DNA from: Psychrobacillus soli
GTDB taxonomy: Bacteria; Bacillota; Bacilli; Bacillales_A; Planococcaceae
Length of the DNA: 44,626 bases
NCBI RefSeq assembly: GCF_006861775.1
Contig: NZ_VDGG01000020.1
Location: forward strand, 1 to 44,626
Direction of reading: 5' to 3'
Part shown: in pieces, positions 1 through 44,626 of the stretch
How the letters are laid out: every line of letters starts with the position of its first letter
How positions within the stretch are numbered: the stretch's first letter is position 1
Made by a program: the position numbers and the translations under genes
Notes under the pieces: model-generated
Databases searched by the model: none
What the model saw: the letters and a program-made list of their open reading frames with translations, nothing else
What the model was told of the DNA's origin: nothing

Positions 1-126
1 TTTTTAGTTCATACTTCTTCTGTACCCAATAAAAAAGAAGATGAATCAGTTTGGTGAAAAAAAAGAGTGAACTAGAAACAATTTTTCGTTATTTTTTATG
101 GAGTATTTCTAAAGTATACAGCTATG

Positions 127-223
127 GGCGGCGACTCCTGCCGGATGAGTGGGCTAATGAGACATCCCTACGACGCCTAAGCGGCAGGGGATGGCTCATC
201 GCTTACCCGGTGGAAAGCGTACG
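127..223 (+). repeat. Dispersed GC-rich intergenic repeat, copy A
   Basis: This 97-bp GC-rich segment begins GGCGGCGACTCC and ends GAAAGCGTACG. The same element occurs in reverse orientation at 36485-36580, with matching ends and a shared internal GATGGCTCATCGCT block. It lies in non-coding DNA between the window edge and the osmoprotectant operon. An open frame crosses it, but that frame has no ribosome binding site and is judged non-coding. The rest of 1-354 shows no supported gene. Confidence 0.6.
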
Positions 224-354
224 ACTGCAGTGAAAATCCTAGCGGTCACCTAATAGGTCTTTTACCACGCATTATCCCTATTATGTGCGTCATTCCATTC
301 ATCGTTCCCATTTGTTATATCGGGCTAGAGACAGGCACTTTAGCGTTTTTGTTC

Positions 355-1242
355 TTAATTTATGAAACCAGCTTCTTGTAGGAATTCTTTGGCAACTGTT
401 TCTACCATCATTCCTTCATTATCCACTTTAGCGTTCATCATTTGCATCGTTGTTTCATCAATTTTCCCGGCTAATTGAAGAAGTACTTCTTCTAATTCAG
501 GATATTGTTTTAAAGTTTCTGTTCGAACTAGCGGGAGTGCGTGATAGGGTGGAAAATAGCCCTTATCATCCTCTAACACACGTAGATTGTACATTTGTAG
601 TTGTCCATCTGTAGTATAGGAGTTGATCACATCGACTTCTTTTGCATTAATCGATCGGTACATAATACCGTGATCCATTCCTTTCACACCTTTGAACTCG
701 ATGTCGTATTCTTCTTGGAAACCAGGTAAGCCGTCTGGTCGATCAATGAATTCGAACACAGCGCCTAATACAAAGTCATTTGAAACTTTTGCAAAGTCAC
801 TAAACGTTTTAACGTTTAATTGTTCGGCTTCTTCTTCATCTAGTGCCAAAGTATAAGTATTGTTGAAACCGAAAGAATTTAATGCAGTAATGCCGTCTTC
901 TGCTACTAGCTCTTTTGTTTTTGCTAAAGTCTCTTCCGCATTTCCAGCAGTTTCTTGATAATAGTTAATCACAATCGTTCCTGTATAATCGGGAATCACG
1001 TCAATATGGCCGTTAACCATCGCGTTCCAAACTACATTGGAACCTCCTAGGTTTTCTTTATAAGTAACGTCAATGCCTAACTTTTCTTCGATTAACTGCC
1101 CCATAATATTAGATAATATGATACTTTCCGTATTGTTTCTTGAACCTACGATTAAAGAATCTTCTGTTTTGAAGATACATCCTGTAAGCGAGGTTACTAC
1201 TAGAAGGAGAAGGATAGATTTTATGAGATTGTTTTTTGTCAT
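355..1242 (-). CDS. opuCC: Osmoprotectant ABC transporter, substrate-binding lipoprotein
   Basis: This is the extracellular solute-binding lipoprotein of a glycine betaine/carnitine/choline importer (OpuAC superfamily). A signal peptide with lipobox LTGC (Cys22) is followed by the family opening VGSRNNTES, then GGSNVVWNAMVNGHIDV and PDYTGT, which are typical of OpuBC/OpuCC-type binders. The 295-residue length is normal. The start has an AAAGGTGA ribosome binding site. It is the last gene of a three-gene operon, 10 bp after the permease. The exact ligand (betaine, choline or carnitine) cannot be read from sequence, so the gene symbol is by family only. Confidence 0.85.
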   Translation of the reverse strand: MTKNNLIKSILLLLVVTSLTGCIFKTEDSLIVGSRNNTESIILSNIMGQLIEEKLGIDVTYKENLGGSNVVWNAMVNGHIDVIPDYTGTIVINYYQETAGNAEETLAKTKELVAEDGITALNSFGFNNTYTLALDEEEAEQLNVKTFSDFAKVSNDFVLGAVFEFIDRPDGLPGFQEEYDIEFKGVKGMDHGIMYRSINAKEVDVINSYTTDGQLQMYNLRVLEDDKGYFPPYHALPLVRTETLKQYPELEEVLLQLAGKIDETTMQMMNAKVDNEGMMVETVAKEFLQEAGFIN

Positions 1243-1252
1243 GTTATCACCT

Positions 1253-1906
1253 TTATTTTAACCCTTCTGGTGTTGTCCAACGTTCCAGGTAGGTAAAGAA
1301 AATCTCCAAAATAATTGCTAATAGCGCAGCAGGAATCGCACCTAGTAAGATTAAACCGTCAATTCCTCGAGTTATGCCTAGGAAGATAAAATCTCCAAGT
1401 CCGCCGGCACCGATGAATGCAGCAAGTGTCGCAGTTCCAACGTTAATAACAGCGGCAGTACGTACACCTGCCATTATCATTGGAATGGCAAGGGGAAGTT
1501 CCACTTTTATTAATACTTGTAGGCTTGTCATTCCCATTCCTTTAGCAGCCTCTACTGTAGCTTTATTGACATCTTTTATTCCTGTATACGTATTTCTAAT
1601 AATTGGGAGTAATGAGTACAAAAATAGTGCGGCAATCGCAGTGTTTACACCAATTCCAAAAATAGGGATCATGAATCCAAGAAGGGCTAAACTCGGAATC
1701 GTTTGCATAATACCTGCTCCACCTAATACAATTGTCGAGAGTTTTGGCACTCGCGTGATTAAAATACCCAATCCAATTCCTAATACAATAGCGATTAACA
1801 TAGAGAAAAATACGAGTTGAATATGAACCGAAGTGGCCTCTAATACTTCTTGCCAACGCATTTCCGCTTGTTGCATGAATTGTTCCCATATATTTAATTT
1901 ATTCAT
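1253..1906 (-). CDS. opuCB: Osmoprotectant ABC transporter permease
   Basis: This is the membrane subunit of the importer. The 217 residues carry about five to six hydrophobic helices and the ABC permease loop EAAKGMGMTSLQVLIKVELP, which contacts the ATPase. Length and sequence match OpuBB/OpuCB. Its start overlaps the ATPase gene by 8 bp, so translation is probably coupled. Classical OpuC operons carry a second permease (OpuCD) after the binding protein. None is found here: downstream of the binding protein there is only non-coding DNA, so this permease may act as a homodimer. Confidence 0.87.
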   Translation of the reverse strand: MNKLNIWEQFMQQAEMRWQEVLEATSVHIQLVFFSMLIAIVLGIGLGILITRVPKLSTIVLGGAGIMQTIPSLALLGFMIPIFGIGVNTAIAALFLYSLLPIIRNTYTGIKDVNKATVEAAKGMGMTSLQVLIKVELPLAIPMIMAGVRTAAVINVGTATLAAFIGAGGLGDFIFLGITRGIDGLILLGAIPAALLAIILEIFFTYLERWTTPEGLK

Positions 1907-3035
1907 TTAGATCCTCCAATTCCGTCCATTGGCTGGACAAAGCAGTGAGTAATGTTCCGCGAGTCACTAATCCTACTACTTTTTTTGCTTCGCTTAATAC
2001 GGGAATAACCCCAGAACGTACATTGGGCATCATAACGATTGCGTCTTTAGCGGTTGCGGAGTCTAATAGAACGTATTCTGGAACAAGCATAATTTCTTCA
2101 ATGGATTGGATCGTATTTACTTTTTTGATTAATTCATAAGCAGAAACAATTCCGACGAGGGTATCATCGTTATCATCTAAAATTATTAAGGAAGTAATTT
2201 TTTGTTGGCGCATCATTAATAGCGCTTTTTCTGGAGATCGATGAAGGTAAGATGTAACAACTTTTTCAGTCATGACGCTGACAACTGGCATTAGTTCCGG
2301 ATTTTGAACGATGCGGTCTTTTCCGATAAACTCTTCTACAAATCCAGAAGCAGGTTCTTGTAATAATTTCTCAGGGGTGTCGATTTGAAGTAAATGACCG
2401 TCTCTCATAATCGCAATACGATCACCAAGTTTTAATGCTTCGTCCATATCATGTGTGACGAAAACAATTGTTTTTTTTAGTTTACGTTGAAGGGAAAGTA
2501 ATTCTCCTTGTAGTTGATCACGCGTAATTGGATCGAGTGCTCCAAAAGGTTCATCCATTAAGATGACACGTGGATTAGATGCAAGGGCTCTTGCAACTCC
2601 TACACGTTGCTGTTGTCCACCAGAAAGTTCTTTTGGATAACGAGAGCTATAAACTTCCGGGTCAAGTCCGACCATAGTTAATAATTCTTTTACACGGGCT
2701 TTAATTTTTTCTTTGTCCCATCCTTTTAGTTCTGGAACAATGGCAATATTTTTTTCGATTGTGTAATGGGGGAAAAGACCAATTTGTTGAATAACATATC
2801 CGATATTACGTCTAAGTTCTGCGGCGTTTAATTTTGTAATATCTGTTCCATCGATGGAAATAGTGCCACTGGTATGAGAAATCATTCGATTAATCATTTT
2901 CATCGTTGTGGATTTTCCGGAACCACTTGGACCAATTAGTACAAGAAATTCTCCTTCTGGAATGTCGAAATTTACGGAATTTACGGCTTTAAAACCGTCT
3001 GCATACACTTTGCTTACATTTTCAAACTTGAGCAT
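1899..3035 (-). CDS. opuCA: Osmoprotectant ABC transporter ATPase with CBS domains
   Basis: This is the nucleotide-binding subunit that powers the importer. Visible motifs are Walker A GPSGSGKST (about residue 36), signature LSGGQQQRVGVARAL, Walker B VILMDEPFGALDP and the H-loop FVTHDMDEA. The C-terminal ~120 residues form two CBS domains, which in OpuA/OpuC-type ATPases respond to ionic strength or nucleotides. The frame is open 10 codons further upstream, but AAAGGAGGTACTT lies directly before the ATG at 3035, so 378 residues is the better length. It is the first gene of the operon. Confidence 0.9.
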   Translation of the reverse strand: MLKFENVSKVYADGFKAVNSVNFDIPEGEFLVLIGPSGSGKSTTMKMINRMISHTSGTISIDGTDITKLNAAELRRNIGYVIQQIGLFPHYTIEKNIAIVPELKGWDKEKIKARVKELLTMVGLDPEVYSSRYPKELSGGQQQRVGVARALASNPRVILMDEPFGALDPITRDQLQGELLSLQRKLKKTIVFVTHDMDEALKLGDRIAIMRDGHLLQIDTPEKLLQEPASGFVEEFIGKDRIVQNPELMPVVSVMTEKVVTSYLHRSPEKALLMMRQQKITSLIILDDNDDTLVGIVSAYELIKKVNTIQSIEEIMLVPEYVLLDSATAKDAIVMMPNVRSGVIPVLSEAKKVVGLVTRGTLLTALSSQWTELEDLNE

Positions 3036-3175
3036 AAGTACCTCCTTTAAAATATGATGAGTCAATTTAAGTTAAATTTAATCAGTAGGTTCTCATCATT
3101 CCTGCTGATTGTTAGTTGAACCAAACGGACTTAAACGGATGGTTTCTTCTATACTTGATTAGACAAATTCCTTCC

Positions 3176-3204
3176 AGTCCTTTTTTAGGTATAAAAAAAG
3201 GACT
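3176..3204. repeat. Perfect 11-bp inverted repeat upstream of osmoprotectant operon
   Basis: AGTCCTTTTTT is followed by a 7-nt loop and then AAAAAAGGACT. It lies 140 bp upstream of the ATPase gene. It could form a hairpin in a leader RNA or end a short transcript; the sequence does not decide. Confidence 0.5.
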
Positions 3205-3539
3205 TCTCAGCCTATCCATAATTGGATAAAAGAGATGCCTCTATGCCATTGCTAAGACATACAGTTAAAGTTCAGAAATGATCTTCTCAAAATGGTATCT
3301 ACCTATGACGAAGGAAGTTAGTAGCAATAGAAACTGATAGATTCAGTTAAGGAACAAGTAGGTGAAATAAAATAGGGGATAATCGTCTGGTTTTTTGAAA
3401 TAAAATCAATTATTGAATTTATCTAACATTTTAAGCATATCATTGTTTCCAACCATAGGCAACCAGGCTTACAACATGGATGTTACAAAGAGGAAGATAA
3501 ATTCTCCTCATTTAAAAAGACTATCTATCATTTTAGTTA

Positions 3540-3660
3540 AAGGATAGGTACGTCTGTTTTGAAGAAAGTAGATAACTTTGTGTGTCATGAACCCAGTGTT
3601 CCTGGTATTTTAAACGATAGGAAAATGTGGTGGTTTGTACGCAATGTAGCAGGGTAGACA
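3540..3660 (+). repeat. Dispersed AT-rich repeat, copy 1
   Basis: This segment aligns with 36361-36450 and then 36680-36725. Shared blocks include AAGAAAGTA, AACCCAGTG and GATAGGAAAATG followed by GTGG. In the second copy the blocks are separated by about 230 bp that contain the GC-rich repeat at 36485-36580. No open frame spans it. Confidence 0.5.
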
Positions 3661-3754
3661 TGACTCAATTAAGTATTTATTCGAACTAGAATCATTTATA
3701 AATTTTCTCTGTTATACTTTAAAATGAAAATTTTCAAAGAGAAAGGAGAAAAAT

Positions 3755-5440
3755 ATGCGAATTAAAACAAGACTGATTCTTGTTACTTCCATTTTGGTCA
3801 TATCACTCATTGTAGTAGGTGGGTTCGCAACGTGGAGTTTGTCTCATACAGTAGCAAAAAATAACGAATTGAATACGCTGATGGAAATGCAAAAAATAGC
3901 GAAACAAATTCAGTATCGCCTTGCGGGTCTTTCCAATGATGAGCGGGCGCTTCTCCTCACAGGCGACAATACATATGCGAAGCAAATGGAAGAAAAGTCT
4001 ACAAATATTAAAGAACAATTCGATAAAATGATTGCACTCTCGAATACATCTTCTACGAAGGAAACGATAGAAAATATTAAATCAGATTACGAACAGTTTT
4101 GGGCACAAAGTCAATTAGTCATTCAAAACAATGCGATAAATCGAACGAAGTCAGAGGAAATTCATTTTGGGGAAGAACGAAGAATTCGGAAAGAAGTATT
4201 AGATCCATCCTTTGAAGCATTCATTGAACAGCTAGATAGTAAGACAGCTGAAGTAGGGGGGGATTTGAAATTTCAATCCGCATTAAGTCAAGCAGTTTTA
4301 ATCGGTATTTCCTTGGTTGCAGTAGTATTTGGCATCGTATTGAGTATCATTCTATTGAAAGCTATATTAGTTCCTTTACGTCAATTAAAGGAACAGATGA
4401 CTGATATTGCTAGTGGGGATGGAGATTTAACGAAAGCTCTTCATGTGAAAAACAAGGATGAGTTAGGAGAAGTAGCCAGTTCGTTTAACCAGTTCCTTAC
4501 TTCTTTAAAGGAAATGATTCAGCAAATTAGTTTTTCTTCTGCGCAGGCTGCTTCGTCAGCGGAAGAATTTTCAGCTAGCGCAGATGAGTCGAAACGAACA
4601 TCCAATCAAATCGCGGGAAATGTTCAAAATGTTTCCATAAGTATGGGTGATCAAACGAAGATATTGAATGAAAGTTCGATTGCTGTAGAGCAATCTTTGC
4701 GCATGCTGCAAAGTATGACACTCCGAACGGCGGAAGTATCAGAAGAAACAAATGAAGTTAGTATACAAGCAGATAGTGGCGAGAAATCCGTGAGAGAAAT
4801 CGTAACTTCCATGGAGGACATCCATCAATCAGTAAGTGCAACCGACGAAAAGATTATCTCATTGGCGGAAGATGCTATTAAAATCGGGGAAATTACAACA
4901 ATTATTAACGAAATTTCGGATCAGACGAATTTACTTGCTTTAAATGCTGCAATTGAAGCGGCTAGAGCGGGTGAGCATGGCAAAGGGTTTGCTGTTGTAG
5001 CCGAAGAAGTACGAAAATTAGCGGAACAATCCAGTAAGTCAGCTAATCAAATTCGAACATTAATCACCAACATCCAAAGTACTACAAACGATACGGTCCA
5101 TACAATTGAATTAGTAAAAACAAATGTAAATAGTGGAATTCAATTATCATCTGTTACTTCCGTTCAATTTCAGGAAATCATTCAATCTATTTCACAGGTG
5201 TCTGGAAAGGTACAAGAAATTGCAGCGGCAACTGAACAACTGACAACAGACTTTACGACGGTTGCGCAAAAGTATGGAGAAGTTTCTGGGTTATTCAAGG
5301 AGAACGCTGAAAGTGCACATGAAATTGCAGCAGCTACAGAGGAGCAGTTAGCATCCATGGAAGAAATACAAACGGCTGCCAGTTCTTTAACGACGATTTC
5401 TGATTCATTGAACGACATGGTGAGACAATTTAAAATTTAG
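3755..5440 (+). CDS. Methyl-accepting chemotaxis protein
   Basis: This is a transmembrane chemoreceptor that signals to CheA/CheW. A first membrane helix (about residues 7-29) is followed by a ~145-residue extracellular four-helix-bundle-type sensor. A second helix lies at about 179-204, a HAMP domain at about 201-255, and a long cytoplasmic coiled coil follows. The signalling hairpin tip reads [20 protein letters not shown] and continues [20 protein letters not shown], which is diagnostic of the family. Length 561 is usual. It starts at ATG after AGAAAGGAGAAAAAT. It is monocistronic with its own terminator. No chemotaxis genes are nearby and the ligand is unknown. Confidence 0.95.
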
Positions 5441-5448
5441 CTATTGAA

Positions 5449-5485
5449 AACTTCCCGCCAATTGAGCAATAGGCGGGAAGTTTTT
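5449..5485 (+). terminator. Terminator after chemoreceptor gene
   Basis: The stem AACTTCCCGCC pairs with GGCGGGAAGTT and is followed by a T run. It lies 8 bp after the chemoreceptor stop codon. Confidence 0.9.
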
Positions 5486-5513
5486 GTGTAAAAGTTAAAT
5501 GCTATACGTAATC

Positions 5514-6140
5514 TTAATTAGAAGAAAGTTTTTTAATAGTGATTACTGCGTTCACACCTGTTTGTGTGCCTCCTGCATTTACTAATAAGTCTAGGTGGCT
5601 AGTTTGAGATGTATGATTTCTAAGTGTTAACTCGGTATTGGCCTCTAATTGGAGGATTTGAATGCCTAAATTCTGTGCATTTCCATCATCTGCACCAAAG
5701 GTTGTATTTGTTGCTTCAATCCCGTTAGCAAATAGGGTTAACTGATTCGATTGTTTGCCAGTAACGTGATAGATAATCTCGTATATCCCGCTATATTTAA
5801 TCGTAATTTTAGATTTTCCAGCAGTATGTGAAATCCCTTGTGTTATAATGCCGTTTGAATCGAAAGAAATATCCTCTTCTTGATGAATCCGTTGTTCACC
5901 AATGTTATAAATGTATGCAAATTCAGCAATTCCACCAGTCGTTCCATCAACACCAGGAGGTCCTTGAGCCCCTTTTTTTCCCGGTGGACCTTCTAATCCC
6001 GTAAATCCTCGAGGTCCTCTTTCACCTCGTTCACCAGGAGGACCTTGGATCCCCGGCGGACCTTCCAATCCCATAGGACCTCTTCTGCCTCTGCTAGTAT
6101 GCACATTGCCACATTTACTACATGGCTGCTTATTATCCAA
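5514..6140 (-). CDS. Collagen-like repeat protein, BclA-like architecture
   Basis: A short cysteine-containing N-terminus (CSKCGNVH, a CxxC pair) leads into an uninterrupted Gly-X-Y tract at about residues 18-68 with many Pro residues and charged GERGER units. A ~135-residue C-terminal domain rich in beta strands follows, resembling the C1q/TNF-like trimerising domain of bacillar exosporium glycoprotein BclA. This suggests a trimeric spore-surface or cell-surface filament. No signal peptide is visible, which fits a spore-coat or exosporium protein made in the mother cell. The start is TTG preceded by GGGGAGGTG. It is a single gene, tail-on to the chemoreceptor. The surface location is inference. 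Confidence 0.8.
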
Positions 6141-6220
6141 TTAATTTCACCTCCCCTATTGATTAACGTATTCAAAAAAGGAGAGGGGAATTGGACTTTC
6201 TGTAGTAATTCATGGGTATG

Positions 6221-7885
6221 TTACATTTCCATAGGTGCTTTAATGCCAAGTAGTCTTAATGATTCTTCTAATACAATTACAACAGATTGAACGAGCGCAA
6301 TGCGATAAGATAAATAATAGGTATCCTTCATTATTTGCACATTTCCGTAAAATGAATTAAATGTTTGCGCCAAATGCACGGCGTATTTTGCTAGTAAAGA
6401 TGGATCATATTCAGCTGTTGCACGCTCAATAACCGGTGGGAACTGCTCGATGGATTTAATGATTTCCCACTCGTAATCATTCACATCAGTGACCTCAAAA
6501 GCGCTTTGTGCAGATGCTTTTCTTAAAATAGAACAGGCTCTTGCATACGTGTATTGAATATAAGGACCGGTTTCACCTTCTGTTTGAAGCATTTTCTTCA
6601 AGTCAAAATCAATGTCATGCTTTCGATGCTGTTTCAAATCACTAAAGATAACAGCTCCAACACCGACTATTTTCGCAACTTCTTTTTTATTTGCTAAAAG
6701 AGGATTTTTTTCTTCAATCGTCGTCTCAGCTAACTGAATTGCCTCATTTAAAACTTCTTCTAATAAAATGATCTTCCCTTTACGTGTCGATAACTTTTTA
6801 CCGTCTTTTAAGATAAGACCAAAAGGGATATGAAGAATAGCGTCTGACCATTCATAGCCCATTTTGCCAAGCACAAGCTTTAATTGCGCAAAATGCAAAC
6901 TTTGCTCATTTCCTACAACATACAATGATTTGGCAAAGTCGTAAGTCCGTTTTCGATGAATAGCTGCCGTAATATCCCTTGTCGCATACAAAGTTGCGCC
7001 ATCGGATTTTTTTATGAGGCAAGGGGGGAAGCTATCTCCAACATCTACCACAAGTGCACCATCAGATTCGAGTAATAAATTCTTTTGAAGCAACTCACCA
7101 ACAATTGGTTCCATTTTGTCATTGTAATAAGCTTCCCCTTGGAAAGAGTCAAATGACACCCCAAGCAGATCGTATATTTGTTGAAACTCTTTAAGTGACT
7201 CGGTTCTAAACCATTCCCAAAGTGCTAATGCTTCTGCATCTCCATCTTCTAACAATTTAAATGCAGCTCTTCCTTTGTCATTTAAGGAATCATCTACTTT
7301 AGCTTCCTCGTGAAAGCGAATATAAAGGGCTAAAAGCGTTTCAATAGGAGTTTCTCGAACTTTCTTTTCATTTCCCCATAATTTATAAGCTACTAGCAAC
7401 TTCCCGAATTGGGTGCCCCAATCGCCAAGATGATTGATCTTAACAGGTTTATAACCACTTTTTTCATGTAATAAAGCAATAGAATTTCCAATGACGGTAG
7501 ATCTTAAATGCCCCATGGAAAATGGTTTTGCAATATTGGGAGAGGACATATCAATCGAAATAATGCCTCCAGAACCTATGTGGGAAGAACCATATTGTTT
7601 TCCTTGTTTGAGAATAGTAGTCAAAATGGAATAGGTAAATGTCGTTCTTTTCATAAAAATATTTACGTACCCATTTACTGCTTCAACTTTTTCAATTTTT
7701 TCGTCCTTAATAGTAGCTGCAAGTTCTTGTGCAATAAGGATAGGCGATTTTCTGAGTTTTTTAGCAAATGGAAAGCAAGGAAGAGCAAAATCACCCAAGT
7801 GGGCATAAGTAGGTATTTCAATCATATCTTCTTCGATTAACTCAGATGTGAAGCATTGAAGTATTTCTACTATTTTCTTTTTCAA
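6221..7885 (-). CDS. argS: Arginyl-tRNA synthetase
   Basis: This class I synthetase charges tRNA-Arg with arginine. The N-terminal ~90 residues form the additional tRNA-binding domain. The ATP-binding signature appears as SPNIAKPFSMGHLRST (residues 116-130), where the usual HIGH-type tetrad reads SMGH. A KLSTRKG loop replaces KMSKS, and the C-terminal alpha-helical anticodon-binding domain ends at Met554. The start is TTG after GGAGGAG. Length (554) and sequence resemble the T-box-controlled second ArgRS of some bacilli rather than the constitutive one, so another argS probably exists elsewhere. The T-box leader lies directly upstream. Confidence 0.92.
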   Translation of the reverse strand: MKKKIVEILQCFTSELIEEDMIEIPTYAHLGDFALPCFPFAKKLRKSPILIAQELAATIKDEKIEKVEAVNGYVNIFMKRTTFTYSILTTILKQGKQYGSSHIGSGGIISIDMSSPNIAKPFSMGHLRSTVIGNSIALLHEKSGYKPVKINHLGDWGTQFGKLLVAYKLWGNEKKVRETPIETLLALYIRFHEEAKVDDSLNDKGRAAFKLLEDGDAEALALWEWFRTESLKEFQQIYDLLGVSFDSFQGEAYYNDKMEPIVGELLQKNLLLESDGALVVDVGDSFPPCLIKKSDGATLYATRDITAAIHRKRTYDFAKSLYVVGNEQSLHFAQLKLVLGKMGYEWSDAILHIPFGLILKDGKKLSTRKGKIILLEEVLNEAIQLAETTIEEKNPLLANKKEVAKIVGVGAVIFSDLKQHRKHDIDFDLKKMLQTEGETGPYIQYTYARACSILRKASAQSAFEVTDVNDYEWEIIKSIEQFPPVIERATAEYDPSLLAKYAVHLAQTFNSFYGNVQIMKDTYYLSYRIALVQSVVIVLEESLRLLGIKAPMEM

Positions 7886-7958
7886 TTGTACTCCTCCTCA
7901 TTATTATTACAGGTGCCTGGCACCCGTAACATTGTTGTAATATACATTGGTTATTAGG

Positions 7959-8165
7959 TAAATAAAAAAGCTTTCGTCTCATTATATTAATGAGACGAAA
8001 GCTTAACTTCCGCGGTACCACTCAATTTGCCTATTTGGCCACTTTCTCTATAACGGTGAGTTTCCGGCTTGCGCATCTCCAAAGTGCGTTTCACAATTCT
8101 TCTTAACTAGGCTTTCACCATCCCTAGCTCGCTTCATAATCGGATATTGCTACTCTCTTCATCTA
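7959..8165 (-). promoter_or_regulatory. T-box leader (Arg, CGC specifier) of argS
   Basis: On the minus strand the conserved T-box GAGTGGTACCGCGGAA (8008-8023) precedes a 17-bp perfect terminator stem, AAGCTTTCGTCTCATTA (7968-7984) with 7988-8004, and a T run. Upstream, AGCGAGCTAGGGATGGTGAA matches the distal Stem I consensus. The specifier position before ACTTTGGAG reads CGC (complement of 8086-8088), an arginine codon, matching the downstream synthetase. Uncharged tRNA-Arg should stabilise the antiterminator and allow argS transcription. Confidence 0.93.
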
Positions 8166-8179
8166 AGATATTGTATTTG

Positions 8180-8208
8180 AATGTAACAAATTGAATAGAA
8201 AAAGTCAA
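8180..8208 (-). promoter_or_regulatory. SigA-type promoter of argS T-box leader
   Basis: On the minus strand, TTGACT (8203-8208), a 17-bp spacer and TACATT (8180-8185) place the transcription start near 8173, just before Stem I of the T-box. Confidence 0.65.
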
Positions 8209-8243
8209 ACTGTTTTGAAAATTATTAAATGGGTATAAACTCG

Positions 8244-8684
8244 TTAAACAATATGAATATCTACTATTTTATTTGAAGTGTTGTTGCTAGTGTCAGCATT
8301 TTCTTGTATTACCCAATTGATGGATAGAAGTTGTTTTAAAGTATGGAAACTTTTTGTTTCGATTTCTAGATGTTGGATTCCCGTATCCGTAATCTGATAA
8401 TCTTGTTCAGCGACTTTATTAAACTTCATTTGTAAAAGATTTTTGAGCCCATTCATTGTTAAAAACTTCACCATATAACCATCTTGAAGGACGGATTTAA
8501 AGATGTCCTTATCTTGCTCGTATAATTTTAGCAAATTATTGAAATTAAACTTTGTATTTATACGCTCCAAATCGCTAATTTGCTTTTCCTCCAGGAGTGT
8601 AACCATTTGCTCATTGGATAGCCCGTTACTGCGCAAAGTCTCAATCATATAAGCATCCATCATTGATATCATATTATTACCCAT
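8244..8684 (-). CDS. Hypothetical protein, 146 aa
   Basis: I do not recognise this protein. It is soluble and mostly alpha-helical by composition, with a Met-rich start (MGNNMISMMDAYMIETL) and no signal peptide, membrane segment or cysteine. The middle section from about residue 70 (GYMVKFLTMNGLKNLLQMKF) followed by YQITDTGIQHLEIE recalls a winged-helix 'turn plus wing' in small regulators, but this is weak. ATG follows a clear TGGAGGTTGAGAA ribosome binding site, so expression is likely. It is upstream of argS on the same strand but has its own unit, since the argS promoter lies between. Confidence 0.6.
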   Translation of the reverse strand: MGNNMISMMDAYMIETLRSNGLSNEQMVTLLEEKQISDLERINTKFNFNNLLKLYEQDKDIFKSVLQDGYMVKFLTMNGLKNLLQMKFNKVAEQDYQITDTGIQHLEIETKSFHTLKQLLSINWVIQENADTSNNTSNKIVDIHIV

Positions 8685-8963
8685 TTCTCAACCTCCAGTG
8701 TAATAAATAAATAGTTAATAAACTAATCATAACAGAATTCAAACTACTTTAATTGGTTTATATATCTTCCTTCTAACGCTAGGACTAAGGGCTTAATTAG
8801 AAGAGATGCATCATTTATCTGAAAAATTAAAATCCATGCACCCCAACGGTTGAATGCAAATATAATAGTTTAGTTATAATTTTAATAGCTACATAGTTAT
8901 TTTGAATTAAAAATACATTGTGCAATAATGTACAAGGACAAAAAAAGTTCACATAACTGATGA

Positions 8964-9221
8964 ATTTATGACACAATTAAATTCGTAAAAGGAGAAATAC
9001 GGGAGAACGCTTTCCGATTATCCAATAGCGGGCTAGGTTTAACGATTGTTCCAGAATGTGTGCTAGAGCGAGATAATGTGGAAACGGAAGCGAATCTGTT
9101 CACTTTGGGAAATCCAATTTACAAAAATACGGTAGTTGTCAGCTATGTGAAAAACGTGCCATTGTCACCTGCTGCGGTTGCATTTTTACAAATGACAAAG
9201 GAAAAATATATGCGATTTTAA
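8964..9221 (+). pseudogene. LysR-family regulator, C-terminal remnant
   Basis: The open frame translates to a piece containing NAFRLSNSGLGLTIVPECVL and later VSYVKNVPLSPAAVAFLQM, ending at TAA 9219-9221. This matches the last ~80 residues of a LysR-type effector domain (GLGLTIVP is a family hallmark). A stop codon at 8961-8963 closes the frame upstream. No HTH part or start codon is present in the preceding AT-rich DNA, so it is a 5'-truncated relic. Confidence 0.7.
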
Positions 9222-9269
9222 GGGGGAAATAAGGTATTTACTTTCATTATGGAAGCAATTAAAAATAGA

Positions 9270-9315
9270 AAACAGAGTCTGAAGTAACGTTAGATTATCT
9301 CAAACTCTGTTTTAT
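9270..9315. terminator. Bidirectional terminator between LysR relic and tspO
   Basis: AAACAGAGT (9270-9278) pairs with ACTCTGTTT (9304-9312). A T run follows on the plus strand and an A run precedes it, so it could serve both flanking genes. Confidence 0.6.
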
Positions 9316-9376
9316 TATGGCTAAATGGGGACCAAGAACCTTTCACAAACACGCTATAAAATCAAAAAAAGAGATG

Positions 9377-9874
9377 TTATTTGTTTAGTTTCCACACAGC
9401 GTAATTAAGACCAAGGGCAAATGTAACCCACCCGATGTACGGCACCATAAGCGCTCCAGCAGTATTGTCTACTTTTTGAAATTCATACGCTGTTAAAGCT
9501 ATTAAGGCAAGCATAGCAGACATTTCTATCAAAGCAGTCCCTCGAAGATCCCAACGAAAAAATAGAAAAGACCATAAAAAGTTAAGACCCAGTTGTAATT
9601 CATATAAGGGAATTACCTGAGCCTCTTCTTTTGTGTGACTAATTTTTTCATCCGCTCGATATTTTGCTATGCCCATTATAGTATAAAGGGATGTCCATAC
9701 GATCGGAAAGACAGCGGCTGGAGGGGCAAAGGAAGGTTGTTTTAACTTTTTGTATTTATCTTGTGCATTTCTGTTTGCTAACCATCCAGTAATAGATCCT
9801 CCTACAACAGGAACAAGAATGCTAAGTGCTAATCGTTTTTTGTTAATACGTCCATCTACTTTTATAAATTCCAC
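9377..9874 (-). CDS. tspO: TspO/MBR family protein
   Basis: This is a five-helix membrane protein of the tryptophan-rich sensory/translocator family, which binds and degrades porphyrins in bacteria. The hallmarks are PSFAPPAAVFPIVWTSLYT in the second helix region, QLGLNFLWSFLFF in the third and the end PYIGWVTFALGLNYAVWKLN. The 165-residue length is normal, with a slightly extended N-terminus. The start is GTG at 9874 with AGGAGG eight bases upstream. It is monocistronic; the preceding 140 bp hold no other gene. Confidence 0.92.
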   Translation of the reverse strand: MEFIKVDGRINKKRLALSILVPVVGGSITGWLANRNAQDKYKKLKQPSFAPPAAVFPIVWTSLYTIMGIAKYRADEKISHTKEEAQVIPLYELQLGLNFLWSFLFFRWDLRGTALIEMSAMLALIALTAYEFQKVDNTAGALMVPYIGWVTFALGLNYAVWKLNK

Positions 9875-10013
9875 ACTGCATACCTCCTACTATTTGCTAT
9901 TTATACTATTCCCCATTTCCCAAAGTAAAACCAAGAAATTATTTAACGTATCTATTTTGATAGAATTGTCAGAAATGGTAGAATGAAATAAAAACTAAAT
10001 TTTGGAGTTCCTG

Positions 10014-10260
10014 ATGAAGTTAGAATTTTTACATACAAATGACATACATAGCAATTTTGACAATTTTGCAAAGTCGCAACACTCATAAAATAGCATAAAG
10101 ATGAGCATACAATCGTGTTGGAAGGGCTAGCTCCGATTTTCTACAAAGAGCTTCTATCTATCATAGCCTTACAAACAATCGAAATGAAAAATATCGTGCC
10201 GAAGAAATCAAGGATGTCATTCGCTTATATGCAGATAAAGAGGAATTTATATGTGAATAG
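10014..10260 (+). pseudogene. YunD-like 5'-nucleotidase, internally deleted and frameshifted
   Basis: ATG at 10014 opens MKLEFLHTNDIHSNFDNFAK, the metallophosphatase start of 5'-nucleotidase/YunD-like enzymes (HTNDIH metal motif). The frame then stops after four more codons. A second frame continues the expected sequence as VATLIK-stop-HKDEHTIVLEG. Near 10150 a third stretch reads NNRNEKYRAEEIKDVIRLY and ends in a stop at 10260, which resembles the C-terminal end of the family. Most of the ~450-residue enzyme is missing between them. It is a dead remnant abutting the next gene. Confidence 0.72.
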
Positions 10261-10293
10261 ATGGAAAGAGACAGCAAAATTGGAGGTAAAACT

Positions 10294-11340
10294 TTGAAAA
10301 AAAATAAGCCAAAGAAAATAAGACAAAGAGGTATTGTAATTGGGCGTTTGCCTGTTGGTGAAAAGAATTGTATTACCGATGTGGCAGATGTCAAAGTAGG
10401 GCATATGACATTAGATCATTCCTTAGGTGAAGGAGAATACGCGTGTACTGGAGTGACGGCTATTTTACCGCATTCGGAAAATTTATTTCAACAAAAAGTA
10501 GTAGGTGCAAGTTACGTACTTAATGGATTTGGGAAAACAACTGGTCTTGTACAAGTGGATGAACTAGGACTAATAGAATCGCCCATTATGCTGACGAATA
10601 CATTTGCTGTTCCAGCAGTTACACAAGGGACATTACAATATATGTTAGAGGGAAATTCGGAGATTGGAGATACTACTGGAACGATTAACTTAGTTGTCGG
10701 AGAGTGCAATGATAGCAGGTTGAACTCTATCCGTAAATTGCCAATCGAACCGAAACATGCAATAGAATGTATTCAAAAGGCTTCTTCAGACGTTGCTGCT
10801 GAAGGTGCTGTAGGAGCAGGAAAAGGAATGATCTGTTTTGGGTATAAAGGTGGTATTGGGTCCTCTTCTCGTATTGTTGGGGATTATACAATCGGTTGTC
10901 TAGTTCTCAGTAATTTTGGAAGAAAAGAAGAGTTTCAAAGTGATCACTATAAAGTAAAAGAAATGAATTCTATTCCAACTTTTCCAAAACCTGCTGATGG
11001 TTCTATTATGATTGTTTTGGCAACAGATGCCCCACTTAGCAGTAGACAACTAAAGAGAGTAGCAAAAAGATGTGGCATCGGACTTGGAAGAACAGGTAGT
11101 CATTTTAGTAACGGCAGTGGGGATGTAGTTATTGCATTCTCCACAGCAAATAAAGTTACCCATTTTGCGGAAGATAGCGTAGAAATTAGGACCCAACTGA
11201 GGGATGATCATCCAATCATGAATGATCTTTTTCAAGGAGCGGTAGAAGTAACGGAAGAAGCGATATTGAATTCGTTGTCCCAAGCAGTTACTACGGAAGG
11301 GCGGATGGGAAATACTGCATATGCTTATCCGTTTGAATAA
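10294..11340 (+). CDS. P1 family (DmpA-type) peptidase
   Basis: This is an N-terminal-nucleophile hydrolase of the DmpA/BapA family (L-aminopeptidase / D-Ala-esterase or beta-peptidyl aminopeptidase). It is made as one chain and cleaves itself before a serine. Family blocks seen are ITDVADVKVGHMTL, ACTGVTAILP, GYKGGIGSSSR, the Gly-Ser junction in DGSIMIVLATDAPL (GGT-TCT at 10999-11004, predicted processing site) and GLGRTGSHFSNGSGDVVIAF. The TTG at 10294 is chosen because TTGGAGGT sits eight bases upstream; an in-frame ATG lies 11 codons earlier. Length ~348 is typical. It is predicted cytoplasmic; the substrate is unknown. Confidence 0.88.
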   Translation: MKKNKPKKIRQRGIVIGRLPVGEKNCITDVADVKVGHMTLDHSLGEGEYACTGVTAILPHSENLFQQKVVGASYVLNGFGKTTGLVQVDELGLIESPIMLTNTFAVPAVTQGTLQYMLEGNSEIGDTTGTINLVVGECNDSRLNSIRKLPIEPKHAIECIQKASSDVAAEGAVGAGKGMICFGYKGGIGSSSRIVGDYTIGCLVLSNFGRKEEFQSDHYKVKEMNSIPTFPKPADGSIMIVLATDAPLSSRQLKRVAKRCGIGLGRTGSHFSNGSGDVVIAFSTANKVTHFAEDSVEIRTQLRDDHPIMNDLFQGAVEVTEEAILNSLSQAVTTEGRMGNTAYAYPFE

Positions 11341-11390
11341 GTGTGCGGTCATAAACTTTTAAAGCGAGTAACAAGAAGGGGGGCATTTAG

Positions 11391-13457
11391 ATGATTCCAG
11401 CAACAACAGATCCCGTTTCTATCGCTGCCATAAGAGAAAATGGTGGGGAATCCATCGTAGATTGGATAAATCAGCATCAACAATCATTCTATATACTTGG
11501 ATCGTGCTACTTGAGTAGTCAACAGCAAATGGAAGAGCTTTTTTACCGATCCATATTAAAAATTCAAAAGGAATTGCCTCATTTTAAAAATAAAACACGA
11601 TTCGAAACATGGGTTACATCCATATTCATACATAGCTGCCGGGAGCTTTCTCGTGATAGAAGTTTGCAAGTTTCAGTGGAAAGTGCAACTCATCAAGGGG
11701 GTTTTAAAGCACTGGCCCAATTGCAGCGGGATGAGAAAATAGCGCTTGTTCTTACATACGGACAAGGGTTTTCTCAAGAAGAAGCGGCATCCCTTCTACA
11801 AGTTTCAGCGGATAAGATGAGAGAGTTGTTGTTTTCCGGGATTCAATCTCTTAGAAATGAAATATGGTCCGGATCAACCTTTAATGGTTGTTTGGAGTAC
11901 CAAAAGGATTATCTCGATTACTTAGATCGAAGGATGGAACGGTCAAAAAAGATTGATTTAGAAGTACATATTTATGGGTGTCCACAATGTCAGGAGGAGT
12001 TGGCAAATTTTCAGGATATCATCTCAACTCTGGAAAATCTTACTGATAAAATAGAAGATTTGCATATGCCAATTCTTCTCATGGAAAATGTCAAAGAAAA
12101 GCTAAAAGAAAACGAGAAGCAAAGACAGCAGAAGCACAAGAAACGTAAAAGAATAGGACTTGTTTTTGCAAGTGTATTCGTATTATTAATAGGTATAGGT
12201 TTCTTTACAGGGACGTTTGCCAACCTCTACTATTCATGGTCAGAAGAGGATCCGCAATTGCGTGCCTTTCTACAACAAGACCTTGGTGAGAGGCTAAACC
12301 TGGAAGCAGAAAGCGAAGGGGTAAAAATTACGATTAAGAGTGTAATTGCTGATGATGTGCAGACACTTGTTTTTTATGAAATTGAAGACACAGTGGAAGA
12401 CAGTCAATTTATGATGAATTACGGTGGCGGAGTTTCAGTGTGGAATGAATATGAAATTATGGATAATGGAACATATTATCCAAAGTATTATCCTCCTGAT
12501 TTAGATTCAGATCTAAATAACAAAGAAAAGAGCGTATATCGAGGAAAGCTGAGTCTGATGCCACTTAAAACGGAGAAAGCGACAATCGAACTCTCCATCA
12601 ATAATCTTCATAAATTGAATCGTGATTCTCCTGAGCAGCAAGGTTTTTGGGATTACGGGAACAATGAAAACAAAACAGGGGATTGGAAATTCGAGATACC
12701 TGTAACAAAGCAGCCTTCTGTCGAATATGCATTGGATGAAGTAATAGAAATAGAAGGGATTCCAATTCGATTTGACAAACTAACCATTGCGCCAACAGTG
12801 ACCATTATTCAATTTGGTATTAATCGTGAACTGCCAGAGAAACTAATAGAATTTGTTGATTTTAACAATCTAGAAGTAAATAATAAAAAAGTGAAAGCTG
12901 ATATGAATGGTACCTCTTTTGTAAATTGGCAGCAAGACTCGAGTTGGAGTACGCTTCAAACACAATTTGATCCTCTTTTTGGAGAAATACCAAAAGAGGT
13001 TAACGTTCAACTTAAATCTGTTCAGTTATACTTTAATGACAAAAAAACTGTTGAATTGGATGTTACTCCAGAGCGTACTCAAACTTTTGAATATGCGGGA
13101 AGTACAATCTCCGTAGACATGAAGGAAGATGAAACGTCTACTGAATTTGTTATAAGTAATTATGAAGTGAAGAATCGTGCGTATGAGTGGCTCAATTTCA
13201 ATTTTGTAGATGAGAATGGAGAGGTACCGAGTATTACGGAGATGAATTCAGACGCAATCATCGTGGATAAAAACGGAGTACAATACGATATGAATCAAAA
13301 TTTGTATCCATATGATGAAATCGAGCAACCCCATTATTTTAATACGCTTCAAAGTGCTCGTTTTCAAGGTGAAAAGATGATTCCTAAAAAACTAGAGATT
13401 TATGGCTATCAAAAAACGAAATATTTGGATGATGTTTTGAAGATTTCTTTGGAATAA
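11391..13457 (+). CDS. Sigma-70 (ECF-like)/anti-sigma single-chain transmembrane protein
   Basis: This 688-residue protein joins parts usually encoded by two genes. Residues ~25-90 match ECF sigma region 2 (FETWVTSIFIHSCRELSRDR). Residues ~105-158 match region 4 (EKIALVLTYGQGFSQEEAASL and a recognition helix). Residues 165-205 hold a zinc-binding anti-sigma motif, His193-x3-Cys197-x2-Cys200. A basic linker, a membrane helix (~255-275) and ~410 extracellular residues follow, resembling DUF4179/DUF5643-type anti-sigma ectodomains. The expected topology is sigma inside, sensor outside. Release would need proteolysis or a conformational change. The start has AAGAAGGGGGGCATTTAG. There is no frameshift; the fusion is continuous. 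The gene stands alone with its own terminator. Confidence 0.82.
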   Translation: MIPATTDPVSIAAIRENGGESIVDWINQHQQSFYILGSCYLSSQQQMEELFYRSILKIQKELPHFKNKTRFETWVTSIFIHSCRELSRDRSLQVSVESATHQGGFKALAQLQRDEKIALVLTYGQGFSQEEAASLLQVSADKMRELLFSGIQSLRNEIWSGSTFNGCLEYQKDYLDYLDRRMERSKKIDLEVHIYGCPQCQEELANFQDIISTLENLTDKIEDLHMPILLMENVKEKLKENEKQRQQKHKKRKRIGLVFASVFVLLIGIGFFTGTFANLYYSWSEEDPQLRAFLQQDLGERLNLEAESEGVKITIKSVIADDVQTLVFYEIEDTVEDSQFMMNYGGGVSVWNEYEIMDNGTYYPKYYPPDLDSDLNNKEKSVYRGKLSLMPLKTEKATIELSINNLHKLNRDSPEQQGFWDYGNNENKTGDWKFEIPVTKQPSVEYALDEVIEIEGIPIRFDKLTIAPTVTIIQFGINRELPEKLIEFVDFNNLEVNNKKVKADMNGTSFVNWQQDSSWSTLQTQFDPLFGEIPKEVNVQLKSVQLYFNDKKTVELDVTPERTQTFEYAGSTISVDMKEDETSTEFVISNYEVKNRAYEWLNFNFVDENGEVPSITEMNSDAIIVDKNGVQYDMNQNLYPYDEIEQPHYFNTLQSARFQGEKMIPKKLEIYGYQKTKYLDDVLKISLE

Positions 13458-13552
13458 CTGGTGAAGGAAATGAGCAATCTTGGTACAGGTATCTGTTCTC
13501 AACTACAACAGGATGTATGTGCACAGTTGTTTCATGCTTATCCTTTTGAGTG

Positions 13553-13593
13553 AAAGAAGCCGCCCTTTTTGGTCGAAGGGCGGCTTCTTTTTT
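13553..13593 (+). terminator. Terminator after sigma/anti-sigma gene
   Basis: AAGAAGCCGCCCTT pairs with AAGGGCGGCTTCTT across an 8-nt loop and is followed by T6. Confidence 0.92.
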
Positions 13594-13699
13594 GATGAAT
13601 TTCATTGTATCGCAAATAATATGTGGAAAATAGCAAGATAGGGTCCCCGAATCGCAAGGTCGTCGCATAGAATCGCAAGTTATTAATAAAAATCTTTTT

Positions 13700-15841
13700 T
13701 CACTCTTTAAAATCTAGCTTCAATTTACCCTCTACAAAGGAAAGGCTAGCATTAAATGTTTGCCCGTTTTCCGCTACAAAGCCTTTAATCATATTTGTCT
13801 TACCTTTTGTGCAAAGAAGTTTAATCTGACTCGGCGTAATCTTCTTCTTTAAAAAGTATCCATTAAACGTCTGTGTACAGCCATTTTTGTATTCCGTGCA
13901 ACCATAAAAACTTTTATGGGCAATTATGGAACCTTTTTGACATTTGGGACAAGTTACAATAGGATCTCTTTTGAATTTCGCATCATATTTTGATGCACGA
14001 GGAGCTAGTTTTAAATCTATGTTTTTTGTTTTTAATTGATTTGGTACCTCTTGCATCAAACTATGGATAAACTTAGCAATACTACCTAGAAAGCGATCTA
14101 TCGAACCTTCTCCATTACCTATTTTTCGTAAATACGTTTCCCATTTAGCTGTCATCGAGGGGCTTGCAAGAAGATTACCATCTATTGCTTGGCAAAGAAC
14201 ACGTCCTTTATCCGTAATTGACACGATATTTTTCGTGACATTAATATACCCGTGGCGTTTGATCGTTTCGATAATGCCACTTCGAGTTGCCTCTGTACCA
14301 AGGCCTTCTACTTCTTTTAAAATTTCTGTCTCATCTTTATTGTCCACAAGCTTTCCACAAGTCTTCATCATGGCGATTAGTTGACCTTCTGTATAAGGTT
14401 TCGGAGGCTGTGTTTTTCCTTCTTTTATATCAATATTACTTTCCACTATTTCCTGCTCACGTAAAGGAGGTAGGGAGGGCTCGTCTTTTTCAGTTTCCTT
14501 AGATGAACGAACAAATAATGCTTTCCAACCTTTATCACGTTCCGTCTTTCCAGTCGTAAAGAAAGATAACCCATTTACATTCGTTGTCACTTTTGTTTCT
14601 GTATATAAATAATCGGTATGAAACATAGCGAGTGTGGTGCGGACGATTTCTTCGTATAAATTTCTTTCGATACTAGACAAGCCTGCAAGTTTGGCTTGTG
14701 TAGGGAGTTTTTTTGTCGGAATGATGGCATAATGCTCTTGGACCTTTGAACTATCCACATAACGCTTTTTAGGTGCAAGCGAAGTGACAGTGAAGGGGTG
14801 CCCGATGAGCTGTTGATAATCGGATACTTGTGCAGCAAGATAGGAAAATTCACTTGGCGTAATATAACGCGAATCCGTACGAGGGTACGTAACAAGCTTC
14901 TTTTCGTAAAGTCCTTGCATCGTCTTCAATACGTCTGCCGGACTCGTTTTCCATAATCTGTTTGCAGTTGCTTGTAATGTGGATAAAGAATGGAGCTGCG
15001 GTGGTGGCATCCGTTTATCCAGTTTTTCCACAGAAGTAATAACACCTGGTGAATTTGGTTGGATATTATGCTTTGCAAGCAGGGCCTGGATAAGTTCTCT
15101 TTTTGGTTCTTTCGCTTTTGCTTTTCCTTTATAAGTGCCGTGTTCTGCTGTAAATATTGCTTCAATTTCAAAGAAGGGCTCGGAAACAAAGGTTTCTATC
15201 TCCATTTGTCGTTGATAAATCAAATAGATTGTTGGAGATTGCACACGCCCTATAGGAAAGACTTCTTTAATACCTTGTCCTTGCAATAAAAGAGAATATA
15301 ATCTGGAGCCATTCATTCCAACGAGCCAGTCACTAATTTGCCGAGCTTTCGCTTCTTCATATAGAAGTAAATCTTTACGATTATCTTGTAAATTCGCAAA
15401 CCCTTTTTTTACTTCTTCTACTTCTAGTGAGTTTATCCACAACCGTTTAATCGTTTGTCCTCTTGCACCGGTTTGGTTGTATATACTATAGAAGATATTC
15501 GATCCTTCACGATCCACATCACATGCGTTAATAACAGTAACCGCCGTTTTCATCAGTTTTTTCACGATGGTGAACTGTTTGTACTTTCCTTTCGCAATCT
15601 GAAATTCATAACGATCTGGTAAAATTGGCAAACTAGTTAGTGACCATTTATCCCATTTCGGATCATAAGCTTTGGGTTCCTTTAATTCAACTAAATGACC
15701 GATTCCCCAAGTTATATACGCACCTTCGGGGAAGATTGGACATGGGTTGATTTCTAAGTAGCCCTCGTGGCGTTTAATAGAAAAAGCATCTGCGTATGCC
15801 TTTGCTTGGGATGGTTTTTCAGCTAAAATTACTGGTTTCAA
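13700..15841 (-). CDS. topB: DNA topoisomerase III (type IA)
   Basis: This enzyme passes single strands of DNA to decatenate and unwind negatively supercoiled molecules. The Toprim domain has the catalytic Glu in ILAEKPSQAKAY and the metal site NACDVDREGSN. The active-site tyrosine is in KLVTYPRTDSRYIT. A C-terminal zinc-finger-like block CPKCQKGSIIAHKSFYGC with a fourth Cys follows. At 713 residues it matches Bacillus TopB. The start is TTG at 15841, preceded by CGAGGTG. It is monocistronic. A partial copy of this gene lies at 36163-36272. Confidence 0.93.
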   Translation of the reverse strand: MKPVILAEKPSQAKAYADAFSIKRHEGYLEINPCPIFPEGAYITWGIGHLVELKEPKAYDPKWDKWSLTSLPILPDRYEFQIAKGKYKQFTIVKKLMKTAVTVINACDVDREGSNIFYSIYNQTGARGQTIKRLWINSLEVEEVKKGFANLQDNRKDLLLYEEAKARQISDWLVGMNGSRLYSLLLQGQGIKEVFPIGRVQSPTIYLIYQRQMEIETFVSEPFFEIEAIFTAEHGTYKGKAKAKEPKRELIQALLAKHNIQPNSPGVITSVEKLDKRMPPPQLHSLSTLQATANRLWKTSPADVLKTMQGLYEKKLVTYPRTDSRYITPSEFSYLAAQVSDYQQLIGHPFTVTSLAPKKRYVDSSKVQEHYAIIPTKKLPTQAKLAGLSSIERNLYEEIVRTTLAMFHTDYLYTETKVTTNVNGLSFFTTGKTERDKGWKALFVRSSKETEKDEPSLPPLREQEIVESNIDIKEGKTQPPKPYTEGQLIAMMKTCGKLVDNKDETEILKEVEGLGTEATRSGIIETIKRHGYINVTKNIVSITDKGRVLCQAIDGNLLASPSMTAKWETYLRKIGNGEGSIDRFLGSIAKFIHSLMQEVPNQLKTKNIDLKLAPRASKYDAKFKRDPIVTCPKCQKGSIIAHKSFYGCTEYKNGCTQTFNGYFLKKKITPSQIKLLCTKGKTNMIKGFVAENGQTFNASLSFVEGKLKLDFKE

Positions 15842-16008
15842 GATAACACCTCGTTTTCTCTTTTGATAGAAACGTTAGTTCTATTATCGCATAAATTGAG
15901 AAGATTTTCTAACACGATTTACTTGAGAAGGAAAGTGCAAGGAGTAAATAAGGGGAAGCAGTAATAAGGGTGTGTTTCTTGAATAATTGTGATAAAATGA
16001 ACATATAT

Positions 16009-16039
16009 TAAAAAAGACTGGGTGCGTTAACACCCAGTC
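16009..16039 (-). terminator. Terminator of type I toxin mRNA
   Basis: Read on the minus strand, GACTGGGTG-loop-CACCCAGTC is followed by T6 (A6 at 16010-16015). It would end a transcript running leftward from the toxin gene, giving a ~100-nt 3' UTR opposite the antisense RNA. Confidence 0.8.
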
Positions 16040-16040
16040 A

Positions 16041-16150
16041 ATGCAGCAGACATACCGCATGAAGCGCGGTTGACCAGTTGTAAGAATGTTTAACTCAAAG
16101 AGTAACCACCCTGCATACTTAGTCGGTAGCGGAGGGTGGTTACTTTTTTC
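16041..16150 (+). ncRNA. Putative antisense RNA antitoxin (RatA-like), 3' overlap with toxin mRNA
   Basis: A plus-strand terminator at 16101-16150 (stem AGTAACCACCCT with AGGGTGGTTACT, then T6) lies opposite the toxin 3' end and overlaps its stop codon. The plus-strand RNA ended there would be complementary to the toxin mRNA tail, as in txpA/ratA and bsrG/SR4 of B. subtilis. The core GCGGTTGACCAGTTGTAA is repeated in the second copy at 16896. The 5' end is not defined; I could not identify a promoter with confidence. Confidence 0.5.
16101..16150 (+). terminator. Terminator of the putative antisense antitoxin RNA
   Basis: Arms at 16101-16112 and 16133-16144 are followed by T6 on the plus strand. 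The right arm covers the toxin stop codon on the other strand. Confidence 0.75.
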
Positions 16151-16250
16151 TATTGGTGTAAAGAGCGATCAGCGCGATAACGGCTGTAGCCGCTGTAGCG
16201 AGGAATATACCAAATTGAAATAGCATATTCATTGCATCATAAGTCACCAT
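16140..16250 (-). CDS. Type I toxin, holin-like small membrane peptide (TxpA/BsrG type)
   Basis: The 36-residue ORF reads MVTYDAMNMLFQFGIF, then a continuous hydrophobic helix, and ends YTNRKK. The pattern Met-x-Thr/Val-Tyr-(Asp/Glu)-Ala/Ser-Met-x-Met, a single transmembrane helix and a lysine-rich tail is that of TxpA, BsrG and 'putative holin-like toxin' peptides, which insert in the membrane. A very strong ribosome binding site (AAAGGGGGTG) precedes ATG 16250. That site is locked in a 10-bp hairpin with a GAGA loop (16255-16278). The mRNA overlaps an antisense RNA. It lies in an otherwise gene-poor 1.3-kb stretch. Confidence 0.8.
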   Translation of the reverse strand: MVTYDAMNMLFQFGIFLATAATAVIALIALYTNRKK

Positions 16251-16254
16251 ATAA

Positions 16255-16278
16255 ACACCCCCTTTCTCAAGGGAGTGT
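16255..16278 (-). promoter_or_regulatory. Hairpin sequestering the toxin ribosome binding site
   Basis: On the minus-strand RNA, ACACUCCCUU pairs with AAGGGGGUGU (one G-U pair) across a GAGA tetraloop of the GNRA class. The right arm is the Shine-Dalgarno sequence of the toxin, so translation should be inhibited in the folded leader. Confidence 0.7.
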
Positions 16279-16507
16279 CGACCGCCCATCCGCTATATGT
16301 TGCTGCAACTACTAGTCTAGCACTTTATATGCCAAAAATCGATAATAGTAGCCACAAAAAATCTACATAAAGTTTTTAATCTTCAAATTAATTAAGTTGG
16401 TTTCTTAATGATTTTAATAAATTTAATTGTGGTTTGTTGAGCCCATGTAGATTTTTCAGATTGGATATAAAATCCTCAGAGGTATGCATAGGTTTTAGTA
16501 AATCCCT

Positions 16508-16837
16508 TCATCTGCTATTTTTTTTCAATTGGTTTAATAATTCTACACTAAAGGCAGGATTCATTCCGCTTTCCACAATTATTCCGTTTTCATTAGCAAA
16601 TTTATCGTGAGAGTAATTAAAATCTATGAGCTCACCAAGCTTGTTTTTTGACACTATAATTTTGTTGAAATTAATCCCTTTGGAAAAGTCTCCACGAATA
16701 TGCTCTATAGCCCTTGTCAGTTATGAGATTCAATAAATTTTATCCAAGTTTAATGTTGCTCTACTTTTTCGTCCACATAATAGAATGACAGGTTTCACAG
16801 GAAGATCTCTTTTCCTCAATTGAAAACGTTTGTTCTT
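16508..16837 (-). pseudogene. Degenerate ORF remnant, unidentified
   Basis: One minus-strand frame runs from about 16837 to a TGA at 16508 with two internal stops. It reads RKRDLPVKPVILLCGRKS upstream and GINFNKIIVSKNKLGELIDF, then NGIIVESGMNPAFSVELL downstream. The protein-like composition (alternating hydrophobic strands, charged turns) suggests an old gene, but I cannot name the family. It lies between the toxin-antitoxin locus and its orphan copy. The rest of 16280-16500 shows nothing. Confidence 0.4.
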
Positions 16838-16895
16838 TTATTATTGCATATTTATGGTGTATTTTCTAATTTGATTTGTTATGAGGGGCAATTAA

Positions 16896-16990
16896 TATAC
16901 TACATGAAGAGCGGTTGACTGGTTGTAAACTAAAGGTGTTACTTGAATAGTAACACCCTGCTTTCTTAGTCAAATAGCATGGAGTGTATA
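16896..16990 (+). repeat. Second copy of toxin-antitoxin 3'/antisense region without toxin
   Basis: This stretch aligns with 16050-16140: both have CATGAAG-GCGGTTGAC-GTTGTAA, then a hairpin and CCCTG-CTTAGTC. Here GGTGTTACT (16935-16943) pairs with AGTAACACC (16949-16957). No holin-like peptide is encoded on the opposite strand downstream, so it is an orphan or decayed antitoxin copy. The plus-strand terminator T run of copy 1 is not kept. Confidence 0.55.
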
Positions 16991-17170
16991 TTAAATCATT
17001 CGTTCATATGGATTTCTAATTACATTGATTAAAGCGGAAATCAACTATAATCATATTGCAAGTCTTTGTTACCTATTATGAAATTTATACGCATAATTAT
17101 TCAAAAACAAGCTATTTATATGTATTTTTATGCTAAAATATAGACAAACGGACGTATGAAGGGAACAAAT

Positions 17171-17821
17171 TTGGAAGAAGTGTTTGGTTTGAGTTTATTT
17201 TTTACTTATTTACTAGCAGGTCTTGCTATAGCAATGCCTGTAGGAGCAATGACGGTTGAAATGACAAAACAAGGTTTGAAAAATGGATTTATGCATGGTT
17301 GGGCAGTAGGATTAGGCGGAATGACAGTCGATTTCCTATTAATTATTGCATTGTATATGGGATTAGCTTCTGTACTTGCTGTACCTTATATTCAAATACC
17401 GATGTGGCTTATTGGTGCATGCTTCCTGGCATTTTTAGGTTATGACTCTATCAAAAATTCTGATAAGGATATAACGCTAGCTGGCGATAAACCAAACAAA
17501 TCATTTTTAAGTTCATATCGTAATGGTTTACTTGTAGCTATTTCGCCAGGAAATCTCGTGTTTTGGATTTCGGTCTTTGGAGCAGTACTTTCCGATTCTT
17601 ATGATACGACACAACCAACCACATTTTTAATCGTCGGTTCGGGTATTTTAGCTGGTATCTTACTTCATGATGTTGGTCTACTTGCAATTGTTTCGGTAAC
17701 AAGAAAAGTAATGAATCAAACAATGATCAAATGGGTATCGATTATCGCTGGATTGATATTAATAGGTTTTGCTGGATACTTTTTATATGAGTTTGTAGTG
17801 GCAGTAGCAGAAGTGGTATAA
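17171..17821 (+). CDS. LysE family amino-acid exporter
   Basis: This is an inner-membrane exporter of the LysE/RhtB superfamily with about six helices. It is recognised by the N-terminal LAGLAIAMPVGAMTVEMTKQ, which carries the GA-type signature after helix 1, by GGMTVDFLLIIALYMG, and by AISPGNLVFWISVFGA, the conserved PGN-type loop in the second half. The start is uncertain: TTG 17171 has AAGGGA six bases upstream, while the in-frame ATG at 17156 has none. The ~216-residue length is normal. Substrate unknown (amino acid or homoserine-like). A hairpin terminator follows. Confidence 0.85.
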   Translation: MEEVFGLSLFFTYLLAGLAIAMPVGAMTVEMTKQGLKNGFMHGWAVGLGGMTVDFLLIIALYMGLASVLAVPYIQIPMWLIGACFLAFLGYDSIKNSDKDITLAGDKPNKSFLSSYRNGLLVAISPGNLVFWISVFGAVLSDSYDTTQPTTFLIVGSGILAGILLHDVGLLAIVSVTRKVMNQTMIKWVSIIAGLILIGFAGYFLYEFVVAVAEVV

Positions 17822-17837
17822 GAAGCTTCATCGCCAT

Positions 17838-17872
17838 AGATTCCAAAACAATTCAAAATTGTTTTGGAATCT
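17838..17872. terminator. Shared terminator hairpin between LysE and DUF2306 genes
   Basis: A perfect 15-bp inverted repeat, AGATTCCAAAACAAT with ATTGTTTTGGAATCT, spans a 5-nt loop. The stop codon of the minus-strand DUF2306 gene lies in the loop, and its last codons form the right arm. T-tracts are weak on both sides. Confidence 0.6.
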
Positions 17873-18527
17873 GTCTACTTAAATTAGGGCGGATGTTTGC
17901 TTGCTTTTTATTGAGTTTTCGTTGGATAAACAACTCTGCGACGAGTACATTCGGCACCCATGCTAACCAAGCGATAATAGCATAACTGAATTCGAAACGC
18001 TCTAAACCAAATATCAACATAAACACAGGCAACCAAATTCGGAGTGTAACAGCCGCAAAGGTTAGTGAATAATTCCGAATCATCCACTTTTGATGGTCTA
18101 GGATTTTCTTCTTTTTTACTCTAGCGAGAGCTTGATAGGCAGTATAAAACCAAAAGATAGCTAAAAAACTAAAACCAAGCTGTCCAGCCAATCCACCAGT
18201 TGCGTAAAAGGCTAAATAAAGACCAGAGATACTTCCAAATAAAATACCAATTAAATATATCTTCCCTAACCATTTATGACGTATGATATTCTTTTCCCTA
18301 AACTTTCTAGACAATGTAAAAGGACCAATTGCTAATGAAAATACACTAGATACAATGTGTATATAAAGCATGATGTACCAGAACGTACTTAATTTAGATA
18401 GAAGCATAAGCTTCAATTGAACAAGTCCTGCTTGATGTACCCCCAAGATGAAATATTGGACAATGGCATAACCAGCTACTCCGATTGCTAAAAAAGTAAA
18501 GATAAACCAAGTTTTATTATTCATCAA
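17853..18527 (-). CDS. DUF2306 domain membrane protein
   Basis: This is an integral membrane protein of 224 residues with about six to seven helices. Conserved features of DUF2306 are visible: MLYIHIVSSVFSLAIGPF, a basic RKFREKNIIRHKWLGKIY motif with the HxxLG element, ATGGLAGQLGF, and DHQKWMIRNYSLTFAAVTLR with a conserved His and Arg. The histidines suggest possible haem or metal binding, but the function is unknown. RBS is GAGGAGACAAATTG before ATG. It follows a truncated TetR-type gene in the same direction, which probably once regulated it. Confidence 0.8.
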   Translation of the reverse strand: MMNNKTWFIFTFLAIGVAGYAIVQYFILGVHQAGLVQLKLMLLSKLSTFWYIMLYIHIVSSVFSLAIGPFTLSRKFREKNIIRHKWLGKIYLIGILFGSISGLYLAFYATGGLAGQLGFSFLAIFWFYTAYQALARVKKKKILDHQKWMIRNYSLTFAAVTLRIWLPVFMLIFGLERFEFSYAIIAWLAWVPNVLVAELFIQRKLNKKQANIRPNLSRQIPKQF

Positions 18528-18539
18528 TTTGTCTCCTCG

Positions 18540-18737
18540 TTAAATTGAGTTTTTGAGCCCATGGATAATCGCTTGGACATGAAATTGAATTAGTCTACTT
18601 TGTTCTCCCCAATCAAACTGTGGAAAAGCAATGAAAAGAGATGTGAGACCATGCAAACTTGCCCAAATCGAATTGCTTATATAAATATCAGGCTGATCCA
18701 ACTCACTGTTATTCACGACAAAAGCATTTTCCTTCAT
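18540..18737 (-). pseudogene. TetR-family regulator, C-terminal remnant
   Basis: The 65-residue frame contains YISNSIWASLHGLTSLFIAF, typical of the ligand-binding end of TetR-family repressors, and ends HVQAIIHGLKNSI. The N-terminal helix-turn-helix (about 120-130 residues) is missing, and the ATG has no ribosome binding site. A promoter with a palindromic operator is still intact upstream, so the deletion appears to have removed the 5' part of the gene. It is 12 bp upstream of the DUF2306 gene. Confidence 0.65.
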
Positions 18738-18745
18738 TACTTAAG

Positions 18746-18785
18746 TTAACAATGTTAATGTATTATATAATGAAAATTCTGTCAA
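18746..18785 (-). promoter_or_regulatory. Promoter with TetR-type palindromic operator
   Basis: On the minus strand, TTGACA (18780-18785), a 17-bp spacer and TACATT (18757-18762) form a SigA-type promoter. The perfect palindrome TTAACA-T-TGTTAA (18746-18758) overlaps the -10, a usual site for autorepression by a TetR-type protein. Confidence 0.65.
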
Positions 18786-18925
18786 AATAAAATTCTCTAT
18801 TAGAATGTAAAGATTTAGTAAAGCGGCTAAGGGTTGATCATTTTATAAAGAATTCCGATTAACGAAACATTCTTGTAATTAATTATATTTATGATACGAT
18901 TTAGTTGCATTTACAATTAAATAGA

Positions 18926-19018
18926 TGACTGCTAGGGGAGCCTATTTTAGGCTGAGACACATCTTGTATGTAAACCCTTTGAACCTGAACTAGTTAATAC
19001 TAGCGGAGGGAAGCAGCT
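18926..19018 (+). promoter_or_regulatory. TPP riboswitch (THI element)
   Basis: The thi-box core is present in order: AGGGGAGCC, GGCTGAGA, ACCCTTTGAACCTGA, CTAGTTAATACTAGCGGAGG, GAAGCAG. Thiamine pyrophosphate binding should favour the terminator at 19057-19097 and shut off the downstream ylmB-tenA-thiWDME operon. CCCCTA just after the aptamer can pair with TAGGGG at its 5' side, a possible anti-terminator switch. Confidence 0.96.
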
Positions 19019-19056
19019 GGACCCCTACTGTCGTATGTTTAGTTTAATTATGTAGA

Positions 19057-19097
19057 AAACAGCCGCTTTCCGTTTATGGAGAGCGGTTTTTTGTTTT
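19057..19097 (+). terminator. Riboswitch expression-platform terminator
   Basis: CCGCTTTCC (19063-19071) pairs with GGAGAGCGG (19078-19086), followed by T6GT4. It lies between the TPP aptamer and the first gene of the operon. Confidence 0.88.
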
Positions 19098-19126
19098 CAA
19101 AAATATAACTTGGAAGGGGAAAAGAA

Positions 19127-20404
19127 ATGGAGAAGGAAATAGAAAATCGAATAAATAAAGCAGTTGATGAGGGTAAAGAAGAATTATTTCAATTACTCGC
19201 AGATTTAGTTAGTTTTCCGACAGTTAGTCCCCCAGCTAGAAATACAAGTGAAGTGCAAAGCTATATTGCCAACTTTTTAGAGGCAAACCAATTGGAGACG
19301 GATAGTTGGGATGTGTTTCCAAAAGATCCGAATGTAGTAGGGATAAAAAGAGGAACAGACGGGTTGCATTATCATAGCTTAATCATAAACGGACATATTG
19401 ACGTTGCAGAAGTAGGAGATCAAACCGCGTGGACGGTACCAGTATTCAATCTAACCAAAAAAGATGGATATGTATATGGCAGAGGAACCTCTGACATGAA
19501 AGGCGCAGTAGCTGCAACCTTGTTTGCTATAAAACTATTAAAAGAGCTAAATATTGAAATAAAAGGAGATCTCCAAATTCAGTCTGTTATTGGAGAAGAA
19601 GCAGGAGAGGCGGGAACGCTTTCTTGTATAGAGAGAGGATACACGGCTGATTTTGCACTAGTAGTAGATGGAAGTAATCGTCAAATTCACGGTCAAGGAG
19701 GAGTGATAACGGGCTGGATAACGATTAAAAGTAAAGAAGTTTTCCATGATGCCATGAGGATGAAAATGTTGCATGCAGGAGGATTAATAAAAGGCGCAAG
19801 TGCCATAGAAAAAATGATGAAAATTATCGCGGGCCTTCAAGATTTGGAAAGACATTGGGCTGTGACAAAACAATATCCTGGATTTGCAGCTGGAACAACT
19901 ACGATTAATCCTGCGGTTATAGAAGGTGGCAGACATGCCGCTTTTATAGCGGATGAATGCAGACTTTGGATTACCGTACATTTTTACCCGAATGAAACAT
20001 ATGAATCAGTTACTACTGAAATAGAAGATCATTTAAACCAGGTTGCTATGGCTGATCCATGGTTAAGAGAAAATCCTCTTCAATATCGCTGGGGTGGAAA
20101 ATCAATGATTGAAGAACGTGGCGAAATATTTCCGGCATTAAAAATGGATGCGGAACACCCAGCGGTTCAATTATTGGCAGCGTGTCATCAGCAAATAGAG
20201 AAAAATCCGGTCGAAATCGGAATGTCCAAATCTGTGACTGATGCAGGTTGGCTAGGACAAGCAGGAATTCCAACTGTTATTTATGGTCCAGGAAAACTAG
20301 AAGAAGCACACTCCGTAGATGAAAAACTAAATATAGAGGAATTACTTTCATTTACTAAAACACTATTGTTATTTATTTATCAATGGTGTAACACAAAAAA
20401 ATAA
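19127..20404 (+). CDS. ylmB: M20-family formylaminopyrimidine deformylase (YlmB-like)
   Basis: YlmB hydrolyses N-formyl-4-amino-5-aminomethyl-2-methylpyrimidine, a base-degradation product of thiamine. TenA then turns the released aminopyrimidine into HMP for re-use. The protein is a di-metal peptidase-M20 fold: metal ligand His in INGHIDVAEVGD, bridging Asp in GRGTSDMKGAVAA, catalytic Glu pair in GEEAGEAGT, and a final His in EEAHSVDE. Length 425 matches B. subtilis YlmB. RBS is GGAAGGGGAAAAGAA. Position as first gene of the TPP-riboswitch operon, before tenA, supports YlmB over acetylornithine deacetylase. Confidence 0.88.
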   Translation: MEKEIENRINKAVDEGKEELFQLLADLVSFPTVSPPARNTSEVQSYIANFLEANQLETDSWDVFPKDPNVVGIKRGTDGLHYHSLIINGHIDVAEVGDQTAWTVPVFNLTKKDGYVYGRGTSDMKGAVAATLFAIKLLKELNIEIKGDLQIQSVIGEEAGEAGTLSCIERGYTADFALVVDGSNRQIHGQGGVITGWITIKSKEVFHDAMRMKMLHAGGLIKGASAIEKMMKIIAGLQDLERHWAVTKQYPGFAAGTTTINPAVIEGGRHAAFIADECRLWITVHFYPNETYESVTTEIEDHLNQVAMADPWLRENPLQYRWGGKSMIEERGEIFPALKMDAEHPAVQLLAACHQQIEKNPVEIGMSKSVTDAGWLGQAGIPTVIYGPGKLEEAHSVDEKLNIEELLSFTKTLLLFIYQWCNTKK

Positions 20405-20433
20405 AATAACTATTATTTTGGGAGGAAAGTCGT

Positions 20434-21117
20434 ATGAACGCAACAAAAAAATTCAGTGATCGATTGCTTGAAAATGTAAAACCAATTTGGGATAAAAATC
20501 ATCAACATCCATTTGTGCAGGAGTTAGGAAAGGGAATATTGGCAGAAGAAAGGTTTATCCACTATATGAAGCAAGATTACGTCTATCTACTAGACTATTC
20601 CAAGCTATTTGCGGTAGGAGTTCAAAAAGCACTCGATTTAGAAATGATGACCAACTTTTCGAAAACACTTCACGATACGCTCCATTTTGAAATGGATTTA
20701 CATCGGGCATTTGCTGCAGAGTTTGGAATTACAAAAGAGGAATTGGAAGCTACTAAACCAACTCCTACTAACCTAGCATACACACGATATATGTTAAACG
20801 TTGCGCAAAACGGTTCCCTAGTAGAGTTAGTTTCCTGTTTACTTCCATGTGCATGGGATTACTGGGAGATAGGGAAATTATTGCGTGCACAATATGGTGA
20901 TAACTTATCCACAAACAAATATGCAAAATGGATTGAAACATATGATTCCGATGAATTTGCAGCAGGTGCGAAGTGGTTAATACAGCTGATGGATCAGTTA
21001 ACAGATGGAAAGCCAGAATGGGAGCTTGCACAGATCGAAGAACATTTCCAAATGACATCGAAGTTCGAGTATTTGTTTTGGGAAATGAACTATCAACTAG
21101 AAGAATGGCCAATCTAA
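20434..21117 (+). CDS. tenA: Aminopyrimidine aminohydrolase / thiaminase II
   Basis: TenA hydrolyses 4-amino-5-aminomethyl-2-methylpyrimidine to HMP in thiamine salvage and can also cleave thiamine. The all-helical fold of 227 residues keeps the active-site Cys in VSCLLPCAWDYWEIG, the DYVYLLDY motif, and the catalytic Glu in FEYLFWEMNY near the C-terminus. RBS is GGGAGGAAAGTCGT. It follows ylmB by 29 bp. A structured 160-bp repeat element separates it from thiW. Confidence 0.95.
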   Translation: MNATKKFSDRLLENVKPIWDKNHQHPFVQELGKGILAEERFIHYMKQDYVYLLDYSKLFAVGVQKALDLEMMTNFSKTLHDTLHFEMDLHRAFAAEFGITKEELEATKPTPTNLAYTRYMLNVAQNGSLVELVSCLLPCAWDYWEIGKLLRAQYGDNLSTNKYAKWIETYDSDEFAAGAKWLIQLMDQLTDGKPEWELAQIEEHFQMTSKFEYLFWEMNYQLEEWPI

Positions 21118-21139
21118 CTTGATTCAGCAAAAAGATGGC

Positions 21140-21300
21140 TGAATAGAGGAACTCAGGCTAAGATCGCCGCGTCCTGCGGCAACGTGTGAGTGACCAACAT
21201 CTTGTTGGCCTAAGCCTCCGGCGGATGTCACAGATTTTGAAGGGAGTTAATTGCGCAAGCGCAATTCAAAATCTGGACGCAATTACGCTGAGGCATAATT
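21140..21300 (+). repeat. Structured intergenic element inside thiamine operon
   Basis: This element contains nested inverted repeats: GCCGC/GCGGC, CAACA/TGTTG, then CAGATTTTGAA...TTCAAAATCTG enclosing the perfect palindrome AATTGCGC-AA-GCGCAATT, then CAATTA/TAATTG. It is GC-richer than the neighbourhood and lies between tenA and thiW with no ORF. It resembles a dispersed repeat or mobile RNA-like element rather than a simple spacer; whether other copies exist in the genome cannot be seen here. Confidence 0.55.
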
Positions 21301-21319
21301 GATTTTAGGAGTGAAATGT

Positions 21320-21841
21320 ATGGATAAAACAAGAAAGTTAACTTTGACATCGCTTATTATTGCAATAACGACCATATCTAGTCATCTCATTTTTATACCA
21401 GTTGGTTTTGCAAAGATTTTTCCCATTCAGCATTTTGCAAATGTACTGTTGGCAGTATTACTAGGACCGTGGTATGCAGTCGCAGGCGCATTAATCGTTT
21501 CTACTTTACGAAATCTGTTAGGTACAGGATCTATTTTTGCTTATCCAGGAAGTGTTATTGGAGCGCTTTTAGCTAGTATCTTTTATATGAAAACGAAAAA
21601 ACTTGGATTTGCATTTGTTGGAGAAGTGATTGGTACTGGAATTCTCGGCGCCATCGCAACTTATCCAATTGGAGTTCTCCTATTTGGTAAAGAGCTAACG
21701 GTATTTGGGTTTGTGCCAGCCTTTATGTTTAGTTCGTTTACGGGAGCATTGCTAGCGTTTGGGTTGTTAAAAGTGATGATGAAAAACAAAGTGATCGGAG
21801 GACTATTAGATGAAAACAGTGCTTACAATAGCAGGATCTGA
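21320..21841 (+). CDS. thiW: Thiamine-precursor ECF transporter S component
   Basis: ThiW is the substrate-binding membrane subunit of an energy-coupling-factor importer, predicted to take up the thiazole moiety of thiamine. The 173 residues form about five or six helices. Family features are [40 protein letters not shown] and [21 protein letters not shown] at 21320 is preferred because TTAGGAGTG sits in front of it; an upstream in-frame start at 21299 lacks a site. It overlaps thiD by 32 bp. The shared EcfA/EcfT energising module is not in this window. Confidence 0.9.
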
Positions 21842-22616
21842 CTCAGGTGGAGGAGCAGGTATCCAAGCAGATATTAAAGCGATCTCTGCAAACGGTGCAT
21901 TTGGCATGTCAGTAATTACTGCAGTAACAGCCCAAAATACGAAAGAGGTACGTTCTGTTCAACAAATTGATTTGAAAATTATTCAAGATCAGATAGAAGC
22001 AGTATTTGATGATATTCAAGTAGATGCGGTGAAAATTGGTATGCTTGGAAATGTCGAAACAGTTCATGTAGTAGCAGAAGCATTAAAAAAATATAAACCG
22101 AAGTGTATCGTCGTGGATCCTGTCATGATCTCTAAAGGTGGGCATTATCTTTTGGAGGAATCTGCAGTGGAAGCTTTGAAGAAAGAAATACTTCCTCTTT
22201 CATCCATCATCACACCAAATATTCCAGAAGCAGAAGTGTTGATAGGAAGAACGCTGCAAACGGAAGAGGAATTGTATAAAGCTTGTGAGCAAATAATGGA
22301 AATGGGTGTCGAAGCTGTATTGATAAAAGGTGGCCATTTAATGGGTCCTCCAAATGATCTTTTTTACAATGGAGAGGACTTCCATTGGTTAAAAGCTAAA
22401 CGAATTTATACGAAAAATACCCATGGTACAGGTTGCACATTATCATCTGCAATTGCAGCGAATCTAGCAAAAGGTTCGACTGTACTTGAAGCAGTAACAT
22501 TAGCAAAACAGTATATAACGACTGCCATTACGCATAGTTTGGCTTTAGGTTCAGGACATGGACCGACACATCATTTTTATGATTTATACGAGAGTTCAAA
22601 AATGGGGATGAAATAG
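21810..22616 (+). CDS. thiD: Hydroxymethylpyrimidine / phosphomethylpyrimidine kinase
   Basis: ThiD phosphorylates HMP twice to HMP-pyrophosphate for coupling to thiazole phosphate. It is a ribokinase-fold protein of 268 residues: [19 protein letters not shown] at the N-terminus, [24 protein letters not shown], and the anion-hole/catalytic [12 protein letters not shown] with HGTG. The start lies within the end of thiW and has CGGAGG upstream, so coupling is likely. thiM follows after 15 bp. Confidence 0.96.
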
Positions 22617-22631
22617 ATAGGAGAATACTTA

Positions 22632-23441
22632 ATGAATAAAAAAGTAGTAGGTGAGCTTTTTTCACTTGTCCGCTGTAGAAACCCGCTCGTTCACCATATA
22701 ACAAATACAGTAACAATCAATGATTGTGCCAATGTAACCCTTGCTATTGGAGCTTCGCCTGTAATGGCAACAAGTGTAGAAGAAGTAGAGGAAATGGTGC
22801 AATTAGCAAACGCACTAGTGCTGAATATAGGGACGATTCAAGCGGAGACTTTTTCTGCAATGATACTTGCTGGAAAAGCGGCAAACGAGAAAGGAATACC
22901 CGTTATATTTGATCCGGTAGGCGTAGGAGCTACATCTTATCGAAAAAAAATAGCAGGAGAACTGTTAGAAAAGGTAAGAGTAACAATTATTCGAGGAAAT
23001 GCAAGTGAGATAGATTCATTAGTTGGTGGAAAAGGGAAAACGCGTGGTGTGGATGCAGAGGATAAATCTTTTGATGTTACACAACTTGCAACAAAAGCAG
23101 CAAATCTTTTTTCTTGTGTAGTGGTAGTGAGTGGAAAAGTAGATGTTGTATCCAATGGAAAAGAAATCGTTCAAATTGAAAATGGGGATACTTGGTTAAC
23201 TAAAGTAACGGGTACAGGATGCATGACAACGTCTTTAATAGGTAGCTTTGCAGGAACGACAGATGATTATTTTTCTGCAAGTATTGCGGGCATGTCAGCC
23301 ATGAGTCTAGCAGGAGAAAGAGCGAAAAAGAATCTTTCTGAAGGAGCAGGAATTGGTCAATTTAAAGTTAAATTGATGGATGAAATTTTTCATTTGGATG
23401 AATATATTTGGGGAAAAGAGGTCTCTATTGTTGAATCTTGA
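22632..23441 (+). CDS. thiM: Hydroxyethylthiazole kinase
   Basis: ThiM phosphorylates 5-(2-hydroxyethyl)-4-methylthiazole for salvage. The 269 residues show the family pattern: NPLVHHITNTVTINDCANV with GASPVMA, LVLNIGT, PVIFDPVGVGATSYR, IIRGNASEI and the catalytic GTGCMTTSLIGSF. RBS is ATAGGAGAATACTTA. It lies in the operon right after thiD, and its end overlaps the likely thiE start by about 14 bp. Confidence 0.96.
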   Translation: MNKKVVGELFSLVRCRNPLVHHITNTVTINDCANVTLAIGASPVMATSVEEVEEMVQLANALVLNIGTIQAETFSAMILAGKAANEKGIPVIFDPVGVGATSYRKKIAGELLEKVRVTIIRGNASEIDSLVGGKGKTRGVDAEDKSFDVTQLATKAANLFSCVVVVSGKVDVVSNGKEIVQIENGDTWLTKVTGTGCMTTSLIGSFAGTTDDYFSASIAGMSAMSLAGERAKKNLSEGAGIGQFKVKLMDEIFHLDEYIWGKEVSIVES

Positions 23442-24045
23442 TATGACATTGAATTTAGTAACGGAAGAATCAGTCTCGATAGATGTATTGTTGAAAGTAG
23501 TAGAGCAAGCCATTAAAGGAGGAGTTACGATTGTACAACTCCGAGAAAAAAATAGTTCTGGAAAGGAGTTTTATGAGAAAGCTAAGGCATTAAAGGAGCT
23601 ACTAGATAAATACGATGTTCCACTAATTATTAACGACCGTATTGATATTGCAATCGCAGTAAATGCAGCTGGGGTACATATCGGACAGTCTGATTTGCCT
23701 CTTGCTACTGTAAAAGAAATCGTACCTGAGTCATTTATTATTGGAGTTTCAGCAGGAACTCTGGAAGAAGCGAAGAGTGCTGAAAGGGATGGGGCTACTT
23801 ATATAGGAGTGGGTTCTATTTTTCCAACGGGTACAAAAGGAGATGCTAAGCTTTTACCTCAAGGAGTACTGAAAGAAATCATACAATCTGTTTCAATTCC
23901 TATAGTGGCCATTGGTGGTATTACGCTAGAAAATATGGATACTTTACAGCATAAAGGAATTGCCGGTGTTGCAGTGGTGTCAGCAATAATGAAAGCGAAT
24001 AACCCTTTACTTGTTGCGCAACAGTTTATAGAAAAGTTTAAGTAG
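23428..24045 (+). CDS. thiE: Thiamine-phosphate synthase
   Basis: ThiE joins HMP-PP and thiazole phosphate to thiamine phosphate. It is a TIM barrel: VTIVQLREKNSSGKEFYEKA, PLIINDRIDIAIAVNAAGVH, GQSDLP, GVSAGTLEEA, YIGVGSIFPTGTKGD and VAIGGITLENMDTL with GIAGVAVVSAIM, all family motifs. The frame is open upstream into thiM. A TTG at 23428 with AAGAGGT in front gives ~205 residues, close to the family length; ATG 23443 is an alternative. Last gene of the operon; no strong terminator seen after it. Confidence 0.93.
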   Translation: MLNLDMTLNLVTEESVSIDVLLKVVEQAIKGGVTIVQLREKNSSGKEFYEKAKALKELLDKYDVPLIINDRIDIAIAVNAAGVHIGQSDLPLATVKEIVPESFIIGVSAGTLEEAKSAERDGATYIGVGSIFPTGTKGDAKLLPQGVLKEIIQSVSIPIVAIGGITLENMDTLQHKGIAGVAVVSAIMKANNPLLVAQQFIEKFK

Positions 24046-24200
24046 TATAAAAGAGGTTGTTCTAGAACTGTAAGTTTTGATATTTCATTGATACGAAAAT
24101 GTTTGTTTGAATGGCAGACATCTTAAGTGTAATCTTTATATTTGATGTACTGATGAGACTAATGTAGATTAAGGTATATGAAAGAATCATTTTTCAAACA

Positions 24201-24226
24201 CTTACAAGTAGACGAACAAATATAAA
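24201..24226 (+). repeat. 26-bp direct repeat, copy 1
   Basis: CTTACAAGTAGACGAACAAA followed by TATAAA recurs at 24584-24609 with two mismatches. The two copies bracket the YdhR-like gene; copy 1 sits about 22 bp before its start. Confidence 0.6.
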
Positions 24227-24248
24227 TAAATGAAAAGGGAGACTTGAA

Positions 24249-24560
24249 ATGGCTTATTTATTACAAGTAGATTTTAAAATGGAAGGTCCATATGGAGAAG
24301 AAATGTCAAAAGGCTTTGTAGAATTAGCACAAAGCATTAATGATGAACCAGGTATGATCTGGAAAATTTGGACGGAGGACGCAGCAGCAAAAGAAGCTGG
24401 AGGTATCTATCTATTCGAAACAAAGGAAACAGCCCAAGCCTATTTAGAAATGCACTCAGCTCGATTAACGTCTTTTGGTATTCAAGATATTCGTGGCAAG
24501 ATTTTTGAGATTAATGAACCATTATCTATGATTAACCATGGTCCTATCAAAAATAAGTAA
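24249..24560 (+). CDS. YdhR-like putative monooxygenase
   Basis: This small cytoplasmic protein belongs to the ferredoxin-like dimeric alpha/beta barrel (ABM) superfamily and is close to E. coli YdhR. Typical features are LLQVDFKMEGPYGEEM, PGMIWKIWTEDAAAKEAGG, IYLFETKETAQAYLEMH and a short tail. YdhR has no proven substrate; the family includes cofactor-free oxygenases of aromatic compounds. The 103-residue length is standard. RBS is AAGGGAGACTTGAA. It is bounded by a pair of 26-bp direct repeats and flanked by the thi operon and a truncated transporter. Confidence 0.85.
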   Translation: MAYLLQVDFKMEGPYGEEMSKGFVELAQSINDEPGMIWKIWTEDAAAKEAGGIYLFETKETAQAYLEMHSARLTSFGIQDIRGKIFEINEPLSMINHGPIKNK

Positions 24561-24583
24561 CAAAATGAAGGATGTTTCATTAA

Positions 24584-24609
24584 CTTACAGGTAGACGAAC
24601 CAATATAAA
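24584..24609 (+). repeat. 26-bp direct repeat, copy 2
   Basis: CTTACAGGTAGACGAACCAA followed by TATAAA matches 24201-24226 at 24 of 26 bases. It lies just after the stop of the YdhR-like gene and ahead of a stretch with no supported gene (24610-24785). Confidence 0.6.
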
Positions 24610-24743
24610 AAAGCTGAAGTATATATGTTAAAATTAAGATTTTTTCTAAAAAGAAAATCGTTGAAATAGCTCCTTTTACACAGGCGTAGCCTCCATCTCC
24701 TCGCTCAACTGCTGGGTTTTCGGCTCCAATAAATAGTGATATT

Positions 24744-24779
24744 AACAAAATCGACTTCCTATGGAGAGTCGATTTTGTT
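24744..24779. terminator. Strong hairpin at the 5' break of the MFS remnant
   Basis: AACAAAATCGACT pairs perfectly with AGTCGATTTTGTT over a 10-nt loop. It immediately precedes the truncated transporter and may be the terminator of the YdhR-like gene or an insertion scar. Confidence 0.55.
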
Positions 24780-24785
24780 GTTATC

Positions 24786-25465
24786 AGGGAGAAGGGGGCT
24801 TATCTTTGATTTTCCTCCGTCCAGACCCGTTGCTTGTAGCTACGGCTATTGCGAATGTCCAAGAGAAGGACGGTGCTAAGCAGGCAGGTTCAAATTTGGA
24901 AGGTTCTACAATAAACAAAAAGGGAATTGCCCTAGGTGCTACAATTATGATATTGACGCAGTTTGTTATGGTAGCTATCATGACAATGACACCTATACAC
25001 ATGGGAAATCACGGTCATAGTTTGAGAGAAGTAGGGTTGGTCATCGGTTTTCATGTAGGCGCCATGTATTTTCCTTTGCTTTTCACAGGCGCGCTTGTAG
25101 ATAAGATCGGTCGAAGTGCTATGGCTGTTGCTGCTGGTATCACGCTTTTGACCTCAGGAATAGTGGCAGCATTTGCACTACTTATAACCGCGCTAGTACT
25201 ACTTGGTATTGGTTGGAACCTCGGTTTAATTAGCGGAACAGCTCTTATCGTAGATGCAACACATCCATCTGTTCGCGCCAAAACGCAAGGGTCAGTTGAT
25301 GTCTTGCTTGCATTATCAGGTGCTTCTGGAAGTGCGTTATCCGGAATGGTAGTCGCTCATTCTAGTTATGCAATGCTATCAATTTCTGGAGCTATTCTTT
25401 CACTATTACTTATTTCTGTAATTTTTGTTTGGACTCGTGAGAATAAAAGCAAAAAAGAGAAGTGA
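24786..25465 (+). pseudogene. MFS transporter, 5'-truncated C-terminal half
   Basis: The reading frame encodes the second half of a major facilitator: the end of helix 6 and central loop (SLIFLRPDPLLVATAIANVQ), then about six helices, including the DKIGR-type loop in TGALVDKIGRSAMAVAAG and GIGWNLGLISGTALIVDA. An intact relative would have ~400 residues; the first six helices are absent. The only possible start (24761) lies inside a hairpin arm with no ribosome binding site. It is therefore judged non-functional. Confidence 0.75.
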
Positions 25466-25793
25466 ATTTCCATTTGAATTATTCCGAATATTTGAGTGAT
25501 ATGTAGTTAGTTGGATATTTTTTTGAAGGAGCAAAATTAAATTGCTTCGTCAATTTATTTTCATTTATTCGTAATTTCGATTATAGTATTAACTCTTCAT
25601 TTTTTCAGGAGATTTATTTTGTACTAAACAACTTTATTGATTGTAAAATAACTCTACAATCTTTTCTTGTGAGGTTATCTGGTTATTAAATTTAGATATG
25701 AAAAATTTCACTTAAATTGAGTGCAAATTATCGCCTATGTATTAACAGATAATATGGTTTAAAAAAGATACGACAGGAAAAGAGGATATAAAG
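25466..25793. other. Gene-free AT-rich intergenic region
   Basis: No ORF, tRNA or clear operator is visible between the MFS remnant and the glutaredoxin gene. A small inverted repeat (GAAGGAGCAA / TTGCTTC) lies at about 25526-25550. No ATACC-N6-GGTAT element of the type seen in the sulfur island is found here. Confidence 0.5.
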
Positions 25794-26042
25794 ATGAAGT
25801 ATGACGTAACGGTTTATACAACCACACTATGCCCTGTATGCCGAATGGTGAAGGATTTTTTAAATGATTCTGATATACCCTTTAAAGAGGTGAATGTAGA
25901 TATCCATCCAATTGCCATGATAAAATTAATTGGGAAAACAAGGAGATTCACGGTTCCACAAACAAATATGTATGGGGAATGGATTTCTGGATTCGATCCT
26001 GTCCGGATGCTAACAGCAATTAATGTTAAAAGTAAAATATAA
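25794..26042 (+). CDS. Glutaredoxin family protein
   Basis: This is an 82-residue thioredoxin-fold thiol oxidoreductase. The active site reads CPVC in VTVYTTTLCPVCRMVKDFL, and the cis-proline loop is FTVPQTNMYGEWISGFDP. It is a paralogue of the glutaredoxin at 28969, which has CPYC; both share VTVYTT, the FNEVNV/FKEVNV strand and GFDP. RBS is AGAGGATATAAAG. It is monocistronic with its own terminator. Since bacilli usually use bacillithiol, the reducing partner is unclear. Confidence 0.87.
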   Translation: MKYDVTVYTTTLCPVCRMVKDFLNDSDIPFKEVNVDIHPIAMIKLIGKTRRFTVPQTNMYGEWISGFDPVRMLTAINVKSKI

Positions 26043-26103
26043 ATATTTGATCATTCATTATCCTATGTAATTGGAACTTTCTACAACTATGAAATATAAA
26101 TAA

Positions 26104-26139
26104 AAAACAGACAGAAATATTACTTGTTCTGTCTGTTTT
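26104..26139. terminator. Bidirectional terminator, glutaredoxin and MBL hydrolase
   Basis: AAAACAGACAGAA pairs perfectly with TTCTGTCTGTTTT across 10 nt, with T-rich DNA to the right and A-rich DNA to the left, serving two convergent genes. Confidence 0.85.
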
Positions 26140-26144
26140 GTTTG

Positions 26145-26924
26145 TTAAAATGAATAAGATTCGCCATCATCCGGTACTAAAATATTATCGGAAATCTCTT
26201 TTTCTTGACTGAAGCTTTTCAATTCTTCTCTTGATAATGTCCAGTGATTGACAGCTTCCATATGGTTAGAAATAATTTTTGCGCTTGGTGCAGCTTTATA
26301 GACTTCATAGATATCATCTTTCCCCATTACGAGCGAACCGCCTTCTAGGAATTGATTATCTCCCCCAGCTACAACGATGATTGCTGGCTTATGTGTTTCG
26401 ATTACTTCTTGAACACCTTTATACCAAACAGTATCTCCAGCTAGATATAAAGTTTTTTCACTGGGGTGTTTGAAGACAACACCACACACTTGACCAGCAA
26501 GTTCTACCAGTGGGCCTCTCCCGTGCTCGCCTTTTGTTTTAATGAATTGGATATCTTCAAAGACTGTATCCTCTTGTAAAACCTCTACATTATTGAAACC
26601 AACATTGCGAACTGCTGAAGCATCCTCATCATTCTGGACAAATAATTTAATATCTTTTGGCAATGCTTCTATAGCAGCATCATCCCAGTGGTCTAAATGC
26701 AGATGAGTGACAATGACAGCATCAATATCAGATATGATATTGTCGAGTGAAGTTGGTAAGCTAACTAAAGGATTGTTTTGATCTTGTCTTGGTGCATCGG
26801 GAAAACCTACTTGAGGTCCAAAAGGTGGATAAGTTCCTTTCTCTGCTAACATTGGGTCTATTAAAAACTTTTTGCCAGCATATTGAACAACTAGCGTAGC
26901 ATTTCGAATTTGTTTAATATCCAT
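26145..26924 (-). CDS. MBL-fold metal-dependent hydrolase
   Basis: This is a metallo-beta-lactamase-fold enzyme of the UlaG/YtkL-like group, 259 residues. The metal-binding signature is VTHLHLDHWDDAA, followed by a distal His in TKGEHGRGP, Asp in LYLAGDTVWY and a C-terminal His in ISNHMEAVNHW. The N-terminus IRNATLVVQYAGKKFLIDPM is typical of lactonase-like members. The substrate is unknown. RBS is AAAGGAGTTGTAATT. It is divergently transcribed from an Lrp/AsnC-type regulator, which probably controls it. Confidence 0.87.
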   Translation of the reverse strand: MDIKQIRNATLVVQYAGKKFLIDPMLAEKGTYPPFGPQVGFPDAPRQDQNNPLVSLPTSLDNIISDIDAVIVTHLHLDHWDDAAIEALPKDIKLFVQNDEDASAVRNVGFNNVEVLQEDTVFEDIQFIKTKGEHGRGPLVELAGQVCGVVFKHPSEKTLYLAGDTVWYKGVQEVIETHKPAIIVVAGGDNQFLEGGSLVMGKDDIYEVYKAAPSAKIISNHMEAVNHWTLSREELKSFSQEKEISDNILVPDDGESYSF

Positions 26925-26992
26925 AATTACAACTCCTTTTCTTTGATTCGTATCTAGTTTATACTATGGACAATCACCGATATATAGATAAT

Positions 26993-27020
26993 ATCAAGTC
27001 TTTTTGGGGTTTGACTTGAT
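26993..27020. promoter_or_regulatory. Palindromic operator candidate for the Lrp/AsnC regulator
   Basis: ATCAAGTC (26993-27000) and GACTTGAT (27013-27020) are perfect inverted repeats 12 bp apart in the divergent intergenic region, immediately ahead of the regulator start. This fits autoregulation by a dimeric Lrp-type protein. Confidence 0.5.
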
Positions 27021-27040
27021 TAATGAAAGGAGTTGAGAAA

Positions 27041-27451
27041 ATGTTAGATAACACAGATATCAGTATCTTAAATGAACTAACCAAGAACAGTCGTATCACT
27101 ATGAAAGAACTGGGGGAAAAAGTCCATTTGACTGGACAGGCTGCTTCTGCGAGGGTTGCAAAATTAGAGGATAGCGGAGTGATTGAAGGGTATACAATTA
27201 AAGTGAATCAAGTTAAAATGGGCTATTTTATACAAGCCTTTATTACGATTATCACACAAAGCACTTATCATCAACCCTATCTATCGTTTTTAAAAACACA
27301 AGAACCATACATAATCCATAATAATAAAATCAGTGGAGACGGTTGTTACCTTCTTGAGTGTAAATTTCCATCTAATGAAAAACTGGATGAATTTCTGGAA
27401 GACTTAAACGAACATGCAAATTATAAATTATCGATTGTCATTAATAAGTAG
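27041..27451 (+). CDS. Lrp/AsnC family transcriptional regulator
   Basis: This is a 136-residue regulator with an N-terminal winged helix (DNTDISILNELTKNSRITMK then a recognition helix LTGQAASARVAKLEDSG) and a C-terminal RAM-type ligand domain (FIQAFITIIT, GDGCYLLECKF). ATG 27041 is chosen since AAAGGAGTTGAGAAA precedes it; the frame opens six codons earlier. It is divergent from the MBL hydrolase. The ligand, presumably an amino acid or a similar small molecule, is unknown. Confidence 0.9.
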   Translation: MLDNTDISILNELTKNSRITMKELGEKVHLTGQAASARVAKLEDSGVIEGYTIKVNQVKMGYFIQAFITIITQSTYHQPYLSFLKTQEPYIIHNNKISGDGCYLLECKFPSNEKLDEFLEDLNEHANYKLSIVINK

Positions 27452-27483
27452 TGTGTATCAATAGAGTTGCCCAGATGGTAATG

Positions 27484-27512
27484 TTGACAACATACCTGCG
27501 TGGGTATATTAT
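27484..27512 (+). promoter_or_regulatory. cstR promoter with CstR operator site 1
   Basis: TTGACA (27484-27489), a 17-bp spacer and TATTAT form a SigA-type promoter. The spacer holds the 16-bp element ATACC-TGCGTG-GGTAT (27492-27507), a perfect inverted repeat of the type bound by CsoR/CstR tetramers. Binding would block RNA polymerase, giving autorepression. Confidence 0.82.
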
Positions 27513-27556
27513 AATGCTTGTCAGTAATTTTGTGATTAACATGGAGGTGAGTTCTT

Positions 27557-27817
27557 ATGGAATATAATGATCAACTAAAAAATAGAGTAAAGCGTATGGA
27601 AGGGCAACTTCGAGGGATTCTAAAAATGATGGAAGAAAATAAAGATTGTAAAGAGGTCATTACACAGTTGTCTGCTGTTCGCTCAGCAGTAGATCGAACA
27701 ATAGGTGTGATTGTAAGCTCAAACCTAGTTGAATGTGTTCAAGAGGCTGAAAAAAATGGAGAAAAAACGGACGAACTAATTAAAGAGGCTGTCAACTTAC
27801 TTGTAAAAAGCAGATAA
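27557..27817 (+). CDS. cstR: CstR-type persulfide-sensing repressor (CsoR family)
   Basis: This is an 86-residue all-helical DUF156 repressor that binds DNA as a tetramer. Cys31 (NKDCKEV) and Cys60 (NLVECV) are kept, but the CsoR copper-binding His is replaced (Asn56), the signature of CstR, whose two cysteines form di-, tri- or tetrasulfide bridges with reactive sulfur. It heads the sulfur island. The promoter has its own operator, and a terminator overlaps the 3' end of the gene. RBS is GGAGGTGAGTTCTT. Copper-sensing CsoR is unlikely because the His is lost and the neighbours are sulfur genes. Confidence 0.9.
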   Translation: MEYNDQLKNRVKRMEGQLRGILKMMEENKDCKEVITQLSAVRSAVDRTIGVIVSSNLVECVQEAEKNGEKTDELIKEAVNLLVKSR

Positions 27818-27843
27818 GAAAGTTTGGTTGACAGCTTTTTTTT
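27788..27843 (+). terminator. Terminator overlapping the end of cstR
   Basis: GCTGTCAAC (27788-27796, inside the cstR coding sequence) pairs with GTTGACAGC (27827-27835), followed by T8. It separates cstR from tusA, so the downstream genes need their own promoter. Confidence 0.82.
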
Positions 27844-27854
27844 CTTTTGTTAAT

Positions 27855-27870
27855 ATACCCATAGGGGTAC
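27855..27870 (+). promoter_or_regulatory. CstR operator site 2, upstream of tusA
   Basis: ATACC-CATAGG-GGTAC is a 16-bp inverted repeat (last base differs from GGTAT), about 30 bp before the tusA start and just after the cstR terminator. Confidence 0.75.
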
Positions 27871-27900
27871 CGGTAAAAATAATCTGATGGAGGAACAAAT

Positions 27901-28128
27901 ATGATGATAAATAAAGTATTAGATGCCAAGGGATTAGCATGCCCAATGCCAATTGTAAAAACAAAAATGGCCATAAACGAACTTGAAGTAGGTCAAGTAT
28001 TAGAAATTCATACAACAGATAAGGGGGCTAAAAGCGATTTTCCAGCATGGGCTAAATCAGGTGGGCATGAACTTTTGAAGCATGAAGAGGAAAGTGATGT
28101 ATTAAAGTTTTGGATAAGAAAGGGTTAA
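27901..28128 (+). CDS. tusA: TusA-family sulfur carrier protein
   Basis: TusA/SirA-fold proteins carry sulfane sulfur as a persulfide on a conserved cysteine. The active site GLACPMPIVKTKMA carries the CPxP motif. The 75 residues continue with VLEIHTTDKGAKSDFPAWAK, the typical second half. RBS is GGAGGAACAAAT. It lies between two CstR-type operator sites, so it may be a separate unit. In staphylococci the equivalent domain is part of CstA, fused to rhodanese; here it is a separate gene. Confidence 0.93.
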   Translation: MMINKVLDAKGLACPMPIVKTKMAINELEVGQVLEIHTTDKGAKSDFPAWAKSGGHELLKHEEESDVLKFWIRKG

Positions 28129-28146
28129 TTTTTTTTAATTAAGTAA

Positions 28147-28175
28147 ATACCCATACCGGTATGTGTAATGGGTAT
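28147..28175 (+). promoter_or_regulatory. CstR operator site 3, nested, before membrane rhodanese
   Basis: ATACC-CATACC-GGTAT (28147-28162) is a perfect 16-bp element. A further GGTAT (28171-28175) lies 9 bp beyond, and CATACCGGTATG inside is itself a perfect palindrome. Two overlapping sites may allow binding of two tetramers. Confidence 0.78.
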
Positions 28176-28195
28176 TTAACAGGGAGATGCAACAG

Positions 28196-28561
28196 ATGGA
28201 ATACGTTAGTTATATAGTAATTACGCTATTCTTGTTTTTTATCTTACAGCTTATTCTACCAACAAAAGGTGTTAGACATATATCATCAACTGATTTAAAA
28301 GAGGAACTAGTTAACAAGGATAAGCAATTTATTGATGTCAGTACACCTGGTGAGTTTAAAGGAAATCATATCCGGGGTTTTAAAAATATTCCTCTATACC
28401 AACTTTCTCGAAAAGCGGATAAGGAGCTTTCAAAGGAAAAAGAAGTGATTGTCATTTGTCAAAGTGGGATGAGAAGCCAAAAAGCAAGTAAAGTGTTAAA
28501 GAAATTGGGGTTTACAAAAGTAACAAATGTAAAAGGTGGCATGAGTGCTTGGGTCTCATAA
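28196..28561 (+). CDS. Membrane-anchored rhodanese
   Basis: An N-terminal helix (MEYVSYIVITLFLFFILQLIL) anchors a single rhodanese domain to the membrane. The active-site loop is CQSGMRSQKASK, with Cys as persulfide carrier, preceded by the family motif FIDVSTPGEFKGNHIRGFKN and followed by GGMSAWV. The ATG at 28196 is preferred to the one at 28187, because the AGGGAG site lies directly against the latter. It is 122 residues long. It probably transfers sulfane sulfur near the inner face of the membrane. Confidence 0.88.
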   Translation: MEYVSYIVITLFLFFILQLILPTKGVRHISSTDLKEELVNKDKQFIDVSTPGEFKGNHIRGFKNIPLYQLSRKADKELSKEKEVIVICQSGMRSQKASKVLKKLGFTKVTNVKGGMSAWVS

Positions 28562-28583
28562 AAAAGAGAAGGAGGATATTTCG

Positions 28584-28880
28584 ATGAAAGAAATGACTGC
28601 AAAAGAAGTAGAGTCTTTAATAAATAAAGGAAAGCTATTAAATATCATCGATGTACGTGAAGTAGATGAAGTAGCAGAAGGGAAAATTCCCGGAGCAATA
28701 AACATTCCATTAGGATTAGTCGAATTTCGTATGCATGAATTAGATAAGTCAAAAGAATATATCCTAGTTTGTCGTTCAGGAGGAAGAAGTGGTCGTGCAA
28801 CAGAATTCCTGGAAGACCAAGGTCATAATGTGATCAATATGCAAGGTGGCATGCTTTCTTGGGAAGGCAAGGTAGAGTAA
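28584..28880 (+). CDS. Rhodanese-like sulfurtransferase
   Basis: This is a 98-residue single-domain rhodanese with active loop LVCRSGGRSGRA (CRSGGRS), preceded by NIIDVREVDEVAEGKIPGAI and followed by GGMLSWEG. ATG 28584 has GAAGGAGGATATTTCG before it. It follows the membrane rhodanese by 22 bp and is co-transcribed with it. Together with TusA it would pass sulfur along a relay. Confidence 0.92.
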   Translation: MKEMTAKEVESLINKGKLLNIIDVREVDEVAEGKIPGAINIPLGLVEFRMHELDKSKEYILVCRSGGRSGRATEFLEDQGHNVINMQGGMLSWEGKVE

Positions 28881-28897
28881 ATTTTTTAATAGTTTTA

Positions 28898-28913
28898 ATA
28901 CCCCTAGCAGTAT
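28898..28913 (+). promoter_or_regulatory. CstR operator site 4, before glutaredoxin-dsrE
   Basis: ATACC-CCTAGC-AGTAT has the same 16-bp spacing as the other sites with one half-site mismatch. It lies ~70 bp upstream of the glutaredoxin gene. Confidence 0.65.
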
Positions 28914-28968
28914 TAAAGATAGGGGAATGAAAAGGATTTACAAATAATCAGTGAGGAGAGATTTGAAA

Positions 28969-29220
28969 ATGAATTCAGTAACAGTTTACACAACAACACA
29001 ATGCCCGTATTGTGTCATGCTGAAGAACTTTTTATCAGAACAAAACATCCCTTTTAATGAAGTGAATGTTGAAACACAACCTGAAGTGATGCAACGACTT
29101 GTAAAAACGACGGGGCAAATGGGCGTGCCTCAAACTGAGGTAAATGGCCAATGGATTGTAGGATTTGATCCAAATAATATTATGATCGCATTAAGAAATG
29201 GAGGAAAAATAAATGAATAG
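28969..29220 (+). CDS. Glutaredoxin family protein
   Basis: This 83-residue thiol oxidoreductase has active site CPYC in VTVYTTTQCPYCVMLKNFL and cis-Pro loop QMGVPQTEVNGQWIVGFDP. ATG 28969 is preferred over 28951 because GAGGAGAGATTTGAAA precedes it. It overlaps the DsrE-like gene by 8 bp, so the two are coupled. It is a paralogue of the gene at 25794. It probably removes mixed disulfides or persulfides in this island. Confidence 0.9.
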   Translation: MNSVTVYTTTQCPYCVMLKNFLSEQNIPFNEVNVETQPEVMQRLVKTTGQMGVPQTEVNGQWIVGFDPNNIMIALRNGGKINE

Positions 29221-29608
29221 AAAAGTAGCAATTATCGCAAGCAATGGTGGATTATTTGATGCATACAAAGTGTTTAATATCGCAACTGCAGCTGCTGCAA
29301 CAGATCAAGAAGTAGCGATTTTCTTCACATTCGAAGGACTGAACTTAATCCACAAAGAGGCAAATCAGCAACTTCCGATGCCGGAAGGAAAAGAGCATTT
29401 TGCAGAAGGATTTACAAAATCCAATGTTCCATCCATTCCAGAATTAGTTGCGATGGCTCAAGAAATGGGTGCTACATTTATTGGCTGTCAAATGACAATG
29501 GATGTTATGGGATTAGATAAAGAGGATTTTATAGATGGAATTGAAGTAGGCGGTGCTGTCACATTTTTAGAATTTGCTAAAGACGCGGATGTAACATTGA
29601 CATTTTAA
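29213..29608 (+). CDS. DsrE/DsrF-like sulfur relay protein
   Basis: This 131-residue protein has a DsrE-like alpha/beta fold (AIIASNGGLFDAYKVFNIAT, AIFFTFEGLNLIHK). One conserved cysteine, in MGATFIGCQMTMDVMGL, is the predicted persulfide carrier. DsrE-type carriers hand sulfur to and from TusA and rhodaneses. RBS GGAGGAAAAATAA lies in the end of the glutaredoxin gene. A small hairpin (AGAAG...CTTCT, ~29620-29636) follows without a T run, then osmC-like. Confidence 0.88.
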   Translation: MNRKVAIIASNGGLFDAYKVFNIATAAAATDQEVAIFFTFEGLNLIHKEANQQLPMPEGKEHFAEGFTKSNVPSIPELVAMAQEMGATFIGCQMTMDVMGLDKEDFIDGIEVGGAVTFLEFAKDADVTLTF

Positions 29609-29701
29609 CTTGGCTTAGTAGAAGTATTCCGCTTCTATAAGTGGCGGCTTGTTTACTCAGGTAGATTGCATATTATTAATTGTAATGGAGGAATGTTAAC
29701 G

Positions 29702-30136
29702 ATGGCAGAAATGAAAACAAGTTTAAATATTGTTTGGCATGGTGGAGTAACAGGGAATGGGACGCTAAAAGCAGAGTATCTTGATACAAAAGTCGCTATT
29801 CCAACCTCTTTTGGGGGGAGCGGGAACGGGGCAGATCCAAAAGAGTTACTAGTTTCTTCAGCAGCAACTTGTTTTATAGCAACTCTTACTTATATGCTTG
29901 ATAGCAGAAAACTACCTGTAGTAGAACATACAATAAATTCAGAGGTCATGATATCGGAAGATGGATTTAACATAACTCACTATCCACAAATCATTTTATC
30001 TGCGGATGCAACAGAAGCACAAATTCAATCAGCACAAAGAGCAATTGAAGGAGCAGATAAAGGGTGCGAAGTCGGAAATTTATTGAAAAAAGCAGGCGTT
30101 ATTATTGAAGTACAAGGTAAAGTTTCTTTGAAATAA
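29702..30136 (+). CDS. OsmC-family peroxiredoxin-like protein
   Basis: This 144-residue thiol peroxidase of the OsmC/Ohr family has the peroxidatic Cys in LVSSAATCFIATLTYML and the resolving Cys in ADKGCEVGNLLKKA. The GVTGNGTLKAEYLDTK start is typical of the YhfA/SACOL-type members. ATG 29702 has GGAGGAATGTTAACG ahead. In this context it may remove persulfides or hydroperoxides. No CstR-type element is seen directly upstream, so it probably reads through from the dsrE unit. Confidence 0.88.
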   Translation: MAEMKTSLNIVWHGGVTGNGTLKAEYLDTKVAIPTSFGGSGNGADPKELLVSSAATCFIATLTYMLDSRKLPVVEHTINSEVMISEDGFNITHYPQIILSADATEAQIQSAQRAIEGADKGCEVGNLLKKAGVIIEVQGKVSLK

Positions 30137-30183
30137 AGACACAGATATAACATGGATATTTTAATATTTTTTTGAACAATAAT

Positions 30184-30199
30184 ATACCGTAGGAGGTAA
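30184..30199 (+). promoter_or_regulatory. CstR operator-like site 5 overlapping the ribosome binding site
   Basis: ATACC-GTAGGA-GGTAA (last base differs from GGTAT) is at the common 16-bp spacing. The right half is also the Shine-Dalgarno sequence AGGAGGT of the next gene; a further GGTAT follows at 30201. Either it is a real operator inside the ribosome binding site or a chance overlap. Confidence 0.5.
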
Positions 30200-30203
30200 G
30201 GGT

Positions 30204-31331
30204 ATGTATATAAATACAATGACTTCAAAAGAAGTAACAAAAAAAGTATTGAACAAAGAAGAACTATTTATTTTAGATGTTCGAAATACGAATGATTTCG
30301 CAGACTGGAAAATCGAAGGTGAAAACTTTGATCATTTAAATGTTCCATACTTCGAATTAATGGATGGGGTGGAAGGAATCTTGGATGAGATTCCTACTGA
30401 TAAAGATACACTCGTTGTTTGTGCAAAAGGGCGTTCATCTATCATGGTTGCAGAAATGCTTACAGAGGCGGGAATATCTGTTTTTTCCCTAGACGGTGGA
30501 ATGAAAGCATGGAGTGAACATTTAGCACCTGTTAAAGTTGGGGATTTAAAAGGGGGTGGAGAGATTTATCAGTTTGTACGAATTGGTAAGGGATGCTTGT
30601 CTTACATGATCGTCTCAAACGGTGAGGCTGCCATTATTGATGCGGCAAGAATGACGAATGTCTATCTTGAATTTGCCGATCGTATTGGCGCAAAAATTAC
30701 CTATGTATTTGATACACATCTACATGCCGATCATATTTCTGGTGGAAGAAAACTTGCTGAAAAAACAAACGCAACATACTGGCTTCCACCAAAAGATGCT
30801 GTAGATGTAACGTTTGATTATGAACCACTAGAAGATGGAGATGTAGTGACAATTGGTAATGCTTCTATAAATATTCATGCGTTATATTCTCCAGGTCATA
30901 CAATTGGATCGACATCATTTGTTGTGGACGAAAGGTTCTTACTATCAGGAGATATTTTATTTATTGATTCAATTGGAAGACCGGACCTTGCTGGGTTAGC
31001 GGAAGATTGGGTTGGAGATTTAAGAGAAAGTCTATACACGAGATACAGAGATTTATCTGGGGAACTAATGGTACTACCAGCACACTTTATGATTATTGAT
31101 GAATTAAATGCAGATGGTAGTGTATCTGAAAAGTTAAGTACGCTCTATGAAACAAATCATGGACTAAACATTAAGGATGAAAATGAATTTAGAAAAATGG
31201 TGACTGAAAATTTACCGCCACAGCCAAATGCATATCAAGAAATTCGAGAGATGAATATGGGGAAAGTTACCTCTGATGAAGAAACACAACGTGAAATGGA
31301 AATTGGACCAAATCGTTGTGCAGTTCGATAA
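30204..31331 (+). CDS. Rhodanese-persulfide dioxygenase fusion (CstB-like, swapped order)
   Basis: This 375-residue fusion has an N-terminal rhodanese domain with active Cys73 in [11 protein letters not shown]. It is followed by an MBL-fold persulfide dioxygenase of the ETHE1 type: metal motif THLHADH (171-177), [27 protein letters not shown] and PAHFMI. The dioxygenase oxidises persulfide sulfur to sulfite; the rhodanese could form thiosulfate or feed persulfide. In staphylococcal CstB the order is dioxygenase first, rhodanese last; here it is reversed. A Cys lies four residues from the end (NRCAVR). RBS GTAGGAGGTAAGGGT. A terminator follows. Confidence 0.92.
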
Positions 31332-31348
31332 AAAGGTTGAAGATGACC

Positions 31349-31380
31349 AAAAAGGGAACCCATAGTAGGTTCCCTTTTTA
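31349..31380 (+). terminator. Terminator after the rhodanese-dioxygenase gene
   Basis: AAAAAGGGAACC pairs with GGTTCCCTTTTT across a 7-nt loop. It lies 14 bp before the TauE gene, so that gene may depend on read-through or on a start inside the region. Confidence 0.8.
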
Positions 31381-31393
31381 GAAGGAGGTTAAA

Positions 31394-32182
31394 ATGGATA
31401 TAAGCTTTATTGCTATCATCTTCTTCATTGGATTAATAGGCTCATTTATTTCGGGAATGTTAGGAATAGGTGGATCCATTATTAATTTCCCTATGTTGCT
31501 GTATATCCCTTCTGCGCTTGGTATTGCCCAATTTACAGCCCATGAAGTATCAGGAATAACTGCAATCCAAGTGTTCTTTGCGACGATTGGCGGTGTCTAT
31601 GCTTATCGAAAAGGTGAATTTTTAAATAAGAAATTAATCGCTTACATGGGTGTTAGTATTTTAATCGGTAGTTTTTTGGGGGGGTTAGGTTCTACACATA
31701 TGCCTGAAAGTGGAATCAATTTGGTATATGGAATTTTAGCGATAATTGCAGCCGTCATGATGTTCATACCTAAAAAAGGACTTGATGACATACCGCTAGA
31801 GCAAATAAAGTTTAACAAATGGCTTGCCGCATTACTTGCATTAATCGTTGGGATAGGAGCAGGTATTGTTGGTGCAGGAGGCGCATTCTTGTTAGTACCG
31901 ATCATGCTTACCGTTTTAAAAATACCTACACGAATGACAATAGCCTCTTCCTTGGCTATCACACTTATTTCATCGATTGGTGCGATCTCTGGGAAAGTGT
32001 CAACGGGGCAAGTGGAATTCTTACCATCACTTATTATGGTGGTTGCTAGCTTATTTGCCGCACCACTTGGGGCGATGGCTGGAAAAAAGGTAAATACAAA
32101 AGTGTTACAGGTGATTCTAGCTTTCTTAATATTTGTAACGGCAGTGAAGATTTGGTTAGATATATTATTTACGAACAATTAA
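31394..32182 (+). CDS. Sulfite exporter TauE/SafE family permease
   Basis: This is a membrane permease of 262 residues with about eight helices and the two TSUP repeats: [20 protein letters not shown] in the first and [20 protein letters not shown] in the second. In staphylococcal cst operons, TauE removes the sulfite formed by CstB. Position right after the dioxygenase supports the same job. RBS is AGAAGGAGGTTAAA. The shared terminator ahead of it and lack of an obvious operator suggest lower or separate expression. Confidence 0.92.
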
Positions 32183-32240
32183 TAAGTTTCATTCATAAAG
32201 AAGGCAATACTATACGAAATCATCGATAGGAGGTATAAAC

Positions 32241-32684
32241 TTGCAAGAAAAAAAGTTGCAAACCTATGAAAATCACACACGACTTCACCCTTTACAACAT
32301 TTTATATTCATGCCGATTGGTGCAATTACATTATTGGTGGCAATTATCTTTACAATTACGAGCATCGTGAAAGATGATTTTTCCTTCATTACATTTTTAA
32401 TAATGGCTTTAGTTATCATGAGTATTATTGCAGGACTACTCGCAAGGATGAATGCGTTAAAAGTTCAAGATCGGACGATTCGAGTGGAGGAACAATTGCG
32501 CTATTTTATGTTAACAGGATCACCAATCGACTCTCATATTACGATGCCGCAACTGATAGCCTTGCGCTTTGCTTCAGATGATGAGTTTCCTGGTCTTGTT
32601 TCAAAAGCCGCATTAACTGGCATGACACCTGATGAAATAAAAAAAGAAATTCAGCAATGGAGAAAAGACGAGCACCGGGTCTAA
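32241..32684 (+). CDS. DUF6526-like small membrane protein
   Basis: This 147-residue protein has a short N-terminus (LQTYENHTRLHPLQHFIF), two transmembrane helices (about residues 22-44 and 48-68) and an ~80-residue cytosolic tail with IALRFASDDEFPGLVSKAAL and a TPDEIKKEIQQWR motif. The layout fits DUF6526, which has no known role. The start is TTG after TAGGAGGTATAAAC. It lies between the sulfite exporter and a bacilliredoxin on the same strand. A link with thiol stress is guilt by association only. Confidence 0.6.
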   Translation: MQEKKLQTYENHTRLHPLQHFIFMPIGAITLLVAIIFTITSIVKDDFSFITFLIMALVIMSIIAGLLARMNALKVQDRTIRVEEQLRYFMLTGSPIDSHITMPQLIALRFASDDEFPGLVSKAALTGMTPDEIKKEIQQWRKDEHRV

Positions 32685-32755
32685 AATAGGTGCTATGGTG
32701 TGGATTGTTTGCGCAATCCTTTTGACGCTAGTTGGGATGTTGGAGGTGAAACTAT

Positions 32756-33082
32756 ATGGAACGGATTAAATCGGTAGAAGCATGGCGAAGTTTATTGGGA
32801 AAGTCAAAAGAACAACCTTTTCTTCTATTTAAATTCAGTATGACTTGCCAAAGTAGCCTATCAGCCATGAAAGAATTACAAGCGCTTGATACAGAACTTC
32901 CTAAATACATCGTCATTGTACAGGAGGATAGGCTTGTTTCGAATACAATTGAAAAAGATTTAGGAGTGAAGCATGAATCACCTCAACTTCTAATCTTAAA
33001 AGGTGAAAAAGGAATTTGGCAAGCTACTCATTACAAAATAAAGAAGTCCCTAGTAAACGAGGCAATTAATACGTATGTTTGA
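32756..33082 (+). CDS. brxC: Monothiol bacilliredoxin (BrxC/YtxJ)
   Basis: This 108-residue thioredoxin-fold protein is close to B. subtilis YtxJ/BrxC, which removes bacillithiol from S-bacillithiolated proteins. The active site is TCQSS in FSMTCQSSLSAMKEL, one catalytic Cys instead of CxxC. The cis-Pro loop is VKHESPQLLILKGEKGIW, and YKIKKSLVNEAI closes it, as in YtxJ. RBS is TTGGAGGTGAAACTAT. It implies that the host makes bacillithiol. The following thioredoxin gene starts ~50 bp later. Confidence 0.82.
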   Translation: MERIKSVEAWRSLLGKSKEQPFLLFKFSMTCQSSLSAMKELQALDTELPKYIVIVQEDRLVSNTIEKDLGVKHESPQLLILKGEKGIWQATHYKIKKSLVNEAINTYV

Positions 33083-33135
33083 TTACTGGTGACTGGTATC
33101 AAAAAATTAACCCTATGAAAATGAAAGGAGAAGGT

Positions 33136-33471
33136 ATGGTTACATTAACATCACTTACCTCAGTAGAAAAGTTTATCGAGGATCATCAGTTTAGTTTTTT
33201 ATATGTATCAAGAACTAATTGTGGCGTATGTCACGCTATATTGCCTCAGTTAAAGGATTTACTGAAAGAATTTCCACTCATTGAACTAGGCCATATAAAT
33301 GCAGATGATGTCGAAGAAATAGCTGGACGTCTTTCGATTTTTACGGTACCTGCACTACTTTTATTTGTAGATGGTAAAGAAGTTATAAGGGAAGCACGTT
33401 TTGTTCAAATGCAATCTTTGCGTGAAAAAATGAGTAAAGTTTATAACATGATTGTTACGGAACCAGAGTGA
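33136..33471 (+). CDS. Thioredoxin-family protein
   Basis: This 111-residue thioredoxin fold has active site CGVC in VSRTNCGVCHAILPQL and cis-proline in FTVPALLLFVDGKEV, followed by the usual C-terminal helix. The start is at ATG 33136, since AAAGGAGAAGGT lies in front; the frame opens upstream and even overlaps brxC. It is like YtpP/YdfQ-type thioredoxins. It may act as an electron donor for neighbours. Confidence 0.87.
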   Translation: MVTLTSLTSVEKFIEDHQFSFLYVSRTNCGVCHAILPQLKDLLKEFPLIELGHINADDVEEIAGRLSIFTVPALLLFVDGKEVIREARFVQMQSLREKMSKVYNMIVTEPE

Positions 33472-33552
33472 TTTTGGTTCATTCACTTTTATTGAAAATA
33501 TTTCATTTAGCAATTAAAGATGCAAAAAATACACAGAAAGGATGATTAAGAG

Positions 33553-33696
33553 ATGAATCATTGGAATGCACGTTTTCGAACAGAGAATTATGTTTATGGT
33601 AAGGAACCAAATGTCTTTTTAAAAGAATTCCAAAACAAATTAAATGTATCTGGTAATGCTTTGGCCATAGAATTGATTTACATTTTAATTAAATGA
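33553..33696 (+). pseudogene. SAM-dependent methyltransferase, N-terminal remnant
   Basis: The frame starts MNHWNARFRTENYVYGKEPN and continues LKEFQNKLNVSGNALAIEL before stopping. This is the typical beginning of TehB-like class I methyltransferases, cut just where the SAM-binding motif I (EGEGRN-type) should follow. A plausible start and AGAAAGGATGATTAAG ribosome binding region remain, but only 47 codons. The rest of 33472-33770 has no gene. Confidence 0.7.
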
Positions 33697-33770
33697 ATAC
33701 CCAATTTCATCAGACTTTCACAAAGCTTTAGTACTAAAGATATGAAGCAATAAGTCGGGAGGGTTTAACT

Positions 33771-34433
33771 GTGACACTGACGAGTATACATTTGTCCATT
33801 GCTATTATCATTTTAAGTTGGAGTATGGGATTTCTCACTTACTACTTTATAAGTGATTTAGCAAAGGAAAAAAAGAAAATCAATATGGAAGAAATATTAG
33901 GTCAATTGGTGAATTTCGTTATTTTTATTTGGTTAGGAAAAATCATTTTGAACTTTTCGATCTTTATAGTAGATCCGTTGGCTATATTGTCTTATCCAAG
34001 TAACTCACATGCATTTTACGTAGCTGTTCTATTTAGTTTGATAACAATGGTGATTCAATCTAAGCGCAGAAGAATTGATGTGCTTCCATTATTAAATGCT
34101 TTTACACATATATTTTTAATTGCCTCATTTGTGTACGAATTCATGCGAGTTATTTGGAATAATAATACTTATTCAATTGGATATATAGGTTTAGTCGCGT
34201 TGTTAATAGTTGCATTTGTAGTTATGCGTGATTTTGTATCCCCTCACTGGTTGAATCTATTGATATTCCTTGGATGGACAATAGGTAGTTTAGGATTGGC
34301 AGTTAAGATGCCAATCATGATGGTATTTGGTTATACTATGGCACCATGGTTTTTAGTTTTAATGCTCATCATAAGTTGTTTATTAATTATTTATCAAAAA
34401 AAGAAGGAGGGTGCTATAAGTGGGGGGAATTGA
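33771..34433 (+). CDS. Seven-helix membrane protein of unknown function, paired with ccdA
   Basis: I do not recognise the family. The 220 residues form about seven hydrophobic helices: a first one with ILSWSMGFLTYYFISDL, a pair with LGKIILNFSIFIVDP, one after SNSHAFYVAVLFSLITM, and three near the C-terminus. The short cytosolic loop QSKRRRIDVLPLL is basic. No cysteine pair is present, so it is probably not itself a thiol transporter. The start is GTG after GGGAGGGTTTAAC. It overlaps ccdA by 14 bp and is therefore translationally coupled to it. Confidence 0.72.
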   Translation: MTLTSIHLSIAIIILSWSMGFLTYYFISDLAKEKKKINMEEILGQLVNFVIFIWLGKIILNFSIFIVDPLAILSYPSNSHAFYVAVLFSLITMVIQSKRRRIDVLPLLNAFTHIFLIASFVYEFMRVIWNNNTYSIGYIGLVALLIVAFVVMRDFVSPHWLNLLIFLGWTIGSLGLAVKMPIMMVFGYTMAPWFLVLMLIISCLLIIYQKKKEGAISGGN

Positions 34434-35178
34434 GACAGATACGATGTTAGGGATAGGGGTGTTTTTAGCGTTAGGAGCAGGGGCATTATCGTTTTTATCG
34501 CCTTGTGTGTTACCGATTTTTCCCGCGTACTTATCCTATATTACTGGAATCAGTGTCAAGGAACTGCAAGGAAATCATGATATGAAAATACGAAGTAAAT
34601 TATTAAGCCATTCCGTATTCTTTTTGTTAGGTGTATCCCTTGTTTTTATTGCCTTAGGAATGGGAGCTTCCTATTTTGGGCAATTTATTCAAACATTATT
34701 AATAGGTGATACAGGGCTCCTTATTCAACGTTTAGCTGGAGTGTTCATTATCTTCATGGGGCTTTTCGTTGGGGGATGGATTAATATTACAGCATTAATG
34801 AAGGAAAGGCGTTTTCAATCTGCCAAAAGACCAGTCGGCTATTTAGGTACATTTTTTGTGGGCATGGGTTTTGCAGCTGGTTGGACACCTTGTATTGGGC
34901 CGATCTTCGGTTCAATTTTATTCCTGGCGGCAAGTCACCCAGGTCAAGGAATCATATACACGGTAATGTATGCATTGGGGTTTGGATTGCCATTTCTTCT
35001 CTTGACATTTTTCCTAGGATCAACCAAGTGGATTACTCGACATAGTCAAGTAATTATGAAAACAGGCGCTGTGATTATGATAATGATGGGACTTTTATTA
35101 TTTACCGGTCAAATGCCACGCATCACTGAGTTTTTACTGAAATTAGTGCAAGATACATGGTTCGAAAAATTAGGGTGA
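34420..35178 (+). CDS. ccdA: CcdA-type thiol-disulfide transmembrane carrier
   Basis: CcdA passes electrons from cytosolic thioredoxin to extracytoplasmic thiols. The 252 residues form six helices with the two redox cysteines in GALSFLSPCVLPIFPAYLSY and AAGWTPCIGPIFGSILF. Its neighbour, a TlpA/ResA-type thioredoxin, is the natural acceptor. The GTG at 34420 has AAGGAGGG eight bases upstream. It is second in a three-gene set (membrane protein, ccdA, TlpA-like). Confidence 0.93.
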   Translation: MGGIETDTMLGIGVFLALGAGALSFLSPCVLPIFPAYLSYITGISVKELQGNHDMKIRSKLLSHSVFFLLGVSLVFIALGMGASYFGQFIQTLLIGDTGLLIQRLAGVFIIFMGLFVGGWINITALMKERRFQSAKRPVGYLGTFFVGMGFAAGWTPCIGPIFGSILFLAASHPGQGIIYTVMYALGFGLPFLLLTFFLGSTKWITRHSQVIMKTGAVIMIMMGLLLFTGQMPRITEFLLKLVQDTWFEKLG

Positions 35179-35193
35179 AGGAGGTAATGGGGA

Positions 35194-35766
35194 ATGAAAA
35201 AGGCGATTCTTGTAGCAATAGTAATGGGGATGCTTGGTTGGGCAGTTTACGACTTTGTATTCGCTTCAAAGGAAAAAGCTACTCAGGAAGAGGATAGAAC
35301 AACCGCGCAACAGATAAATAATTCAGGAGAAGAATCTAAAAAGGTAGGAATTCGTAAAAGTGAGCTCGCTCCTGATTTTGAACTTACTACATTAGATGGT
35401 GAGACAGTGAAGTTGTCAGATTATAAAGGTAAACGAGTTATGCTAAATTTTTGGGCAACATGGTGTCCCCCGTGTCGCGCCGAGATGCCTGATATGCAAA
35501 AGTTCCAGAAAAATAAGGACGTACAAGTTTTGGCGGTGAATTTAACTGAAACAGAATCGAATCTGGGTACTGTACAAAAGTTTGTAGATGAATTGAACTT
35601 GACGTTGACAACTCCTTTAGATGACGAATCTGCTGTCTCAAATGAATATCAGGTTATGGCTTATCCCACTACGTATATGATTGACTCGCATGGGCGAATT
35701 CAATTTGTCACGATGGGTGCAATGAATTATGACTTCATGGTACAGCAGTTTGAAATGATGCAGTAA
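35194..35766 (+). CDS. TlpA/ResA-like membrane-anchored thioredoxin
   Basis: This is a 190-residue extracytoplasmic thiol-disulfide reductase. An N-terminal uncleaved helix (residues ~3-25) anchors it, then a charged linker leads to a thioredoxin domain: ELAPDFELTTLDGETVKLSD, active site FWATWCPPCRAEMPDM and cis-Pro loop VMAYPTTYMIDSHGRI. It would take electrons from CcdA. Proteins of this kind reduce apocytochrome c (ResA) or other targets. RBS is AAGGAGGTAATGGGGA. It closes the island; a terminator follows after ~240 bp. Confidence 0.92.
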   Translation: MKKAILVAIVMGMLGWAVYDFVFASKEKATQEEDRTTAQQINNSGEESKKVGIRKSELAPDFELTTLDGETVKLSDYKGKRVMLNFWATWCPPCRAEMPDMQKFQKNKDVQVLAVNLTETESNLGTVQKFVDELNLTLTTPLDDESAVSNEYQVMAYPTTYMIDSHGRIQFVTMGAMNYDFMVQQFEMMQ

Positions 35767-35800
35767 ATATCTTCTATCATACAAACAATCATTCAGTATT

Positions 35801-35989
35801 TTGTTTCAAATAATAAAATTAACTATCGAATTTTTGTTTTTAGAAATAATTGATTTAAGATTTTGTCAGAGAACACTACTAACTTGTGAAATGATGATTC
35901 ATCCAAACGATCAGACTCATCGCCAAGTACAAGATCCATTTTGGGAACTGATGACGACTGTACAAGGTTGGTTCCCTGTTAAAAATTAA
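35801..35989 (+). pseudogene. Possible SGNH/GDSL hydrolase C-terminal remnant
   Basis: This frame has no ribosome binding site. Its end reads MIHPNDQTHRQVQDPFWELM, which resembles the IHPND..H catalytic dyad near the C-terminus of GDSL-type esterases. The preceding ~25 codons look random. It could be a relic of such an enzyme or a chance match. Confidence 0.3.
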
Positions 35990-36004
35990 TCGATTTCTCA
36001 TACC

Positions 36005-36045
36005 AATTGTCCAAGCTATTTTATGATAGCTGAGGACAATTTTTT
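36005..36045 (+). terminator. Terminator of the ccdA-TlpA unit
   Basis: AATTGTCC (36005-36012) pairs with GGACAATT (36034-36041), with inner AGCTAT/ATAGCT and a T run after it. Confidence 0.78.
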
Positions 36046-36162
36046 GCTCTAGGAATTTTTAAAACTTATGGTATGTGAAAGTGTAAAGAGTGCTTCATAG
36101 TAATTGGCATCTCACATTAACTAAGCCCTTAACTTTGAGAATTGATTGCTTTTCACCTTGTA

Positions 36163-36272
36163 TCGAATTTATCCACAAACCTTTAATCGTTTGTCCTCTT
36201 TGAGCGATTTGGTTGTATGTACTACAGAAGATATTCGATTCTTTGTGGGCCACATCAACATGTGTTAATAAT
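36163..36272 (-). pseudogene. topB gene fragment
   Basis: The minus strand encodes ESNIFCSTYNQIAQRGQTIK followed by GLWINS, which aligns with SNIFYSIYNQTGARGQTIKR and LWINSLE of the full topB (15428-15535). DNA identity is obvious along ~110 bp. The Toprim DxD part just upstream is out of frame and altered (HVDVAHK for CDVDREG). It is a broken partial copy, not a gene. Confidence 0.82.
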
Positions 36273-36360
36273 TGCTTGGGTGATTGGGGAGATGCCTCCC
36301 AAAGCGGCAAGACAGTCACAATGGAAAGATTAAGAATGGGGGAGTAAAGAACAAGCACAA

Positions 36361-36450
36361 AAAAGGAACAGGTTCATTTTTTAAAGAATAAGAAAGTATA
36401 TAATCTTCCTTTTCATAAACCCAGTGTCTCGGCTGTTTTGGAGTAAAGGA
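36361..36450 (+). repeat. Dispersed AT-rich repeat, copy 2 (left part)
   Basis: This aligns with 3540-3625, sharing AAGAAAGTA, then AACCCAGTG. The homology resumes at 36680-36725 (GATAGGAAAATG, TTGTAC). The GC-rich repeat lies between the two parts. Confidence 0.5.
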
Positions 36451-36484
36451 TCGATTCCATAATACTGTTGATTTCCGTTCCAGG

Positions 36485-36580
36485 CGTACGCTTTCGGCGG
36501 GGTGAGCGATGAGCCATCACCGCCGAAAGCGTACGTTGTAATATCTCATCTTTCTCACTCATCCTGCTGGAGTCGCCGCC
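36485..36580 (-). repeat. Dispersed GC-rich intergenic repeat, copy B (inverted)
   Basis: This is the reverse complement of the element at 127-223 and almost the same length (96 bp). It contains its own perfect 16-bp inverted repeat, CGTACGCTTTCGGCGG (36485-36500) with 36520-36535. It appears inserted between the two halves of the AT-rich repeat. Confidence 0.62.
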
Positions 36581-36595
36581 TTCCACTACAATCAA

Positions 36596-36956
36596 GCAAA
36601 TGTTTTCTAATCAATCATAAAAGAAAGAATAACTAAAAGATCAGTATATAATTTTTGAGTGCATAAAATCACTTGTACATGGAAGGATAGGAAAATGCAG
36701 TGGATTGTACATAAGGTAAGGTAGAGGGGGTGGATCTATTAGCTAGTAAGAATCTAAAAGAAGAGCATTTCAGCTAATTTTCTTCTATTGGTAAAAGAGT
36801 ATATGACCCACAAATAGTTAGCATCTATTGTATAGAGGAGCTACTTGGGCACCCGAAATTGCATCTTCGGGTGCTTTTTTTATAAGTTGGAAAGCATCTT
36901 TTCACTCATTATCCAAAAAGAACTTAACCTTATTCGTATAGTTGAAGGAAGGCGAC
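36596..36956. other. Gene-free region with an isolated terminator
   Basis: No gene is supported. At 36849-36881, GCACCCGAA pairs with TTCGGGTGC and is followed by T7, a strong terminator without an obvious upstream gene. It may end an unseen small RNA or be left from a lost gene. The right part of the AT-rich repeat lies at 36680-36725. Confidence 0.5.
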
Positions 36957-37067
36957 GGACAGACAAACGCCATAAGATTACCGAGAAAAGAGAGGTTGGT
37001 CGTGACGTTAGTCACGACCAGCCTCTCTTAAAAATCAATCGGTAATGATATAGCAAAAAGTCTGTCC
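36957..37067. repeat. Three-tier nested palindrome (MITE-like)
   Basis: Three sets of inverted repeats are nested: GGACAGAC (36957-36964 / 37060-37067), ATTACCGA (36977-36984 / 37039-37046) and a 19-bp arm pair (36988-37006 / 37011-37029, one G-T mismatch) around a GTTA loop. The whole 111-bp unit can fold into one long hairpin. It carries no ORF. It lies downstream of the ahpC-ahpF unit. Confidence 0.68.
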
Positions 37068-37151
37068 AAAGACCTCAGAAAACGTTACAAAACAGGTTTT
37101 GTACTTAGAGGGTACTTGCACTTTTCTGATGACCTGTTCCTCATTCGTTCA

Positions 37152-38678
37152 TTAATTTCGAACTAGATAATCGAATGCACCTAAAGCAGCAGTCGCACCT
37201 GATCCCATTGAAATAATGATCTGTTTATATGCGCTGTCCGTGCAGTCTCCTGCCGCAAATACGCCAGGTACGTTTGTTGCGCCACGCTTATCGACAACGA
37301 TCTCGCCAAATTTCGTGCGTTCAACGGCGTCACCTAGCCATTCTGTACTCGGCACAAGACCGATTTGAACAAATACACCAGCTAGTTTGATATGATGTTC
37401 TTCACCAGTTTCACGCTCAATATAAGTAATACCGTTTACGCTATCAGTACCGGTAATTTCCTTCGATTGAACATTTTTCAGAACCGTAACATTCGGCAAG
37501 CTATAAAGACGCTCTTGTAGAACAGAATCGGCTTTCAACTCTGGCATAAATTCAAGAACGGTTACATGGTTTACAATCCCTGCAAGATCAATCGCTGCCT
37601 CTATACCGGAATTACCACCACCAATAACAGCAACATCTTTACCTGCAAATAATGGCCCGTCGCAATGTGGGCAGTATGCGACGCCTTTGTTTTTAAACTC
37701 AGCCTCGCCAGGAACTCCAACATTGCGCCAACGCGCTCCTGTTGAGAGGATAACGGTTTTACTCTTTAGAACGGCACCGTTCTCCAGTTCAATTTCAACT
37801 AGATCTTTCTTTTCCAAACGTTTCGCACGCTGTAAGTTCATCACATCGACTTTGTACTCTTTTACATGTTCCTCAAGACTTGAAGCAAGTTTAGGGCCTT
37901 CAGTATGTTTAACACTAATGAAGTTTTCGATCGAAGCTGTGTCTAAAATCTGACCACCGAAACGATCGGCAACAATCCCTGTACGAATGCCTTTACGTGC
38001 CGCATAAATTGCTGCACTTGCACCCGCTGGTCCACCGCCGATAACGAGTACATCATACGGATCTTTATCGGTAAATTCCGATGCATCTGGTCCGCTTCCC
38101 AGTTTCGCTAAGATTTCTTCAATAGTCATACGACCGCTAGAGAATGAATCTCCATTTAGTAATACAGTCGGAACCGCCATGATGTTTTTGCTTTCCACTT
38201 CATCTTTAAACGCTGCGCCGTCAATCATCGTATGCGTAATACCAGGATTTAACACGCTCATTAGGTTAAGTGCTTGTACAACTTCTGGACAGTTTTGACA
38301 GCTTAAACTAATATACGATTCGAAGTGATACTCGCCTTCAAGGTTTTTCACTTGCTCGATTACTTTCTCATCTACTTTAGGAGCTCTGCCGCTCACCTGC
38401 AATAAAGCAAGAACGAATGAAGTGAATTCATGTCCAAGTGGAATACCAGCAAAAGTAACGCCAGTATCTTCACCGATACGATTGACACTAAAACTCGGTG
38501 TTCTTTCTAAATCCACCATTTCTACTTTAATGCGGGATGACATCGTAGCTAATTCATCCACTAGCGCTGCCATTTCACGCGAGACCTTATCTTCCCCAGC
38601 GCTAACTTTAAGTAGCACATCGCCCTCCATCAATTCAAGATATTGGGCTAATTGTGCTTTTATATCTGTGTCTAGCAT
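37152..38678 (-). CDS. ahpF: Alkyl hydroperoxide reductase subunit F
   Basis: AhpF reduces AhpC with NADH. At 508 residues it has the full layout: an N-terminal double thioredoxin fold with CxxC in [17 protein letters not shown], an FAD-binding [18 protein letters not shown], the central redox pair in [13 protein letters not shown], an NAD-binding [17 protein letters not shown], and C-terminal [13 protein letters not shown] is AAGGAGTAGATGGAAT. It starts 14 bp after ahpC in the same operon, under the PerR box. Confidence 0.97.
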
Positions 38679-38692
38679 ATTCCATCTACTCC

Positions 38693-39262
38693 TTATATTT
38701 TCCCTACAAGGTCAAGGCTTGGTTTAAGTGTTTCTTCGCCTTCTTTCCATTTTGCTGGGCAAACTTCACCTGGGTTGTTGCGAACATATTGTGCCGCTTT
38801 GATTTTGTCAATGAGAATACTCGCGTCTCGACCGATGCCATCCGCATTAATTTCAGCTGCTTGAACGATGCCGTCTGGATCGATAATGAACGTACCGCGT
38901 TGTGCAAGGCCTGCTTCTTCGTCAAGCACATCAAAGTTGCGTGAAATAGTTTGTGCAGGGTCACCGATCATAATATATTCCAGTTTGCTAATCACATCTG
39001 AATGATCATGCCATGCTTTGTGCGTAAAATGTGTGTCCGTTGAAACGGAATATACTTCTACTCCAAGTTCTTTTAGTGTTGCGTATTGATCTTGAAGATC
39101 TCCAAGTTCAGTAGGGCAAACAAATGTAAAATCTGCTGGATAAAAGCAAACGACACTCCACTGATCTTTTAGGTTTTCATCAGAAACCTCGATGAACTCA
39201 CCGTTCCCGCTATTGTAAGCTGATGCTTTGAATGGTAGTATTTTTTTTCCTATTAATGACAT
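38693..39262 (-). CDS. ahpC: Alkyl hydroperoxide reductase subunit C (peroxiredoxin)
   Basis: This typical 2-Cys peroxiredoxin reduces H2O2 and organic peroxides. The peroxidatic Cys is in [18 protein letters not shown] and the resolving Cys in [21 protein letters not shown] 39262 (189 residues) is chosen because AGGAGGAATATTTATT lies before it; the frame opens 11 codons earlier. The first gene of ahpCF, with a PerR-type operator and a promoter upstream. Confidence 0.97.
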
Positions 39263-39361
39263 AATAAATATTCCTCCTAGTGTGTTTTTGTACATAGTTA
39301 GTTTAGGTTATATAGTCCAGTCCTAAACGGCAGTAATGATAATATACTTACTGCTTCTTAA

Positions 39362-39376
39362 CTATAATAATTATAA
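39362..39376 (-). promoter_or_regulatory. PerR box upstream of ahpC
   Basis: CTATAATAATTATAA matches the PerR consensus TTATAATNATTATAA at all but the first base. It lies about 100 bp upstream of the ahpC start, just after the predicted -10. Confidence 0.8.
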
Positions 39377-39386
39377 TTACATAATT

Positions 39387-39415
39387 ATTGTCGTATAAGT
39401 GAGCTTATTTGTCAA
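39387..39415 (-). promoter_or_regulatory. Promoter of ahpCF
   Basis: On the minus strand, TTGACA (39410-39415), 17 bp, and GACAAT (39387-39392) form a SigA-type promoter next to the PerR box. Between 39416 and 39778 no gene is visible. Confidence 0.6.
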
Positions 39416-39778
39416 CAATATTGCTTGAGTTTATCAGTAGGTTTGTCACTCAGTGCCAATACTAATAGTTGTTGTATGAATGAAATGCTGAATCCTATTT
39501 TATTTCCATGCTCCCACAAAAGAAAGAAAAGTATACTTTATTTTTCCTTTTATATTCTCAATTATCCTGATAAATTCTCAGTTACAGAATATTCAGTCGA
39601 TTGAGATGTGCTACTGATGTTGCCTTAAACAGACAATTTAGGTCGCGAAAAATTTAAACTACTAACCAAAATGGGGAGTTGACATAAGTAATCTCTCTTT
39701 TTATCCCGTTCATGTGGCGTTGTATGTATAGGGGACAGACGACAGTTTTAAGATAGGTTTATATCTTGTATTTTTTCG

Positions 39779-40291
39779 TTACTTTTCCAGTCTTAATAAT
39801 TGCTCTTTCATTTCTAAGCCGCCTCGATAGCCAGTCAATTTTCCACTTTTTGCGATAACACGATGACATGGAACTGCGATTAAGACAGGATTGGCACCAA
39901 TAGCGGTTCCGACTGCGCGTACGGATTGTGGTTTTTGGATTCGTTCTGCAATATCTGTGTATGAAACTGTCTGTCCATAAGGAATGTCTTGCAATGCCTT
40001 CCAGACAGATTGTTGGAACGGTGTGCCATGAAGATCCAAGGACAATGTGAATTCTTTTCGAAATCCTTCGATGTAATCAATCAATTCTACGGCGTACAAC
40101 TGCAGTACCTCCTCGTTTTCCAACATATCGTAGTTAGGCAGTCGTTTTTTTACCCATGCAGTAAGTTCCTCGAATGAGGCATTTTGTGAACCGATATAAC
40201 ATAACCCTTCTAATGTTGCAGCAATATACATGTTCCATTGTCCGTGATTCCACAACATCCAATAGACGATATTTTCATTTTTTTTCTCCAT
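39779..40291 (-). CDS. ogt: Methylated-DNA--protein-cysteine methyltransferase
   Basis: This suicide enzyme moves methyl groups from O6-methylguanine to its own cysteine in ANPVLIAVPCHRVIAKSGK. GTPFQQSVWKALQDIPYG, SYTDIAERIQKPQSVRAVG and GYRGGLEMKEQLLRLE complete the family pattern. ATG 40291 (third codon of the open frame) is better spaced from GGAGG than the one at 40297. It overlaps the AdaA-like gene by 17-23 bp, so both are translated from one mRNA, as in B. subtilis adaA-adaB. Confidence 0.95.
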   Translation of the reverse strand: MEKKNENIVYWMLWNHGQWNMYIAATLEGLCYIGSQNASFEELTAWVKKRLPNYDMLENEEVLQLYAVELIDYIEGFRKEFTLSLDLHGTPFQQSVWKALQDIPYGQTVSYTDIAERIQKPQSVRAVGTAIGANPVLIAVPCHRVIAKSGKLTGYRGGLEMKEQLLRLEK

Positions 40292-40868
40292 TTTCATGTG
40301 CCTCCATTATGATTTTTTGATACTGCTTTGGCGTGTGACCTGTTTTGGTTTTGAATAACGTGATGAAATAAGGTGTATTTGAAAATCCCACTTCTAAACC
40401 GATTTGAGCAATAGATTTACTCGTAGTTTGAAGTTTTTTCATAGCATTCGAAATTCTAACTTGTTGGATGTATTCCATAGGAGTGATTCCTACAATTCTC
40501 TTAAATGTCCGTTGTAAATGATAAGAGCTTCCATGACAGATGTCAGCTAATTTTTCCAATGATAATGGGTTGGGGTAATTTGCGTTTATATATTCTTGCA
40601 TTTGGACTACCCATTCTTCATCCGGTAAACGTATACCACCAGGCTTGCATCGCTTACAAGGGCGGAAACCTTCAGCTAGTGCCTCTTCGACATCGTTAAA
40701 AATAAGTACATTTTCTCTTTTCGGATCTCTCGAATTACAGGAAGGCCGGCAGCAAATACCTGTCGACGTTACCCCATAGATAAAGTTGTCATCGTACGAC
40801 TTATCATTATGTGTAATAGCTTGCCATCGTTCATCAGTCAATTGCATAACATCTTTATTACTATTCAT
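40275..40868 (-). CDS. adaA: AdaA-like methylphosphotriester-sensing AraC activator
   Basis: An N-terminal Ada zinc domain takes up methyl groups from phosphotriesters on a Cys: FIYGVTSTGICCRPSCNSRD and FRPCKRCKPGG provide the four zinc Cys. A C-terminal AraC-type HTH pair follows (ANYPNPLSLEKLADICHGSS and QIGLEVGFSNTPYFITLFK). After methylation the protein activates its own operon, including ogt downstream. ATG 40868 has GAGGTGATTCC in front; 197 residues. Confidence 0.95.
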   Translation of the reverse strand: MNSNKDVMQLTDERWQAITHNDKSYDDNFIYGVTSTGICCRPSCNSRDPKRENVLIFNDVEEALAEGFRPCKRCKPGGIRLPDEEWVVQMQEYINANYPNPLSLEKLADICHGSSYHLQRTFKRIVGITPMEYIQQVRISNAMKKLQTTSKSIAQIGLEVGFSNTPYFITLFKTKTGHTPKQYQKIIMEAHENGEKK

Positions 40869-41003
40869 GGAATCACCTCTTTCTATTCTTAGTATACCCG
40901 CAAGTACCACGTGAATAGTGTATATAAGTATATAAAAGCAAGATAACGAAACTTCTTATTATTTTCGTCTAATCGGGTGATTAATATGGTGTAAGCAAAA
41001 ATA

Positions 41004-41032
41004 TTGAAAGTCAAAACAGGTCAGAGTATAAT
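41004..41032 (+). promoter_or_regulatory. clpE promoter with internal CtsR site
   Basis: TTGAAA (41004-41009), 17 bp and TATAAT (41027-41032) form the promoter. The spacer region contains AGTCAAA-ACA-GGTCAGA (41009-41025), a near-consensus CtsR direct repeat between the -35 and -10. Confidence 0.8.
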
Positions 41033-41040
41033 TTAGTTAT

Positions 41041-41063
41041 AGTCAAATATAGTCAAAGTCAAA
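41041..41063 (+). promoter_or_regulatory. CtsR box downstream of the clpE -10
   Basis: AGTCAAA-TAT-AGTCAAA (41041-41057) is an exact heptad direct repeat with the 3-bp spacing known for CtsR, followed at once by a third GTCAAA (41058-41063). Confidence 0.88.
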
Positions 41064-41103
41064 TAGTTGAAATATAAACAAAAGATTTAAGGAGGAATGG
41101 AAG

Positions 41104-43227
41104 ATGAAGTGTCAACAATGTGGTAACAATCAAGCAACTATGAATATATCATTACAAATGAATAACCAAAGAATACAAATGCATATGTGTCAGCCATGTT
41201 TTAATGAAATTCAAGGGACACTAGGCGCAGGAGGGATGTCATCATTTAATGGAAATGATGCATTTGCAAAACACTTTTCCCAAGGGAACGGTGGTAATCA
41301 AACAAGAGCGCGAACAGTTCAATCATCAGGAAATGGTTTGCTGGACCAACTCGGTAGAAATATATCAAATGAAGCAAGAGACGGGTTGATCGACCCGGTC
41401 ATTGGTCGTGATCAAGAGATTAAGCGTGTGATGGAAACATTAAATAGAAGGAACAAAAATAATCCAGTCCTAATCGGTGAGCCTGGTGTTGGTAAAACTG
41501 CTATTGCCGAAGGACTTGCAGTTAAAATACTTGAAGGCGACGTCCCATTCAAGTTATTGAATAAGGAAATCTATTTGTTGGATGTTGCTTCATTAGTAAC
41601 GAATACAGGTATACGTGGCCAATTTGAAGAGCGTATGAAGAAGTTAATTGAAGAGCTTCAGGAAAGAAAAGATGTCATTTTATTTATTGATGAAATCCAT
41701 TTATTAGTTGGTGCTGGATCTACTGAAGGTTCGCAAATGGATGCAGGAAATATTTTGAAACCCGCTTTGGCACGGGGAGGTTTACAACTAATCGGTGCGA
41801 CGACATTAAAAGAGTATCGTCAAATTGAAAAAGATGCAGCACTTGAACGACGTTTTCAACCAATTATTGTAAAAGAACCGTCTGCGGAAGATACCGTGAA
41901 AATCTTATATGGTATCAAAGATCGCTATGAAGAATTCCATGAAGTACATTATTCGGATGAAGTCATACAAGCTTTTGTTACATTGTCCCAACGTTATATT
42001 CAAGACCGCTTCTTGCCAGATAAAGCAATTGATTTAATGGATGAAGTGGGTGCTCGTTTAAATCTTATCCATTCGGAAAAAGACTCTCATTCGATTGAAT
42101 TCCGATTAAATGAAGTAAGCAAAGAAAAAGAACAAGCAGCTGAATCCGAAGACTATGAAAAAGCTGCAAATTTACGTTATGAGGAAATCCAACTTCAAAA
42201 ACAGTTGGAAGAAGTTAAAAAAGATGGGGAAGTAGCTCGTGTAGATGTGTCTATCGCACATATTGAAAGTATTGTTGAAGAAAAAACAGGGATTCCTGTT
42301 ACGAAACTGCAAGAAGCTGAACAAGCGAAAATGAAAGGAATTGCTGAAAGTCTTGGAGCAAAAGTGATTGGTCAAGCTAGTGCTGTTGATAAAATCGCTA
42401 AAGCTATTCGCCGGAGTCGTGCAGGTTTAAAATCAAAACATCGCCCAATCGGTTCATTCCTTTTCGTTGGTCCAACTGGTGTTGGTAAAACAGAAATTAC
42501 GAAAGTGCTTGCCGAAGAATTATTCGGCTCACGCGAAGCATTGATCCGACTGGATATGAGTGAGTATATGGAGAAACATGCAGTATCTAAAATCATTGGA
42601 TCACCTCCAGGTTATGTTGGTCATGAAGAGGCAGGTCAATTAACAGAAAAAGTCCGCCGAAACCCATACTCCATTCTATTGCTCGATGAAATTGAAAAAG
42701 CACACCCAGATGTACAAAATATATTCTTGCAAATCATGGAAGATGGTCGCCTGACAGATTCACATGGACGAGCCGTCAGTTTTAAAGAAACAGTCATCAT
42801 TATGACAAGTAACGCTGGAACTGGCGACAAAAAAGTGAACGTAGGGTTCAACCGCACCGAACATGAATCCGTCACGATATTAGAAAATTTAAGTGAGTAC
42901 TTCAGACCAGAGTTTCTAAATCGTTTCGATGCAATCATTCCATTTAACGAGCTTTCAGAAGAGAACTTACTGGAAATTGTGGACCTCATGCTAGTAGATT
43001 TACAAACAACTATGGAGGAAAATGATATTGAAATTACGATTACAGCTGAAGCCAAACAAGCATTAGTCAATCTTGGTTATGATAAACGCTTTGGTGCAAG
43101 ACCTCTACGCAGAGTCATTCAAGACAAAATTGAAGATCAATTAACGGATCTTCTTTTAGAAGAAGATACAATTGCGAAGGTGCATGTAGATGTGTTAGAT
43201 GAAGAGATTGTGGTTACGAAAGCATAA
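41104..43227 (+). CDS. clpE: ATP-dependent Clp protease ATP-binding subunit ClpE
   Basis: ClpE is a Hsp100 unfoldase for the ClpP protease, induced by heat and protein damage. The N-terminal zinc finger has [15 protein letters not shown] with MCQPC, diagnostic of ClpE. Two AAA+ modules follow: Walker [10 protein letters not shown] and [13 protein letters not shown]; then GPTGVGKTE and [17 protein letters not shown] segment ([20 protein letters not shown]) lies between them. The VGFN-type P-loop region near INVGFNRT and the tail match. Length 707 is normal. RBS AAGGAGGAATGGAAG. Under two CtsR sites; a terminator follows. Confidence 0.97.
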
Positions 43228-43234
43228 GTGAAGA

Positions 43235-43269
43235 AAAAATCCCGCTGAATACGATTCAGTGGGATTTTT
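43235..43269 (+). terminator. Terminator after clpE
   Basis: AAAAATCCCGCTGAAT pairs with ATTCAGTGGGATTTTT across a 3-nt loop. Confidence 0.9.
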
Positions 43270-43381
43270 GTGCTTTAAGAGACTGGCGTTATACAATTTA
43301 CTTGTTTATTATCAAATTCTATATTAGCTTGATAAAGCACTAAAAGAAAAGAACACTGTGTGTCGATTAAATGTGTACTAA

Positions 43382-43420
43382 CAATAAGTGGTACTAGATT
43401 CAAACTAGTACCACTTATTG
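43382..43420. terminator. Long hairpin, likely terminator of the YflT-type gene
   Basis: A perfect 16-bp inverted repeat CAATAAGTGGTACTAG (43382-43397 / 43405-43420) surrounds a 7-nt loop. It lies 18 bp after the stop of the minus-strand stress gene. A T run is weak. Confidence 0.65.
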
Positions 43421-43437
43421 GATCTTCTATATATTAA

Positions 43438-43764
43438 TTATGCAGGTTTATGTGCAATAATTATGAGCTTTCCTTTGTCGAGCTCTTCTTCTGCAGCGGC
43501 AGCTTCTTCTTTTGATAAACCTACTGATTCCATTTTGTTTCGAAGTTCATCTCCGCGAGAAGTGAACATATTTTTCATGGAGTCAAGGAAGCCTTGTTCT
43601 TTCATACCCACATCTTTCGTATCAAGAGCATTGTTTATATCGTCGGCTCTTTCTTTGAAATGGGCGAAAATATGAATGTGGTCTTTTGAATACCCTTGTG
43701 ACTCCAATGTCTCGATTTCTTGTTTTGCTTGTACGGCATTTTCTACAGTTAATTTGACAGTCAT
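43438..43764 (-). CDS. General stress protein, YflT domain
   Basis: This 108-residue cytoplasmic protein belongs to the heat-induced YflT family: AVQAKQEIETLESQGYSKDH then IHIFAHFKERADDINNALDT, a middle with FLDSMKNMFTSRGDELRNKM, and an acidic Ala-rich stretch EEAAAAEEELDKGKLIIIAH. Its biochemical role is unknown; in B. subtilis such genes belong to the SigB general stress regulon. RBS is TGGAGGAATTATA. A SigB-like promoter lies upstream. Confidence 0.88.
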   Translation of the reverse strand: MTVKLTVENAVQAKQEIETLESQGYSKDHIHIFAHFKERADDINNALDTKDVGMKEQGFLDSMKNMFTSRGDELRNKMESVGLSKEEAAAAEEELDKGKLIIIAHKPA

Positions 43765-43807
43765 TATAATTCCTCCATTTGTTGTTTTATTTGTGGTATA
43801 ACTATCT

Positions 43808-43832
43808 TTACCCTTCCTGATATGATTTAAAC
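43808..43832 (-). promoter_or_regulatory. SigB-type promoter of the YflT gene
   Basis: On the minus strand, GTTTAA (43827-43832), 13 bp, and GGGTAA (43808-43813) match the SigB consensus GTTTAA-N12-15-GGGTAT, 44 bp before the start codon. Confidence 0.75.
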
Positions 43833-43919
43833 AAAAATAAAATTATGTAGAATCAAAAAGTGTGAAAGAATATAATGACTTTGATATGCTTAAAAGAAAA
43901 AAGAATGGAAGTTGTTCAT

Positions 43920-44417
43920 ATGGATAAGAAAGCGGAACAAATAGCAAGCTTTAAGGCGGCAATGGGCAATTACCCGACAGGTGTTACGGTTGTAACAGCA
44001 TTTAACGAAGAGGGGAAACCAATGGGGTTAACAGTGAACTCTTTTGCATCAGTTTCTCTAGAACCACTGCTTATCCTATGGTCTATTGATAAGCGAGTGT
44101 ATTCGTATGAAGATTTTTTAAAGGTAGACAAATTTACAGTAAATATTTTAGCGGCGGATCAAGGGGATCTATGTACGTTATTCTCCAGCAAAGTAGAAGA
44201 CCGTTTCAGTAAATGTGACTGGAAAAAGTCGGAGTTAGATTTACCAGTACTTGCAAATACGTTAGCTACTTTACAATGTAAAGTATTTAGCCAAATTGAT
44301 GCAGGAGATCACACAACGATCATAGGTGAAGTTCTAGACATTCAAAATGAAAGTAAAGAGCCGCTATTATACCATCGCCGAACAATTGGTGCGATCCCGG
44401 AAGAGTTTTATCATTAA
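43920..44417 (+). CDS. Flavin reductase family protein (FMN-binding)
   Basis: This 165-residue flavoprotein resembles the reductase component of two-component monooxygenases. Typical blocks are FKAAMGNYPTGVTVVTAFNE, GLTVNSFASVSLEPLLILWS, FTVNILAADQGDLCTLFSSK and DRFSKCDWKKSELDLPVLAN. The ATG at 43920 has a weak GGAAG site; ATG 43905 and 43875 are upstream alternatives. No partner oxygenase lies within the window, although the next genes are cut off. It may supply FMNH2 to a monooxygenase elsewhere. Confidence 0.87.
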   Translation: MDKKAEQIASFKAAMGNYPTGVTVVTAFNEEGKPMGLTVNSFASVSLEPLLILWSIDKRVYSYEDFLKVDKFTVNILAADQGDLCTLFSSKVEDRFSKCDWKKSELDLPVLANTLATLQCKVFSQIDAGDHTTIIGEVLDIQNESKEPLLYHRRTIGAIPEEFYH

Positions 44418-44423
44418 GAATAT

Positions 44424-44465
44424 AGACTGCCAGCTAAGTATCTTTCACTTAGGAGGCAGTCTTTT
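44424..44465 (+). terminator. Terminator after the flavin reductase gene
   Basis: AGACTGCC (44424-44431) pairs with GGCAGTCT (44455-44462), with inner CTAAGT/ACTTAG, and T4 after it. Confidence 0.85.
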
Positions 44466-44574
44466 ACTATTCAAAAGGTTCATATAAAGAGAAGAGTTCG
44501 GCTTGCTTCAAGACATCTTGTACCTATAATATGTCGAAATCATAGGCGTTTCACATCAAGTAAACTTGCTATTT

Positions 44575-44626
44575 TAACAATTGGTTGCTCTCACCGGCGA
44601 TTTGGTTGCTCTCGCACGGATTTGAT
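44575..44626 (+). repeat. Short tandem repeat cut by the window edge
   Basis: ATTGGTTGCTCTC recurs with a ~22-bp period (ATTTGGTTGCTCTC) and a third ATTT start at the very end. Only two units are visible. No gene is seen in 44466-44626. Confidence 0.4.

Follow-up and report, generated by a model that had tools for sequence, protein, structure and literature searches.

In Staphylococcus aureus, the CsoR-family repressor CstR senses per- and polysulfides through Cys31 and Cys60 and represses a sulfide detoxification operon which, in the available text of the report, is thought to be the only one it controls (PMC5480029). DNA binding by CstR is reportedly lost on persulfide-driven cysteine cross-linking, and that of the regulator YrkD is lost with elemental sulfur. 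The staphylococcal cst locus presumably has two operators. In Bacillus licheniformis, 11 genes are co-transcribed as a polycistronic RNA and YrkD binds on both sides of its own gene. Among ten intergenic regions, reporter expression in E. coli came from IR1, IR2 and IR9 alone; YrkD was tested on these three, with modest affinity (Kd 2.3-2.4 uM) and binding shown by EMSA at two sites. The available text of that report describes neither a roadblock nor a tract (PMC9918477).

A protein bound inside a transcribed region can also stop polymerase, as described for CcpA and CodY in Bacillus, LacI in E. coli and C.Kpn2I, with Mfd aiding polymerase removal; no fixed A/T tract figures in the available text of these reports (PMC4132739, PMC10310618, PMC6237814). 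Roadblock repression has usually been framed by how firmly the protein grips DNA. At the RNA polymerase I terminator, the roadblock (Reb1, Nsi1 or TTF1) makes polymerase pause within T-rich sequence that lies 15 bp upstream of the protein's site, according to the sections available (PMC12366685). In the B. subtilis trp leader, the only clear in vivo requirement for TRAP-induced termination is, as far as the available text goes, an A+U-rich segment (PMC3913778).

Here we analysed a 44,626-nt stretch of Psychrobacillus soli (NZ_VDGG01000020.1, GCF_006861775.1; forward strand), hereafter the window, which carries a sulfur island. The island resembles the S. aureus locus in its Cys31/Cys60 CsoR-family repressor and sulfide detoxification genes, and the B. 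licheniformis cluster in its CstR-like regulator, homologous genes and sites flanking the regulator gene. In contrast to the single operon attributed to S. aureus CstR, such islands mostly have three to five sites each, the internal ones with A/T tracts; unlike the CcpA, CodY, LacI and C.Kpn2I roadblocks, the P. soli operon has several sites in series, most with a tract at a set distance. The reading we lean toward, by a little over even chances, is a single persulfide-responsive operon with a repressible promoter followed by operator gates in series.

Operator-like sites in the island and its relatives

A pattern search found ATACCNNNNNNGGTAT (ATACC-N6-GGTAT) at all five predicted places (Table 1), each 16 bp long. 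The original prediction had counted two or three as perfect; two are, and the other three have one mismatch. As predicted, they precede cstR, tusA, a rhodanese gene, glutaredoxin-dsrE and the metallo-beta-lactamase-fold rhodanese (MBL-rhodanese) gene, the last formerly called a dioxygenase, a function suggested by its domains. With up to one mismatch the element occurs at seven places in the window (mean 0.97 in 40 first-order Markov simulations) and at five in 27484-30215 (0.06 expected); with up to two, at 29 places in the window against 14.9 in shuffles.

Table 1. Features of the P. soli sulfur island (window coordinates)
Feature	Position	Strand	Remarks
Promoter P1 of cstR	27484..27512	+	TTGACA 27484-27489, 17-base spacer, TATTAT 27507-27512; 11/12 matches
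Operator site 1, ATACCTGCGTGGGTAT	27492..27507	.	0 mismatches; fills P1 spacer
cstR	27557..27817	+	86 aa, CsoR/RcnR-family repressor of CstR type; PF02583 89.6 bits (cut-off 22.8)
Intrinsic terminator at cstR end	27785..27843	+	Hairpin 27785-27838, -19.7 kcal/mol, z -2.92; T8 27836-27843
Putative promoter P2 before tusA	27828..27856	+	TTGACA 27828-27833, 17 bases, TAATAT 27851-27856; 10/12
Operator site 2, ATACCCATAGGGGTAC	27855..27870	.	1 mismatch (GGTAC)
tusA	27901..28128	+	Sulfur carrier; PF01206 89.5 bits
A/T-only tract before site 3	28127..28136	+	-20 to -11; T8 28129-28136 ends at -11
Operator site 3, ATACCCATACCGGTAT	28147..28162	.	0 mismatches; proposed roadblock gate
Rhodanese	28187..28561	+	N-terminal hydrophobic stretch (by eye); PF00581 68.7 bits
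Second rhodanese	28584..28880	+	PF00581 72.9 bits
A/T-only tract before site 4	28878..28887	+	-20 to -11; T6 ends at -11
Operator site 4, ATACCCCTAGCAGTAT	28898..28913	.	1 mismatch (AGTAT), right half weak; proposed roadblock gate
Glutaredoxin-like protein	28969..29220	+	PF00462 68.6 bits
dsrE-like sulfur carrier	29213..29608	+	PF13686 119.9 bits
OsmC-like protein	29702..30136	+	PF02566 43.8 bits
A/T-only tract before site 5	30164..30173	+	-20 to -11; T7 30167-30173 ends at -11
Operator site 5, ATACCGTAGGAGGTAA	30184..30199	.	1 mismatch (GGTAA), overlaps Shine-Dalgarno; proposed roadblock gate
MBL-rhodanese	30204..31331	+	Rhodanese + metallo-beta-lactamase-fold protein; PF00753 62.6, PF00581 41.2 bits
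TauE-like permease	31394..32182	+	Named from likeness to yrkJ (PMC9918477); conserved position; no operator ahead

The regulator carries the CsoR/RcnR (DUF156) domain and its NCBIfam matches all score below cut-off (RicR 56.5 of 175, FrmR 40.8 of 133, RcnR 37.9 of 138 bits). Aligned with the CstR of the second island of this genome and a CsoR-like protein on contig C8, it has invariant Cys31 and Cys60 and an Asn at the position of the CsoR His, which supports its predicted assignment to the CstR type. The first rhodanese gene has a ribosome site, GGGAG, that favours a start at the ATG at 28199, and the NCBIfam match of the TauE-like permease is far below cut-off.

For comparison, 149 cstR matches in 142 loci were reduced to 93 nonredundant islands by dropping 50 with fewer than three recognised sulfur genes behind cstR and six duplicates; related islands are not independent evolutionary events. 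The set includes the window island and the second CstR island, with 39 islands from the P. soli genome and the G genomes (whose 60 loci were selected by hand among the matches listed) and 54 from other genomes. Sites were classed as A (before cstR), B (after cstR), C (before tusA-rhod), D (before MBL-rhodanese) and E (before dsrE), with two small classes, F (rhod-grx gap, window site 4) and tusA-rhodTM (window site 3); promoter, tract, spacing and sites-per-island analyses used one best site per gap.

An ATACC-N6-GGTAT-like inverted repeat is conserved ahead of the target genes. With up to one mismatch it occurs 366 times in 60,069 gap bases, against 19 times in 364,188 coding bases; because a gap is everything outside recognised genes, unrecognised genes count as gap. 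Control patterns (N4, N5, N7, N8, reversed, shuffled) occur 0-9 times in the same gaps. Three to five sites are present in 89/93 islands (four in 45, five in 17), and five sites in one island is not exceptional. A site follows cstR in 92/93 islands and, with the window counted, lies in 6/9 tusA-rhodTM and 9/10 rhod-grx gaps. It precedes MBL-rhodanese in 65/80 searched gaps; nine shorter gaps were left out, four of them later found to have a site. Certain gap types are free of sites (0/61, 0/60, 0/58, 0/41 and 0/23 searched gaps): no operator lies in any of 61 searched rhodanese-rhodanese gaps, and mblrhod-tauE gaps have a site in 0/26.

The placement of site 5, whose last base is four bases ahead of the MBL-rhodanese ATG, recurs in 66 islands. 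Of 20 loci added later, 16 have a site there with up to one mismatch, although these are not a blind hold-out set, because nine were chosen after the compound pattern had been seen beside the gene. As a natural control, these loci were searched for an MBL-rhodanese gene that heads a unit. In all 20 the copy behind other island genes is internal; nine also have an extra copy on the upstream side of cstR, ahead of which the stretch shown has no site of up to one mismatch. We rejected site 5 as a chance product of its Shine-Dalgarno sequence, because the ATACC half, unexplained by the ribosome site, is kept in both islands of the genome and in relatives. Comparison with relatives supports all five sites, the two weakest (28898 and 30184) included, as conserved operator-like elements before sulfur genes.

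The internal sites could be relics, or weak decoys titrating CstR, with P1 and P2 alone regulating; the single operon ascribed to S. aureus CstR (PMC5480029) and the co-transcription in B. licheniformis (PMC9918477), both from the available text, would fit. We regard this as highly improbable: the islands share the site, the choice of gaps and the tract, whereas noncoding sequence farther upstream in class D has no consensus.

A whole-genome scan, proposed with the original prediction, gave no overall excess with up to one mismatch (105 matches, compared with 122 for the reversed pattern), and a regulon reaching past the two CstR islands was rejected on that ground. Six perfect places exist in the genome: two in the window island, three in the second CstR island (contig C1, L016) and one (C21:45345) inside a coding sequence, cysK-like by eye, set aside as likely chance, as was a one-mismatch site within a rhodanese gene (L016 8660). 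The compound pattern is confined in P. soli to the two islands and is present in 124/261 family genomes; a hand count of the table gave 15 matches in 13 genomes for the reversed pattern.

Promoters and terminator

The original prediction of four or five separate units finds support at sites 1 and 2, which have promoters, and none at sites 3-5, which lack promoter signal. Single promoter or terminator matches are weak without relatives, because scan totals in 25500-32300 are close to those of shuffles (27 promoter-like against 26.5; 3 terminator-like against 4.0). Class A is promoter-like in 67/70 cases (15.9 expected), 91% of the 70 having a match with the -35 at the same offset as P1, and class B in 67/92 (20.9 expected), with a -35 at the P2 offset in 45% of the 92. 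P2 overlaps site 2, its -35 lies inside the terminator stem, and TG precedes its -10. In the window cstR ends in a stable hairpin with a U run behind it; the long loop of this hairpin is beyond the reach of the terminator scan. Hairpins of -8 kcal/mol or below accompany 76/92 class B sites, 67 with a foot at -21 to -8, compared with 30/70 and 8 in class A.

Window sites 3, 4 and 5 have no -35/-10 match within 106 nt, so that sigma-A promoters were found at sites 1 and 2 only. Among relatives, promoter-like sequences number 11/73 in class C (13.3 expected), 17/66 in D (14.7), 12/34 in E (10.7), 0/9 in F (1.8) and 1/6 in tusA-rhodTM (1.9). The region is probably co-transcribed, judging from how closely its genes are packed and from the B. 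licheniformis cluster, and these operators would then lie within a transcribed region with no promoter of their own. Extended -10 promoters were rejected (0/73 C, 0/66 D and 0/34 E against 3.1, 2.1 and 2.8 expected). The right half GGGTAT coincides with a sigma-B -10; sigma-B promoters were likewise rejected, GTTTAA (5/6) at 12-16 bases being rare (A 0/70, B 3/92, C 4/73, D 2/66, E 4/34).

These counts bear on the view, as originally predicted, of one promoter per site, giving four or five CstR-repressed units, with the upstream tract a promoter element, for example UP-like. AATAAT or TAATAT is common ahead of internal sites (the TATAAT match averages about 4/6 at -4), promoters are present at sites 1 and 2, and the tract resembles the A/T blocks that UP elements carry. 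We nevertheless consider it unlikely, given no -35/-10 excess in C, D, E, F or tusA-rhodTM, and, in C, D and E, no surplus of extended -10 elements and a scarcity of sigma-B matches; moreover, a start downstream of site 5 would cost the ribosome site, because site 5 ends so close to the ATG. A UP-element tract was rejected separately: at -20 to -11 it would place the -10 beyond the operator, and class A mostly lacks it.

The A/T tract upstream of internal sites

At least nine of ten bases at -20 to -11 are A/T in 68/73 class C, 64/66 D, 34/34 E, 7/9 F and 6/6 tusA-rhodTM sites, against 16/70 in class A; in islands of GC 0.44-0.53 the figures are C 6/7, D 2/2, E 3/3 and A 0/8. The tract lies on the upstream side only, the mirror window being all-A/T in 0-1 sites per class. 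For T-rich tracts, the distance from tract end to operator varies with an sd of 0.6-0.9 nt, whereas that from the upstream stop to the tract has an sd of 4-84; removing the position limit gave the same spacing result. With approximate RNA:DNA hybrid energies, the 3' end of the weakest 9-bp hybrid falls mostly at -10 to -12 in classes B-E but not in class A; for window sites 3-5 it falls at -10 or -11. The later loci have the tract in 17/20 cases (8/11 excluding the nine chosen through the compound pattern). At 80% CstR identity, 3/9 class D representatives have at least five T in -17 to -11, and all nine are A/T-rich. Three short-gap sites (L095, L097, L100) lack a tract and are preceded by coding sequence.

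Hairpins of -8 kcal/mol or below with a foot at -21 to -8 are rare in classes C (10/73) and E (0/34). Where class D sites lack a T-rich tract, a hairpin is present in 15/21 cases, against 1/45 of the others (Fisher 2.9e-9), with a threshold set after seeing the data; the trade reached significance in neither C (p 0.08) nor B (p 0.71) and did not recur among the later loci (2/10 against 4/10).

Any inverted repeat can fold in RNA and the sites lie near Shine-Dalgarno sequences, so they might act as RNA hairpins before genes (processing, stability or ribosome access) rather than as DNA operators. To this we would give only the slimmest of chances. The identical core sits within P1, where it is untranscribed, positions 6 and 11 are independent (C-A 59/265 against about 52 expected), and 25000-33500 has no Rfam match at gathering score.

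Alternatively, the tract might be a DNA-shape element that aids binding or wrapping by a CstR octamer, the internal sites repressing locally or by looping. Stiffness or bending would fit A and T tracts alike, as in class D, and the CsoR-family protein TTHA1953 binds as an apparent octamer (PMC10318464). This seems to us distinctly unlikely. The operator is palindromic yet the tract is upstream only (although ribosome sites or coding sequence often limit what can stand downstream), and promoter operators share the core but mostly lack the tract. Nor does the tract offset mismatched operators, because it is equally common at perfect sites in C (33/36 against 31/37) and E (15/16 against 15/18) and commoner there in D (6/7 against 40/59) and B (20/40 against 9/52).

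A proposed series of operator gates

We infer, leaning slightly toward belief, that at sites 3-5 CstR forms a series of roadblocks which help to end transcription and are opened by persulfide. Reduced CstR, probably an octamer, would occupy site 1 and shut P1, which would still fire at some basal rate, because CstR itself must be made. Escaping transcripts would meet the intrinsic terminator after cstR and then site 2, where CstR would also cover P2. CstR at sites 3, 4 and 5 would obstruct the elongating RNA polymerase, whose active site would halt about 10-11 bases ahead of the operator, on an RNA:DNA hybrid of A/U only, with transcript ends predicted near 28136-28137, 28887-28888 and 30173. 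The halted complex may be weak or backtrack-prone and would be removed; Mfd would probably assist. Persulfide would link Cys31 to Cys60', CstR would quit all sites at once, promoters and gates would open, and the full operon would be transcribed. Since serial gates on one transcript multiply, MBL-rhodanese, as the last gated gene, would be most tightly silenced, and for the same reason the graded response originally predicted is unlikely.

An EcoRI* block stalls B. subtilis RNA polymerase 12-13 nt ahead of the EcoRI* site, close to the -10 to -12 weak-hybrid place, and the enzyme remains bound for at least 1 hour (PMC3913778, available text). Pol I stopped by Reb1 or Nsi1 at a T-rich stretch keeps its RNA unless a hairpin is present, again in the text available (PMC12366685). 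A roadblock plus a T tract thus need not terminate alone. That the internal sites form a ligand-controlled, repressor-dependent bacterial terminator, in which the repressor sets the stop and the A/T tract releases polymerase, is therefore put forward tentatively, at somewhat short of an even chance. The layout is like that of the Pol I terminator, although proteins and polymerase are unrelated and no membership is implied; Pol I release needs an RNA hairpin, as far as the available text describes it, whereas classes C and E mostly lack one, an observation that weighs against termination by the tract alone. TRAP offers a likeness in protein-induced termination with an A+U-rich segment, as proposed here for CstR, but TRAP binds RNA (PMC3913778, available text) and CstR would bind DNA ahead of the polymerase.

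DNA just upstream of the operator seems tuned over a wide evolutionary distance to complete the block. If the roadblock reading is right, a repressor gene could stand first in its own operon without leak of the enzymes behind it, and multi-site regulons could be reread, as extra operators need not imply extra promoters. The tract would supply a sequence rule for finding regulated roadblocks, with 173 class C, D and E elements to try it on, and the predicted transcript ends are precise to 1-2 bases and simple to test. Under the terminator reading, the Pol I-like layout would occur several times in series in one persulfide-opened operon, from Psychrobacillus to Paenibacillus; in some relatives a hairpin with an A tract would serve instead before MBL-rhodanese.

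Operators in the window and in related CstR islands

The island is headed by cstR, whose 86-aa product belongs to the CsoR/RcnR family (89.6 bits) and, aligned with the CsoR-like protein of the same genome, retains Cys31 and Cys60 and has Asn where His stands, as expected of CstR. Downstream follow tusA, two rhodanese genes, and genes for a glutaredoxin, DsrE, an OsmC-like protein, a rhodanese-MBL protein and a TauE-like permease. A gene for an Lrp/AsnC-type regulator lies immediately upstream of cstR, and occupies the same place in several relatives (L051-L053, L055-L057).

The five operators of the original prediction were recovered at their positions, and the case for them is stronger than was claimed, with five sites within 2.7 kb vs. 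0.06 expected. Perfect copies of the motif number six in the 4.23-Mb genome: two in the window (contig C15), three on contig C1, where a second CstR island lies, and one in coding sequence. With one mismatch allowed there was no general excess of the motif genome-wide (105 matches vs. 122 for the reversed pattern), and the operator signal thus comes from the islands. The second island is diverged (CstR 70% identical); it carries four operators in its gaps, and two of these adjoin Shine-Dalgarno sequences. Given near-identical operators, the two CstRs of this genome may cross-regulate. Around site 3 there is an additional perfect inverted repeat, one arm of which overlaps the operator; it could represent a further half-site or form a hairpin in the RNA.

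Coordinates of features in the window and in compared loci (T-run ends are window positions; hybrid ends are relative to the operator)
Feature	Position	Description	End of preceding T run (-11)	3' end of weakest hybrid
Lrp/AsnC-type gene	27041-27451
Site 1	27492	perfect
Site 2	27855	one mismatch
Site 3	28147	perfect; tusA-rhodTM gap	28136	-10
Inverted repeat, left arm	28145-28154	AAATACCCAT
Inverted repeat, right arm	28168-28177	ATGGGTATTT
Site 4	28898	one mismatch; rhod-grx gap	28887	-10
Site 5	30184	one mismatch	30173	-11
Second CstR island (L016)	4632-9168	within G000:C1:97000-112000
L130 element	6559	tract and operator
L144 element	6882	tract and operator

The comparison covered 142 loci. 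Besides the window and the second island, these were 60 stretches taken from genomes of the window's family and 80 named loci, which include Psychrobacillus, Bacillus, Neobacillus, Rossellomorea and Paenibacillus. Of 149 cstR hits, 99 head a chain of at least three sulfur genes, and 93 distinct islands were used. In these, the 60,069 gap bases contain 366 matches to the motif (at most one mismatch) and the 364,188 coding bases contain 19; control patterns (spacers of 4, 5, 7 or 8, reversal, or rearrangement of the half-sites) match 0-9 times in the gaps. A site follows cstR in 92 of 93 islands and precedes it, within about 150 bases, in 66; several islands lacking a near site before cstR have a promoter-type site farther upstream. 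Particular gaps carry sites regularly, namely rhod to tusA-rhod (60/65), dsrE to tusA-rhod (13/15), tusA to dsrE (34/34), rhod to grx (9/10), tusA to rhodTM (6/9) and the gap before MBL-rhodanese (65 of 80 searched). No site was found between rhodaneses (0/61), or from MBL-rhodanese to tusA (0/60), tusA to tauE (0/58), dsrE to rhodTM (0/41) or tusA-rhod to dsrE (0/23). The number of sites per island is one in 2 islands, two in 2, three in 27, four in 45 and five in 17, which places five at the upper end of normal. In L059-L063 and L070, cstR is 81-83% identical; sulfur genes were not recognised there, and no operator with up to one mismatch lies nearby. L115 (contig NZ_JADHDX010000004.1), from a record named Arthrobacter beigongshangensis, encodes a CstR 95% identical to that of the window; the record is probably mislabelled.

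Promoter sites and inner sites

In class A the alignment reads TTGACAAT-ATACCT...GGGGTAT-ATTATA, the operator filling the spacer of a sigma-A promoter. Class B sites come after the cstR terminator, which in 76/92 has a hairpin with a folding energy of -8 kcal/mol or lower (-19.7 kcal/mol, z -2.92, in the window), and often overlap a second promoter. The inner classes have no promoter excess.

Promoter-like sequences and A/T-only tracts by class of site
Class	Gap	Promoter-like	Expected	At least 9/10 A/T at -20..-11	Same, islands of 44-53% GC
A	before cstR	67/70	15.9	16/70	0/8
B	after cstR	67/92	20.9
C	before tusA-rhod	11/73	13.3	68/73	6/7
D	before MBL-rhodanese	17/66	14.7	64/66	2/2
E	before dsrE	12/34	10.7	34/34	3/3
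F	rhod-grx	0/9	1.8	7/9
tusA-rhodTM	tusA-rhodTM	1/6	1.9	6/6

The claim that each site serves a separate unit was therefore not borne out, promoter excess being found at classes A and B only. Most likely the island is a single operon whose start is repressible and which contains putative CstR gates in series, i.e., operators inside the transcribed region at which CstR would halt elongating RNA polymerase, rather than five independent units. In the accessible text of a Bacillus licheniformis study, the YrkD cluster is described as a single polycistronic RNA. YrkD bound on both sides of yrkD, with Kd values of 2.4 uM (before) and 2.3 uM (after), and was released by elemental sulfur; binding to IR3-IR8 is not mentioned in that text. 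Only three of 10 intergenic regions were active as reporter drivers in E. coli, with no native start found for the second of these three (PMC9918477). In S. aureus, just one operon is believed to be under CstR control (PMC5480029).

An A/T tract upstream of the inner operators

Common to the inner sites is an A/T-only stretch at -20..-11 relative to the operator. Every one of the ten positions is 82-100% A/T in classes C, D and E, rising to 97-100% from -18 on; T at -11 reaches 88-97%, and from -10 G or C are commoner again. All ten positions are A/T in 29/92 class B sites, where the T run is part of the terminator, and the mirror window downstream of the operator is all-A/T at 0 or 1 site per class. 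The distance from tract to operator at T-rich sites is nearly constant (sd 0.6-0.9 nt), compared with sd 4-84 from tract to upstream stop and sd 1.3 (class D) to 21 from operator to start. In L095, L097 and L100 the site runs into the end of tusA-rhod, and at these three the tract is missing.

Of 261 genomes in the family, 124 contain a compound pattern in which ATTTTTT is followed, after 9-12 bases, by the operator, vs. 15 matches in 13 genomes for the reversed pattern; among the matches listed, a few are of promoter type. In this genome a looser version matches the two CstR islands only. The tract was present in 17 of 20 loci added later for the MBL-rhodanese gap, nine of which were chosen after the pattern had already been seen beside the gene, and in 8 of the 11 others. 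In L130 and L144 a tract and operator stand upstream of cstR, before what appears by eye to be a pyridine-nucleotide disulfide oxidoreductase gene, and the element may therefore serve other genes too.

CstR as a putative roadblock

The proposed gate would comprise CstR binding, stopping of polymerase and its release at sites 3-5. Repression by roadblock is already known for CcpA, CodY and LacI; in a search of the open-access literature, we found no report of one for the CsoR or CstR family. For classes B to E, estimated energies mostly put the 3' end of the weakest 9-bp RNA:DNA hybrid at -10, -11 or -12; class A shows no preferred position. According to a TRAP paper, 12-13 nt separate the EcoRI* site from the active site of the blocked B. 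subtilis polymerase upstream of it (PMC3913778), and thus a CstR-stopped polymerase would halt about where the hybrid is all A/U. A separate study points out that the DNA preceding a roadblock may have an influence, though this lay outside the factors tested there (PMC4132739).

Release is less straightforward. EcoRI*-blocked polymerase is reported to be still bound and competent an hour or more later (PMC3913778), and Pol I is halted by a roadblock at a T-rich stretch, with RNA released only when there is an upstream hairpin (PMC12366685). Both results speak against release at the inner sites, and an upstream hairpin is mostly absent in classes C and E. In class D, a hairpin with a folding energy of -7 kcal/mol or lower occurs at 1/45 T-rich sites vs. 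15/21 others (Fisher 2.9e-9), with the foot of strong hairpins some 5-10 nt before -11. T-rich tract and hairpin could here be two ways of destabilising the same stopped complex; this mutual exclusion was not upheld in class C (p 0.08), class B (p 0.71) or the later loci (2/10 vs. 4/10). Mfd is reported to remove polymerase from roadblocks in vivo (PMC4132739), and where the hairpin is lacking, Mfd or translation could supply release.

Several loci (L229, L232-L239) have a second MBL-rhodanese gene in the same direction upstream of the cstR promoter; no site with up to one mismatch precedes it in the stretch fetched, and its position is outside the putatively gated operon.
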